Shown piece by piece: positions 1 to 51,134 of a stretch of DNA of 51,134 nt (its first letter is position 1; each line of letters starts with the position of its first letter). The translations under genes were made by a program, and so were the position numbers. Under the pieces are notes generated by a model. It did no database searches and was not told the DNA's origin. It was given only the letters and a program-made list of their open reading frames with translations. Origin of the DNA: a virus; IMG/VR virus record IMGVR_UViG_3300001589_000019, positions 1-51,134 of that record. The stretch is one strand, 5' to 3'.

Positions 1-873
1 GTCAATCCCTGACGCTCCTGTAGTATCTGTAAAATTAGCCGATGTAAAGATAGCCGTTTCAGATGCTGATGTAAAATCAGAAACCTGAGATGCTGTAATA
101 TCAATTGCTTGAGAGCCAGCAGCAGTTAATTGACCTTGAGCATTTACTGAAAATGTTGTTGTACTCTGAGCATTAGCAGGGTAAGATGCTGAACTTACTC
201 CTGTATCATCAAGACTTAAAGTAACTGTTCTTGTACCTCCAACTACACCAGAGATACCTGTACCACCTACTATGTCAACAGTTTCTCCGTTTTCTACGTC
301 TTGGTCTGTACCTGTAGTAGAACCGATTTTCCAACTACTCATTGACCCTACATCGAGACCTGTAATTGAAATGTCTGATTCAAGACCACCGTTTATCGCT
401 AAAGTAATTGTACCCGCGTTGTAAGTACCTGCAGTAATAAAAGGTAACTCAAAGTCACCTGATACTGTACCTGTACCTGATTGTGCTATACCCCATGACG
501 TATCATAAGCTACATTTGTTAATGCGTCAATAGTGAATGTTGTAGATACAACATCATTATACGCCACTGTTACTACATTTGATGCTTCCGTCACGTTAGT
601 CACTACCGTACCTACGGCAATGTCATTACGTGTTTGAAGAACACCATCAGCGTCCGCGACTAAAAAATTAGTGTTTGAGCTGGACGCTCCTAAACCTTCT
701 AGTCTAAAACCTATCGTAGCACCTGATACACTTTTAAAGTGATAATCAGTACTTGGAGTTATCGTATTAAAACCAAATCCACCATCACTTTTGATGAATT
801 GTCTTGATACTGAAGATGCTCCTGTCGAAAGTTTCAAACCGCTAGTTTGTAAATTTAAACCATTTGTTGCCAT
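1..873 (-). CDS. Fiber-like virion protein, N-terminal part (3' end beyond window)
   Basis: The frame is open for 291 codons from the ATG at 873 to the window edge without a stop, so this is the N-terminal part of a longer protein. It begins MATNGLNLQTSG and continues with 'FIKSDGGFGFN', then Gly/Thr/Ser/Val-rich beta-type sequence (for example 'TAGTYNAGTITLAING'), which is typical of phage tail fiber or decoration proteins. No enzymatic motif is visible. It lies 54 bases downstream of the fiber-like gene ending at 928, with no terminator between, so it is probably co-transcribed. The leader is A-rich (AATAAATAAAAAAAAAC) with no Shine-Dalgarno sequence. A fiber or virion surface role is inferred from composition and position only. 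Confidence 0.75.
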   Translation of the reverse strand, partial: MATNGLNLQTSGLKLSTGASSVSRQFIKSDGGFGFNTITPSTDYHFKSVSGATIGFRLEGLGASSSNTNFLVADADGVLQTRNDIAVGTVVTNVTEASNVVTVAYNDVVSTTFTIDALTNVAYDTSWGIAQSGTGTVSGDFELPFITAGTYNAGTITLAINGGLESDISITGLDVGSMSSWKIGSTTGTDQDVENGETVDIVGGTGISGVVGGTRTVTLSLDDTGVSSASYPANAQSTTTFSVNAQGQLTAAGSQAIDITASQVSDFTSASETAIFTSANFTDTTGASGID

Positions 874-927
874 TTTTTTTGTTTTTTTTTATTTATTGAT
901 AATTATCCTCATTATTATTAGTTAGGC

Positions 928-2394
928 TTAGAGTACATTGACCCAACCTATCGATTTATACATGTAAAGACCTTCTTCCCCATCTCCTGTACTGTCTAAA
1001 CAGTATAATAGAAGACCTGGTTTGGGTGTTGACACACTTAATCTTTGCGCTTGGGTCATCCGAGGTATTAACAACCCCTGATTCTCACTTGCTAACTCTA
1101 ATAAGGCACATACAGGAGACGTTGTTCCTGTACCCATTGATACTCCTGTTCCACCACTAAATGTTAAGTGTCGAGTATCTTGGTCTACGATGCGGTCACC
1201 TTGAAGTGTTCCGTCATCTGTATAAATATTAGTATTTATGGCTCCTAACCCTGTTATTGTAGATGTAGTACCATCATTATTATTTAATGTAATTGTACCG
1301 GCACCGCTATTATAAGTTCCTCCAATTACTTCAGCCGCGAAACCTGACGCGGTAAAGTCAACACCATCATTTAAACCTAAAGTCAAAGCCTTTGTTACTT
1401 GACTATATGTTAATCCAGTCACAAACGTATCTTCGGTTGTTCCTGTTGTAAAACCTGTTAAAGTAACTGTAGACGAATCACTATTTTTTAATTGTACTAT
1501 ACCAGTACTATTATTATAAGTACCACCTGTTAATTTAGTATCGGTAGGTGTTTGCCATTCGCCGTCTCCTCTATAAAATGTTTTATCTGTAGGTGAACCA
1601 CCGTTGTTTATTAAACCAATGGTCATTTCATTAGCGCTAATCGCTGAATCAGTAACTATACCTGCCCCTCCTGATGTAATAGCCCCTGTAAATTTTAAGG
1701 TAAACGTGTCAACAACATTAATAGGTACTGCCGGTGATTGATTATCACCCGTTGCTTCCCAACTTGTATAAGAAGTGGAGCCTGTTGTAAAACCTGTTAC
1801 ATTAAATGTACCTCCCGTACTATTAGTAAATATTGCAGTACCATTAGTATAGGTACCTCCTGTTACAGTAATATCAGTACCGTAAAATATTTTCCATCTG
1901 GCGTTTGCTCGCGTCACTCCACTAACTCCTTCAATTGATGAGTCTAACCATGCGTTAACAAGAGTTAATCCAACTGCAGTATTATCGGATACAACATATT
2001 TAGTCGCAACTTCTTGTATTGACCCACTAGCGGCATTAAATAATTGTTCATAATTTTCTATAACGTATTGGTAAACAAGGTTTGTTTCGTGAACATATAC
2101 TTGCATACCAAGTCTTCTTCTTCCTGAAGATATTCCATCTTCATCGATTGTGACCTTACTAGGTATAAACCCTAAATTAGATTTTGAATAATTAATTGGT
2201 ATAGTGTTACCACTATTTTCAATTGTTCCCGAACCACCAAAGGTTTGAAAATTTAAATCCTTTAATTCCCATACTTCCCTATAACCACCTGTCTCTAAGA
2301 CACTATAGTTAGTACCAATAACGGATGACCTAACAACTACATTTGGTTCACTTAAGGTATTTCCTATGTTTGGGTTTTTATATATGAATGACAT
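928..2394 (-). CDS. Fiber-like protein with three beta repeats and a Bacteroidetes-type C-terminal module
   Basis: This 488-aa protein has three copies of a short beta repeat of the form GGTYN-x-GTG-x-I-x-L-x-N-x-DG-x-T-x-T-x-TGF, starting near residues 176, 288 and 358. The C-terminal ~60 residues contain 'GLLIPRMTQAQR' (about residues 436-450), followed by 'PGLLLYCLD' and a terminal 'GWVNVL'. This arrangement (L-x-S-x-x-(K/Q)G-x-L-x-PRMT-x-x-QR...GL-x-x-Y) is frequent at the ends of Bacteroidetes surface proteins and of their phages' fibers. The N-terminal 170 residues are unrecognised and may be the virion attachment part. The gene has its own leader with a TATTTATA element at 2423-2430. 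A tail-fiber or receptor-contact role is inferred from composition and position. Confidence 0.8.
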   Translation of the reverse strand: MSFIYKNPNIGNTLSEPNVVVRSSVIGTNYSVLETGGYREVWELKDLNFQTFGGSGTIENSGNTIPINYSKSNLGFIPSKVTIDEDGISSGRRRLGMQVYVHETNLVYQYVIENYEQLFNAASGSIQEVATKYVVSDNTAVGLTLVNAWLDSSIEGVSGVTRANARWKIFYGTDITVTGGTYTNGTAIFTNSTGGTFNVTGFTTGSTSYTSWEATGDNQSPAVPINVVDTFTLKFTGAITSGGAGIVTDSAISANEMTIGLINNGGSPTDKTFYRGDGEWQTPTDTKLTGGTYNNSTGIVQLKNSDSSTVTLTGFTTGTTEDTFVTGLTYSQVTKALTLGLNDGVDFTASGFAAEVIGGTYNSGAGTITLNNNDGTTSTITGLGAINTNIYTDDGTLQGDRIVDQDTRHLTFSGGTGVSMGTGTTSPVCALLELASENQGLLIPRMTQAQRLSVSTPKPGLLLYCLDSTGDGEEGLYMYKSIGWVNVL

Positions 2395-2422
2395 TCGTTA
2401 CGTTTATCGTTATTTTTATTAC

Positions 2423-2430
2423 TATAAATA
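2423..2430 (-). promoter_or_regulatory. TATTTATA leader element (candidate late promoter)
   Basis: The minus strand reads TATTTATAGTAATAAAAA, ending 28 bases upstream of the start at 2394. The same TATTTAT plus A-rich pattern recurs before other structural genes in this window. A late-promoter role is inferred by analogy with the T4 late box TATAAATA. Confidence 0.45.
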
Positions 2431-2492
2431 CTTTGGTGTTACCTTAGTATTAGTTTTTTTAATTCTTATTTTTTTATCCAACAACATTACCT

Positions 2493-5414
2493 TTAAAGTA
2501 TAAGGTCATCGGTACTATTATTACCTATATTAAATGCTGGATTAGAGTATGAACTATACATTCTATATGTGTCAGCCGGCCAATTTACTCCCGTATAATT
2601 TCCACCATACTGATATATTGTAGGTTCCATACCCGAAGAAATTAATGTATTAGGGTCCGAATTAATATTATAACCAATACTTAACTGTCTATTAGAGGAT
2701 AGACCTAACTGAGATTGTGGTATTAACCAATAATACCAACCACCACTCGCAGTTCCTTGTGGTACCTCAGTAGTTACAAAATTATATTGACTAATTGTAT
2801 TACCAAATGAATCATTACCACCTGACGTTTGAGGTATATCTGCCTCAATTACAGTAGGTGCTGTACCGTTATAGAATCCTGGCCAATCCATAAATGTTGT
2901 TATATCTGTAGCCGTTTGTGGTACAGAGGCGAATCCAAATCCAAAGAAAGAAGAACCTTGATTGTTCATATAGGTTGCAAAAGCAGTGTTATTAGAGTTT
3001 TCAACTATAAATAATAAAGCCTTAGGTGTTGCTCCTGGTACACCTGATGGAGTAGGTGTCGGTGTTACAGTATTAGTAGGAGTATTTGTTGGGGTATTAG
3101 TCGGAGTGTTAGTCGGAGTATTTGTTGGGGTATTAGTTGGTGTATTAGTTGGCGTGTTAGTCGGAGTGTTAGTCGGAGTATTGGTCGGAGTATTAGTTGG
3201 AGTATTTGTTGGGGTATTAGTTGGTGTATTCGTAGGGGTATTAGTCGGAGTAGAGGTATTTGTTGGTGTGTTAGTAGGGGTATTAGTTGGAGTATTTGTT
3301 GGGGTATTAGTTGGAGTATTTGTAGGGGTATTAGTCGGAGTAGAGGTATTTGTTGGTGTGTTAGTAGGGGTATTAGTCGGAGTATTTGTTGGGGTATTAG
3401 TTGGTGTATTAGTTGGCGTGTTAGTTGGCGTGTTAGTTGGTGTATTACTTGGAGTGTTTGTTGGCGTGTTAGTTGGAGTTGAAGTGTTTGTCGGAGTATT
3501 AGTCGGAGTATTGGTCGGAGTATTAGTTGGAGTATTAGTTGGTGTATTACTTGGAGTGTTTGTTGGAGTATTGGTCGGTGTATTAGTTGGCGTGTTAGTC
3601 GGTGTGTTAGTTGGCGTGTTAGTTGGAGTAGAAGTATTAGTAGGAGTATTAGTAGGGGTATTAGTAGGTGTATTTGTTGGAGTATTAGTTGGTGTGTTAG
3701 TCGGTGTATTAGTCGGTGTATTAGTCGGAGTATTTGTAGGAGTGTTAGTTGGCGTATTTGTTGGCGTTACAGTGTTCGTAGGGGTATTAGTAGGGGTATT
3801 AGTAGGTGTATTTGTTGGAGTATTAGTTGGTGTATTAGTAGGAGTGTTTGTTGGTGTATTAGTAGGAGTGTTTGTTGGTGTATTAGTTGGAGTGTTTGTT
3901 GGAGTATTTGTTGGAGTATTTGTTGGTGTCGCACTATTTGTTGGCGTATTTGTTGGCGTATTTGTAGGAGTATTACTTGGCGTGTTAGTAGGAGTTGAAG
4001 TGTTGGTTGGAGTATTTGTCGGAGTATTAGTTGGGGTATTTGTTGGTGTCGCACTAGTTGTTGGCGTATTTGTTGGCGTATTTGTAGGAGTATTACTTGG
4101 CGTGTTAGTAGGAGTTGAAGTGTTGGTTGGCGTATTTGTAGGAGTATTAGTAGGCGTATTTGTTGGAGTGTTTGTTGGCGTGTTAGTTGGTGTATTCGTA
4201 GGAGTTGATGTAGGACTAGCTTCAGGAGTTGAAGTCACAGTATTCGTTGGTGTATTCGTTGGTGTATTAGTTGGTGTGTTAGTTGGCGTATTGGTTGGAG
4301 TGTTGGTTGGAGTATTGGTTGGAGTATTCGTTGGACTATTAGTAGGCGTATTCGTTGGAGTATTTGTTGGAGTATTGGTCGGCGTATTAGTAGGCGTATT
4401 AGTTGGAGTTGAAGTATTCGTAGGCGTATTAGTTGGGGTATTTGTTGGAGTATTTGTTGGAGTATTTGTCGGAGTATTAGTTGGGGTATTTGTTGGAGTA
4501 TTTGTCGGAGTATTAGTTGGGGTATTTGTTGGGGTATTTGTTGGAGTGTTTGTTGGAGTATTAGTAGGGGTGTTCGTTGGAGTTGATGTTGTCGTATTAG
4601 TAGGCGTATTAGTTGGGGTATTCGTAGGAGTTGATGTTGGACTAGCCCCCGGAGTTGACGTAACACTTGGTGTTGGGGTGTTGGTTGACGTAACACTTGG
4701 TGTTGGAGTGTTAGTTGGAGTGTTTGTTGGAGTATTAGTTGGTGTATTTGTTGGCGTATTTGTCGGAGTGTTAGTAGGAGTTGATGTTGGAGTATTAGTC
4801 GGAGTATTAGTCGGAGTATTTGTAGGCGTATTTGTTGGAGTATTAGTAGGAGTGTTTGTTGGTGTGTTTGTTGGCGTAGATGTTGGACTAGCTCCAGGAG
4901 TTGACGTAACACTTGGTGTTGGGGTGTTAGTTGGAGTGTTTGTTGGTGTTGATGTTGTCGTATTAGTAGGAGTGTTTGTTGGAGTATTCGTTGGAGTCGA
5001 TGTTGGACTAGCTCCAGGAGTTGACGTAACACTTGGTGTTGGGGTATTAGTTGGAGTGTTTGTTGGAGTATTATTAGGTGTATTTGTTGGCGTATTAGTA
5101 GGGGTAACGGTCATAGTCATCGTTACACTTGGTGTTGGAGTGTTTGTTGGTGTAGGAGTAGGCGTTACACCACTCTCATAAACAATCACTTTTTTAGATA
5201 CTACCTCATCGTTACACCCTGGTTGTTTATTAACGACAAAAATAGTATATTGAATACCCGCAACTGAACCCGGTAAATCTAAAACAACTCCTGCAATAAT
5301 TTGGTCTCTAGTTACACCCGTTTTAATAGGCGTAGTAGTAGTGGAACCCGTGTGAATATCAAACGGTCCAACAGCATTTGAACTTAAAGTTAATCTTATT
5401 ATTACTTGCGACAT
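2493..5414 (-). CDS. Thr/Pro/Asn tandem-repeat virion protein with globular ends
   Basis: This 973-aa protein has three parts. Residues 1 to about 82 form a small beta-type domain ([15 protein letters not shown]... ending VIVYESG). Residues about 84-790 are an array dominated by the tetrapeptide TPTN, interrupted by [14 protein letters not shown] and NTSTPTNTP variants. Residues about 790-973 form a separate aromatic- and Asn-rich domain ([32 protein letters not shown]). The array has no charged residues apart from one Glu, and no Cys, and should be an extended Pro/Thr stalk. The likely layout is an anchoring head, a long stalk and a terminal binding domain, as in a fiber or adhesin; this is inferred. 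It sits between the 1919-aa adhesin-like gene and the fiber gene, with two TATTTATA elements upstream. A hydroxyl-rich stalk could be glycosylated, but no glycosylation gene is in the window. Confidence 0.85.
3047..5172 (-). repeat. 12-bp tandem repeat array coding (TPTN)n, with higher-order 90- and 120-bp repeats
   Basis: The coding strand repeats the pattern ACN CCN ACN AAY for about 2.1 kb. Third codon positions vary freely (all four bases occur in the Thr and Pro codons), while the amino acids hardly change. Superimposed are nearly exact long duplications: 3921-4010 matches 4041-4130 with one mismatch (offset 120), 4879-4946 matches 4999-5066 with one mismatch (offset 120), and a block around 3241-3284 recurs at 3331-3374 (offset 90). 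Confidence 0.95.
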
Positions 5415-5432
5415 TAATTAATACATTTGTTA

Positions 5433-5440
5433 TATAAATA
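5433..5440 (-). promoter_or_regulatory. TATTTATA leader element (candidate late promoter)
   Basis: The minus strand reads GTATTTATATAACAAATG, with the element ending 18 bases before the start of the repeat-protein gene at 5414. It matches the leader element of other late genes here. Function is inferred. Confidence 0.45.
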
Positions 5441-5515
5441 CTGCAAGAATGTAAAATACAGATTTCTATTTACTTTATTTTTTTTTAGTTTCTCCACTTA
5501 GATATACTATTTTAT

Positions 5516-5523
5516 TATAAATA
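5516..5523 (-). promoter_or_regulatory. Second TATTTATA element upstream of the repeat-protein gene
   Basis: The minus strand reads GGTATTTATAATAAAATAG in the 179-base gap between the genes at 5594 and 5414. The element lies about 100 bases upstream of the start, with no ORF of useful size between. It may be a tandem late promoter that strengthens expression of the repeat protein. Nothing else was recognised in this gap. Confidence 0.35.
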
Positions 5524-5593
5524 CCACCAACCTCTTTATATTTCATTATAATTACCCTCTATATATGACGATAATGACGTAACAATATCACCA

Positions 5594-8500
5594 CTACGCA
5601 CAAGGGTCGAAACCTGTAATAAAGTTACCAACAGGACAATCATTATACATTACTTCTTCAGTAGATAAGTTAAGGTCTTTTACTACTCTAACCCAACTAA
5701 CATCTTGGTGACATTGTGTAGAGGAAGGGTGGTAACAGTTTTGGTTAGGTCCTGACCATATACATGCACAAACAAAATCAAAGTCAATAAGTCCACTAGG
5801 GGAATTCGCGGCGATAGCCTGAGCAGCTAGAGAAGATACAGGAATTGCATTATATCTATCTTTATCGCCTTGACCAGGATAACCAGGACCCGGAGGAGTC
5901 GCAAGAGTAGAATCAGGTGGGTAATTTTGAAGGTCGGTGCTTCCTCCATTATTATTCATAGATACCTGACCAATAATTATACCATTTGCCGTAATATCAA
6001 ACACTCCTCTATTACATGTATGACCACCAGAACAAGGTGACCCGTTTAGTGGAGACTGGTTATATTCAACAATAAATGTTAGAGACTCAATACAAGCGAC
6101 TACAGGTTGTTGTGTTGGTGTCGGTGTTGGTGTCGGTGTTTGAGTAGGCGTGTTTGTTGGAGTTGTCGTAGGTGTAGCTGTTGGAGTTGGCGTCGGAATA
6201 TCATTACAACATATATTATATACAATTTTAGTACTTAATTTAAAGTATACGTTTTTCAATTCTTTACAATCTGAAATAATTGTTATCAAATTTTGGTTAA
6301 TATCTAATGTGAACCCTTCGATTTGTGGTATTGGTGTAAGTATTTCTTCAATAGCATCCATCCATTCTTGAGCACTTGGGTAGTCATTTAGTGTAGTACC
6401 CGTATAAAATGGATTTTCTACGTGTAATGCTGGCGTCATGGTACCTCCTGAAAGGTCAACTATAGCATAAAAAACCGCCTGTACTAACGTACAGTTCTGA
6501 TGTCCAACAGTTAAATCAAGATAACCTTCATTTAACATACTACCAAAATCTCTAACACCCGCTGAAGTGGTAATGAAGTCGTTTTCACATATTTCAGTTA
6601 CTTCATAACATTCAACAATTTGATTGTTACAGTTAATAGTTACTGACTCCGTGGTACTACATCCATCATTATCAGTAATAGTTGCAGTATATGTATCACC
6701 ACTTAAACCAGTAATTAACATCGTAGTTTCGCCATTACTCCATTGAATAGTAAAAGGAGCAACACCTTCAGTAATAAAAATTTCAGCACTACCGTCATTA
6801 CCATTGGTACATTCTGTAGGTACTATGTAAAAATTCATACCAGTTGACTGACTAATCGTAATGTTTTGTGAAACTGTACAATTTTTTACATCAATAACAT
6901 TTAAAAGGTACGTTGATGGGGTCAGTGAGGATATTGTCTGAGTATTTGATGGGTCATCAATTACTGAATAAACAACTGAACCTGTATTAACATCTGTTAA
7001 TATATAATCAAATGGACCCTCTAACGAAACCGAACCAGCAGTTAGATTAATATCTATTATCCCATTGTTATCGCCACAAGTACCATCAGTGATAGTACTA
7101 TTAACGTTAAATTTAACATTATTACTTATAGTTTTAACGGTACTATATGTACAATTACCATTTTGAGATGTAATTGTTACTGTATATGTACCTGAAGGTA
7201 AGTTATTAAAAGTTTGGTTTTGTGATTGAGTAGTTACACTATCAGAAATTAAACCACCTGTAACCGAATAAGTAAAATTTCCTGAAGGTGCGGTTATACT
7301 TATCGATATTGAACCTTCATCGTTACAATCAGAATTAGCAACACCTATATTAACAATTGTAAACCCCGCAGTTGAAGGTATAGACTGAAATGACGTAACA
7401 GAACAACCTCCAGCATCTGTAATAAGAGTACTATTAAAACCTCCACATAATCCTGTAAATGATTCTGATAAATTATTAGAAGTTATTACTTCACCTGCAC
7501 TATTTTGGTATGTATAGGGTGAAGTACCTCCCGATATTGTCACCACAACTTGACCATCACAATCAAAACAACCCGCCTGTGTTGGTACAGTTGAAACTAC
7601 ACCTAATGGGTCGGCTAACCCTACGTTAATACTTTGACTTAGTCTACACCCTTGAGAATCAATAACTTCAACAGTCCATGACCCCACAGATAAACCAGTC
7701 GCAGTTTGTGTTGTTTGTCCATTAGACCACAAGTATGTGTATGGTGGAGTACCACCTAATAAGTTAGTAACAGTTGCAGAACCGACGCCAGGACCACACG
7801 GAGAATCAGGAACAACTAAAATATTATAACTAATTGGGTCCGTACTTACAACTGTTGTATTTGTTGTTTGTGCAGTCGCACCTCCAAAATCTGTAACAAT
7901 ACAGTAGTAGGTTGCGGGTCCAATATTTGTAAATGTCTGAGTATTTCCAAAACTATTAGCAGATTGAAAAATACTTCCCGAAACCGTATCATATAAATCA
8001 TATTGAAATGGACTAGATATTGAATCGTTTGTAACTGTTACAACTCCGTTGATACTACCACATGTTGTACCTGAAGAAGTAATAGTGGCGTTAAAACAAC
8101 CTTCAACATTAACATTAATAGTCACATCTTGATTAACCCCTCCCGAACTATCTTGAAGTAAAAAGACATAACTACCCTCATCAACACCAAACCAACTAAA
8201 CGGGCCATTACCCGTTTGTTGAACTAATAATATCCCTCCAGCCGCAGTGGTTGAAGTATTCGTAATTGTATAAGGTTTTGTACCACCTGAAGGACTTATT
8301 ATTATAATACCATCTTTAGGATTAACACAAGTACCTGTTACTTCAAAACTATAAATTATCGGCCCCTCATCGCAACTAACCACACATGAGTCAGTACTAA
8401 TTTGTATCCCTTGCATCGATAAACTAGTGTCAACACATACAGATAACCCTACTTGGGTACCTTGTTGTAGTGTTCCACAACAATCGGTAAATGAATAAAA

Positions 8501-11353
8501 CCCATTAGTAGTCCCTGAAAAACAACCCGTAGTTGTACAATTGACACAATTATTAAACGGACCTATTTGATTAGTAACATTAGTAAGTATTTCGGAAGTA
8601 AGAGTATTTACAATCTCAACAGTATAACAATCTCCCGATAGGTTATATACCTCATCTACACTTCGACCTCCAGTTTGAACATAAATAACGTTTAACGGTG
8701 TTTGAATATTAATTAAAAAGTTATCTAAAGTTGCGGCGACTATTGGTTCAGTAAAGTTAGTAACTGTTGGGTCAGTTAAAATCCCAAAATTCTTAAGACC
8801 TGAACCATTTTGATAAATAGGTGGTAAATTTTGATACTCTGTTGTTGTTGTTAAGGCACTGTACGGATTAGTTATTGTTAAGGCACTTAAATTTAAATTA
8901 TATGGACCAACTTGTTCTATATTTTCTCCATACTCCGTTAGAAAATCAGATTGCGAAATAACATTACCTTGAGATGCTGCAACCGAATGTTGAACGAATG
9001 GTGGTGTTCCTCCTAAATTATTTGTTGCAACAGGATAAACTAAACCATTTATCGTACCACCAGAAACTTTAACTTCAGCCCATACCTTTAAGTAGGACTC
9101 ATAATCATATTGAAATCTATTTGTATATTCTTTTTCAGATTGTACGTTCCACCTATTAATCCCTCTTAACTGAAAAGGATATTCGTATATGTGTTCACTT
9201 TTATCAATGTTTCCCGTATAAAACCCAACTGTACCATCTGACTCATCAATTACATTAATAACTATATAATTGGTTTCTTGACCCGAAAATGTACCTGGCC
9301 CTGATGTTGCTGAGTTATCTAACTCACTATGATTAAATGGTACACCATTTGTTCTAATATCTACAGTACCGTAGGACGCTGGCGAAAACGACCACCCTCT
9401 ATTAATTCTCCTATATACCTCACCCGAACTTTGAGAATCATTAAATTCTGAGTTTTTAGGTATACACTCACCACCCACGTTTGAAGAACACCAATCTGAA
9501 TTATATATAGAGTTGTTTACCGCAGAATTAAATTCATTAACTTGAGTACCGTCAACAGTACCACCACTTAGTGAGCCCAAATTAGGGTAAGATAACCACC
9601 ACATCCAATTTTCACCATTATTACTTGGTTCCCCTATAACCCCTTCATAAAGATTACCTGATTGTAAATTACCACTAATAACATTTGTTTGGTACCAACT
9701 ACGTATAGACTCCGAAGCCTCTTGAGTCTTTGTTGCATCTAACGATGTAGCATCATAAAAAACAAAAACTTTTTGACTTTGACTTGTAAATTCACAACTA
9801 TTTAACTTATCTGCTAATGACTTAAAACCCGCACTTGAAACTGTAGGTGTAGGTGTAGGTGTAGGTGTTGGAGTATTAGTTGGTGTGTTAGTAGGCGTAT
9901 TTGTCGGCGTATTTGTCGGAGTCGTTGTTGGTGTTGGAGTATTAGTTGGTGTGTTAGTAGGTGTGGGAGAGACAGTAGTACATAACGCATCATCACACTT
10001 TATAGTACTTACTGAGGCAATACTGTTATCCCAATAAGTTACTGATATACCTGAGTACGGTTCAAATGGGGGATTTATTCTAGTGGCACAAGTATTTACC
10101 CCTCCCACGTCTTCAATTAAATAGGTATCCCCTATTGCAAATGGTCCTATAAAATCGTTATCAAAATCTACGGTATTAAATCTGAATGTTTTGTTATTAG
10201 TACAAGCAGAAAAATAGTAATAATCACTTATGGCGTTTATGTTACTATTACAGTCAGAACAATTCTCAAATACATCGTCAATTGGGTCACCTACTAATGC
10301 TGTAGAAATAACTACTTGGTTAACCGTATCAGTTACACCACCATAACATTGATTTTTTACTTGAACAAATTGTGGTTGCAGTATTTCTCCACCAAATGGT
10401 GAACCCCATGTTAAAGTTGACGCACTAAAGACCCGAAGACCTTGGCTTATCCCCGAACAATTTTTATCGGAAGTAAATTTATATATATTATTATACGGAT
10501 TACCTGTGTAACAATCACTACAATCAGAATACCAATTAGTGACAATATCCTCAAATCCAGTCGGAGTACCAGTATATGGTGTCTGAATATTGTTAATTTT
10601 TAAACAAGGTCCACCCCACTTAGATGCAAATGACTCTGTCCTTTCATGTAAATCACCTAAATATCGAACTTTTTTAAATTCTGTTGTAAAAATATTGCCA
10701 AAACAATCATCTGAATCTGAAAGCCAACCATCATATAAACCATTAAAATAATTTACCGCAGAAGTTGCCGTTTCGGGTATTAAACCATAATCAGGAGTTC
10801 CAGATGATATATCAGAAGTAATTACTGTTGACGAATTAAAATCATAATTTAAAACTGCATCGTTAGTTATGTGATTATAATCCTCTAAACTTTCTAAAGT
10901 AATGTAGTCATACCTATTAGTATCAGTTCCGATTAATTTTAATGTATTATTAAACGTATTGGCACTATAAAAATTAGTAACATATCTTGGGGATTTAAAC
11001 GTAGTACCTGAACCTTGAACATCGATATAGTTTTGAGCAAAAAATGTCGTATTAATATTAAAAGTCGTACCAACATAAGCACTAACTGAAGTAGACGATG
11101 TTGAATTCCAAGGTTCTCCAGCAATCATTTGAGTATCAAAAGCGATTGGCGTCGAACCTAAATTTTGAAGACTCCAAGTTCTTGACCTAAAGTACCATGT
11201 TGAATTAGGTAACCCACTTAAATAATTTACCGTAGCCGTTCGGTCAGTACCCGCGGGATTAATACCGTCAGGCCAAGCCATATAAACGGTAGAACCTGTA
11301 GTTGGTGAACCTACAGTTGCTATTTGTTCTAATTTAAAATATAAAGTCGCCAT
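5594..11353 (-). CDS. Giant adhesin-like virion protein with SprB-type repeats, Cys modules and PT linkers
   Basis: This 1919-aa mosaic contains, in order: an unrecognised N-terminal region (1-270); Cys modules with C-x2-C followed by an aromatic strand and another Cys near 274-304 and 360-391; a Thr/Pro linker (458-507); a domain starting SLADKLNSC with 'VFVFYDATSL' (508-600, faintly von Willebrand A-like); a further beta-rich region; a third Cys module (931-961); seven SprB/PKD-like repeats (about 1005-1577); a module shared with the C-terminus of the neighbouring 988-aa protein (about 1610-1716); a second Thr/Pro linker (1716-1749); and a Cys-rich C-terminal domain. SprB repeats are known from the flavobacterial gliding adhesin SprB. 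The start overlaps the upstream stop (TAATG), implying translational coupling with the 988-aa baseplate protein. A baseplate-attached receptor-binding or adhesive fiber is the likely role. Confidence 0.8.
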   Translation of the reverse strand: MATLYFKLEQIATVGSPTTGSTVYMAWPDGINPAGTDRTATVNYLSGLPNSTWYFRSRTWSLQNLGSTPIAFDTQMIAGEPWNSTSSTSVSAYVGTTFNINTTFFAQNYIDVQGSGTTFKSPRYVTNFYSANTFNNTLKLIGTDTNRYDYITLESLEDYNHITNDAVLNYDFNSSTVITSDISSGTPDYGLIPETATSAVNYFNGLYDGWLSDSDDCFGNIFTTEFKKVRYLGDLHERTESFASKWGGPCLKINNIQTPYTGTPTGFEDIVTNWYSDCSDCYTGNPYNNIYKFTSDKNCSGISQGLRVFSASTLTWGSPFGGEILQPQFVQVKNQCYGGVTDTVNQVVISTALVGDPIDDVFENCSDCNSNINAISDYYYFSACTNNKTFRFNTVDFDNDFIGPFAIGDTYLIEDVGGVNTCATRINPPFEPYSGISVTYWDNSIASVSTIKCDDALCTTVSPTPTNTPTNTPTPTTTPTNTPTNTPTNTPTNTPTPTPTPTPTVSSAGFKSLADKLNSCEFTSQSQKVFVFYDATSLDATKTQEASESIRSWYQTNVISGNLQSGNLYEGVIGEPSNNGENWMWWLSYPNLGSLSGGTVDGTQVNEFNSAVNNSIYNSDWCSSNVGGECIPKNSEFNDSQSSGEVYRRINRGWSFSPASYGTVDIRTNGVPFNHSELDNSATSGPGTFSGQETNYIVINVIDESDGTVGFYTGNIDKSEHIYEYPFQLRGINRWNVQSEKEYTNRFQYDYESYLKVWAEVKVSGGTINGLVYPVATNNLGGTPPFVQHSVAASQGNVISQSDFLTEYGENIEQVGPYNLNLSALTITNPYSALTTTTEYQNLPPIYQNGSGLKNFGILTDPTVTNFTEPIVAATLDNFLINIQTPLNVIYVQTGGRSVDEVYNLSGDCYTVEIVNTLTSEILTNVTNQIGPFNNCVNCTTTGCFSGTTNGFYSFTDCCGTLQQGTQVGLSVCVDTSLSMQGIQISTDSCVVSCDEGPIIYSFEVTGTCVNPKDGIIIISPSGGTKPYTITNTSTTAAGGILLVQQTGNGPFSWFGVDEGSYVFLLQDSSGGVNQDVTINVNVEGCFNATITSSGTTCGSINGVVTVTNDSISSPFQYDLYDTVSGSIFQSANSFGNTQTFTNIGPATYYCIVTDFGGATAQTTNTTVVSTDPISYNILVVPDSPCGPGVGSATVTNLLGGTPPYTYLWSNGQTTQTATGLSVGSWTVEVIDSQGCRLSQSINVGLADPLGVVSTVPTQAGCFDCDGQVVVTISGGTSPYTYQNSAGEVITSNNLSESFTGLCGGFNSTLITDAGGCSVTSFQSIPSTAGFTIVNIGVANSDCNDEGSISISITAPSGNFTYSVTGGLISDSVTTQSQNQTFNNLPSGTYTVTITSQNGNCTYSTVKTISNNVKFNVNSTITDGTCGDNNGIIDINLTAGSVSLEGPFDYILTDVNTGSVVYSVIDDPSNTQTISSLTPSTYLLNVIDVKNCTVSQNITISQSTGMNFYIVPTECTNGNDGSAEIFITEGVAPFTIQWSNGETTMLITGLSGDTYTATITDNDGCSTTESVTINCNNQIVECYEVTEICENDFITTSAGVRDFGSMLNEGYLDLTVGHQNCTLVQAVFYAIVDLSGGTMTPALHVENPFYTGTTLNDYPSAQEWMDAIEEILTPIPQIEGFTLDINQNLITIISDCKELKNVYFKLSTKIVYNICCNDIPTPTPTATPTTTPTNTPTQTPTPTPTPTQQPVVACIESLTFIVEYNQSPLNGSPCSGGHTCNRGVFDITANGIIIGQVSMNNNGGSTDLQNYPPDSTLATPPGPGYPGQGDKDRYNAIPVSSLAAQAIAANSPSGLIDFDFVCACIWSGPNQNCYHPSSTQCHQDVSWVRVVKDLNLSTEEVMYNDCPVGNFITGFDPCA
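6620..8345 (-). repeat. Seven SprB-like protein repeats, about 80 residues each
   Basis: Units centre on GGT-x-PYTY-x-WSNG or diverged forms near residues 1024, 1105, 1196, 1273, 1355, 1445 and 1532. Each ends with a G-x-(Y/W)-x-V-x-(V/I)-x-D-x-x-(G/N)C type strand. The clearest are the third (GGTPPYTYLWSNGQTT...VIDSQGC) and the seventh (PFTIQWSNGETT...TDNDGC). The DNA copies are well diverged, so this is an old protein-level repeat and not a recent duplication. Confidence 0.75.
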
Positions 11354-14319
11354 TAACTACAATTAATTTGTATGTTTACCCCAACATTTACTGTTAGAGT
11401 TTTATCGGTGAATTCAGGGTCACACCCCGTATTACTTACTGTCAAAATATTATTACTATCTATAGTATAGTTTAAACCACTTTGATATAAATACTGTAAC
11501 TTATCATTCAATGCGTTAATCCACATAGAAAATGTTGGATAATCTTGTGCGCCATATCCCGTATAAAATATTTCCTGTACTAAAATTGTAGAATCCAACC
11601 TTACATCAACATACCACGTACTAGTTAAAGTATTTTGTATACAATCATTAATCGTATAACCTGATTTATTTATACAACTATTAATACTATTATTTAATAT
11701 AGTTGGTATAGAACTTATATTAACATCACACGTCAGTGTTTCATCAATACAATCGTTATCAAATAACTTACCGTAGTAAATACAAGGTATACACTCAACA
11801 GGGATAAGTTGGCATCCTCGTTGTCTTCTCCAAACATGTTTTTGTCTTTGTAAAACATTATTTACCATTTTTTGACCACCCATCCATATTGTTGAAGCGG
11901 GAATCATTTGTTCTACCAGTTTCGTCCAATAGTCACCAATACCTAAAGTAAAATCAATCATCTTTTGGTAGGTATATTGATTTGACGGTATGTTTACCGC
12001 AGAATCGGATTGTAAGTATTTCCAATATATCGATTGTAGTGTCGGATAACTGTTTACTGCACCATCGCTAATTGTCTGTCGGTTTCTTACATTGATTAGT
12101 GTATTGTAAAAAGTTTGAGCAAACTCAAAAAATGTTTTTTCTTTAGGTAACGGATTAATAATTGTCCAATCTTGACCTCCAGGTGATGGGTAAGGTGATG
12201 TTAACCCTGAGGATGGAAAAGGGTAATTATAACGTCTTGACATTCTCCATATATCATAAGTAATACCTTGAGCCATGTTTAAATATAACTCAACATTTTT
12301 GGCGTTAAGTACCAATTTTTCATCAAATACTTCATAATATGCGTTGTATGCTCCATCACGGTTTCTTCTCACACCCGTTTCTCTATCATCCCACGACTTA
12401 TTATTATCTATTGTTCTAGTTAGACCAAAACCAATATTCATATATGGAAATTTTCTAAATCTATCAAAATATTTTTGACCATAAGTAAAAGTCTCTAAAG
12501 AGGTCTGAATACTAGGGTTTGCACCAGTAAATGTTGAATTTGTAATATCAAGTTTTTCAATCGCTCTATGGTCAGGTGTCTCAATATACCAACCAGCTCC
12601 TTTTTCAAAGAAATATTCGTTATTTGTTACAGGCCTTTTTGGATACCCATACTCATTTATCGGGTAATCCGCTCTTGTGGCATCTGTTTGACTAACGTAT
12701 TTTGATGTGGTAAAACCTGTATATGTTGTACCTTGTATATTATAAACTACGTTTGGGTCTAAAGCTGGTACATCATCTACTTTTGTACCACCTGACATTT
12801 TTAAGTACTCACCTTCGAATCTTTTTACATTTATTGGACCATCAGCAATGTATACTATTTCATTAAATTCAATTAAATCTTTAGGTGCCCCTACCATCCT
12901 CATAATAGCCTCAATAGAGTGTCGAGTACCTTTCGATTTAAACAAATACGCCGAATTAAGTATTAAATTTTGATAAAACTGATAATTTAACTGATTTGGT
13001 GTTGGGTCATTTTGAAATCCAGAATAAATGGACTTATTTTTAGAACCAAAGATAGAAGTTAAAAAATCTTCATTAGTAATTGGAGATATGTCGGTATTCC
13101 ATCCTAAGGTCTGAGCTAAATTTTGTAATAACTCAGAAGGTATATCATTTTGAGGCGTGTAATGTACTGAATTCATAAATGATAATGCGTCTATGAATTT
13201 TTTAGATTCATCAAAACTTCTACCATATAATTGTAATACTTTTTCAACTTTCTTATCTCCGGTATCAAAGTCTTTGAATGCCCCTGTCGTTAAGAATCTA
13301 ACAATTAAATCAGTTTTATACCTATCGATAACTTCACCAATTTCACTAATCTCTGTAAGGTAATTATCAAAGTTATTTGTCTGAATATCTAAGTTCCATA
13401 CTCCAAATTTAGGCCAAGTAACTCTTTTTTTACGTTTAATAAATTGACCATTATCATTTTCCTCCACTAAATCAAATATTGCAGTATAAGGAGGATTACT
13501 AAATCGGGTTAGTAAAAAGTCTTCAACCTCATCAAACGCTTCTTTAAATGTGAACTCCGTTTGAAATGTATTTGGCCTTAATATTAAAGTATCAGTAGAG
13601 GCAGTTAATCCACTAAACGGATTACCCTGAACACTCACAGTAATTGTACCACCTGAAACATTTTGTGATGCAATAAAGTTAACAAATGGGTACTCAATCT
13701 CCATGTCATTAACATATAAAGCGTATTTGTTATAATTGGTCGTCATATCCCTTAACGGACTGGTAGGATATGGTCTCACAGAAACATTACGAGCGGCGTT
13801 TACCGAATAATCAATATCAAAAGGATTATCAAACCTATTAACATCCATAGTAAATGTCGTTAATTGTTCAACACTATCAAAAGTTATATTATTCGCGGTA
13901 TTAGCACTAACATATGATGGAAACGTAACTTTATTAACTTGTATTGAAGCAGGAAAAAAATTGATTATTTTAGTAATAGAAGCAGATAATCTTTTCTGTA
14001 ATGACCCATAAAGTGCATAGTTAGTTACCTGACTTATATCGTAGTTTGGGTAAACTCTATAATTTTTTATTGCAATTGCTCGAGATTCTTCAATACTACT
14101 AACATCAAGGTCTTTTAATGAAATTGGATTACTAAAAACACCGGTCTCAAACGTCCTATTAACTTTTTCAACAATATTAGTAGAAAACTCAAAATTACCT
14201 TGAGTTAGTCCACCGCCCTCAACCACTTGAAGCCCAACTAAATCAGGTGAAAATGATTGGTCAGCACTCGGAGGTGCTGGAGGATAAAAATACTTTTTAT
14301 TATTGTTATTTGTAGCCAT
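11353..14319 (-). CDS. Baseplate protein with a tail-protein-I-like core (gp7-like candidate)
   Basis: This 988-aa protein has a core (about residues 290-480) resembling phage tail protein I, the P2 gpI-type baseplate family: 'LYGRSFDESKKFIDALSFMN', then 'LLQNLAQTLGW' (about 393-409) and 'KSKGTRHSIEAIMRMVGAP' (about 456-476). Members link baseplate wedge to fibers. T4 gp7 is of comparable size (about 1000 aa), so a gp7-like wedge role is plausible, though homology to gp7 itself cannot be shown here. A Cys cluster (CQLIPVECIPC, near 835) precedes a C-terminal module (about 906-988; FYTG...DYP...W..AL...ID.N) that recurs in the downstream 1919-aa protein. The stop overlaps the next start, and the upstream gene ends 2 bases before this one begins, so it is part of a tight operon. 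Confidence 0.75.
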   Translation of the reverse strand: MATNNNNKKYFYPPAPPSADQSFSPDLVGLQVVEGGGLTQGNFEFSTNIVEKVNRTFETGVFSNPISLKDLDVSSIEESRAIAIKNYRVYPNYDISQVTNYALYGSLQKRLSASITKIINFFPASIQVNKVTFPSYVSANTANNITFDSVEQLTTFTMDVNRFDNPFDIDYSVNAARNVSVRPYPTSPLRDMTTNYNKYALYVNDMEIEYPFVNFIASQNVSGGTITVSVQGNPFSGLTASTDTLILRPNTFQTEFTFKEAFDEVEDFLLTRFSNPPYTAIFDLVEENDNGQFIKRKKRVTWPKFGVWNLDIQTNNFDNYLTEISEIGEVIDRYKTDLIVRFLTTGAFKDFDTGDKKVEKVLQLYGRSFDESKKFIDALSFMNSVHYTPQNDIPSELLQNLAQTLGWNTDISPITNEDFLTSIFGSKNKSIYSGFQNDPTPNQLNYQFYQNLILNSAYLFKSKGTRHSIEAIMRMVGAPKDLIEFNEIVYIADGPINVKRFEGEYLKMSGGTKVDDVPALDPNVVYNIQGTTYTGFTTSKYVSQTDATRADYPINEYGYPKRPVTNNEYFFEKGAGWYIETPDHRAIEKLDITNSTFTGANPSIQTSLETFTYGQKYFDRFRKFPYMNIGFGLTRTIDNNKSWDDRETGVRRNRDGAYNAYYEVFDEKLVLNAKNVELYLNMAQGITYDIWRMSRRYNYPFPSSGLTSPYPSPGGQDWTIINPLPKEKTFFEFAQTFYNTLINVRNRQTISDGAVNSYPTLQSIYWKYLQSDSAVNIPSNQYTYQKMIDFTLGIGDYWTKLVEQMIPASTIWMGGQKMVNNVLQRQKHVWRRQRGCQLIPVECIPCIYYGKLFDNDCIDETLTCDVNISSIPTILNNSINSCINKSGYTINDCIQNTLTSTWYVDVRLDSTILVQEIFYTGYGAQDYPTFSMWINALNDKLQYLYQSGLNYTIDSNNILTVSNTGCDPEFTDKTLTVNVGVNIQINCS

Positions 14320-14321
14320 AT

Positions 14322-15230
14322 TTAATTGGTTATATTGTTAAAATTCTTACTGAAATCAATATTATTGTCCCTATCTTGTCTAACTTCATATAGTAAGTCA
14401 TTAAACTCATCTCTAATCTCATACAGATTGTATTGTTTGTAGATATTAAGATTACTATCGTACATCGTGTAAATACCGTCCTCCATACTCTTAGTTTGAT
14501 TACCGTAAAGAGCGATAGCCAAAGTATCTATATCATGTTCCGCTAATTCAACATCGATACTTATAGGGTTAAAGAATGTATTAGTCATTACAATATTTTG
14601 ATTAGGTTGACCAATAAATGGTGTTGCATTAGCTTTATTAGATGGTGCACTTGATGGTGAGACCGTACAAAAAATTAAATCACTACCTCCATCTACATAT
14701 CTATACCTAATTGCTTTCTGTGAACTATTACTTAAATTAGTTACTACAGGCTCACAGTAAAATGATGAAGTAACAACCCTATAAAAATTAGGTATTTTAG
14801 TGCCGTCGCTATTTAAATATTCAATACGGTAACCTATTAACCCTTGATTGATAAATCTATTTCTATATTCCTGAGGTACCCCATTTAAATCGATTATTAT
14901 ACCTTTAACGTTTGGTAATGATGATAATACCCCACAATCAGTAATCGTAGTTCTGATTTCTACGGGTCTAATGTATAATGTATATATCCCTATTTTATTA
15001 AATTCTTCAGCTGGAAGTTTTAAATTATATAAACCACCTAATATTTCAACATCTGCATTACCTCCTGTCGTTGAACTATGGAAATAAGGTGTTAAAACGT
15101 CTTCGGCGTTCAATTTTGTTAAAACAAAGTTTGTTGTAACGTCTCTTGATGGAGTATAATTTAAAATTATCTCCACATCCTGTGGAGACATGTCAGCTGG
15201 TCTTACTGTTCCGTATGTTCCTAATGCCAT
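14322..15230 (-). CDS. Unrecognised baseplate-operon protein, 302 aa
   Basis: It begins MALGTYGTVRPADMSPQDVEI, has alternating beta-type sequence throughout and ends in a charged segment (NLYEIRDEFNDLLYEVRQDRD). No signal peptide, membrane segment or enzyme motif is visible. It sits 2 bases upstream of the 988-aa baseplate gene and 4 bases downstream of the 360-aa gene, so it is almost certainly a virion (baseplate or fiber-connector) protein made together with them. Its size is in the range of T4 gp8 (334 aa), but no gp8 motif was recognised and that equivalence is not claimed. Confidence 0.7.
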   Translation of the reverse strand: MALGTYGTVRPADMSPQDVEIILNYTPSRDVTTNFVLTKLNAEDVLTPYFHSSTTGGNADVEILGGLYNLKLPAEEFNKIGIYTLYIRPVEIRTTITDCGVLSSLPNVKGIIIDLNGVPQEYRNRFINQGLIGYRIEYLNSDGTKIPNFYRVVTSSFYCEPVVTNLSNSSQKAIRYRYVDGGSDLIFCTVSPSSAPSNKANATPFIGQPNQNIVMTNTFFNPISIDVELAEHDIDTLAIALYGNQTKSMEDGIYTMYDSNLNIYKQYNLYEIRDEFNDLLYEVRQDRDNNIDFSKNFNNITN

Positions 15231-15234
15231 TTTT

Positions 15235-16317
15235 TTACTCGTTATTATTGTTTATTGTAAAGTAACCATACCCATAAGATATCATGTCACCTAAGTTATC
15301 TACCTCTCCAAGTCTTTGTAGTGATTCAAACCCTGAAAGCTTACCTCTCTCTATAAATATTTCAGATTGTATTTCTGGCGAGTCAACTACGTTAATTAAT
15401 ACTTCTTGTTTAGTAATTGCTGATGCAACTAACTCATTGCTTGTTAAACCTGAAGATTCGGCGATATATAATGTGGTACCATCTAAGTAATCATAGTATT
15501 GAACATTATTAATTGTATAAGAGGTATAACCACTCGTTATTTGGTCCACCTTACCAAAAGGTTGACCTCCCTTAACCACTGTTGTTGTTATATCAAATTG
15601 AGTATTTCCGTATAATTTAAGTTCAGATAACCTTGAAGAACTAAACCCACTTAGTATAAATGGTACTGTAGTGAAATTATTAGATGTTTGACTTTGTACA
15701 GTATTAGAACTATCTCCCGTAAAAATATAATCATAACTAATAGGTATTCCTGACCAACTACCTCCTTGAGGAGTAAATGTAACATTACCGTAAGGATTAG
15801 TTATTGTTACCCCTGTTGTTGGAATATAAACCGTTTTCTCAACTATTGTTTGACCCCATGGGTTATTTTGAGTCAATGTTATAACATAACTACTGGTTAC
15901 GTTAGGGTAAGTGTGTGATAAATACTGAGGTGCGTTTGAAGTTAGTGGTTCGTTAAAACCATCCCCCCAATCGACAACATAGTCAGACAACTTTAAAAAT
16001 CCTTTAAACTCGTCAGATGTGTTAAACAACCTAATCGTATTTTGATTAGACGGGTCACCCGATGTTATAAAATTAGATACAACATCTTGTTGTAATGCAA
16101 ATCCATCAAATGGTGTATAAAAACCGTAGTTTTCATATGTTTGTCTAAATACTATTGGTACAGTTAGTCCCGTTAGTAAACTACTACCATTCGTACCCCC
16201 ACTTAATATTTGAGTCATTCCAGTATATACCCCAAAAGTGTTTCCACTAAAGTATTCAGTAATTACGTCACCTTTTATTGATTCGGGTGAAATCTTTATG
16301 TAGTATTTCTCTTCCAT
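15235..16317 (-). CDS. Baseplate-operon structural protein with a PKD-like domain, 360 aa
   Basis: The middle of the protein has a PKD-type signature: 'VDWGDGF' (about residues 115-121), then 'SHTYPN' and 'YVITLTQNNPWG'. These are the WGDG and HTY elements of the PKD beta-sandwich. The C-terminus, 'LQRLGEVDNLGDMISYGYGYF', is a distinct conserved-looking segment. PKD folds are common in extracellular adhesins and occur in phage tail proteins. The start codon overlaps the upstream stop (TAATG at 16317), and the gene lies in the tight operon 24460-5594. An external baseplate or fiber role is inferred. Confidence 0.75.
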   Translation of the reverse strand: MEEKYYIKISPESIKGDVITEYFSGNTFGVYTGMTQILSGGTNGSSLLTGLTVPIVFRQTYENYGFYTPFDGFALQQDVVSNFITSGDPSNQNTIRLFNTSDEFKGFLKLSDYVVDWGDGFNEPLTSNAPQYLSHTYPNVTSSYVITLTQNNPWGQTIVEKTVYIPTTGVTITNPYGNVTFTPQGGSWSGIPISYDYIFTGDSSNTVQSQTSNNFTTVPFILSGFSSSRLSELKLYGNTQFDITTTVVKGGQPFGKVDQITSGYTSYTINNVQYYDYLDGTTLYIAESSGLTSNELVASAITKQEVLINVVDSPEIQSEIFIERGKLSGFESLQRLGEVDNLGDMISYGYGYFTINNNNE

Positions 16318-17180
16318 TATTGTGGATTAACATATTCATACCATTTTATACCGTTCGTAAGTTGTCCCACACGGTTTGGTGGTGAACCATACCCCTGAAA
16401 CACTTGATATTGATAATTATCTACAGTTAAATCAACCTGATAATAAAAGTATTCAGTTTTATTAAATTTAAACTTTTCACTCATTTCAGATTGTGGTCGA
16501 TTAATCATTCTTACGAATTGACCTGTTTTAGCATTAAAAAATTTGGCTGACATATAAAATGTATTAACATCAATATATTCTCTACTTTTTAACCAATAGA
16601 TAAAATATCCTTCTTTATCACCTATAAAATCTAAATTAAATGTAGGGGTCCTTATTATAACAGGTTTAGGTACTGATGGCGTTCCAATTTCAACTTCTTG
16701 TTTTTCACCTTGTTGAGTAGGTATTACCAATGTGAAATATAATCTTTGATTTTCAGGTTGTTTAGAATCATAAAAGTCCAACTTAAAAAAGCTTCTTTTA
16801 AATGAGTTAGCGTAGTAATACATTTCTTTATTAGTAAACGAAATTCCACTATATGTTTGATAAACTGAGGGGTCCACATAATTGTAACTTGAATCCCACA
16901 TACTAGTATTTGCTGGTGTAGTATTATTAACGTCTATTTCCCTATTAAAAAAGAAAAACTCATAAGTCGTACTAGTTTTAGGTTCACCATTAACCGTTAA
17001 CCACTGAGTATGTGAATATCTAGTAGTCTCAAAATCCTCCACAGGATTAATGATTTCCTCAAGCACATCGTTTTCATACTGCTTAATTAAATCTTCCCTA
17101 CCGAAATTATCAAAGTCAATTTCCATCGGAAGATTTATAAACGTATCTCCATTATTAACGGTAAATCTAAATTTATTCAC
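16317..17180 (-). CDS. Unrecognised baseplate-operon protein, 287 aa
   Basis: The protein is rich in Phe, Tyr and Asn (YEFFFFNREIDVNN, KTEYFYYQVDLTVDNYQYQ) and predicted mostly beta, with no signal peptide or membrane helix. The ATG at 17180 overlaps the upstream gene's end by 8 bases and the stop overlaps the next start, so its stoichiometry is probably tied to its neighbours. No family was recognised. Position makes it a virion protein. Confidence 0.7.
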   Translation of the reverse strand: MNKFRFTVNNGDTFINLPMEIDFDNFGREDLIKQYENDVLEEIINPVEDFETTRYSHTQWLTVNGEPKTSTTYEFFFFNREIDVNNTTPANTSMWDSSYNYVDPSVYQTYSGISFTNKEMYYYANSFKRSFFKLDFYDSKQPENQRLYFTLVIPTQQGEKQEVEIGTPSVPKPVIIRTPTFNLDFIGDKEGYFIYWLKSREYIDVNTFYMSAKFFNAKTGQFVRMINRPQSEMSEKFKFNKTEYFYYQVDLTVDNYQYQVFQGYGSPPNRVGQLTNGIKWYEYVNPQ

Positions 17181-18921
17181 AATTATCTATTATTGGTTGA
17201 AAGATTATGTTATTGAAAACGTTATTATTTTTCATTAGTGGCGTTTGTAAGAATAGTACCTCACCAAATGGGTAGTGTTCTCCGTTTAAAAATGGATAAT
17301 TGACACCGTTACCACTTGAATCAACAAAACCGTAAGAGTATATGTCTCTCCATCTCCATTGTTGCTCATAGTTTGAAAAGAATGAGTAGTCCGGTACACC
17401 ACTTACATCATTTTTATCGCCCACCTCAATATAATCGGAATACACTCTTAATTTTACTGAATGGTGTGGGTTATACGTATAACCATCAGGTAAATTAATA
17501 TCCGCATTAGTTGTAAAAACATCAGAATTAAATGAAAATTTATGTGATATCGGTGAAAGCACAGTTTCTTTTTGGTCAAATTCATTCCATTCACAAATAT
17601 CACCTTTCAATTCAGTACCGATAGGTAAATCTTTATTATAATAAAATCTAATATTTAATCCGTTATCACCTGTCCTATCATAAAAATCAACATCAATATT
17701 ATCTTTATTATTACCATTTATTTTAGACCACCAATCATCCACACTATTTTCTAAAAAATTAAAACTCCATCCAACTTCTAATCCTTTAGTTGGGTGAGTT
17801 GCAGGTGGTTTATTAAAGTAACCAATATAACCTTTATTAATAATCGTTATAAATAATTCAGTTACAGGTCGGTCTAAATTATCCATTAAAGAAATTATAT
17901 CAATATCCTTATCAAAAGATACTCCGAATGTTCCCCTACCATCTTTAATAGATATTCTTGAAACTTCATTAGGAGTTAATGCAGAATATTCTAATTTTTT
18001 ATTAATAGGGAAATTATTTTGTTCAAACCCCATTTTAGTTAAATCCACATTTGAAACATCCGTTAAAGTTTTATGTTTTCTAACATAATACTTAGACATT
18101 GTTTCTCCTGAATTTTTAGGGTTTATAACACGTTTTAAATTTGACATATATCCGTCACTAATTGTTACTCCAGTAAAACCATAGTTATATACATTAAGAA
18201 TTTTATCGTCATTTCCATATGCTTGGTCACCTAAACTATAAACCTCAAGAAGGTTACTGCCATTTATTGGCGTACTTAAATAAATGTAATCCCCCTGTTT
18301 TATATTATGTTTATAACCACAATAAAAGCTTAACATATTCTTACCGTTCACCACTCGGTTTTTAATTGTATAGGGTATACCTTCAGAAACTTGAAATGAT
18401 ATATTGGTACCACTTTCCTCATCAGTATATGTCATTATTTGATTATAATCGTTACTATGTGGATACGTTAGATAGGTGGACCAATTATAAGTTGAAGCAC
18501 TTTTACTTCTATATATAATATGTCCAGGGACCGCACTTACTCTAAAAAAATTAAATTCATCATACGGTGGGTAACCTGTCCAGTCACAAGCGTTTAAATC
18601 TCCTAACGCATCCACTACAGTCTTAGTAGGGTCAATTAAATATAATTCATCCTCAAACGGTTGATAGTTATTTGTTTTACCTGAAACGATATTATCAAAC
18701 AGATTAACTATTTTTCCCGCTACTCTAAACTTGGTCGATATTTGTCTTTCGTGGTCAAATCTTTCCTCTAAATTTAATAATACAGTTCTATCACCTTCGA
18801 TAATACTTTTTTTGGTATTCTCTATAGGTACTTGAATAGATAAGTCCGTATCAGGAGCACCTGCGTATCTGTCAGAACCCCTAACAATCCTTATTGTTTG
18901 ATTATTTTTTTGATTACCCAT
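17173..18921 (-). CDS. Unrecognised baseplate-operon protein, 582 aa
   Basis: It begins MGNQKNNQTIRIVRGSD and is a mixed, aromatic-rich protein (WRWRDIYSYGF near the C-terminus) without membrane segments, long coiled coils or recognisable enzyme motifs. Eight-base overlaps with both the upstream 1848-aa gene and the downstream 287-aa gene indicate translational coupling. The likely role is structural, in the outer baseplate or fiber network. This rests on context only. Confidence 0.7.
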   Translation of the reverse strand: MGNQKNNQTIRIVRGSDRYAGAPDTDLSIQVPIENTKKSIIEGDRTVLLNLEERFDHERQISTKFRVAGKIVNLFDNIVSGKTNNYQPFEDELYLIDPTKTVVDALGDLNACDWTGYPPYDEFNFFRVSAVPGHIIYRSKSASTYNWSTYLTYPHSNDYNQIMTYTDEESGTNISFQVSEGIPYTIKNRVVNGKNMLSFYCGYKHNIKQGDYIYLSTPINGSNLLEVYSLGDQAYGNDDKILNVYNYGFTGVTISDGYMSNLKRVINPKNSGETMSKYYVRKHKTLTDVSNVDLTKMGFEQNNFPINKKLEYSALTPNEVSRISIKDGRGTFGVSFDKDIDIISLMDNLDRPVTELFITIINKGYIGYFNKPPATHPTKGLEVGWSFNFLENSVDDWWSKINGNNKDNIDVDFYDRTGDNGLNIRFYYNKDLPIGTELKGDICEWNEFDQKETVLSPISHKFSFNSDVFTTNADINLPDGYTYNPHHSVKLRVYSDYIEVGDKNDVSGVPDYSFFSNYEQQWRWRDIYSYGFVDSSGNGVNYPFLNGEHYPFGEVLFLQTPLMKNNNVFNNIIFQPIIDNCE

Positions 18922-21900
18922 TTAAGTCAGCATTAAACATATATTTAGTTATGAACAAATTCATCGCACTTTTACCTTTTTTCAATCCAAAGTAATTTTG
19001 AAATGGTGAACCAACACGATACCCGTTACCAGAATCACCATCTGGTGGTGGAGTACCCGTAAAGATACCTAATGGTCGATTAAATAAGAATCCCGTCCCA
19101 AGTCCACTAGCGGGTTTTGGATAGTCATTAGCCCCATCAAATGTCTCATCTTGGTATTTCGCAGTTATCGCGTTGTCTGTTTTCCATGTATTTTGCTCGG
19201 TACCCCAAACACTACTACCATTCTGATATTTCCACCCATAATGTGGTATAATTTGACTACCAGGGTATTTAAAATTACTTGTTAAAAACGGACTTAGGGG
19301 GTTTAAAGCCGTTGGCTCATTAAAAGTTAATTGACCTGGTCCTAATACCCTTCTATCTTCAACTGTACTACCAATTGTATTATATATACTTTTAGTACTA
19401 CCCGTAAACCATATACCCATTAAACTATCATTAACTGAAATACTATCCGCATAGTTTCCGGATAGATAAGGGAGTACTCCAAACTCAGTATTAATTGAAA
19501 TCATTTGTGCGTAATCTCCATCGATTCTAGAATCAGTGAACTGATTAATAATACCACCATCTCTTGAAAATAATGTCTGTACAGACGCATCTTCCGCACC
19601 TAGTATTTTTTCAATAAATGACGTACTAATTAATCTTGAGATAATAAATAAATTTAATAATCCCGATATGTCTTGATATGATGTTGTTTCAATTTCATCC
19701 ACAATATACCCTTGGAACTCAGGAGTTAATAAAATTTCTTTTAAGAAATCAGTTTTTGGACCTAAATCCATTATTGTTGTTGGTTGAAAAATATTACCGT
19801 CATTAGCACCTATCGTAGATAACCCACCAAAAGCCCCGTAGTTACATTTTTTTGATGGTACAAAATTACCATTATAAAAGGGTGCAGACCTATAAAAGAA
19901 TGAATTAGTATCCGTATTAAAATAAAGTGGACCACAATTCTTCTTATCTACTGAAAATAATCCGCCCTCACCACTCTGTGGGTCACCACAATACTTATAA
20001 CGTTTTACTTCATTGTCACTATTATAAAAAGTTCTTTTTTGAAATGATGGCATATATAGAGTTCCGTTAATCCAATTGTTTTGAAACGAATGGGCGATTA
20101 CCCCTCGACATGCAGCAAACATAAATTTAATTCTAGTTCTCCACTCAACAAGGTAGGCGAAATCTCCTTTTTTTCCAAACAAACTAAAAATAAGGGGATT
20201 GTCAACAAAAACATAACAACCACCTTGTATTCTATCAAATTCACTACAATCTGGGTTTACTCCAAAATCATCCCCATCACCGGTATAGCATCTAAGAACA
20301 ACCAACCCATCACATGTAAAAGTTTGTAATACATCAGGTAGCCCTGAGGAGTCTGGGTCAGCTTCTAAATCACCTAAACCACCTGAACTATCGTTAGAAA
20401 CGGTCCCACCTCCACTACCACCAACTAAAGTACTTTGTCCGCTATCTCCAACCATCCAAAGAGAAAATGTTTCATTTAACATAAACGGAAAGTCTTGGTA
20501 AGTTCTTAAAGTTGCGTCAAGGCCCGTATCCCTATACGATGAAGTAGGTAATCTATCAGACCTAAATATTAATTGTGTCCTATCATTCATCTCGATGGTT
20601 GGAGTATTTAAATCAGGAACTAATGGGTCCTCATCTAACCAATATGACGGCGCGATAGTATATCCACGGTCAGTATTGACGTTTAAAGCTGAGTTTGGGG
20701 ACTTATTCGTCCATTGGTATGATGCACCATCAATACGTCCCTGACCGTTTTTCGTAGCATTAGTATTACTTATTGAATATACATAATTAGGTTGTACGCC
20801 TGACCCTTCTGCTGGCGGTAAATCTGGTGCCCATGGTCCAGGTGGAACGAACGGTATAATTGTACCATCAGCTGAGTTAGTAGAGTTAACTGTTTTACCA
20901 TCCGAACTACCCATATCCCCATTACCTGAGGTATTAAAGGTACCCAAATTATTTCCCCATTGTATACCTAATGAAGAATAATATGCAAATGCCGTTGTCT
21001 CAAATGGTGTAAATGAGTTTATTAATGTTATACACCAACTACCAAAACCACCTGAGGTTCCAGGGGTATATATGGAACTATTAAACGTTAATTCAATGTT
21101 TCCGTTTGCGGGGTCATATGAATTAACAGTAGCTATTATATAATTTGAATCATCCAAAGATAATTTTACCTCGTCTCCCGTAACATACGGTAAATTAAAA
21201 CCTATTGTAAAACCAGAGACCGTACCTTGAGGTTGCGGTAAAGGTATGGTTTGATTACTACAATTTACATATGTCGTCCCGTTAACAGGTGGGGTAAACA
21301 AAAAAGATTTATAAAATAAATTACTATTAGAATTTCCAATTCCATTATTATCAAATCTGAGATTTGATGTTAAATCATCGTAGTGACTTTCAGGTGTGTA
21401 CTGGTCTCCACTACTCTCACTAATAGGTATATTTGGAAAATAATCACCCTCAAAAACAGTTTGGGAATAAGTACTACTATCGGAATAACTACTAGCTCCA
21501 AACAACATAGACATATTAAATTTCATCTTTTGTCTTGGGGCAAAAGGGTCAACACCCTTAGCCATAAAATATATTTTTAAAGATTTATATTCCGAAAAAT
21601 ATTCTGTCCATGATAGTGATTGAATAACTTGTTTACCACCAAATGGAGCAGGTATTGGGTAACCACATGGTAACTGATTAACTTTACCAATCATATAATT
21701 CCATAATATTGATTGATTTATGTAGATGGTATTATTAGAGTTTCCCGTCATAATATCAAACGCTTCACCTATCGTCATACTACCAATTACTTGGTGATAC
21801 TCAAGACCCGTTTTAAAATTATATGACAATCCTGAAACAGGTGAGTAGAAATCCATATCAACATTCTGAGTATTACCATTAGGGTCTATATATTCGATTG

Positions 21901-24460
21901 CACTTGGAACCTGAACATAATTAGAAGGGTTGTAAGTCATAGTTCCCTCTATACTTTGGTACCCGTATTGGTTAACTGTTAATCCAGTATTATTAACGTT
22001 TTCGTCAGGTACCAATTCGGGGTCTACAAAACTTAATAATTGTCCATTATCCATATTAACTTGAGAGTCAGTAACCATTATAAGAGGCATATCTTCGTAT
22101 CTATTTACACCAGGACTTGGAGGTGGAGGAACAACACCATTAGATGCGAATTGGTCATTTATAAGGTCAACCAACATACGATTTGGGGTCATGTTATTGA
22201 TGAAATTACCTGGATTATTCACATCTTCTATCTGTTCAAAATATCGTTCCCTCTGATTCATTAAGTTTACCGCCTGAGGTAACGTTACATGATAGGCGGT
22301 TCTTTGATAAGGTGAAGTATTAGCTGAGTCCACCACAGCAAAAGGACTTTTATACCACTTATTAGAAGGTTGTGTTAAATTACCAGCCCCATCACCTGTT
22401 ATTTCAGCATCAGGGTCATATCCTGAAAATAAAACTGTATTGTAATTTGCTCCCGCAAGGGTGTCGGGGTGGGAGTTATTATTATAACAGTAATAACAAA
22501 TTTGTGAGTCAGTACCCGAATCAGGTATCGTATTACCATTAGGTAATTGAGAACTTCCAGAACATTTAATTGGTGGCTCATACGCACCAATACTAACAAA
22601 ATCAGCTAAAATACTGTCGTTGTTATTCGCCAATGCCACATTTAAATCCTCAAGAGTATCACTCTCAGCTGGCGGCAGATTAATTTCCGAACAATTACAA
22701 GCCTCACAATCGGGATAAGTAATCATAGGTAGAGTTAACCTCTTGAATGGGTTATCTTTAGGTAGTTCAGCAATAGTTTCTTTTTTACACTGACTTCTCT
22801 TAAGTTTAGTGAAGGGTATAGACGCAACAATTTTACAAATAAAGAAAATTATAACATTTACAATCTTCAAAACAAAATTTATTAAAACTCTAAAAACTGG
22901 ATATAGTAACGCTAAAACGTGCATTATCGGTAAAATAACAAAAATAACTGGTGAAATAATGTTTAGTAAAATATTAAATAAGAAGTATATTAAATCAAAA
23001 TTTCTCTGACCATCATTTGTGGGAAACCTATTATTCTCACTCGCACATGACTTATCTAAAATTTCTTTTATACCATAATGTGATGCCCTATTAATACCAT
23101 ATTTCCAACGGTCAATATGAGCTGCCGTTGTGTATACTTTATTAAACCCAAACTGATAAAATGTATCCTCACATTTTATTGCGGCATCTTTATCGTAGTA
23201 ATCCCCCCAATCTAACGAAAATGAATATGATTTATTTCTATTTATAGGATTCGTTCCATAATTATCGCCAGGACTAGTAGTACCTGTCCAATGTTCTTTT
23301 ATGTTTGGAATTAAATAATTGGCTCTCATTATTTGAGTTTGTAATCCCGCCTCATTTTGCCATTTAACCTTAAACCTGTATTTAGATTTAGTTGGTACAC
23401 CGATTGTTGGGTCGGCTGAAATTACTCTTTCTCCAAACTCATTAGTGGTTATATAATCTAAGTTCATCGGTAGGTCAATTAACCAAGCACCATTATCATC
23501 TATAACATTACCACCGTCCTCTAATTGGTATTGTTCAAGTACAGGGTCACCATTTACATCTTCCTCGATTGTGTGCCTTATGGCTAAAATCTCTCCAGGA
23601 CCCGCAACCATGTCACATAGGTTACCCGTATCTTTTTTAGGTCTACAAGTGGCTTTAATGTATTCATCATCATTTGATGACGTAATCGAACCCATAAAAA
23701 CAGAATGTGGAAGTATCTCAATACCTTGGTTAGATAAATCAAAGTCAACTCTAGTAATTCCAACGTCACACATCTCATCTTGACCCCAAAATGAACTAAC
23801 ATCGATATCTTTTATTTCGTGAACTATCTGTGGTAATGAATCAATATTTTCAGAATCTTTGAATAGTTGACCATTAAATTGAGATTTAACCCCTCTACCC
23901 ATTCTAATTAAATCGGAAGGTCTTAATGAAAATTCACCCATATTAGACAGGTCTAAATCCATAACAATTTTTTGACTACCTAACGGTACCCCTACTATCA
24001 TAAAATCGCCTGACGCATTGGTTCTTACAGAATACTTATAATACTTTTCATAAACCTGTAAAACTTCTTTACGTGTTAACACATCATCAACTGTTGGAAA
24101 TGTTCCCGTAGCATTGTGCCCATAATACTCATCCTCATAAGGTAAAAGATTATAACGATACCCATCCTCATTTTTAGCGGTTGGTGTTTTATATGGGTAA
24201 AGTGTAGAAATTATCGGGTCTTCCTCATCTACACTATCTAAAGGTATAAAAATAGAAATATGAGCATTAGGTATACCTAACCCTCCATTGGCGATAACAC
24301 GACCCACAACGACACCATAGTCGGCACAGAACTGTGTGTATAAATCTTCTTGTCTTAATTTTAAAGACAGAATTTCTAACGAATCAAAATCTTGGTCAAT
24401 TTTAACATTAATATTTCTATCAACTCCAGGTTCTGTTCTTATTCTAATTGATTTTGGCAT
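18914..24460 (-). CDS. Giant baseplate-operon protein with carboxypeptidase-regulatory-like domain and hydrophobic helices
   Basis: This 1848-aa protein opens the seven-gene operon. Residues about 48-185 resemble a carboxypeptidase-regulatory/transthyretin-like beta-sandwich ('VVVGRVIANGGLGIPNAHI' ... 'TNASGDFMIVGVPLG'), a fold frequent in Bacteroidetes outer-membrane proteins. Residues about 487-548 are almost continuously hydrophobic (LIYFLFNILLNIISPVIF, then VLINFVLKIVNVIIFFIC) with only a few basic residues, which would make two or three membrane-length helices. This is followed by a basic stretch and a Cys cluster (YPDCEACNC). The rest is long, aromatic- and Gly/Asn-rich beta sequence with scattered Cys and no recognised enzyme. 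The element TATTTATC lies 13 bases upstream of the ATG. A virion protein able to contact or enter a membrane is inferred. Confidence 0.8.
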   Translation of the reverse strand: MPKSIRIRTEPGVDRNINVKIDQDFDSLEILSLKLRQEDLYTQFCADYGVVVGRVIANGGLGIPNAHISIFIPLDSVDEEDPIISTLYPYKTPTAKNEDGYRYNLLPYEDEYYGHNATGTFPTVDDVLTRKEVLQVYEKYYKYSVRTNASGDFMIVGVPLGSQKIVMDLDLSNMGEFSLRPSDLIRMGRGVKSQFNGQLFKDSENIDSLPQIVHEIKDIDVSSFWGQDEMCDVGITRVDFDLSNQGIEILPHSVFMGSITSSNDDEYIKATCRPKKDTGNLCDMVAGPGEILAIRHTIEEDVNGDPVLEQYQLEDGGNVIDDNGAWLIDLPMNLDYITTNEFGERVISADPTIGVPTKSKYRFKVKWQNEAGLQTQIMRANYLIPNIKEHWTGTTSPGDNYGTNPINRNKSYSFSLDWGDYYDKDAAIKCEDTFYQFGFNKVYTTAAHIDRWKYGINRASHYGIKEILDKSCASENNRFPTNDGQRNFDLIYFLFNILLNIISPVIFVILPIMHVLALLYPVFRVLINFVLKIVNVIIFFICKIVASIPFTKLKRSQCKKETIAELPKDNPFKRLTLPMITYPDCEACNCSEINLPPAESDTLEDLNVALANNNDSILADFVSIGAYEPPIKCSGSSQLPNGNTIPDSGTDSQICYYCYNNNSHPDTLAGANYNTVLFSGYDPDAEITGDGAGNLTQPSNKWYKSPFAVVDSANTSPYQRTAYHVTLPQAVNLMNQRERYFEQIEDVNNPGNFINNMTPNRMLVDLINDQFASNGVVPPPPSPGVNRYEDMPLIMVTDSQVNMDNGQLLSFVDPELVPDENVNNTGLTVNQYGYQSIEGTMTYNPSNYVQVPSAIEYIDPNGNTQNVDMDFYSPVSGLSYNFKTGLEYHQVIGSMTIGEAFDIMTGNSNNTIYINQSILWNYMIGKVNQLPCGYPIPAPFGGKQVIQSLSWTEYFSEYKSLKIYFMAKGVDPFAPRQKMKFNMSMLFGASSYSDSSTYSQTVFEGDYFPNIPISESSGDQYTPESHYDDLTSNLRFDNNGIGNSNSNLFYKSFLFTPPVNGTTYVNCSNQTIPLPQPQGTVSGFTIGFNLPYVTGDEVKLSLDDSNYIIATVNSYDPANGNIELTFNSSIYTPGTSGGFGSWCITLINSFTPFETTAFAYYSSLGIQWGNNLGTFNTSGNGDMGSSDGKTVNSTNSADGTIIPFVPPGPWAPDLPPAEGSGVQPNYVYSISNTNATKNGQGRIDGASYQWTNKSPNSALNVNTDRGYTIAPSYWLDEDPLVPDLNTPTIEMNDRTQLIFRSDRLPTSSYRDTGLDATLRTYQDFPFMLNETFSLWMVGDSGQSTLVGGSGGGTVSNDSSGGLGDLEADPDSSGLPDVLQTFTCDGLVVLRCYTGDGDDFGVNPDCSEFDRIQGGCYVFVDNPLIFSLFGKKGDFAYLVEWRTRIKFMFAACRGVIAHSFQNNWINGTLYMPSFQKRTFYNSDNEVKRYKYCGDPQSGEGGLFSVDKKNCGPLYFNTDTNSFFYRSAPFYNGNFVPSKKCNYGAFGGLSTIGANDGNIFQPTTIMDLGPKTDFLKEILLTPEFQGYIVDEIETTSYQDISGLLNLFIISRLISTSFIEKILGAEDASVQTLFSRDGGIINQFTDSRIDGDYAQMISINTEFGVLPYLSGNYADSISVNDSLMGIWFTGSTKSIYNTIGSTVEDRRVLGPGQLTFNEPTALNPLSPFLTSNFKYPGSQIIPHYGWKYQNGSSVWGTEQNTWKTDNAITAKYQDETFDGANDYPKPASGLGTGFLFNRPLGIFTGTPPPDGDSGNGYRVGSPFQNYFGLKKGKSAMNLFITKYMFNADLNG

Positions 24461-24473
24461 AATTAGTTTTTAA

Positions 24474-24481
24474 GATAAATA
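24474..24481 (-). promoter_or_regulatory. TATTTATC leader element (candidate late promoter)
   Basis: The minus strand reads CTATTTATCTTAAAAAC, 13 bases before the ATG at 24460, in the 71-base gap after the gp6-like gene. It is nearly identical to the element at 47593-47600. It probably drives the seven-gene operon; function is inferred. Confidence 0.5.
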
Positions 24482-24531
24482 GTTATTCATCCTAATTTTA
24501 ATTTGATTTTGTCAAAAGTATATGGATAGAT

Positions 24532-26370
24532 TTAAGAGAAGTCGACATTTTTAAGTGACTTAGCTCTTACTTTGATATCGTTATCAGGAAAACGAATTTG
24601 ATAAACTTGATTTGGTTGCGCAAAAATTGTGTCATCAATCAATTTTATTTGTTTTGTTTGACTGTCGGAGTATCGTTGAGATGTCTGTGAGTTAGAGTAT
24701 CTACCGCCAACCTTTCCGAAAACTTTTAAGTCGGATAATGAAATAACTCCAGGGATGTCTTGAACTATTCTTCTTACATCTGAAACATTTATATTATTAC
24801 CTAATTGTTGTTTTTGGGGTGAAAAATAACTATCAACAGAGTTAATAATATTGGTTATAATTTGTCCTTGATTCTGAGTAGAATCCATAACAACTGATAA
24901 GTCAAATTCTAAATCAACAACATTAGCGCTAGATATTGCGATATAATCATTTATCATCCTATAATGTGATAGATAATTAGCTATGTTCTGTTTTAAAGTA
25001 TTAGATACCGATTCCGTTAATTTACCTTGATTATCATATGAAAGAATTTCAATTTTTATTTTATTATCTTCCTCAGTAATCGAAGCTTTAGCTGGAGCAC
25101 CATATCTACTAGGCATAGTCCTAACTAATGAGTTATAGTCATTTACAGTTACCGCTCTTTTTTGTGCCGCAAAATTAAATGATACCATATTCCTAACCTC
25201 ATCAGTGGTAGGTAAATCCCCTCCACCAATTGCTGCAGTAACATTGGTAACCCTTAAACTTTCAATGACATTTTGACTAATAGTACTAGATGGTCCATTT
25301 ACATCAAAATACGTTGTACCAAATTGAGTTAACACATCAACTCCAATGTTGGAAGCTTTACCCCCACCAATCCTATATTGAACAAATAATGTGGTGTTAG
25401 CCCTAACGGTCACACCTAATCCAATATTATTTTGATAATCCTGTATTCTTAACGGAACACCCGTTCTGGTAAATTCCTGTAATTGTTCTTCAGGTGTGGT
25501 AGTACCTCCCCCAAAATTTATTTTACAATAACCTTCAGGTGTATATTCTGATACGAATCTAGTTTCGGTTTCAATATACTTGCCGACTTTAATTCCTGGT
25601 TGGTCGGCGGGCTTGGTTGGGTCTTCAATAAATATTTTAGCCTCCGCCAAAGCGTCTACCTCATACCATCTATTAGGTGAACTAATAAACTCATCATATG
25701 TTGGTGGTGATTGGTAATTAACTCCGTCTTTTTGTATTAACGAAGTTATACTTATAACATTTTTTTCAGGTAAGAAGAACTCAAAAAATGGTTTAACATC
25801 ATTATTATTGATAACTTTTTTAAAAGTTTTAGTTAAACCATTTACCACAACTTCTCTTTTAGTCATGGTATAATTAATTAAACGATTATTAGCGTCAAAG
25901 TTCGGGGTTTTAGTACGATTAGGAAATCCCTCACTATTATATTGTGAAGTAAACTCAATATCATTAGGGTTTTCAAATACTTGACCTCCACCAATAAATT
26001 GAGAACCAGCTCTCATTGTACCTAAGTACCTTTCGTCTTCTTGGTCACCTAATGCGGGCACTGTAATTGATACGTCAACTAAGGCAATAGATGGTCGATT
26101 ACCGGGTATTTTTAAACCGTATGTTCTAGCAATATTATATATTGAAGATTTTTGTTGAGCGTATTGGAGTACCGTCTCTTGGATACTACGGTCCATATGA
26201 TAGTGTAGGTTATCTCCAATCGCAGCATTTAAATCCATAAATACCGAATAAATGGATGCGTCATTAAAATTACCTATTAAATCCGGGTAATATTGTTGAG
26301 TATAATTTATCAATTCCTGTCTTAAGGATTGAAAGTCTCTATCTGTGTATGAAATTTTACGGTTAGCCAT
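24532..26370 (-). CDS. gp6: Baseplate wedge protein, T4 gp6-like (Baseplate_J family)
   Basis: At 612 aa it is close to T4 gp6 (660 aa). The N-terminus has the wedge pattern: 'DFQSLRQELINYTQQYYPDL' (13-32), 'LNAAIGDNLHYHMDRSIQET' and 'SSIYNIARTYGLKIPGNRPS', as in gp6/P2 gpJ N-terminal domains. The middle has the Baseplate_J-type signature near 'GGGDLPTTDEVRNMVSFNFAAQKRAVTVNDY'-like sequence (about 365-405; split motif GGGDLPTTDEV and AVTVNDY). The protein forms the ring of the baseplate that opens during sheath contraction. It follows the gp25-like gene by 6 bases; gp25 and gp6 assemble into the same wedge. Confidence 0.9.
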   Translation of the reverse strand: MANRKISYTDRDFQSLRQELINYTQQYYPDLIGNFNDASIYSVFMDLNAAIGDNLHYHMDRSIQETVLQYAQQKSSIYNIARTYGLKIPGNRPSIALVDVSITVPALGDQEDERYLGTMRAGSQFIGGGQVFENPNDIEFTSQYNSEGFPNRTKTPNFDANNRLINYTMTKREVVVNGLTKTFKKVINNNDVKPFFEFFLPEKNVISITSLIQKDGVNYQSPPTYDEFISSPNRWYEVDALAEAKIFIEDPTKPADQPGIKVGKYIETETRFVSEYTPEGYCKINFGGGTTTPEEQLQEFTRTGVPLRIQDYQNNIGLGVTVRANTTLFVQYRIGGGKASNIGVDVLTQFGTTYFDVNGPSSTISQNVIESLRVTNVTAAIGGGDLPTTDEVRNMVSFNFAAQKRAVTVNDYNSLVRTMPSRYGAPAKASITEEDNKIKIEILSYDNQGKLTESVSNTLKQNIANYLSHYRMINDYIAISSANVVDLEFDLSVVMDSTQNQGQIITNIINSVDSYFSPQKQQLGNNINVSDVRRIVQDIPGVISLSDLKVFGKVGGRYSNSQTSQRYSDSQTKQIKLIDDTIFAQPNQVYQIRFPDNDIKVRAKSLKNVDFS

Positions 26371-26376
26371 ATACTA

Positions 26377-26838
26377 TTAAATATTTATAATCACGAAATC
26401 TTTTGATGAAAATGTACCATTAACAATAGTAAAGTCAATTCTTAGTTTTGCGGTGTACTCTACAGCACTATCACTGGCCACACGAAAGACTTGTCCACTT
26501 AATTCATCATAATTTATTTCTCCGGGTAATGCCTCTGTTTCGACATATGGTTTAATACTTATATCATTTATTTGTAAATTAGGTATAAATGTATCTACGG
26601 CTTGTCTAACATCCGCCTTAATGGCATCAAACGTAGGCCCATCCATTGGCTCAAAAATAAACTCATAAATACGAGTACCAAAATTGGGTAAATAATACCT
26701 ACTTCCCTTTCTAGTTAATATTAAATGTAGTAAATCCGCCCTAATCTCCTCATTAGGTGATTGAGTCAATCTAAGGTAGTCTCCTTGTAAACTATCCCTA
26801 AATGGAAAAAATACTCCGTATGTTTTACCGTCTGCCAT
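26377..26838 (-). CDS. gp25: Baseplate wedge protein, T4 gp25-like
   Basis: The 153-aa length fits the gp25/GPW family (T4 gp25 is 132 aa). Residues 41-64 carry the family core 'LTRKGSRYYLPNFGTRIYEF' followed by 'IFEP', the conserved loop that nucleates sheath polymerisation. Gp25 joins gp6 and gp53 in the inner wedge. The gene is the first after the terminator that closes the nrdBA transcript. Its ATG is 4 bases after a TATTTATG element, which leaves almost no leader if that element is the promoter. Confidence 0.93.
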   Translation of the reverse strand: MADGKTYGVFFPFRDSLQGDYLRLTQSPNEEIRADLLHLILTRKGSRYYLPNFGTRIYEFIFEPMDGPTFDAIKADVRQAVDTFIPNLQINDISIKPYVETEALPGEINYDELSGQVFRVASDSAVEYTAKLRIDFTIVNGTFSSKDFVIINI

Positions 26839-26842
26839 ATTT

Positions 26843-26850
26843 CATAAATA
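26843..26850 (-). promoter_or_regulatory. TATTTATG element immediately before the gp25-like gene
   Basis: The minus strand reads TTTATATTTATGAAATATGG. The element ends 4 bases before the ATG at 26838. A promoter is expected here because a terminator lies just upstream at 26885-26910, but the spacing implies a leaderless or near-leaderless mRNA, so the assignment is weak. Confidence 0.3.
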
Positions 26851-26884
26851 TAAACACAGATTATTTTATCTAAATATAAAAGAA

Positions 26885-26910
26885 AAAAGGTTAGACGAAT
26901 CCAACCTTTT
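26885..26910 (-). terminator. Rho-independent terminator after nrdA
   Basis: Arms 26885-26895 and 26900-26910 form an 11-bp stem (AAAAGGTTGGA / TCTAACCTTTT on the minus strand, with one G-T wobble) capped by a TTCG tetraloop and followed by TTTTTTCTTTT. It closes the replication/nucleotide operon before the late gene gp25. Confidence 0.88.
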
Positions 26911-26936
26911 TACATAATACACATATATTTCATCCC

Positions 26937-28643
26937 TTAACCTTCACACGCAACACATTGTAAATCATTTAAATTTAATTTTTTTCTAGCAAATGCTTGT
27001 GCTGAGTTCATTGAATGTTGATAGTATAGTGTTTTTACCCCTAATTTCCATGAGTCAATAAGTAGTTTATTCACATCTTTAGTTGGCATTTCAGGTGACA
27101 CCATTAAATTTAATGATTGTGATTGGTCAATATAATCCTGTCTGATTGCCGCTTGATTAATAATTGAAGATTGATTAATTTCTGCAAATGTTCTAAAAAC
27201 ATCTTTTTGTTCATCACTTAAAAAATCTAAATGTTGTACAGAACCATCACCCTTTTTAATACTGTCCCACGTATCTTTATTATCCATATCCATAGTACTT
27301 AACAATTCTTTTAATACTGGATTTTTAATTGTGACCTTCATTTTCGCTACGTCTTTTACGTAACAGTTAGACCAAATAGGTTCAATAGATTGTGAAACTT
27401 GACCAAGAATAAATGCTGAAGAAGTAGTTGGTGCAACTGCATTAAGTGTTACATTTCTTCTACCATACCCTTTTAGATATTCTGGTTCCCCAAATATTTT
27501 AGCCAATTCTTCTGACGCCTTGTATGATTTATCTTTAATGGTTTTAAACACCTCAACATTAAGTTTAGCCGTTTCTCTTGTGTCAAACGCTAATCCTTTT
27601 GATTGTAAAAGAGAATGCCAACCTAAAACACCTAAACCAAGAGCTCTTTGTCTTTTAGCAAAGTTATAAGCCTTTTCCATGTATAAAAACGCCATTTTAC
27701 CTTCTCTCGTCCCGTTGTCTCTTAATTCCTCTAATTTATTACAATACTCAGTAACGACAGCATCTAAAAAATAAACCATAGTTTCAACAGCGTCAGTATC
27801 TTTCCACTCATCATAATAAAGTACATTCATAGATGACAAAACACAAACAAATGATTCGTCTTCAGAATTATGTAATGCAATTTCAGAACAAAGATTGGAG
27901 TTATATATCTTAGCCCCTTTATCTTGATAAACGTCAGGTGCGTTGTTATTCATTGTATCATGAAACATAATATATGGATAACCAATCTCACCTCTTCTTT
28001 GAATTACTTTTGCCCACACTTTTCTTTTATCGTCATCTCCATCAATCATATCTTCCATGAATTTATCAGTTACGGTCACTGCATGTGTCAAATCTTGAAT
28101 TGAAGCCCCTTCTGTACCAATCTCTAAAAACTCCATAATGTCGGGATGTTCAACAGGTAAGTAAGGTGAGAACCTACCTCTACGTGTTGCTCCTTGTGAA
28201 ATATTATCCACTACACTCTGAAAAAGATTCATAAAATGAACCGCTCCTGGCGCATGTCCATTATCGGTTATCTTAGCCCCACGACCACGAATGTTACCGA
28301 AATACCCTGAAGTACCTCCACCCATTTTACTCATCTCACCAACCTCAGCCTGAGTAAATAGAATTGATTCTATACTATCGCTGACATTAGAACCAAAACA
28401 ACTAACGGGTAGACCTCTTACTTTACCGAAATTTGCCCATACTGGTGATGATAGTGAATACCATCCTTTACTCATATATTCGTAAAATTTATCGGCGAAC
28501 CCTTCTTTACCTAATAGTTTTTCTGCGTGTTTTGCAATTGTTTTTATTCTATCTAAAGGTTCCTCACCCTCACTCAAATAACCTCTACGAAGAAACGTAA
28601 TTGATTCTTCATTAATCCAATTAAAAGGTTTTCTATTTTTCAT
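26937..28643 (-). CDS. nrdA: Class I ribonucleotide reductase, alpha (large) subunit
   Basis: It reduces ribonucleoside diphosphates to deoxyribonucleotides for phage DNA synthesis. All key residues are present: the redox Cys pair C82 and C267; the active-site motif N250-x-C252-x-E254 (NLCSE, with the thiyl-radical Cys 252); the radical-transfer Tyr pair Y540-Y541 (LYYQH); and the C-terminal shuttle cysteines C563-x2-C566 (CVAC) two residues from the end. At 568 aa it is shorter than E. coli NrdA (761 aa). It starts directly at the barrel's N-terminal region, so there is no ATP-cone activity-control domain; that domain is on the partner NrdB. It lies 25 bases after nrdB and is the last gene of the operon, followed by a terminator. 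Confidence 0.97.
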   Translation of the reverse strand: MKNRKPFNWINEESITFLRRGYLSEGEEPLDRIKTIAKHAEKLLGKEGFADKFYEYMSKGWYSLSSPVWANFGKVRGLPVSCFGSNVSDSIESILFTQAEVGEMSKMGGGTSGYFGNIRGRGAKITDNGHAPGAVHFMNLFQSVVDNISQGATRRGRFSPYLPVEHPDIMEFLEIGTEGASIQDLTHAVTVTDKFMEDMIDGDDDKRKVWAKVIQRRGEIGYPYIMFHDTMNNNAPDVYQDKGAKIYNSNLCSEIALHNSEDESFVCVLSSMNVLYYDEWKDTDAVETMVYFLDAVVTEYCNKLEELRDNGTREGKMAFLYMEKAYNFAKRQRALGLGVLGWHSLLQSKGLAFDTRETAKLNVEVFKTIKDKSYKASEELAKIFGEPEYLKGYGRRNVTLNAVAPTTSSAFILGQVSQSIEPIWSNCYVKDVAKMKVTIKNPVLKELLSTMDMDNKDTWDSIKKGDGSVQHLDFLSDEQKDVFRTFAEINQSSIINQAAIRQDYIDQSQSLNLMVSPEMPTKDVNKLLIDSWKLGVKTLYYQHSMNSAQAFARKKLNLNDLQCVACEG

Positions 28644-28668
28644 ATTATTGTTTTATTATTGTTTGTTT

Positions 28669-29949
28669 TTAAAATAAATCGTTAGATGTTATCGATTTCT
28701 GTTTTTTACTGTAATTTATACTTCTTTTATTAAAAAAGTCAGTATGTTTTGTAGTTAGAATTTCATCATCAAACCACTCAGTTGTTTCCAATAGTGTTTG
28801 ATTAATTTCAAAAATACTATCAACACCTATAGAGTTCAAAGATACATTAAATCTATGTTTAATGAACTCCATTGTTTGTTTTTTAGTTAAAAATTCTAAA
28901 TCGCCTTTTTCGAAAATCCAATTAACTACTTCAGTCTCCGCCTCATAAGCCTCTTTAGTCGCTATCACTAAATCTTCAACTAATTGTGGTGTCCACCAAT
29001 CAGGATTTTCTTTTTTAATTAAATTAACTAATTCAAACCCAAATTCAGCATGAATATTCTCTTCTTTAGATGTTGCCTCAACCGCGTTACTAATACCTTT
29101 TAATTTATTTTTATGTTTATTAAATGACATAATAACTAAAAATTGTGAAAATAGTGATACGTTTTCAACAAACATTGAGAATAACACTATAGACTCAAAG
29201 TATTCTTTATCATCGACCGATTTAGAGTTTGAGATAGCCTTTTCTAAGTATTTAATTCTTCTTCTCACTTGTGGAACTTCTAACAAATTTTCAAATTCAC
29301 CATTAAGCCCTAATAATTGGATTAGGTGTGAGTAAGCGTCCGCATGTCTCACTTCCGATTCGGCAAATGTAGCACCTACATTACCAATTTCAGGTTTTGG
29401 CATTCTTTTATAAATGTCACCCCAAAATGATTTAACTGCAACTTCAATTTGTGAAATCGCTAACATCGCTCTTTCAACTGCAGATTTTTCTTTTTCATTT
29501 AAATGTACTTTATAGTCTTGGATATCAGACGTATAATTAAATTCTGTGTGTACCCAATAGGAGTGTCTAATTGCGTCCACATATTCATTTAAATTTGGGT
29601 ACTCATAAGGTTTAAGATTAGTTCTTTTTGAAAAAATGTTAGGTCGATTTTTAGAACGATAAATAATATATTCTTTTGCTACATCATTTAATCCATTATC
29701 CATCAATTTATTCTCTACCATATCATGAATCTCATCCACATTAGGAATTCTTTCTTTATTACCTCTAAAAAGTCCTTTAGTTGTGAGTCTAGCTATTTTT
29801 TCAGCCATACCCTCATCTACTTTATCTATACTTTTCATCGCGTTTAAAATGGCCATTTCAATCTTTTCAGATTTAAAAACCACTTTATCTCCACTTCTCT
29901 TTATTACATAACGAATGTCTTTAGTGACACTATCAATTAGATTGTCCAT
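28669..29949 (-). CDS. nrdB: Class I ribonucleotide reductase beta (radical) subunit with N-terminal ATP-cone
   Basis: Residues about 10-100 form an ATP-cone (VIKRSGDKVVF near the start, then 'VENKLMDNGLNDVAKEYIIYR'), the nucleotide-sensing domain usually found on NrdA. The ferritin-like domain follows with the metal ligands E169, E199, H202, E262, E297 and H300; Tyr 206 is in the tyrosyl-radical position (ESEVRHADAY). A Tyr near the C-terminus (INYSKK) fits radical transfer to NrdA. Fusion of the ATP-cone to NrdB, with its loss from NrdA, is documented in Leeuwenhoekiella blandensis and related flavobacteria (class Id, dimanganese enzymes), so ATP/dATP would switch activity through this subunit. 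Metal type cannot be read from sequence. It is 22 bases downstream of the helicase gene. Confidence 0.95.
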   Translation of the reverse strand: MDNLIDSVTKDIRYVIKRSGDKVVFKSEKIEMAILNAMKSIDKVDEGMAEKIARLTTKGLFRGNKERIPNVDEIHDMVENKLMDNGLNDVAKEYIIYRSKNRPNIFSKRTNLKPYEYPNLNEYVDAIRHSYWVHTEFNYTSDIQDYKVHLNEKEKSAVERAMLAISQIEVAVKSFWGDIYKRMPKPEIGNVGATFAESEVRHADAYSHLIQLLGLNGEFENLLEVPQVRRRIKYLEKAISNSKSVDDKEYFESIVLFSMFVENVSLFSQFLVIMSFNKHKNKLKGISNAVEATSKEENIHAEFGFELVNLIKKENPDWWTPQLVEDLVIATKEAYEAETEVVNWIFEKGDLEFLTKKQTMEFIKHRFNVSLNSIGVDSIFEINQTLLETTEWFDDEILTTKHTDFFNKRSINYSKKQKSITSNDLF

Positions 29950-29971
29950 ATACTATTGTTTTTAAAAAATT

Positions 29972-31351
29972 TTATATTTTACTTTCCCTTTGTTTTCTCT
30001 TTTGTAGTAGTTCTTGAATACGTACTTTGTTTTTCTCTTCTTTTTGTTCTTCCATACCTAAGAAGGTTACACTACTATCCGTATCAATTTCTATCATTTC
30101 GTTATCGAATTTGCAATTTTCAAATACAATACCATCTTTACCAATTCTTGATTTGGTAATAGCTATTGTTGCTAAATTCATTTCTTTCTGCTGTAGGGAT
30201 TTAGCGATAGAAATAATAACGTGACCTACTTGGGCCTTTTTAATTGAACCACCCATTTGGTCTGTGGTTACAACTTCAGAAGATATTGAGGAACGATTCC
30301 CTTGGGTAGCCGTCCAACCAGCAATATCTAATTCATGACACATAGATTCAAACCCTCTCATAACTGAACCTTCACTTTTCCATTCGTCCCCTAAATTTTT
30401 ATCAGGAACGATACAGTCAATATAATCAACTACAACTAAATCTATTTTAATTCCTTCAGCAACCATTTTACGTATTTGATTCTTTATCTGATTCATCGTT
30501 AATGTATCTGAAGGTAATTTTTTTAGTATAAGTCTGTTAGGTGCATTTTCTTTAATTTGTCTAACTTTTTCTAAAACCTCTTCTCTTTGTACTGACAAAT
30601 TATCAGGTGCGATTTTTGTCCACATAGTGAAATGTTTTCTTTGTATAATTTTAGGGTTATCCTCAAAAAATATTTGTAATACGTTATAACCTAAGTTAAA
30701 CGCATTATTTGCAATTTTACTAAGAACTGTAGTTTTACCTACACCTGTCGGTGCTAAAATAACACCAATTTCACCTTTTGCTAATCCACCTTTTAGTAGA
30801 TTATCAATACCTGTTATACCGATAGGAATTGGATGTCTGAAGTCATCATCTAATACCTCGTCTAAATTAAAAAATACATCCGCAGTTCCCGTATCTACTT
30901 CCCCAACTTGTAACGCCTCTCTAACCATTTCTTCTAAATGGTCATAAGATTCAAAATCACCTTTGTCGATAATTTTTTGAGCTTTTGACATTACTTTCTG
31001 TAACTCTTGTTGTTTACAGAACTTTAAAGCCTTTTCTTGAACATACTGATACCCATCTTCAGGGGCATCAACTACCTGAGTTATCATGTCTAAGACCATT
31101 TTTTGAGCCATAGGTGATGTAACCTCAGATTTAGTAATTTGTTCAAGTGTTGAGAATGAAGGAGCGTGTTCATATTTGTGATAATACTCCTTGGTCATCT
31201 GCATAATTAACTTAAAATATTGATTGTCAAAGTACTTAGGTTCCAACACATCAACAATAGAACTTGCAAAATCCTTATAAAGGATAATATTGTTAAGTAT
31301 TTGTAGTTGAAATGTATTACCGAGGTAACCAAAATTCTTTTCTTTTGACAT
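29972..31351 (-). CDS. gp41: Replicative DNA helicase, T4 gp41/DnaB family
   Basis: The 459-aa length matches T4 gp41 (475 aa). The RecA-type motor has Walker A 'APTGVGKTT' (200-208) and Walker B 'LVVVDYID' (D309), followed by 'GWTATQGNRSS', the usual Gln-containing motif of DnaB helicases. The N-terminal ~150 residues are helical, as in the DnaB primase-interaction domain, and the C-terminus is a charged tail (RIQELLQKRKQRESKI). The protein unwinds the fork as a hexamer with the phage primase, which is not in this window. It is flanked by the 154-aa gene (31 bases upstream) and nrdB. Confidence 0.94.
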   Translation of the reverse strand: MSKEKNFGYLGNTFQLQILNNIILYKDFASSIVDVLEPKYFDNQYFKLIMQMTKEYYHKYEHAPSFSTLEQITKSEVTSPMAQKMVLDMITQVVDAPEDGYQYVQEKALKFCKQQELQKVMSKAQKIIDKGDFESYDHLEEMVREALQVGEVDTGTADVFFNLDEVLDDDFRHPIPIGITGIDNLLKGGLAKGEIGVILAPTGVGKTTVLSKIANNAFNLGYNVLQIFFEDNPKIIQRKHFTMWTKIAPDNLSVQREEVLEKVRQIKENAPNRLILKKLPSDTLTMNQIKNQIRKMVAEGIKIDLVVVDYIDCIVPDKNLGDEWKSEGSVMRGFESMCHELDIAGWTATQGNRSSISSEVVTTDQMGGSIKKAQVGHVIISIAKSLQQKEMNLATIAITKSRIGKDGIVFENCKFDNEMIEIDTDSSVTFLGMEEQKEEKNKVRIQELLQKRKQRESKI

Positions 31352-31382
31352 ATTTTATTGAGTTTTAATCTGTGTTTGTAAA

Positions 31383-31847
31383 TTATAAATATGGGTAAAC
31401 TAGTGAATGCCCCAAGTACTTGTAAGTTAAATTTTCACTTGAGAAAGTGTCAGTTAAGTTACGAAGTAACTTTTTTAGGTGTGGGCGTACATCCACAGTG
31501 TATCTAGTCTTTGGTGGGTATAATTTAGCGTCCCAAATTCTATGACAAATTGTCTCATCTCCTATCTTAAGGTATAGGTTAAAATTCTCATCGCCTTCAG
31601 TATTTGAAGTTTCTAAAAGTTCGGGGTTGTTTATAATTTGACCCATGTTTTCCGTAAGGTAGTCAGATGATTTAACCTTCAAGTCCTCTTGAATTATTTC
31701 AGAGAATCCCTTGATTACATCATAAAGTTCAACACTTCCCCTCGCCTTAGGATTATAACCCCTGACATTAAAATACCTTTGTACAACAAAGTTGTTGTTT
31801 AGAGTCATTAAGAACTCTAATTTGGTTGTTTCTATTTTTTCTTTCAT
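31383..31847 (-). CDS. Unrecognised protein in the replication operon, 154 aa
   Basis: It is a soluble, mixed-charge protein beginning MKEKIETTKLEFLMTLNN, with 'YNPKARGS' near residue 31 and a C-terminal basic segment 'RPHLKKLLRNL'. No Walker, zinc or HTH motif is visible. Its ATG overlaps the stop of the exonuclease gene (ATGA), so it is translationally coupled and is probably a replication or recombination accessory factor. In T4 the small helicase loader gp59 and mediator UvsY are genes of this kind and size class, but no sequence motif supports either identity. Confidence 0.75.
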   Translation of the reverse strand: MKEKIETTKLEFLMTLNNNFVVQRYFNVRGYNPKARGSVELYDVIKGFSEIIQEDLKVKSSDYLTENMGQIINNPELLETSNTEGDENFNLYLKIGDETICHRIWDAKLYPPKTRYTVDVRPHLKKLLRNLTDTFSSENLTYKYLGHSLVYPYL

Positions 31848-32860
31848 ATTAAACGTTTTTTAGTTTTAAATCTTCTTTTTTCTTTTCTTGTTAATTTCAT
31901 AAAGGGGGTTAAAAATTCAACCCACGCGTTGTCATGTTTTGGTAGATACTTAAAAATTCCATCTTTCATCATCATCCTCATTAAATTTTTATAACCTCTA
32001 CCATCAGGGTCTAAATTTTCTGTATGGTACTGTTTTATAATTTCTTTTGAGTCCTCAGTAATTAATGGTTGAGACAAATCTACGAGTTTTTTATTAATTA
32101 TAAAAAATTCTTCACCATAAATTCCTCTTTTAGTTTTACCTGAGAGTAAATTTTGTAAAGCTCGATTGTCTTTATCATTTTTATGTAGTTCCTCCGCACG
32201 TTTTAAAATATCATCAATAGTTATGACACTATCAACTATTTCAGGAAATAACTTAACAAATGTTTTTTCACCCATGTATCGAATACCATCAATATTATCT
32301 GATTTATCGCCAGATATAATTTTAAATGTTGATATGTTTGCATGCGGGATAGATATTTCCTTTAAAGGTACCAAATCTCCATTTTTAAGAGTTATCTTCT
32401 TCATGGGTTGGTACACTTCTACTTTATCAGAGATAAGTTGTGTGAGGTCCTTATCTGAAGAATAGATAGTCTTATACTCATTCTCAGATATGTGACAATA
32501 ATATGCGATTAAATCATCACTTTCAGTGTTTTTAACAGAAACTTGTCTGATAAACATTTCTTCAAGATATGCTTTAACTTGTTGTACTTGCCACTCAAAC
32601 GATTCTTTTTTTGCATCGTTTAATGTTTGCTTACGATTACCCTTATAATCTGGTGAAATAAGTTTTCTTTGGTACGAGTTGTTTTCCCCATCCCAAAACA
32701 CAATTACCTTATCATGGTTGTGTTCATTAAGAAACTTTTTAATTGTGTTGACAAAATGGTAGATACCTCCAATATGTTTACCCTCATGGTAGAAATCTCT
32801 AACTCCATGAAAACCTATTTTAAATAAATTATTTCCGTCAATTAATAATGTTTTAACCAC
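31844..32860 (-). CDS. rnh: 5'-3' exonuclease / RNase H, FEN family (T4 rnh-like)
   Basis: The 338-aa length is near T4 RNase H (305 aa). The acidic metal-binding residues of the FEN/PIN fold are in order: D8 (LLIDGNN), D57 (VFWDGEN), E113/D115/D116 (TESDDLIAYY), D136/D138 (SSDKDLTQL) and D185/D188 (ISGDKSDNIDGI, the helix-hairpin-helix start). It removes RNA primers and 5' flaps from lagging strands. A basic C-terminal tail (TRKEKRRFKTKKR) may bind DNA. It lies 18 bases after uvsX and shares an ATGA overlap with the next gene. Confidence 0.92.
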   Translation of the reverse strand: MVKTLLIDGNNLFKIGFHGVRDFYHEGKHIGGIYHFVNTIKKFLNEHNHDKVIVFWDGENNSYQRKLISPDYKGNRKQTLNDAKKESFEWQVQQVKAYLEEMFIRQVSVKNTESDDLIAYYCHISENEYKTIYSSDKDLTQLISDKVEVYQPMKKITLKNGDLVPLKEISIPHANISTFKIISGDKSDNIDGIRYMGEKTFVKLFPEIVDSVITIDDILKRAEELHKNDKDNRALQNLLSGKTKRGIYGEEFFIINKKLVDLSQPLITEDSKEIIKQYHTENLDPDGRGYKNLMRMMMKDGIFKYLPKHDNAWVEFLTPFMKLTRKEKRRFKTKKRLI

Positions 32861-32878
32861 TTTATTTGTGTTAAATTG

Positions 32879-33883
32879 TTACACTTCTTGTTTTTCTTCC
32901 TCTAACTTAAAGTCACCTTCAACTCCGATAACTTTTTTCCAATACTCAGATTGCTCACTTTTGTATTTTTCAATTGATTTTTTTTCCTCAGTACTCTCTT
33001 TGCCCGCTATGAATCCGTGAGGTGTTACAATTATTTTTCCATCAGCATATCCTAATCCATTAATGTGATTTTTCATTACTGATATTTTTGTTCTGGACGC
33101 GAACTTTACTTTTCTTTTGTTCTTAACTGCCGCTATAGTTGTTGTTCCTGCGTTTTTCTGATTACCAAATAGAAACACTAAAGATGAATTTAACCATATT
33201 GATTCACCTCCCTTAGCTTTAATTTTAGGTTGACCAAATGGTGAGTCAGGTAACGCAACCCACGGTTGATTAACAATTAATAAAGTATTCTCATACTTTG
33301 AGTCAGCTTTACGTGAACCCGATATTCTTTGGTTTATACCCATTCCTATCTTATCCGCCAATGTCGAAGCATTATGTTGTTTACCTCCTTTACCATCAAA
33401 TGTCATTTTACATGGTACTGAACCTACAGAGTCCCATAAGAAAAGTAAGTCATACTCTAACTCACCCTTATTTTGTGCATCTAATAATTCATTAATATAG
33501 TCAGTTATTTGCTCTATATAATTAAAATTATTATTAAATATAAAGAACCCATCCCAATCTAATTCACCTGTTTCTTCATCAACCACTTCATCACACTCGA
33601 AACCCATAAGTTTTGCGTGTTCAAAAGACCATTTTTGTTCTGTAATAATGAATACAGGTAATACACCTTTTTTTTGGGCATCTACTGCCGCCTTTACTAA
33701 TGCAGTTGTTTTACCTGTATCTGAATGTCCTAAAAACATATTTAAATGACCTATTGCCGGTCCAGGTAATCCAACGGCATCTAAGAAATCCTCACCCAAA
33801 TCAAAAAACCTTTGTGGTTTGTATTTTGCGGATGTAGAAAATTTCTTCTTTATACTACTAAAATCTTTTTTCTTTATTGCCAT
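32879..33883 (-). CDS. uvsX: RecA-like recombinase, T4 UvsX family
   Basis: The 334-aa protein has Walker A 'GHSDTGKTT' (52-60) and Walker B 'LLFLWD' (146-151), with 'TEQKWSF' (about 81-87) and 'NQPWVALPDSPFGQPKIKAKGG' split across the L2 region (NQPWVAL, then KAKGGESIW). The C-terminal ~40 residues are highly charged and end EEEKQEV. It catalyses strand invasion for recombination-dependent replication and works with the gp32-like protein encoded just upstream. A stable hairpin separates it from gene 32. Confidence 0.93.
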   Translation of the reverse strand: MAIKKKDFSSIKKKFSTSAKYKPQRFFDLGEDFLDAVGLPGPAIGHLNMFLGHSDTGKTTALVKAAVDAQKKGVLPVFIITEQKWSFEHAKLMGFECDEVVDEETGELDWDGFFIFNNNFNYIEQITDYINELLDAQNKGELEYDLLFLWDSVGSVPCKMTFDGKGGKQHNASTLADKIGMGINQRISGSRKADSKYENTLLIVNQPWVALPDSPFGQPKIKAKGGESIWLNSSLVFLFGNQKNAGTTTIAAVKNKRKVKFASRTKISVMKNHINGLGYADGKIIVTPHGFIAGKESTEEKKSIEKYKSEQSEYWKKVIGVEGDFKLEEEKQEV

Positions 33884-33902
33884 ATTTTTTTAAATTGATA
33901 AA

Positions 33903-33932
33903 GATGGTGACAACATAACTGTCGTCACCATC
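33903..33932 (-). terminator. Hairpin between gene 32 and uvsX (attenuator or weak terminator)
   Basis: The arms GATGGTGAC (33903-33911) and GTCACCATC (33924-33932) form a 9-bp GC-containing stem with a 12-base loop, 16 bases after the gene 32 stop. On the minus strand it is followed by TTTATCAATTT and not by an unbroken T-run, so full termination is doubtful. It could protect the 3' end of an abundant gene 32 transcript or reduce read-through to uvsX. Confidence 0.6.
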
Positions 33933-33948
33933 ATCATGTTAGTTGTTA

Positions 33949-34809
33949 TTAAAATGGTAAGTCTGTGTCCACACCCATTTTTGATTGTGGGTCAGTAGTC
34001 CCTTCAGTTTTAGTTGATTCATTTGAACCACCTAATACTACTTCAGAAGAGTCGTCACCATATACATACTTTTTTAAGTCAGTACTCCATACAGGTGTTT
34101 CACCTCTCGCAATCGCCTCTAAATATTCTACAGGTTTCTGTGCGTAAACATCTTGCCATGTTAACTCATTTGTCATCCACTCTTTCATTTGAGACTCGTC
34201 TGTATGAATAGCACACGGGTCATCATACATAACCGTTTGTACTACAGTGTACTCAATACCTTTAGGTGTTTTCGCCTTTGATAGTTCAACCATCAAGTCA
34301 CGTCCCTCATTAGCATCGGTTACATCACCTTTTGCTTTCCAAATCGGAATGATTTTATCTAAGATACCTTCTTGTTTGTAGTTATCTTTAAATCTCCAAA
34401 ATTTAGGTCCGTGGTCCTCATTATCTCTGTCGATAAGTTTTACAATGTAAAATTTACGTGGACGATATTGTCTCGCTAAATCTTTATCAGATTCTTTACC
34501 TGTTGAGATTAGTTCTTCGTAAACCTCAGTAAGAGGTGAACGTTCTCCGTCATTTTTACCTGGGTCATAAAGTTTAGTCCATTTACCGTCAATCTGTACC
34601 TCATGATACCACACTTCCTTAAAAGGTGATGAACCATCAGGTGTTGGTAGTATACGTACTCTTTTCTGTCCCGAACTTGTACCTTTTGGTAAATAAGTCG
34701 TAAAATAACGTTTTAACCTATCTTCTTGAGAGATAGATTGTCTTCCTGTGTTTGATTTTGAGGTATTCTGCTCATACTGAGCTAATACCGCGTCTAATGC
34801 ATTTGCCAT
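33949..34809 (-). CDS. gp32: Single-stranded DNA-binding protein, T4 gp32-like, without the zinc site
   Basis: The 286-aa length is close to T4 gp32 (301 aa). The order is a basic/helical N-terminus for cooperative binding (MANALDAVLAQYEQN), an OB-fold core ('RVRILPTP', 'DGKWTKLYDPG', 'YRPRKFYIVKLIDRDNEDHG', 'KFWRFKDN') and an acidic tail. In T4 the core carries a zinc site (H64, C77, C87, C90). Here the matching segment reads RSPLT (90-94) where T4 has S-C-P-V-C, so three Cys ligands are missing. The last residues, DTDLPF, resemble the bacterial SSB tip (DDDIPF), not the T4 tail. It coats ssDNA and organises UvsX and helicase loading. It is the first gene after a sigma70-like promoter. Confidence 0.9.
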   Translation of the reverse strand: MANALDAVLAQYEQNTSKSNTGRQSISQEDRLKRYFTTYLPKGTSSGQKRVRILPTPDGSSPFKEVWYHEVQIDGKWTKLYDPGKNDGERSPLTEVYEELISTGKESDKDLARQYRPRKFYIVKLIDRDNEDHGPKFWRFKDNYKQEGILDKIIPIWKAKGDVTDANEGRDLMVELSKAKTPKGIEYTVVQTVMYDDPCAIHTDESQMKEWMTNELTWQDVYAQKPVEYLEAIARGETPVWSTDLKKYVYGDDSSEVVLGGSNESTKTEGTTDPQSKMGVDTDLPF

Positions 34810-34859
34810 AATTTTTCTTTTTTCTCTGTTATTATTTATTTATCGTTTACTCAAGTAAT

Positions 34860-34887
34860 AATATAACAAAGAAAGTCATGAAGTCAA
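34860..34887 (-). promoter_or_regulatory. Sigma70-like promoter for the gene 32 operon
   Basis: On the minus strand TTGACT (34887-34882) and TATATT (34865-34860) are separated by 16 bases, each one mismatch from consensus. This places a transcript start near 34853 and leaves a leader of about 44 bases before the ATG at 34809. The element sits directly after a terminator, where a new start is needed. If the host is a Bacteroidetes the usual -33/-7 motif would be expected instead, so the assignment is moderate. Confidence 0.55.
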
Positions 34888-34893
34888 ATAAAA

Positions 34894-34916
34894 AAAGACC
34901 ATTTAGAATGGTCTTT
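34894..34916 (-). terminator. Rho-independent terminator after the 203-aa gene
   Basis: The perfect 10-bp arms AAAGACCATT (34894-34903) and AATGGTCTTT (34907-34916) enclose a 3-base loop. On the minus strand the stem is followed by TTTATTTGAC, extending a run of seven T. It separates the hub-gene transcript from the gene 32 operon. Confidence 0.9.
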
Positions 34917-34955
34917 AATTTTTATTTATAAACTTTATATAATATGTAAGGGGTA

Positions 34956-35567
34956 TTAATATTCTTGTTCTAAAGGTGCATCAAACGAATCTTTAATATC
35001 TCTATCTGAATAACTTTCTACTTCATCAGACGTTAGCACATATTCATTTTTACCTGTCTTTTCCATATCAGGACCTTTGTCCATAAAGAAATCGGTTAAC
35101 TTTTGATTATATGGGTAACTATCTAAACTTCTTAGTTGTAACTTTTCTTCAGGTGATTTTTGACGATATTTTTCAACTTTATCTTCTAAACTATTAATTT
35201 TAACTAATATTTTATCCATATCAGATAATTTAGAAGTAAGGTCATTTAACCTATCCATCATACTATCCATATATTCCTCTTGTTTAGTTGACATATCTTT
35301 TTGAGTAGTAACTAAATCAGTTATATCTAATTCTTCTGTTCCACTCTCTTCAACATCTGAATCAGATGAAGGTTCGTCCACAACTTCAACATCGGGGTCG
35401 GAATCAACATCAACAGGTTGTACATCATCAATCTCAAGTTCAGGACTTTCTAAATCAAGGTCACCACCTTCAATCGGCTCAGGTAAGTCAGTTTCTTGCT
35501 CAGTAATATATTTGTTAATATTATTATATTTACTTATTTCTTCTAATATTTTCTTATCTATAGACAT
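34956..35567 (-). CDS. Acidic coiled-coil protein of unknown function, 203 aa
   Basis: Residues about 25-85 are extremely acidic (DLESPELEIDDVQ, VDSDPDVEVVDEP). They are followed by a predicted coiled coil (MDRLNDLTSKLSDMDKILVKI, split at about 105-135) and then a conserved-looking segment 'LRSLDSYPYNQKLTDFF'. No membrane segment or enzyme motif is present. An acidic, helical, Cys-free protein of this size next to tail genes could be a scaffold, prohead-core or assembly factor, but no family was identified with confidence. It starts 13 bases after the 74-aa gene and ends before a strong terminator. Confidence 0.7.
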   Translation of the reverse strand: MSIDKKILEEISKYNNINKYITEQETDLPEPIEGGDLDLESPELEIDDVQPVDVDSDPDVEVVDEPSSDSDVEESGTEELDITDLVTTQKDMSTKQEEYMDSMMDRLNDLTSKLSDMDKILVKINSLEDKVEKYRQKSPEEKLQLRSLDSYPYNQKLTDFFMDKGPDMEKTGKNEYVLTSDEVESYSDRDIKDSFDAPLEQEY

Positions 35568-35580
35568 TTTGTATTTTTTT

Positions 35581-35805
35581 TTAACCGTTCAAAAGTGTTT
35601 TTACCCCATGAGGTGTTTCAACTCTTAAAGTCCTATTTAGTTTCATAGAATTATCAACTCTTTCTATAAGGCCATCTCTCATTCTTACGGTATAACAATC
35701 TCCAGTGTCTAAATCACAAACTTCTTTGTAACCATTACCCGTATTTTTTTCAGTTATTCTAGTGTCTTTTGACAAAAACTGGTCTAATAATGCTTTAGTA
35801 TCCAT
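35581..35805 (-). CDS. Small protein of unknown function, 74 aa
   Basis: It begins MDTKALLDQFLSKDTRI and contains 'EVCDLDTGDCYTVRMRDG', a short beta-hairpin-like stretch with two Cys. It has its own leader with overlapping TATTTATA/TATAAATA elements and precedes the acidic coiled-coil gene, with which it is probably co-transcribed. The compact two-gene unit lies between the giant hub gene and the replication module. No function is recognised. Confidence 0.65.
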   Translation of the reverse strand: MDTKALLDQFLSKDTRITEKNTGNGYKEVCDLDTGDCYTVRMRDGLIERVDNSMKLNRTLRVETPHGVKTLLNG

Positions 35806-35812
35806 AATGTTT

Positions 35813-35824
35813 TATTTATAAATA
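35813..35824 (-). promoter_or_regulatory. Overlapping TATTTATA and TATAAATA leader element
   Basis: The minus strand reads GTATATTTATAAATAAAACATTATG. It contains TATTTATA (35824-35817) and the exact T4 late box TATAAATA (35820-35813), 7-11 bases before the ATG at 35805. It is the only leader in the window holding both forms in one element. Confidence 0.45.
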
Positions 35825-35849
35825 TACGATAAATGCTCTTTTTCTTAAA

Positions 35850-38800
35850 TTAGTTCGTATTCCAAGTGTTTATTTTAGATTTAAAAACCTTCTCGGCAGT
35901 ATCAAAAAGTTGTTTTGATTCTGTATTTGTGTTTAAATCGTGATTAACTGAAGCAATAATTGAATCATCAATATTACTACCAGCAGTTAATTCTTTATCC
36001 ATAGTAGTAAATCTAAAGGTATAATACCATAAGTACGCAAATGTTTTAGGTAAATTACCATTTATTGTTGTATTAACTAAAAACGCCTCAATTATTTGTT
36101 CATACTGTGAACATACTTGATTCATAAAGTTAATTGAATCCCCTGGTGATTTAAATGAGAGATAAGGTACCGCATAATCACTATCATTAACACAGACTTG
36201 CTCTTCAAAATTAATTGTCCATCTGGCATTTTCTTTAAGGTTTTTTAAGTTGAAATGATTATTATTTATACTTAACACATTGGTTCCTTTACCATTTTCA
36301 ACATAACCAACACCAAAAATAAATCGTTTTACATTATCGTTAAGATTACTACTTCCGTCAATTAAAGTTTTAAATTTAGTCTGAGTAATACTTTTTCGTA
36401 TAATATCAACATAAGGTTTATTAATTTTTTGTACTGCAACACATTTTTGATTATCAGTGATTTGTGTTTTTGCACCACTCTTGTTTGAACTATTTTTTAT
36501 ATTTGTTGAACGGGTAACTGTATCAGCGGTTGAACCAGCAAGAGAAGGAATCCTTCTAACTTCTGATAAATAATTTTGTACAATTTCTCGATTCACACTC
36601 GATATTAGACCATCCGGCATTTTTAATGAGTATTTTGACATACGTACACCCTCAAAACTAGTTTGAAAATCGCTTGTTGTTATATCATGAGTCACACTTG
36701 TTATTAAATAAGGACCGTAAAACATAGGTACGTACCTTAGATTAAAGTACATTGTAGGTTGAATCATAACATTACCCATAGATGTCACACTACAATTATA
36801 ACTAGCCGCTTTATAAAAATTATATAAACTTACCGACTGTTGAGCTACTTTTTGACCATCGGCTTGCGCCCCCATATCCGCAAGTACTTGGAATGTTGGT
36901 TCGATATTTTTTCTTTGAGACATATCAATGTTAATTGATTTAAATATACTTTGGTTTTGTCTTCCAAAATCTACATTAAATGCTACAACTTTATTTCTAT
37001 CTGAAAAATTAGTTACTCCGTCTTCGGACGCCCTAACTCCACTTTGTGAAGGTATTGATAAATCAAAAGAGTCGTCACCATATAAATAATTATCATTTTC
37101 AGGTGAGGTGTTTAATTTTTCTGATGGTTTACCAACATAAATTGCCAATAATTTAGGTTCAGACGTGTGAGTATCAACTTCTAAAAAAGTACCAAAAGTA
37201 TTATTTGCAACATCACTAAAAGCCGGATTTGGCATCCCTTCTTTAACTCTCTCATTTCTACCATAAAAATTAGCGTACGATGGTGTCGGCATAAAAATAA
37301 AATTATTTTTTTCTAAAATTGTACCGATTAAATCTAAGACACTTGTTTGTGCGCTATTACTTTTCAAGAACCCCCTTAATTGATTAATATTAATAATAAC
37401 TTTATTTCCAATAGGTCTATTTGCTTTGTCTAAAAATAAAAACTGTTCGAACAATGTTTTATTTTTAACGTCTTGTCCCGATATCCACCTATCATTAAAA
37501 TTTTTAAATGTTTCCCACAATGATGTTTTCATAGTACCACCCTTATCATCTAACTTAGAAATCCTAACTTGAGTATTGTTTACTTTTACGTTGGGTAGTG
37601 TTTTATTTAACGTCCTAAATATTTGATTTAACATGTCGTTTTGAAATGTGACCTGACCAGACATAAATGAATCAAACGTCTGTTGAAAATCACTTTTAGT
37701 TAAATCATTATTATTCATTTTTTGAGTCATAAAAACTTTAATAATTTGTGATAAATCTCGAACATTTTCTTTAGTAAATTGAATATCCATAGTTGGGAAA
37801 AAATCGGTTATAAACGAACCGTTATCACTATACATTAAATCAAAATCATCATAATAACCGACACGTAAGTATAACTCATCCCAAGCCTCAGGTGACGACC
37901 CTTGACTACCTACTAATGTGGTGGCGTTTGTTGCTGTAGGAACCGACCCTTCTCTATAATAACTAAAATCGATAGGGTCTATAGGTATAAGACTTTCGTT
38001 AGATGAGAATGAATCAAATACTCGTCTACTAAACCTACCTGGATTACCTATTTTTAATATTATATCCCTTTCAAGTATTTGTGTTTTATTTAAATTAACA
38101 AATTGTTCCATTTGTTTGTCTGAAATAGTTTTAGCGTCATTTATTGAATTATCTGTTAGTTCAGGTTTATCGACAATAAGTAAACTTGCCATAACTTTTT
38201 CAATGTTATAATTGTATTCAATATTAAATGACCCTAAATACTCATCATCATTTGGTGTCGATGGGTTAAACACAATATCTTCATAATCTTTATCTTTTTT
38301 ACAAAAATTTAAAAAGTGTTTTTCAAACTCATCTAACATTTCTTTAGAAAATATTGCGAAAATTTCCTCAATAGATTTATATGCTCTGTCATTATCCTTA
38401 TTAATGATATTAAAGGCCTCTTGTTGAGTATCTCCCGTATCAATAACTTTAATATATTGAGTTGTTTTAGGTTTTCTTACCCATTGATTATTATAATAAC
38501 CATAATGGGATGAAGACCATAATGACCTAACATTACCATTTTGAATAGACTTGTTATTAATGTCTATATTTTGAGTTAAGTGACCTTCTGAGTTTAGACA
38601 CTCTCTTTGGGCTTGTGTAAATTTTAAATAACCTGAAGATGGTATTATTAACATCTTAGAATTATTAACTGTGTTTCCTGTATTTCCTGACGTTCCAATC
38701 GCGGATAACAATTCAAAAGTAGATAAATTAAAATCAAAACTATTGTTACCTTCAATATCAAAATATTGGTAGTAACTGTCATAACTTAAAGTATTAAGTA

Positions 38801-41800
38801 CATTATCTTGGTCATATCCCGCAGGTAAAAAATTACTTTGTGATTTACCTAATTTAAATTGACCATTATTAAATAAGTCATTCATTTCAGTATTGGTATA
38901 CCCTATTAAAGGCGATTTACCCGTAAAGAATTTGTAAGTATCATTTACCACTTTAGGATAAAATCCGTTTTTAGTGAATTGATAGTTAAAGTTAACGGAA
39001 ACCCCTGGTAACGTTGGATTTAATATGTTGGGTATAGTAAATGGAACAATTTCAGTTTTTTGAGGAACATAGGTTGTACTCCCACCCGTATAGTTTTGTA
39101 CATCATAAACTTTATTTATATCATTAGTGATTGGGTCATACGCATTGACATAATCAAAATCCTTCCATATTCCGTCAAGAATATCTCCATTACCTATTTT
39201 ATCTTCTTTGTATCTGTGCCATATTGAACCATACTTTAATAACCAAAGATATGGTATTTTATGTATTGCGGCAAATTTACTTAGACCCGCATAAATATTA
39301 TCCCCCCACTTAGTCGTGTTAACTCCAGCGTCGCTAGTATTTCTTGTTAAATATTTTTCACTGAGTGTAGGTAACGGTAATGAATTAAGATAAATATATC
39401 CTAAACCTACATATGGATTTATTACTCCGTTGGTTTCACCTGACACTCCCTTTAATAACGCATTAGTTAAATAAGGGGTATTCAATAGAGATGTTGTCTG
39501 TATTGAGGTTAGGTTATTTGTTGCGGTATCGTAATCGGTACCATATTCTATTGGGCTTTCTGTTAAATAAAAATCTTTATTTTCTCTGTTTAAATAATAA
39601 TCTTTAGCCTGAGCATTTGTTTGATACTGCGTACTATCACTATTATTACTAATATTTTGATTTGGATTTGATGGGTAGTTCTTCTCGTATTGGAAATAAG
39701 TGATAAAATTATTTTTATATCTCATATCTTCGGATGATTGGTCGTCAAATGTTGCGATAGTCTTTTTAAGGATATTAAAGTTCATAACATCAGTAGTACT
39801 ATTAGCCCTATCAATATTTGATATATCATTACCGTTAGAAATATTTTCCTTTAACCATTTAAGATTATTAAATGGGTACACATCCATTAACGTAGTTGCA
39901 TTTGATGACGTTCCCGTAATATAAGTTTCTAAATCTTTTACTGACTCCGTTGATGATATAATCTCTACAGAATTAGTATTCATACTTTCTTGACTATAGA
40001 TACCAAAATCTATATCAACATAACCCTTTATATAGTTTTGAGTATATATATCTCTCGATTTTCTAGCGAAATAACTACCCTCACCGTTATTGGAAATCGA
40101 CAATAAATATTGATTAAATGTTGACGCATTAAATTGAAATTTCTTTAATAACTTCATTAGTTCAGGAATATTGTCTACCCCTTCTTTAATATTTGTTGAT
40201 TCAAAATCAGCTAATACAGTATAAAGTGTTTTTCTAAAATTATTATTTCTTACAACTTTACTATAATTTGCACCTAAATAAGTTCTTTCATACATTTCAT
40301 AAAAAAATGAAACCATTTCTTCGTTAGTATATGGTATTTCATTAAATGGGAATTCCACAGAGTTTATTCCAATGTATTTAGAAACTTGAGTCTCATTACC
40401 ATAATTTATATTAATATTTGGTTTGTCCTTTTCTAAGGAAGAAGTTATATATTCTTCAGTAAATTGTATTTCTGGCCACAGATTGTAATCCCATCCTTGT
40501 ATTGTATTAATAACTGAAGGGTCTCCAGGATAAGTTAGGGTATATTTAGCGTCTTTACCTTCTTCCGTCTCTTCAATAAAATATTGTGGCCACGGATACA
40601 CTATCTGACTATTTTGTAAAGTATCCGCCTTACCTTCAACTTTTACAGTTTTTAATGATTGTTTGGCTACGTCAACTCCAAAAGATTTTTCGGGAGGCAT
40701 AATTGCGGTTAATCTAACTGGATTGTCTCTTACGTCCCAAGCCCGAGTATGAGTTTCATCCATTAATCGATAAAACGCTTCCGAGTTTGCACATATTACC
40801 GCCAAAACATTATTCATGGTTGGGTTAAATCCTAACCCAACATCCGAACTTATCACTTTTTTAGCTAACGCTTCAGATAGTTGTACTTCAATAGCCTCTC
40901 TCTTAGACTTAAATGTCGTTTCAATCTTACCTAATTTAGCCAAAAAACTACCGTTTTCAAAATTAGCGTCTTTAAAAACACTACCAAACGTAATGAGTAC
41001 CTTCTTATTGGCTTCCTGTAATTCACCATCATCTCCAACTTTAAAAGTTTTAGATGAAACCTCAAATTCCGTTTTAATTTTCGATTCGAATTCGGCCAAA
41101 TCTTTATCTGTAGGTTCAGTACCTCTGTTTCGTACGATATATGTTGCCTTGTAATCTATCGTTTCTGGATTAATATCTTCTCTAATCAAATCATTAGCCT
41201 TGATATTAACAGAAATTTTTGAAGGTCGGGTTAACCCATCAATCACATAATTACCAGGATTATAAAATGTTGGGTTATCGGTCAGTGACTTATTACCCTC
41301 ATCAATACCTACCATTAATTTGGATATGGCGGCTCTACGTCCTTGTTCGTTAAGTTCTTTTTTTAATCCATATAAAACACTTGCTTTAGTGTTATTTAAA
41401 ACGTATATATCTCCTTCGTCAATATATTGGCTAAAAAAGTTTTCACCAACCGCGGGATAAAAACTACGTCTATACTTAGTAATCGCCGACTCATATCTAA
41501 CCACATCATTTAATACCGACATATCTTCTTTTGAATAAGCCTCCATAACATATCGATTAAAATACTCTAATCGCATTCTCATTTGATTTAGAGTTATCTC
41601 AGGAAAGTCTTCAGAAATAAGTCCTTTAGCTTTATATAAGGAATAAACTTCTTTAATTTTTTCCATCCCTTTAGTGGTTTCTATCTTATCAATCGCCACT
41701 GTCCCACCAACAGGTATACCTTTAACATTTTCAAGTTCATAACTTTTTGGGTACATGTGTGGTGTGGTATATAAGTAATCTAATAAAGTATCTTTTAAAA

Positions 41801-42506
41801 ATGCATGTGACCTAGCAACGTATGATGTGGTAATTCTATAACTACCATCTGAAGGGTCAAATTGAGCGTTAAAATCTTTTAACATTAACTCTAACTTAAT
41901 CGCCTTTCCGTAATAACCTTTTACCGTTAATATAAAAATTGGGTAAGGTAAGTTCATGAATATAGAATATGGTGATTTATCACCTCTTTCAAATAAAACT
42001 CTCCCTTGTACGTCTGTCATTTCAATAGTAACTGTCGGAACAAAAGCCGGATTCATCTTAATATTAATTCGAGTAATACCTAATAGTTGAGTGTCGACAC
42101 CTCTTCCTGAACTAAAAATATCGTTTTCACCCATGTTATTTTGTCCAGGTAAAAATTGGTCGGTCCATGACGAATCAAAATATTTTGGGTCTTCGGATTC
42201 TTTACCCCCTAAATTAACATTAGGTTCTTTTTGATTTTGTGGGTTACCTTCCATAAAGTTAACCTTTAATTGAGCCACACCCACATTTTTAACGCTATCA
42301 CCATAATTAGAACCGATAGCCAGTTTCGTTCTTGGAATAACTCTAGCCTCTAAATTAGCGTAAGTAATAAGGTTTTCTTGTTTAACATTGCGCTCCTCTA
42401 CTGTACCATCAGAATTGACTACTTTATTAGGGTCAATTACAACAACATTATCATATTCAGTTTGAACATAAACCTTATCATTACCGAAAAATTTATTATC
42501 TGCCAT
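35850..42506 (-). CDS. Giant baseplate hub protein with C-terminal glucosaminidase-like domain
   Basis: This 2218-aa protein fits a fused central hub. Residues about 140-260 contain tube-like beta sequence ('TVTIEMTDVQGRVLFERGD', 'GYYGKAIKLELMLKDF') like the first domain of gp27/gpD hub proteins. Residues about 1917-1970 ('MYFNLRYVPMFYGPYLITSVTHDI', split here as MYFNLRYVP and GPYLITSVTHDI) resemble the closing hub strand. Residues about 2018-2218 look like a peptidoglycan hydrolase of the glucosaminidase/lysozyme fold: 'GYVENGKGTN' with the likely catalytic Glu near 2070, then 'NNNHFNLKN', matching E-S-G-x-G and NN-x-FGIK of glucosaminidases. T4 uses separate gp27 and gp5 (lysozyme); here both roles may be on one chain. 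The start overlaps the gp53-like gene by 11 bases. The middle ~1600 residues are unassigned. Confidence 0.75.
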   Translation of the reverse strand: MADNKFFGNDKVYVQTEYDNVVVIDPNKVVNSDGTVEERNVKQENLITYANLEARVIPRTKLAIGSNYGDSVKNVGVAQLKVNFMEGNPQNQKEPNVNLGGKESEDPKYFDSSWTDQFLPGQNNMGENDIFSSGRGVDTQLLGITRINIKMNPAFVPTVTIEMTDVQGRVLFERGDKSPYSIFMNLPYPIFILTVKGYYGKAIKLELMLKDFNAQFDPSDGSYRITTSYVARSHAFLKDTLLDYLYTTPHMYPKSYELENVKGIPVGGTVAIDKIETTKGMEKIKEVYSLYKAKGLISEDFPEITLNQMRMRLEYFNRYVMEAYSKEDMSVLNDVVRYESAITKYRRSFYPAVGENFFSQYIDEGDIYVLNNTKASVLYGLKKELNEQGRRAAISKLMVGIDEGNKSLTDNPTFYNPGNYVIDGLTRPSKISVNIKANDLIREDINPETIDYKATYIVRNRGTEPTDKDLAEFESKIKTEFEVSSKTFKVGDDGELQEANKKVLITFGSVFKDANFENGSFLAKLGKIETTFKSKREAIEVQLSEALAKKVISSDVGLGFNPTMNNVLAVICANSEAFYRLMDETHTRAWDVRDNPVRLTAIMPPEKSFGVDVAKQSLKTVKVEGKADTLQNSQIVYPWPQYFIEETEEGKDAKYTLTYPGDPSVINTIQGWDYNLWPEIQFTEEYITSSLEKDKPNININYGNETQVSKYIGINSVEFPFNEIPYTNEEMVSFFYEMYERTYLGANYSKVVRNNNFRKTLYTVLADFESTNIKEGVDNIPELMKLLKKFQFNASTFNQYLLSISNNGEGSYFARKSRDIYTQNYIKGYVDIDFGIYSQESMNTNSVEIISSTESVKDLETYITGTSSNATTLMDVYPFNNLKWLKENISNGNDISNIDRANSTTDVMNFNILKKTIATFDDQSSEDMRYKNNFITYFQYEKNYPSNPNQNISNNSDSTQYQTNAQAKDYYLNRENKDFYLTESPIEYGTDYDTATNNLTSIQTTSLLNTPYLTNALLKGVSGETNGVINPYVGLGYIYLNSLPLPTLSEKYLTRNTSDAGVNTTKWGDNIYAGLSKFAAIHKIPYLWLLKYGSIWHRYKEDKIGNGDILDGIWKDFDYVNAYDPITNDINKVYDVQNYTGGSTTYVPQKTEIVPFTIPNILNPTLPGVSVNFNYQFTKNGFYPKVVNDTYKFFTGKSPLIGYTNTEMNDLFNNGQFKLGKSQSNFLPAGYDQDNVLNTLSYDSYYQYFDIEGNNSFDFNLSTFELLSAIGTSGNTGNTVNNSKMLIIPSSGYLKFTQAQRECLNSEGHLTQNIDINNKSIQNGNVRSLWSSSHYGYYNNQWVRKPKTTQYIKVIDTGDTQQEAFNIINKDNDRAYKSIEEIFAIFSKEMLDEFEKHFLNFCKKDKDYEDIVFNPSTPNDDEYLGSFNIEYNYNIEKVMASLLIVDKPELTDNSINDAKTISDKQMEQFVNLNKTQILERDIILKIGNPGRFSRRVFDSFSSNESLIPIDPIDFSYYREGSVPTATNATTLVGSQGSSPEAWDELYLRVGYYDDFDLMYSDNGSFITDFFPTMDIQFTKENVRDLSQIIKVFMTQKMNNNDLTKSDFQQTFDSFMSGQVTFQNDMLNQIFRTLNKTLPNVKVNNTQVRISKLDDKGGTMKTSLWETFKNFNDRWISGQDVKNKTLFEQFLFLDKANRPIGNKVIININQLRGFLKSNSAQTSVLDLIGTILEKNNFIFMPTPSYANFYGRNERVKEGMPNPAFSDVANNTFGTFLEVDTHTSEPKLLAIYVGKPSEKLNTSPENDNYLYGDDSFDLSIPSQSGVRASEDGVTNFSDRNKVVAFNVDFGRQNQSIFKSINIDMSQRKNIEPTFQVLADMGAQADGQKVAQQSVSLYNFYKAASYNCSVTSMGNVMIQPTMYFNLRYVPMFYGPYLITSVTHDITTSDFQTSFEGVRMSKYSLKMPDGLISSVNREIVQNYLSEVRRIPSLAGSTADTVTRSTNIKNSSNKSGAKTQITDNQKCVAVQKINKPYVDIIRKSITQTKFKTLIDGSSNLNDNVKRFIFGVGYVENGKGTNVLSINNNHFNLKNLKENARWTINFEEQVCVNDSDYAVPYLSFKSPGDSINFMNQVCSQYEQIIEAFLVNTTINGNLPKTFAYLWYYTFRFTTMDKELTAGSNIDDSIIASVNHDLNTNTESKQLFDTAEKVFKSKINTWNTN

Positions 42507-42813
42507 AGTAGAAGAAATGTTGTTCCACTGCCGCTTTGTAATCCTGCAAAGAATTTGTTAAGGGAAATGGTATAAAAAGTAGTGCATTATCGGGTATATT
42601 AGATTCTAAACCACCATACTGTGGATTTGCGGCCAATATTAACCAACCAAAATATGGTGATTCGTAAAACTCAAAACTTAATTTATCTAACCGACTACGA
42701 CCAGTTCTAAAGATAAATCTCTTATCTGAAGGTTTTGAGGGTATTCTAACAAACGGAACAACCGATTGTTGTCCATTAACTAAAAAGTCGGTGTATCTAT
42801 TCCAATATCTCAT
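42496..42813 (-). CDS. gp53: Baseplate wedge protein, gp53/LysM tail-protein-X-like
   Basis: This 105-aa protein has the short LysM-like pattern of phage tail protein X and gp53: 'FRTGRSRLDKLSFEFYES' (residues about 35-52), 'WLILAANPQYGG' (57-68), then 'IPDNALLFIPFP'. Gp53 binds gp25/gp6 and joins wedge to hub. It is shorter than T4 gp53 (196 aa), lacking the N-terminal extension. It is packed between the 1586-aa gene (2-base gap) and the hub gene (11-base overlap), consistent with a role at the hub-wedge interface. Confidence 0.65.
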   Translation of the reverse strand: MRYWNRYTDFLVNGQQSVVPFVRIPSKPSDKRFIFRTGRSRLDKLSFEFYESPYFGWLILAANPQYGGLESNIPDNALLFIPFPLTNSLQDYKAAVEQHFFYYGR

Positions 42814-42815
42814 AA

Positions 42816-45800
42816 TTAATTAAATGTTATTTTTCCGTTATATGAGTTGTTACCCCCCGTGTTTAATCCAGAATATAAGTCGTTAAAGTACCCATCTTTA
42901 ATTGAATTGATACTATCTTTAGGTACGTTTACATAATAAAATATTCTTTCTTTTTCTTTAGTAAATGGTGAATAGTCGTTAAACTTCCTAACTGAGCTAC
43001 GTTTACTAAATCTATCTAACTCTCTTTCAGTTTTTCTTTGTACTTTTTCATAGTCCCTTTGTAAGTCATCTACGATATTATTGACGTATCTGTCCCACTT
43101 ATTAATACCACTTAACCTATCATTTAGTAATTTTAATATTACATTGTCCTTATCGTTTAGTATTTTTTGATACATAGCATTCATAAATCGAGAATAATAT
43201 AACCCCTCATCTTGATATTCTATTGAAAATGAATAATCGGGTTTAAATGGTTTTTCCACTAATTGTTTATTATCATCAAATATTTGGTCATAAAATTCCT
43301 GTAAGTCAGTACTTAAAGTCACCATATCATTTTCTATTTCCTCGTAAGTGTTATTTGCGTTTTTAGAGGTTTTGTCAACATTATCAGTGGCTTCCAATTC
43401 TTGTTGTACATTTCTTGCCTTATCCGCAAACCCATCCGTATTAGTCATCACAAAACTTACTTTATCTATGGTATTGATTAGGCTTAGTTGATTATTTACA
43501 ACTTTTGGCATAACACTCATATAATCCGATATATAGTTTGTTTTAACTTCATTAATCAAAGTGATTATATTAAATTTATATAAATCTATATCTGCGTTTG
43601 TGAAATTTTTATTTTGTATTTTTTTTAGAAGTGGTGAGTTATCCGTGTTTACATCATCAATTATTTCATCAAAAAGATTATTTATTTTGTTTTGTAACTC
43701 GTCCTCTTTTGGTTTACCAAATAAATTAGTATCGGTAGTGTTACCAGTGAATCCATCAGTAAAGTACCCCGTTGTTTTACCATCAGTATAATTTCTTTCA
43801 TCAGTAAAGTACGCTAATCCGTCTATAGAATATGTTGTGGCAACTTGAGTGAGTGATTCGGTAATTGAGTTCGCGTAATTTTTAACATCCTCAACCGCAG
43901 TCGCCATTATTGTTTTAAAAGAAGTTTGACCACTAGCAGTACTAATATCGGTTGTTGGGTAAGTTGTTATTTCTTCAGTTTTAACTGTTCCAATTGTAAC
44001 CCCTTTAGTTGGTATGTCCTCATTAGTTGGTCTATTATCAGAACCAAACGTTACGTTACTTTCTATCGACTCCCATATCTCTTGATTTAACTCTTCCCTT
44101 TCTTCTGTAACAACAGACCTATCATCATAAACTTCAGTATTTGCATAGTAATTAAATGAAAGGGCGTTTTGTAATCGATTAACGGGCTCTTTTAATCCTT
44201 GACCACCTATAAAGAAAAATGACATATTAATATCCGCTAACATTGGTTGGACTCCGATTCCTTCCGGATTCAAATCAAAAGTTAATGGCTCATAACTTAT
44301 AGATATTTGGTTAATGGCTATCTTAGTGTGATAAAAATCACCAATCCTTAATATACATATTGGAGGAGCCCCAAATGAAGTATTCTTAGCGTTAAACTCG
44401 GTTGGTCTACCATCATCGCCAATAACGGGAATTGTATCACCAGGTCTAATACATTGTTGTAGAAACGTTAGTCTTGAATTTAAACCTTCGGGTGTGGTAG
44501 AATGAAATGCTGGTTGAAAATACTTTAACTTTTCTTTTATTCCGTTATAAACCATTGGCGAACTTTCTTTAACTAAATTAAAGTAATCACATTCAGTTAA
44601 CAACTTTCTAACTATTATCTTCGCAACCTCTTGTTTTTGTTTTTCAGTTTTTGTTGGTTGTTTCATAACCGGTTTCTCAGGTGTTACAGTTTCTGTTACA
44701 GTATCAAGTACACCTGGAGTATTTTCTTCATCAGTTACCTGTATTTCTTCTTGATATGGTGTTTCTACAACACTATGAAAATAAACTTGTCTACAGGTCA
44801 TCGCTTGTGTTGAATAGATTTTATCCACACCCGTTAAATCAGCGGTACAATCAACCCCATTAATGATTACTTCTTCACCACCAGTAAATTCTTCAATTAT
44901 AAGTTTACCATCATCTTTCCATTGTTGTAACGTTTTTTCACTGTTTAATGGTGTTAATGGTAACATATATTGAGTAACGCTACTAATTCTTCTACTCGAT
45001 AGTGACTTGTTATATGGGGCGGTGTTTGGTGATGACGCAGAGCCATCTAATAAGATTTTAACTGTAGACCCCGCATTTAAAGCTTCACCCACTCCTTTAA
45101 GAAACTCTTGTGTTTGATAAAGAGGACCTTTTGTTTCACCAGTTAATATATTAGTCTCAAAGAAATTTTTAACCCCATTTTTATTATTTGTTGTTGCAGT
45201 ATATACTGATTGTAATGCAATATAGTTTGATAATGTTTCGGGATATGATTCCTGAGTTGTTAGTGATGAAGTAGTAGGTGGTCCAGGTATATCATTGTCA
45301 AAGTAATAAGAAAAGTCATATGTCGATTCTTTTATTTTATCTACGTATTCAACCGTAGCAGGGTCTTCTGTTCCGGGAATATCAGCATTTATCGTATCAA
45401 AACTTTCCTTAACCTCTTCAGGTACAGGTGAGTTAACAATTATCTCATAGATATCACTATAAGTAAATTGTGGATATCTTAAGGCTAATTCATATATGTC
45501 GTATTTTCTACAACCAGCAAAGAATGAATCAACAATACTTGTAACTTTATTGTTATTACTTTGATTAGCCAATTCTTTATCTACTATAGCATTTAATATT
45601 GACGGGTGGTCAACAACTATCTTCCAACTTAAATTACCATTTCTTGTTGTATTATTATATGTGTAAATTGGTTCAGGTCGACCTAAAAATTCATTTGTAT
45701 TCCAATTAGCTGAATTTGTTTCGCTAACTTTCATGTCATATGGTGGAAACCACATTATTCTACCACCATTAGGACCTCTCTCACAATGAGGTAGGTCTTG

Positions 45801-47576
45801 ATATGTGAAACCTTTTTTTCTTGATGTTCTCCAAGACAAGTTTTCTAAAGAGAACATATATTTTTTAACTCCTTCAGGACTAAAATCATTACCCGTTAAG
45901 TTTGTGGTCTCATTACCCCTCATTGGAGCAATATTTAGATTATATGTGCTATCTAACACTGAGTAGGTAAAACGTCTGTTCGCGGTTGTTATACCCTCTG
46001 TTTTTTGTAAATCCGCCATAGAAAAATATGGGGTATCTTTAGTAAACACTCGACAGTACTCTTGTCCCACAATATCACCATCAACATCTTTATATGCGAT
46101 TACTCTGGAACCCTTCGTTAACTCCCTCGTACCATCATGAAATACTTTTGATACTTGGTCAATAGCGTTACCGACATGTTGTAGTTTTCTAACTCCCACG
46201 ACCTCATCTGCCGCGTTAATTAATTTTTGTGTGTTATCTAATATCGACCCAGGTGTAAAGTCATAATTACCTGTACCGTCTACCGATTGAGTTGCCGTGA
46301 AAGTATTTTGAACCCCTTGTTCGTTCCAATCAGTATCAATGGTACCAAAAAATTCTGCACCTTTACCAACTTTTTGACCCGCCCTATCTTTATATTTAGG
46401 TGAAACCCATGTAAAACCACCCTGTAATCCTGAACCGTCATATGTTGAAGTCTGATTTAATCCAAATTGGTATATATTATCCCTCTTTTCGTTTTCATAT
46501 ATTTTAGCAATCTCATCGTACCCATAAACGGGTACCTGAGTTTTATTACCGTCTTGGTCTAATGGTAGTGATTCAGCGGGGGCAACAATGTCCCTCATTT
46601 CTTGTTGTGAACTACCTACATAATAATTTTGTTTTGGTACCTTTGTAAATAAGTCAGTTAAGAAATTTCGATTATAATCGGGTATATATCGGTTTAATCT
46701 AAGTCCGTGAAAAAGTCTTGAGCGTTGTCCTCCACCAGTATTATCCAAGAAAATTTGCATCCCTGTTTTTTCAGTGGGTAATTTTAGAACCCCTCTCTTA
46801 TCAAAAAAACCAGTAATTTTATTGGCGATTTGATTTAAATACATTTGTTTTGGTTCGGCACTAAAATAGTCACCAGGTATCCATGAATACGGAGAGTAGA
46901 TTCCACTTACTCTACTGATGAAATCTAAACCTTTTCCGATTAAACTTTTAGGTACTGAAATTTTCCAATCCCTTTCAATTACAGACTTATTACCGGTAAT
47001 AATACCTAGTAAATCAAATGGGTCAGATAATGCATCTATTGCGTTTACCCTTCCTATTGTTTGTTGAAACGTTTCTTCGGCGATTCTATATTGAAATTCA
47101 GTCTTAAGCGATTCCGCAGCTATTCTTGCTAAATCGGAATCCTGAGATAAAGACCCGTTATTACCTTGTGGGTTCTGACTCGTTAGTAGTGTGAACGGAT
47201 TATATGATGAAGCGATAAAGGTATTGTAAGGGCTTTTACCGACTAATGCGGGTATACCCTGACTCATATCTAAATTTAAAGTGTTACTAAAACTTGTAAC
47301 TGAATTTATAAACGTAACATCATCAATAGATTTTGGTTCTCCAAAACCACCTTCAGGCCCGTATTGATTCTTAACATAAGCATAGTTTCCTTCATCAGAA
47401 CCAATCACTTCTACCTCTTGAGAGTCAATAACACCAATATCATTTATAATAACTTCACTCTGCCCTGGTTGTGATGCAGGAGTAAAACCATCACTATTAT
47501 ATGGTTGTAGATTTTTTACTAATAATTTTTTTCTAAAATTTTCAGTAGAATCAAATGATAATGGACTTAATGACAT
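42816..47576 (-). CDS. Giant tail tube/hub-like protein with an OmpA-like segment, 1586 aa
   Basis: Residues about 830-870 ('VKILLDGSASSPN', 'NKSLSSRRISSVTQYM') match the heart of OmpA-type peptidoglycan-binding domains (G-x-x-S/D...N-x-x-LS-x-x-RA-x-x-V-x-x-YL). Residues about 1069-1130 ('CILRIGDFYHTKIAINQISI', 'PMLADINMSFFFIGG') resemble the tube-fold of gp48/gp54-type proteins that cap the baseplate and start the tail tube. The C-terminal third is helical and charged (QRDYEKVQRKTERELDRFSKR). In T4, genes 48 and 54 follow the tape measure gene, and this gene follows the tape-measure-like gene in the same way, so a combined gp48/gp54-like role is a reasonable inference. TATTTATC lies 16 bases upstream. 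Confidence 0.65.
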   Translation of the reverse strand: MSLSPLSFDSTENFRKKLLVKNLQPYNSDGFTPASQPGQSEVIINDIGVIDSQEVEVIGSDEGNYAYVKNQYGPEGGFGEPKSIDDVTFINSVTSFSNTLNLDMSQGIPALVGKSPYNTFIASSYNPFTLLTSQNPQGNNGSLSQDSDLARIAAESLKTEFQYRIAEETFQQTIGRVNAIDALSDPFDLLGIITGNKSVIERDWKISVPKSLIGKGLDFISRVSGIYSPYSWIPGDYFSAEPKQMYLNQIANKITGFFDKRGVLKLPTEKTGMQIFLDNTGGGQRSRLFHGLRLNRYIPDYNRNFLTDLFTKVPKQNYYVGSSQQEMRDIVAPAESLPLDQDGNKTQVPVYGYDEIAKIYENEKRDNIYQFGLNQTSTYDGSGLQGGFTWVSPKYKDRAGQKVGKGAEFFGTIDTDWNEQGVQNTFTATQSVDGTGNYDFTPGSILDNTQKLINAADEVVGVRKLQHVGNAIDQVSKVFHDGTRELTKGSRVIAYKDVDGDIVGQEYCRVFTKDTPYFSMADLQKTEGITTANRRFTYSVLDSTYNLNIAPMRGNETTNLTGNDFSPEGVKKYMFSLENLSWRTSRKKGFTYQDLPHCERGPNGGRIMWFPPYDMKVSETNSANWNTNEFLGRPEPIYTYNNTTRNGNLSWKIVVDHPSILNAIVDKELANQSNNNKVTSIVDSFFAGCRKYDIYELALRYPQFTYSDIYEIIVNSPVPEEVKESFDTINADIPGTEDPATVEYVDKIKESTYDFSYYFDNDIPGPPTTSSLTTQESYPETLSNYIALQSVYTATTNNKNGVKNFFETNILTGETKGPLYQTQEFLKGVGEALNAGSTVKILLDGSASSPNTAPYNKSLSSRRISSVTQYMLPLTPLNSEKTLQQWKDDGKLIIEEFTGGEEVIINGVDCTADLTGVDKIYSTQAMTCRQVYFHSVVETPYQEEIQVTDEENTPGVLDTVTETVTPEKPVMKQPTKTEKQKQEVAKIIVRKLLTECDYFNLVKESSPMVYNGIKEKLKYFQPAFHSTTPEGLNSRLTFLQQCIRPGDTIPVIGDDGRPTEFNAKNTSFGAPPICILRIGDFYHTKIAINQISISYEPLTFDLNPEGIGVQPMLADINMSFFFIGGQGLKEPVNRLQNALSFNYYANTEVYDDRSVVTEEREELNQEIWESIESNVTFGSDNRPTNEDIPTKGVTIGTVKTEEITTYPTTDISTASGQTSFKTIMATAVEDVKNYANSITESLTQVATTYSIDGLAYFTDERNYTDGKTTGYFTDGFTGNTTDTNLFGKPKEDELQNKINNLFDEIIDDVNTDNSPLLKKIQNKNFTNADIDLYKFNIITLINEVKTNYISDYMSVMPKVVNNQLSLINTIDKVSFVMTNTDGFADKARNVQQELEATDNVDKTSKNANNTYEEIENDMVTLSTDLQEFYDQIFDDNKQLVEKPFKPDYSFSIEYQDEGLYYSRFMNAMYQKILNDKDNVILKLLNDRLSGINKWDRYVNNIVDDLQRDYEKVQRKTERELDRFSKRSSVRKFNDYSPFTKEKERIFYYVNVPKDSINSIKDGYFNDLYSGLNTGGNNSYNGKITFN

Positions 47577-47592
47577 CTATATATTCTTTTTA

Positions 47593-47600
47593 GATAAATA
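47593..47600 (-). promoter_or_regulatory. TATTTATC leader element (candidate late promoter)
   Basis: The minus strand reads CTATTTATCTAAAAAG, 16 bases before the ATG at 47576. It differs little from the element at 24474-24481. No hairpin was seen in this 87-base gap. Function is inferred. Confidence 0.5.
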
Positions 47601-47663
47601 GATGGTAACATAATTTTGTGTAAACTAAAAGAATAGATTTATACAAAGATACCCCTATCAATA

Positions 47664-49610
47664 TTATACCATACTTTGTACTCCGGCCACTGAACCACCG
47701 TACGCTCCCGTTTTATTAAGTAGTTGAGAACTGATTGCTGCCATTGCGTCTGGATTATTGGTTAAGTACGTTGCAAATTGTTCTTTAGTCATAACCGAAG
47801 TAGTTGGCATATTATCAACGGTTAAATTAACTTGACCACTAACATTAAGGTTAGAATTGGATGCAATAGTACTTGTAGTTGGTTCATTAATGTTAAGACT
47901 TGAAGTATTTAAATTATTCACAGAGAAATTATCTCTTTGGTAAGGTGTTGCCCCTTCCCCATCTTCATTTGTCTCATTTGAATTATTCTCACCCGTAACA
48001 GGTTGGGCCTCAGTATCGTTTGAACGGTCAAACATTATCGCGCTTGATTCCTGAAAAAGACCTTTAAGTTTATCTATAACTTCCTTCTGAAAATCAAATT
48101 CTCCAAATTTTAAAGCCGCCGCCTGGTATGCTTTGTCAAGGAATTCATATGCCGAATTCGCAAATTCATCGGCCTGTTCTTCACTTACTTTTAATTGACT
48201 TAATCCCAAAGAAAATGCTTCGACAACTTTATCAGGTATTTGAAAGGTTTCTTGTACTCGATTTCCTTTACCTCTTTCACCTTTATCGTTTTCACCTTTA
48301 AGGGAGTCAATTACATTGGTGCTAGACTTTACTAAACCTTCCGCCACATTTGTAAAACCGTCACCTTGTGCTAATTGTAGTCTAGTCATTTGTGTTAGAA
48401 CCGATTGAGCCGCCGCTATTTCATTAAGATAACCCATCGATTTTTTAGCGACATCGAGTTCATTCAACGCATCTTTAGCTACAACTTTTTCTAATGCAGT
48501 GTAATCATTGGCTGTCATATCATTGAAACCTTGACCAATTTGTCTAAGTGTTCCATCAGGCATAGTAATATCAATATTACCGTCTTTATTAATCTTACCA
48601 AGATTAGAAATTAATTCTTTTTGGTCGTTATCTAGACCACTAATACTACCTAATATATCTAATTTCTTATTCTTTTGAGCCGCCATCATAGCCATTTCGG
48701 TCATCTCTTGGTATCCCATTCCCGCTAAATCAGCAGCCTCTCTAAGACGATACATTTCAGTAACAGGTAAATCAAATTCTCCTGTATCTTCGTTAAATAC
48801 TACCGCAGCCGCAGACATTTGAACAAGACTATCTTGTAGCCCTTCCATGTCCGTTTGGGCCATGTGGAGTAATTGGAATGGGTCCCCTAGTTTACCAATT
48901 GCCCCACCTAACATTTGGAACCCTGCCGCGGTCTCAATAGCTGCTTCAGGAGACATTAATTTATCGGCTAAACTAACGGTTGTACCCATATCAATCCTTA
49001 AGGCTTGAGCTTGGGCTACCATATTAGAAAGACCGTCTACCCCATCTTTAAAATTATATGATGTCATTAACTTTAAATTTTTGTTAACACCACCCATAAA
49101 TTCTGAGACATTTAAACCATATGACCTCGCTTGTTTTGTCATACCCCCCATCGTTTCCAATGTTTTGTCGGTCGTATAACCTAATGTATCAAATGAAGTT
49201 GCCATAGTAGCCAATTCCGCGGCAGACATATTAGCAGTAAAACCTAAGACTTGAAACGCCTCAATTTGTTTGTCAGAGAAAAATGTTAATCTCATCATGG
49301 ACGCATTTAGTGCTCCATATAATTTAATATTATCTTCAACACCTTTTCCGACTAATAAAGTATTTTCTGCGGCGGCGGCGGACGCCCTTTGTATCGCGTC
49401 ACCAACAACCCTTGTGGACCCCATAGTCTCTCTAGCGGTATTCGCCGCTAAGGTATTATAACTCGCAACGGAGTTAATCACTCCTGTTATATCGGTTAAA
49501 CTACTTTTAAGACTTTTAGTAAAAGTAAGAAGAGAAATATTGGCTAATTTAATATTACTGGCAATATTACCCGTTACCTCTTCCATTTTCTCATCTTTAA
49601 ACATAAACAT
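47664..49610 (-). CDS. Tail tape-measure-like protein (gp29 position), 648 aa
   Basis: The first ~300 residues are helical and Ala/Met/Gly-rich with the pattern of phage tail tape measure N-terminal domains ('DKQIEAFQVLGFTANMSAAE', 'SFDTLGYTTDKTLETMGGM', 'LSNMVAQAQALRIDMG'). Length is close to T4 gp29 (590 aa), and gene order (tube, gp26-like, small ORF, this gene, tube/hub-like) parallels T4 26-51-27-28-29-48-54. The C-terminal 130 residues are Asn/Ser/Thr-rich and probably disordered. A second in-frame ATG lies two codons downstream. The leader has TATTTATA 16 bases before the start. Confidence 0.7.
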   Translation of the reverse strand: MFMFKDEKMEEVTGNIASNIKLANISLLTFTKSLKSSLTDITGVINSVASYNTLAANTARETMGSTRVVGDAIQRASAAAAENTLLVGKGVEDNIKLYGALNASMMRLTFFSDKQIEAFQVLGFTANMSAAELATMATSFDTLGYTTDKTLETMGGMTKQARSYGLNVSEFMGGVNKNLKLMTSYNFKDGVDGLSNMVAQAQALRIDMGTTVSLADKLMSPEAAIETAAGFQMLGGAIGKLGDPFQLLHMAQTDMEGLQDSLVQMSAAAVVFNEDTGEFDLPVTEMYRLREAADLAGMGYQEMTEMAMMAAQKNKKLDILGSISGLDNDQKELISNLGKINKDGNIDITMPDGTLRQIGQGFNDMTANDYTALEKVVAKDALNELDVAKKSMGYLNEIAAAQSVLTQMTRLQLAQGDGFTNVAEGLVKSSTNVIDSLKGENDKGERGKGNRVQETFQIPDKVVEAFSLGLSQLKVSEEQADEFANSAYEFLDKAYQAAALKFGEFDFQKEVIDKLKGLFQESSAIMFDRSNDTEAQPVTGENNSNETNEDGEGATPYQRDNFSVNNLNTSSLNINEPTTSTIASNSNLNVSGQVNLTVDNMPTTSVMTKEQFATYLTNNPDAMAAISSQLLNKTGAYGGSVAGVQSMV

Positions 49611-49626
49611 ATGAAATATCTTTTAT

Positions 49627-49634
49627 TATAAATA
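49627..49634 (-). promoter_or_regulatory. TATTTATA leader element (candidate late promoter)
   Basis: The minus strand reads GATATTTATAATAAAAGATA, 16 bases before the ATG at 49610. It lies in the 28-base gap after the small chaperone-like ORF. Function is inferred. Confidence 0.45.
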
Positions 49635-49638
49635 TCGT

Positions 49639-49800
49639 TTATCTAGATTTCTGTCGTTGTTTTTCTATCTGTTCGTTTTTTTCTTGAAATTCTGTTGAAA
49701 GTTTATCAATAAAAAACTTTCTCTCAAAGGTGGGCATTAATTGTAGGTCTGAGTAAGACATATTAACATGTTTACTTAGATAATAGAACTCATCGAGCAT
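49639..49800 (-). CDS. Small tail-assembly-chaperone-like protein, 53 aa
   Basis: From the ATG at 49800 the product is MLDEFYYLSKHVNM... with 'LQLMPTFERKFFIDKLSTEF' and a charged C-terminus (KNEQIEKQRQKSR). The form 'L-x-x-MP-x-x-ER-x-x-x-I-x-x-L' recalls the short ORFs after tail-assembly or gp26-like genes in many tailed phages; T4 gp51 is the positional counterpart. The frame is also open upstream to 49845, overlapping the end of the gp26-like gene in the +1 frame, so it may also be made as a fusion by frameshifting. The ATG at 49800 was chosen because it is the only standard start and leaves a 13-base gap after the upstream stop. Confidence 0.6.
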   Translation of the reverse strand: MLDEFYYLSKHVNMSYSDLQLMPTFERKFFIDKLSTEFQEKNEQIEKQRQKSR

Positions 49801-49813
49801 AATTTTCCTATAG

Positions 49814-50563
49814 TTAGAAGAAAGGACGAAAAAACTCCGCCCCAAAAGTGATACGCATATTCACTTTTTCTCCTGACGGGGCTGTAGTAGTTCTATTAAG
49901 GTCCAACTTAGGTTCACAATCTTTCATTGTGTTTCTAATAAATTTTGAATCCATAATAGGTAGCGTACTTATAAAGGTTGATATTTTTTCTCTGTTCTCA
50001 TCTCCATCTATAGAGACGATTAATTTTTCTAACCGTTTAGTAACAATTGGTACAGTTACTCCGTTAGGGTATAAATCAGGTAATTCAGATAATTCATTAG
50101 TGTCTTGAATATTTAAAAGTCGACACACAACATTGACACTTGTTTTTGGTAAATTAAATTCAAATAAACCTTTTTCATTAGGTTTTATTTTAGCTTTTAC
50201 AATATTTAATTCATCTAAAGCAATTTTAGATTCAAAATCTTTACCTGTTTTTGGGTCTTTTAATACAAAGTTATAGTCAGAACCAAACGCAGTATTTCTT
50301 AAGAATATTAATACCGCCTCCGCATCTCCATCTAATAATTCGTTAACATTAAAATCAGGTTCGTAAATTTTATTTTTTAGTAATGTCATCACTAAGTTCT
50401 TACTTCCTGAATTAGATAATAATAAGTTCTCATCTTGTGCAGTTAAATAACCGACTTTAAGTGATTTTTTCTTATTAGTGTAAAAAGTACCTTGCGATGG
50501 TAATGGTACCACATCGTGTGGTAAGTTCATATTTGCTTGTCCGTATTGTTTTCCTTGGTCCAT
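49814..50563 (-). CDS. gp26: Baseplate hub assembly protein, T4 gp26-like
   Basis: The start was set at the ATG at 50563 (MDQGKQYGQANMNL, 249 aa) because the 12 codons upstream lie inside the terminator/T-tract region. It carries the family N-terminus 'PLPSQGTFYTN' followed by 'YLTAQDENLLLSNSG', 'LLDGDAEAVLIFLRNTAFG' (the 'GD..A.L..LR...YG' element), and ends 'FGAEFFRPFF', as in the T4 base plate gp26 family. T4 gp26 is 208 aa. Some relatives carry C-x2-C in the middle and near the end; here these positions lack Cys. It follows the tail tube gene after a terminator and precedes the chaperone-like ORF. Confidence 0.75.
   Translation of the reverse strand: MDQGKQYGQANMNLPHDVVPLPSQGTFYTNKKKSLKVGYLTAQDENLLLSNSGSKNLVMTLLKNKIYEPDFNVNELLDGDAEAVLIFLRNTAFGSDYNFVLKDPKTGKDFESKIALDELNIVKAKIKPNEKGLFEFNLPKTSVNVVCRLLNIQDTNELSELPDLYPNGVTVPIVTKRLEKLIVSIDGDENREKISTFISTLPIMDSKFIRNTMKDCEPKLDLNRTTTAPSGEKVNMRITFGAEFFRPFF
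49826..49837 (-). other. Candidate +1 frameshift site at the end of the gp26-like gene
   Basis: In the gp26-like frame the minus strand reads GAG TTT TTT CGT, five codons before the stop. A +1 slip of the Phe tRNA from TTT to TTC would enter the frame of the chaperone-like ORF, which is open from 49845 to 49639. No stimulatory structure was verified. Confidence 0.3.
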
Positions 50564-50572
50564 AATAGTTAA

Positions 50573-50580
50573 TTTAAATA
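50573..50580 (-). promoter_or_regulatory. TATTTAAA element before the gp26-like gene (degenerate)
   Basis: The minus strand reads TTTTTATTTAAATTAAC, 9 bases before the ATG at 50563. The T-tract of the preceding terminator runs directly into it. It is a weak match to the TATTTAT leader element. Confidence 0.25.
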
Positions 50581-50581
50581 A

Positions 50582-50615
50582 AAAACCATAGAAGTACAAT
50601 GACCTCTATGGTTTT
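50582..50615 (-). terminator. Rho-independent terminator after the tail tube gene
   Basis: Perfect 11-bp arms AAAACCATAGA (50582-50592) and TCTATGGTTTT (50605-50615) enclose a 12-base loop. On the minus strand the stem ends TTTT and continues TTATTTAAATT. It follows the tail tube stop (50658) by about 40 bases, so the abundant tube protein probably has its own transcript end. Confidence 0.82.
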
Positions 50616-50657
50616 AAATATACAATTGATTGGTTTATTATCAATACTTGTTTTATA

Positions 50658-51131
50658 TTAGTATACCAAAATACATCTATCAGGACGTAATGTCGCCGTA
50701 ATTGTCGCTAACGCGTCATCACTATATCCTAAACTATCGAAATTAACATCAGTTAAAAATGTTCCTTGTAGAATCCATTTTTCGACTGCTACACCTGTTG
50801 GGTCTAACATCTCTAAGTCTAAATCTTTCTTATAACCCGCAGCATACCCCATACGTCCTGTTACGGACTCCGAATGTAATCTAACCCATTCCATTAACGC
50901 TTGTGAAGCTGATGGTCCAATTGGGTCACGGAATGTAACGTTTATCGTGTTCCACACGAATCTACCCGCTACATATGTAGAGGTGTTTAAAAAAGGAATC
51001 TCTGTTGACCCGATTTGGATGTTAGGTCTTGACGTAGACTCAACATACCAAGAATTAATACCCAATGATGATGGAAACGATAGTATAAATCGATTCTTCC
51101 TTTTTGGTTCATAGGGAACGGGCATTTTCAT
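50658..51131 (-). CDS. gp19: Tail tube protein, T4 gp19-like
   Basis: The 157-aa length matches T4 gp19 (163 aa). Diagnostic segments are 'FRDPIGPSASQALMEWVRLH' (about 67-86), 'GYAAGYKKDLDLEMLDPTG' (94-112), 'VEKWILQGTFLTDVNFDSL' (115-133) and 'ATITATLRPDRCIL' at the end, the usual gp19/VgrG-tube beta-barrel pattern. Hexamer rings stack to form the inner tube through which DNA passes. Two in-frame ATGs lie at 51131 and 51125; the first is adopted. Upstream bases TTAATG at the window edge leave room for an overlapping stop of the preceding gene, where the sheath (gp18) would be expected. Confidence 0.92.
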   Translation of the reverse strand: MKMPVPYEPKRKNRFILSFPSSLGINSWYVESTSRPNIQIGSTEIPFLNTSTYVAGRFVWNTINVTFRDPIGPSASQALMEWVRLHSESVTGRMGYAAGYKKDLDLEMLDPTGVAVEKWILQGTFLTDVNFDSLGYSDDALATITATLRPDRCILVY

Positions 51132-51134
51132 TAA

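Follow-up and report, generated by a model that had tools for sequence, protein, structure and literature searches.

Gene content of the locus

The window, that is the whole stretch of DNA from an uncultured virus analyzed here (51,134 nucleotides, positions 1 to 51,134 of IMG/VR record IMGVR_UViG_3300001589_000019), carries the gene of a 1848-aa protein between a gp6 homologue and the gene of a 582-aa protein without a recognizable family (Table 1). A tail-tube gp19-like protein and a hub protein of the T4_baseplate family are encoded at the end of the window. Synteny was counted in the eligible non-redundant loci of three homologue lineages: the gp6 homologue lies directly upstream in 150/150 and a gp25 homologue is present in 149/150, while the 582-aa gene follows directly downstream in all 85 loci eligible for that count. 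This gene order points to a baseplate role at the position of T4 gp7, so that the description of a giant baseplate protein given by the earlier note is strongly supported.

The 648-aa protein is likely the tape measure, as inferred from its composition and position. Neither this protein nor its relatives in eight other records contain a transmembrane (TM)-like segment, with 19-residue Kyte-Doolittle means (KD19) of at most 1.23 and 60-residue means (KD60) of at most 0.59. The 1848-aa protein was also considered as a tape measure and rejected, since its N-terminal domain is beta-rich, its gene follows gp6 and the 648-aa ORF fits better. Replication and nucleotide genes are situated between the two tail gene blocks, and the tail-region protein of 1586 aa has a weak OmpA-family match at residues about 822–873 (E 0.0055, under the curated cut-off), a possible peptidoglycan-binding part. 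Asn, Ser and Thr make up 61% of the 973-aa ORF, and the 731-aa antisense ORF inside it is probably a by-product of this composition.

The host probably belongs to the Bacteroidota. A large protein of 1919 aa encoded downstream, probably a tail fiber or adhesin, carries 56 Cys along with SprB repeats. A gp6 relative occurs in six INPHARED records, four of them from Flavobacterium phages, and of the four GTDB loci two belong to MAGs of Bacteroidota. The host assignment is derived from these SprB repeats, Flavobacterium relatives and MAGs.

Table 1. Features of the window, and hydrophobic ORFs of lineage B relatives, with their positions.
Feature	Position	Strand	Basis or content
1848-aa baseplate-module protein, gene position of T4 gp7	18914..24460	-	ORF; synteny
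N-terminal domain (N-domain), residues 1–475, beta-rich, with a possible Ig/carboxypeptidase-regulatory-like part	23036..24460	-	AlphaFold2, pLDDT mostly >90
Upstream anchor N477-x-x-P480-x-N482-D483	23012..23032	-	conservation
Predicted hydrophobic helix, residues 490–547, polar stripe with 3.6-residue period	22820..22993	-	hydropathy, AlphaFold2, conservation
H514, mid-helix near-invariant His, lineage A	22919..22921	-	33/33; 75/79
Basic linker TKLKRSQCKK, residues 551–560	22781..22810	-	sequence; further hydrophobic sequence instead in long variants
Downstream anchor LPMITYPDCEACNC, residues 577–590, three invariant Cys	22691..22732	-	conservation
C-terminal region, residues 1380–1848, W-I-N-G-x-L-Y at 1463–1469	18917..20323	-	profile-profile
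gp6 / Baseplate_J homologue, next upstream gene	24532..26370	-	PHROG 219 E 8.6e-23; PF04865 E 1.9e-8
gp25 homologue	26377..26838	-	PF04965 E 1.1e-11
582-aa protein, conserved next downstream gene	17173..18921	-	85/85 loci
648-aa helix-rich protein, likely tape measure	47664..49610	-	composition, position; without TM-like segment
1586-aa tail-region protein	42816..47576	-	
Replication/nucleotide genes	26937..35567	-	ribonucleotide reductase large and small subunits, DnaB-like helicase, UvsX-like recombinase, SSB
1919-aa protein	5594..11353	-	SprB repeats
973-aa ORF	2493..5414	-	
731-aa antisense ORF	2986..5181	+	
Hydrophobic lineage B ORFs	L222 509–1192; L176 3398–4006; L231 2313–2975; L235 2357–3019		

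Homologues and domain organization

One search of IMG/VR returned 329 relatives of the 1848-aa protein and a later one at least 594, and two more distant homologue groups lie beyond this main set. After redundancy removal at 85% and with a minimum length of 700 aa, the non-redundant set comprises 170 proteins, which divide into lineage A (80, including the protein of the window), lineage B (65), lineage C (21) and four singletons. Lineage B members L204, L215, L218, L182 and L190 are found on contigs of 361–413 kb, and thus the family extends to jumbo phages. In lineage B, four strongly hydrophobic ORFs of 203–228 aa have also been found upstream of the gene.

The 1848-aa protein gave no match in Pfam, PHROG, NCBIfam, PDB sequences or INPHARED. 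Likewise, tblastn detected no cultured-phage homologue with the whole protein or with three distant relatives, and residues 1–479 gave only hits with E near 1. In BFVD, A0A8S5LA66 of Myoviridae sp. ctPuP5 was matched by both structure and sequence (E 4e-49, 33% identity); this homologue is an uncharacterized metagenomic protein with no assigned function. The Foldseek search of the PDB with residues 1–645 recovered no solved baseplate fold and only pilin-like Ig domains, which match the N-domain at E 1e-4 with low TM-scores, and Pfam CarboxypepD_reg is matched in the N-domain of relatives at E 0.002–0.005, under the curated cut-off.

Two conserved motifs flank the hydrophobic segment. N477, P480 and N482 of the upstream anchor are at least 90% conserved among 150 sequences of all lineages, N477 and P480 being invariant in 33 lineage A members, and P578, P583, C585, C588 and C590 of the downstream anchor are present in 33/33. 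Twelve additional Cys show little or no variation in lineage A (32–33/33), namely 45, 231, 272, 282, 430 and 472 and, toward the C-terminus, 1383, 1391, 1405, 1415, 1451 and 1491, suggesting metal sites or disulfides. The C-terminal regions of the lineages are related by profile-profile comparison (A vs. B, probability 93.9, E 1.6e-7; B vs. C, probability 97.7). The C-terminal profile found no match in L079, L080 or L082 by hmmsearch, and the relation emerged only by profile-profile comparison.

The hydrophobic segment and its conservation

Residues 487–548 correspond to window positions 22817–23002 and enclose a strongly hydrophobic core, residues 490–547. The best KD60 of the 1848-aa protein is 2.10, beyond all of 2000 shuffled versions of the protein (maximum 1.53, mean 0.70), and the runner-up protein of the window reaches only 0.61; both the ORF and the position of the stretch, noticed earlier at residues about 487–548, are thereby confirmed. 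Chance composition as its source was ruled out by the shuffles together with the conservation in homologues, and a frameshift or wrong frame by the many homologues with an intact full-length frame. The earlier note had also described a basic turn and a Cys cluster after the stretch; both are present, but the cluster DCEACNC (residues 584–590) lies at 22691–22711, outside the interval assigned to the feature.

Segments of this kind had been regarded as rare in soluble tail proteins, which holds for 60-residue stretches and not for 19-residue ones. Of 758 further ORFs with 200 aa or more on the plus strand of the homologue loci, 4 exceed a KD60 of 1.3, compared with 71% of the 1848-aa protein family. 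At the shorter length, T4 gp7 (KD19 2.07) and T4 gp29 (KD19 2.20) carry TM-like segments; the KD60 of T4 tail proteins is at most 0.82 (gp29).

The proposal could be checked by asking whether homologues retain the hydrophobicity, and 167/170 non-redundant members do. These are the 166 proteins that make up lineages A, B and C, together with singleton L240, and each of them has a 19-residue window with a Kyte-Doolittle mean of at least 1.68 directly after the N-domain. Two observations here count against a membrane role. The segment is absent from the three short singletons L079, L082 and L241. In L079 and L241 the middle part is missing, so that the W-x-x-G motif region follows on the N-domain, and no viral relatives of L082 appeared in the scan. 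In addition, the segments of lineage B are shorter (median KD60 1.34).

The sequence of the stretch varies more than that of the N-domain: lineage A members have mean identities with the query of 0.51 and 0.29 in the two 40-residue blocks over the stretch, compared with 0.58–0.78 in the N-domain. Where hydrophobic sites of the stretch have changed, 79% stay hydrophobic (62% expected) and 3.7% become charged (12% expected), the expectations being taken from BLOSUM62 with shared ancestry left uncorrected. The N-domain as a control lies at expectation, with 57% kept hydrophobic against 59% expected and 11% charged against 13%. This excess, seen in the stretch and not in the N-domain, argues that hydrophobicity itself is maintained, and the alignments indicate that selection is acting on hydrophobicity rather than on sequence.

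A single predicted helix with a polar stripe and its possible burial

AlphaFold2 was applied to single chains with a 150-row alignment, although packing of the helix within an oligomer is conceivable; the resulting model has a mean pLDDT of 85.6 and a pTM of 0.73. An earlier model of residues 1–1180 from 33 sequences had a poor N-domain (mean pLDDT 58). Residues 490–547 are confidently predicted to form a single unbroken helix of 58 residues (pLDDT about 90). The column-mean hydrophobicity has a period of 3.60 residues across 59 residues, a signal stronger than that of all 2000 permutations. Such a constant phase speaks against a division into two helices in this protein, for which the two or three TM helices first proposed are hence replaced by one. 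The helix has one polar side (mean KD about -0.4 to 0.6), and two thirds of its surface is strongly hydrophobic, the polar stripe of lineage A consisting of N496, N500, S503, H514, R524, N528 and N535. At 1.5 Å per residue the helix would measure about 87 Å, far beyond one bilayer, which counts against a membrane role.

The main rival explanation starts from the same features. The helix may be a permanently buried structural element of a multi-chain wedge or hub bundle, in which neighboring baseplate helices would shield two thirds of its surface; its polar stripe would face solvent or lumen, and it would never meet lipid. The model is a straight 58-residue helix rather than a hairpin, and the stripe stays in phase along the whole length, as in a bundle helix; the wedges of contractile systems moreover have a conserved core in which helices like those of gp6 and gp7 form bundles (PMC10457771). 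T4 gp7 is the closest case by gene position after gp6, large size, several Cys and one TM-like 19-mer (locus L318, 8061–11159; residue 886). Its GenBank note records a predicted integral membrane domain, yet gp7 is a solved baseplate wedge protein, so that TM-like hydrophobicity is no proof of membrane insertion. However, the segment of gp7 is far shorter and sits close to the C-terminus, the KD60 of gp7 being 0.32 against 2.10 here, and hhalign of five family segments against gp7 gave nothing above 5% probability. Lineage A also includes a second type, in which the Cys-bearing linker is swapped for hydrophobic sequence between the same anchors, leaving about 100 nearly uncharged residues. These long variants look like several membrane helices, and a soluble core would hardly account for them. 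Nor was a long hydrophobic partner surface found among the other large ORFs of the homologue loci. On balance, permanent burial seems a doubtful account of the segment, though one to be taken seriously.

Comparison with other tail proteins

Hydrophobic elements of phage tails are already known, and the nearest functional analogue is gp9 of phi29. In phi29, hydrophobic loops of gp9 exit the tail and build a barrel of helices that is hydrophobic on the outside (PMC6542822). The L-loop of gp9 resembles the present segment in being a hydrophobic and helical insert, some tens of residues long, within a protein of the distal tail (PMC6542822), but phi29 is a short-tailed phage, the KD60 of gp9 is only 0.64, and no homology was seen.

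The tape measures TP901-1 TMP (PMC5099701) and T4 gp29 are likewise tail proteins with TM-like segments. Here, in contrast, the segment belongs to a baseplate-module protein encoded between gp6 and the 582-aa gene, and the likely tape measure is without one. Lactococcal phage TP901-1 cannot do without the first hydrophobic region of its tape measure, for which the authors of the study favor chaperone recruitment over membrane insertion (PMC5099701). By analogy, the segment might chiefly recruit a dedicated assembly chaperone and have no role at the host membrane. This seems very improbable: no chaperone gene was recognized beside the gene of the 1848-aa protein, the downstream 582-aa protein being without a recognizable family, and the two-sided anchoring and the polar stripe exceed the needs of a chaperone site.

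The segment might instead anchor the protein in the inner membrane of the producing cell during baseplate assembly and later be pulled out or covered. An internal segment so hydrophobic is generally expected to insert co-translationally unless protected; should the helix prove as hydrophobic as its sequence suggests, early insertion would have to be prevented in the producing cell, and a chaperone is predicted. Such an assembly anchor is unlikely, since released virions must extract or cover the segment and T4 baseplate wedges form from soluble subunits in strict order (PMC3004832).

Among cultured phages, the baseplate modules of Flavobacterium phage immuto and Microcystis phage Mel-JY01 show the same succession of gp25 and gp6 homologues, but they are without the 1848-aa protein, and a hydrophobic insert is missing from the proteins that follow gp6 in them; proteins 159 and 161 of immuto show no homology to the family profile. 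In the papers searched, no such element was found to be near-universal in a protein from the baseplate module of T4-like contractile phages.

A proposed role at the host membrane

The reading proposed here is that of a membrane-inserting helix in the gp7-position baseplate protein of a contractile, T4-like phage whose host probably belongs to the Bacteroidota; we regard this reading as about equally likely to prove right or wrong. It draws on the KD60 of 2.10, the conservation in 167/170 members, the selection for hydrophobicity, the striped unbroken helix and the long variants of about 100 residues, as well as on the baseplate synteny, the tape measure without a TM-like segment and the phi29 gp9 precedent. 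Residues 490–547 would act as a membrane-active helix held between the two conserved anchor motifs, in a manner comparable to the phi29 gp9 loop or to the hydrophobic regions of tape measures. We infer that the protein is part of the virion, where the helix would be shielded within the baseplate; adsorption or contraction would then expose it, and it would insert into a membrane of the host envelope. Several copies may anchor the baseplate or line a passage, with the narrow polar stripe directed at the axis of the bundle and the broad face of I/L/V/F turned toward lipid. In T4, the wedge remains at the cell surface and the tube crosses, which counts against such an insertion.

The likely tape measure has no TM-like segment, T4 gp29 has one, and this difference fits, without proving it, a membrane role that may have moved to the baseplate protein. 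A bolder version, offered tentatively and rather unlikely in its full form, is that the membrane-crossing task has shifted from the tape measure to the baseplate, where copies around the baseplate would insert a ring of striped helices into the host envelope upon contraction and so form a channel or anchor. If true, this would be a baseplate-borne membrane channel or anchor of a kind not described for contractile phages.

The family is a large and widespread structural protein outside the coverage of Pfam, PHROGs and NCBIfam, with hundreds of environmental members, including some on contigs above 300 kb, and a near-universal membrane-like helix in the baseplate module. The near-constant greasy helix at a fixed spot suggests that part of the baseplate may enter the host membrane during infection. 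The helix bears on the question of how contractile phages pass the inner membrane, and it offers a precise, mutable element for probing envelope crossing by T4-like contractile phages of Bacteroidota.
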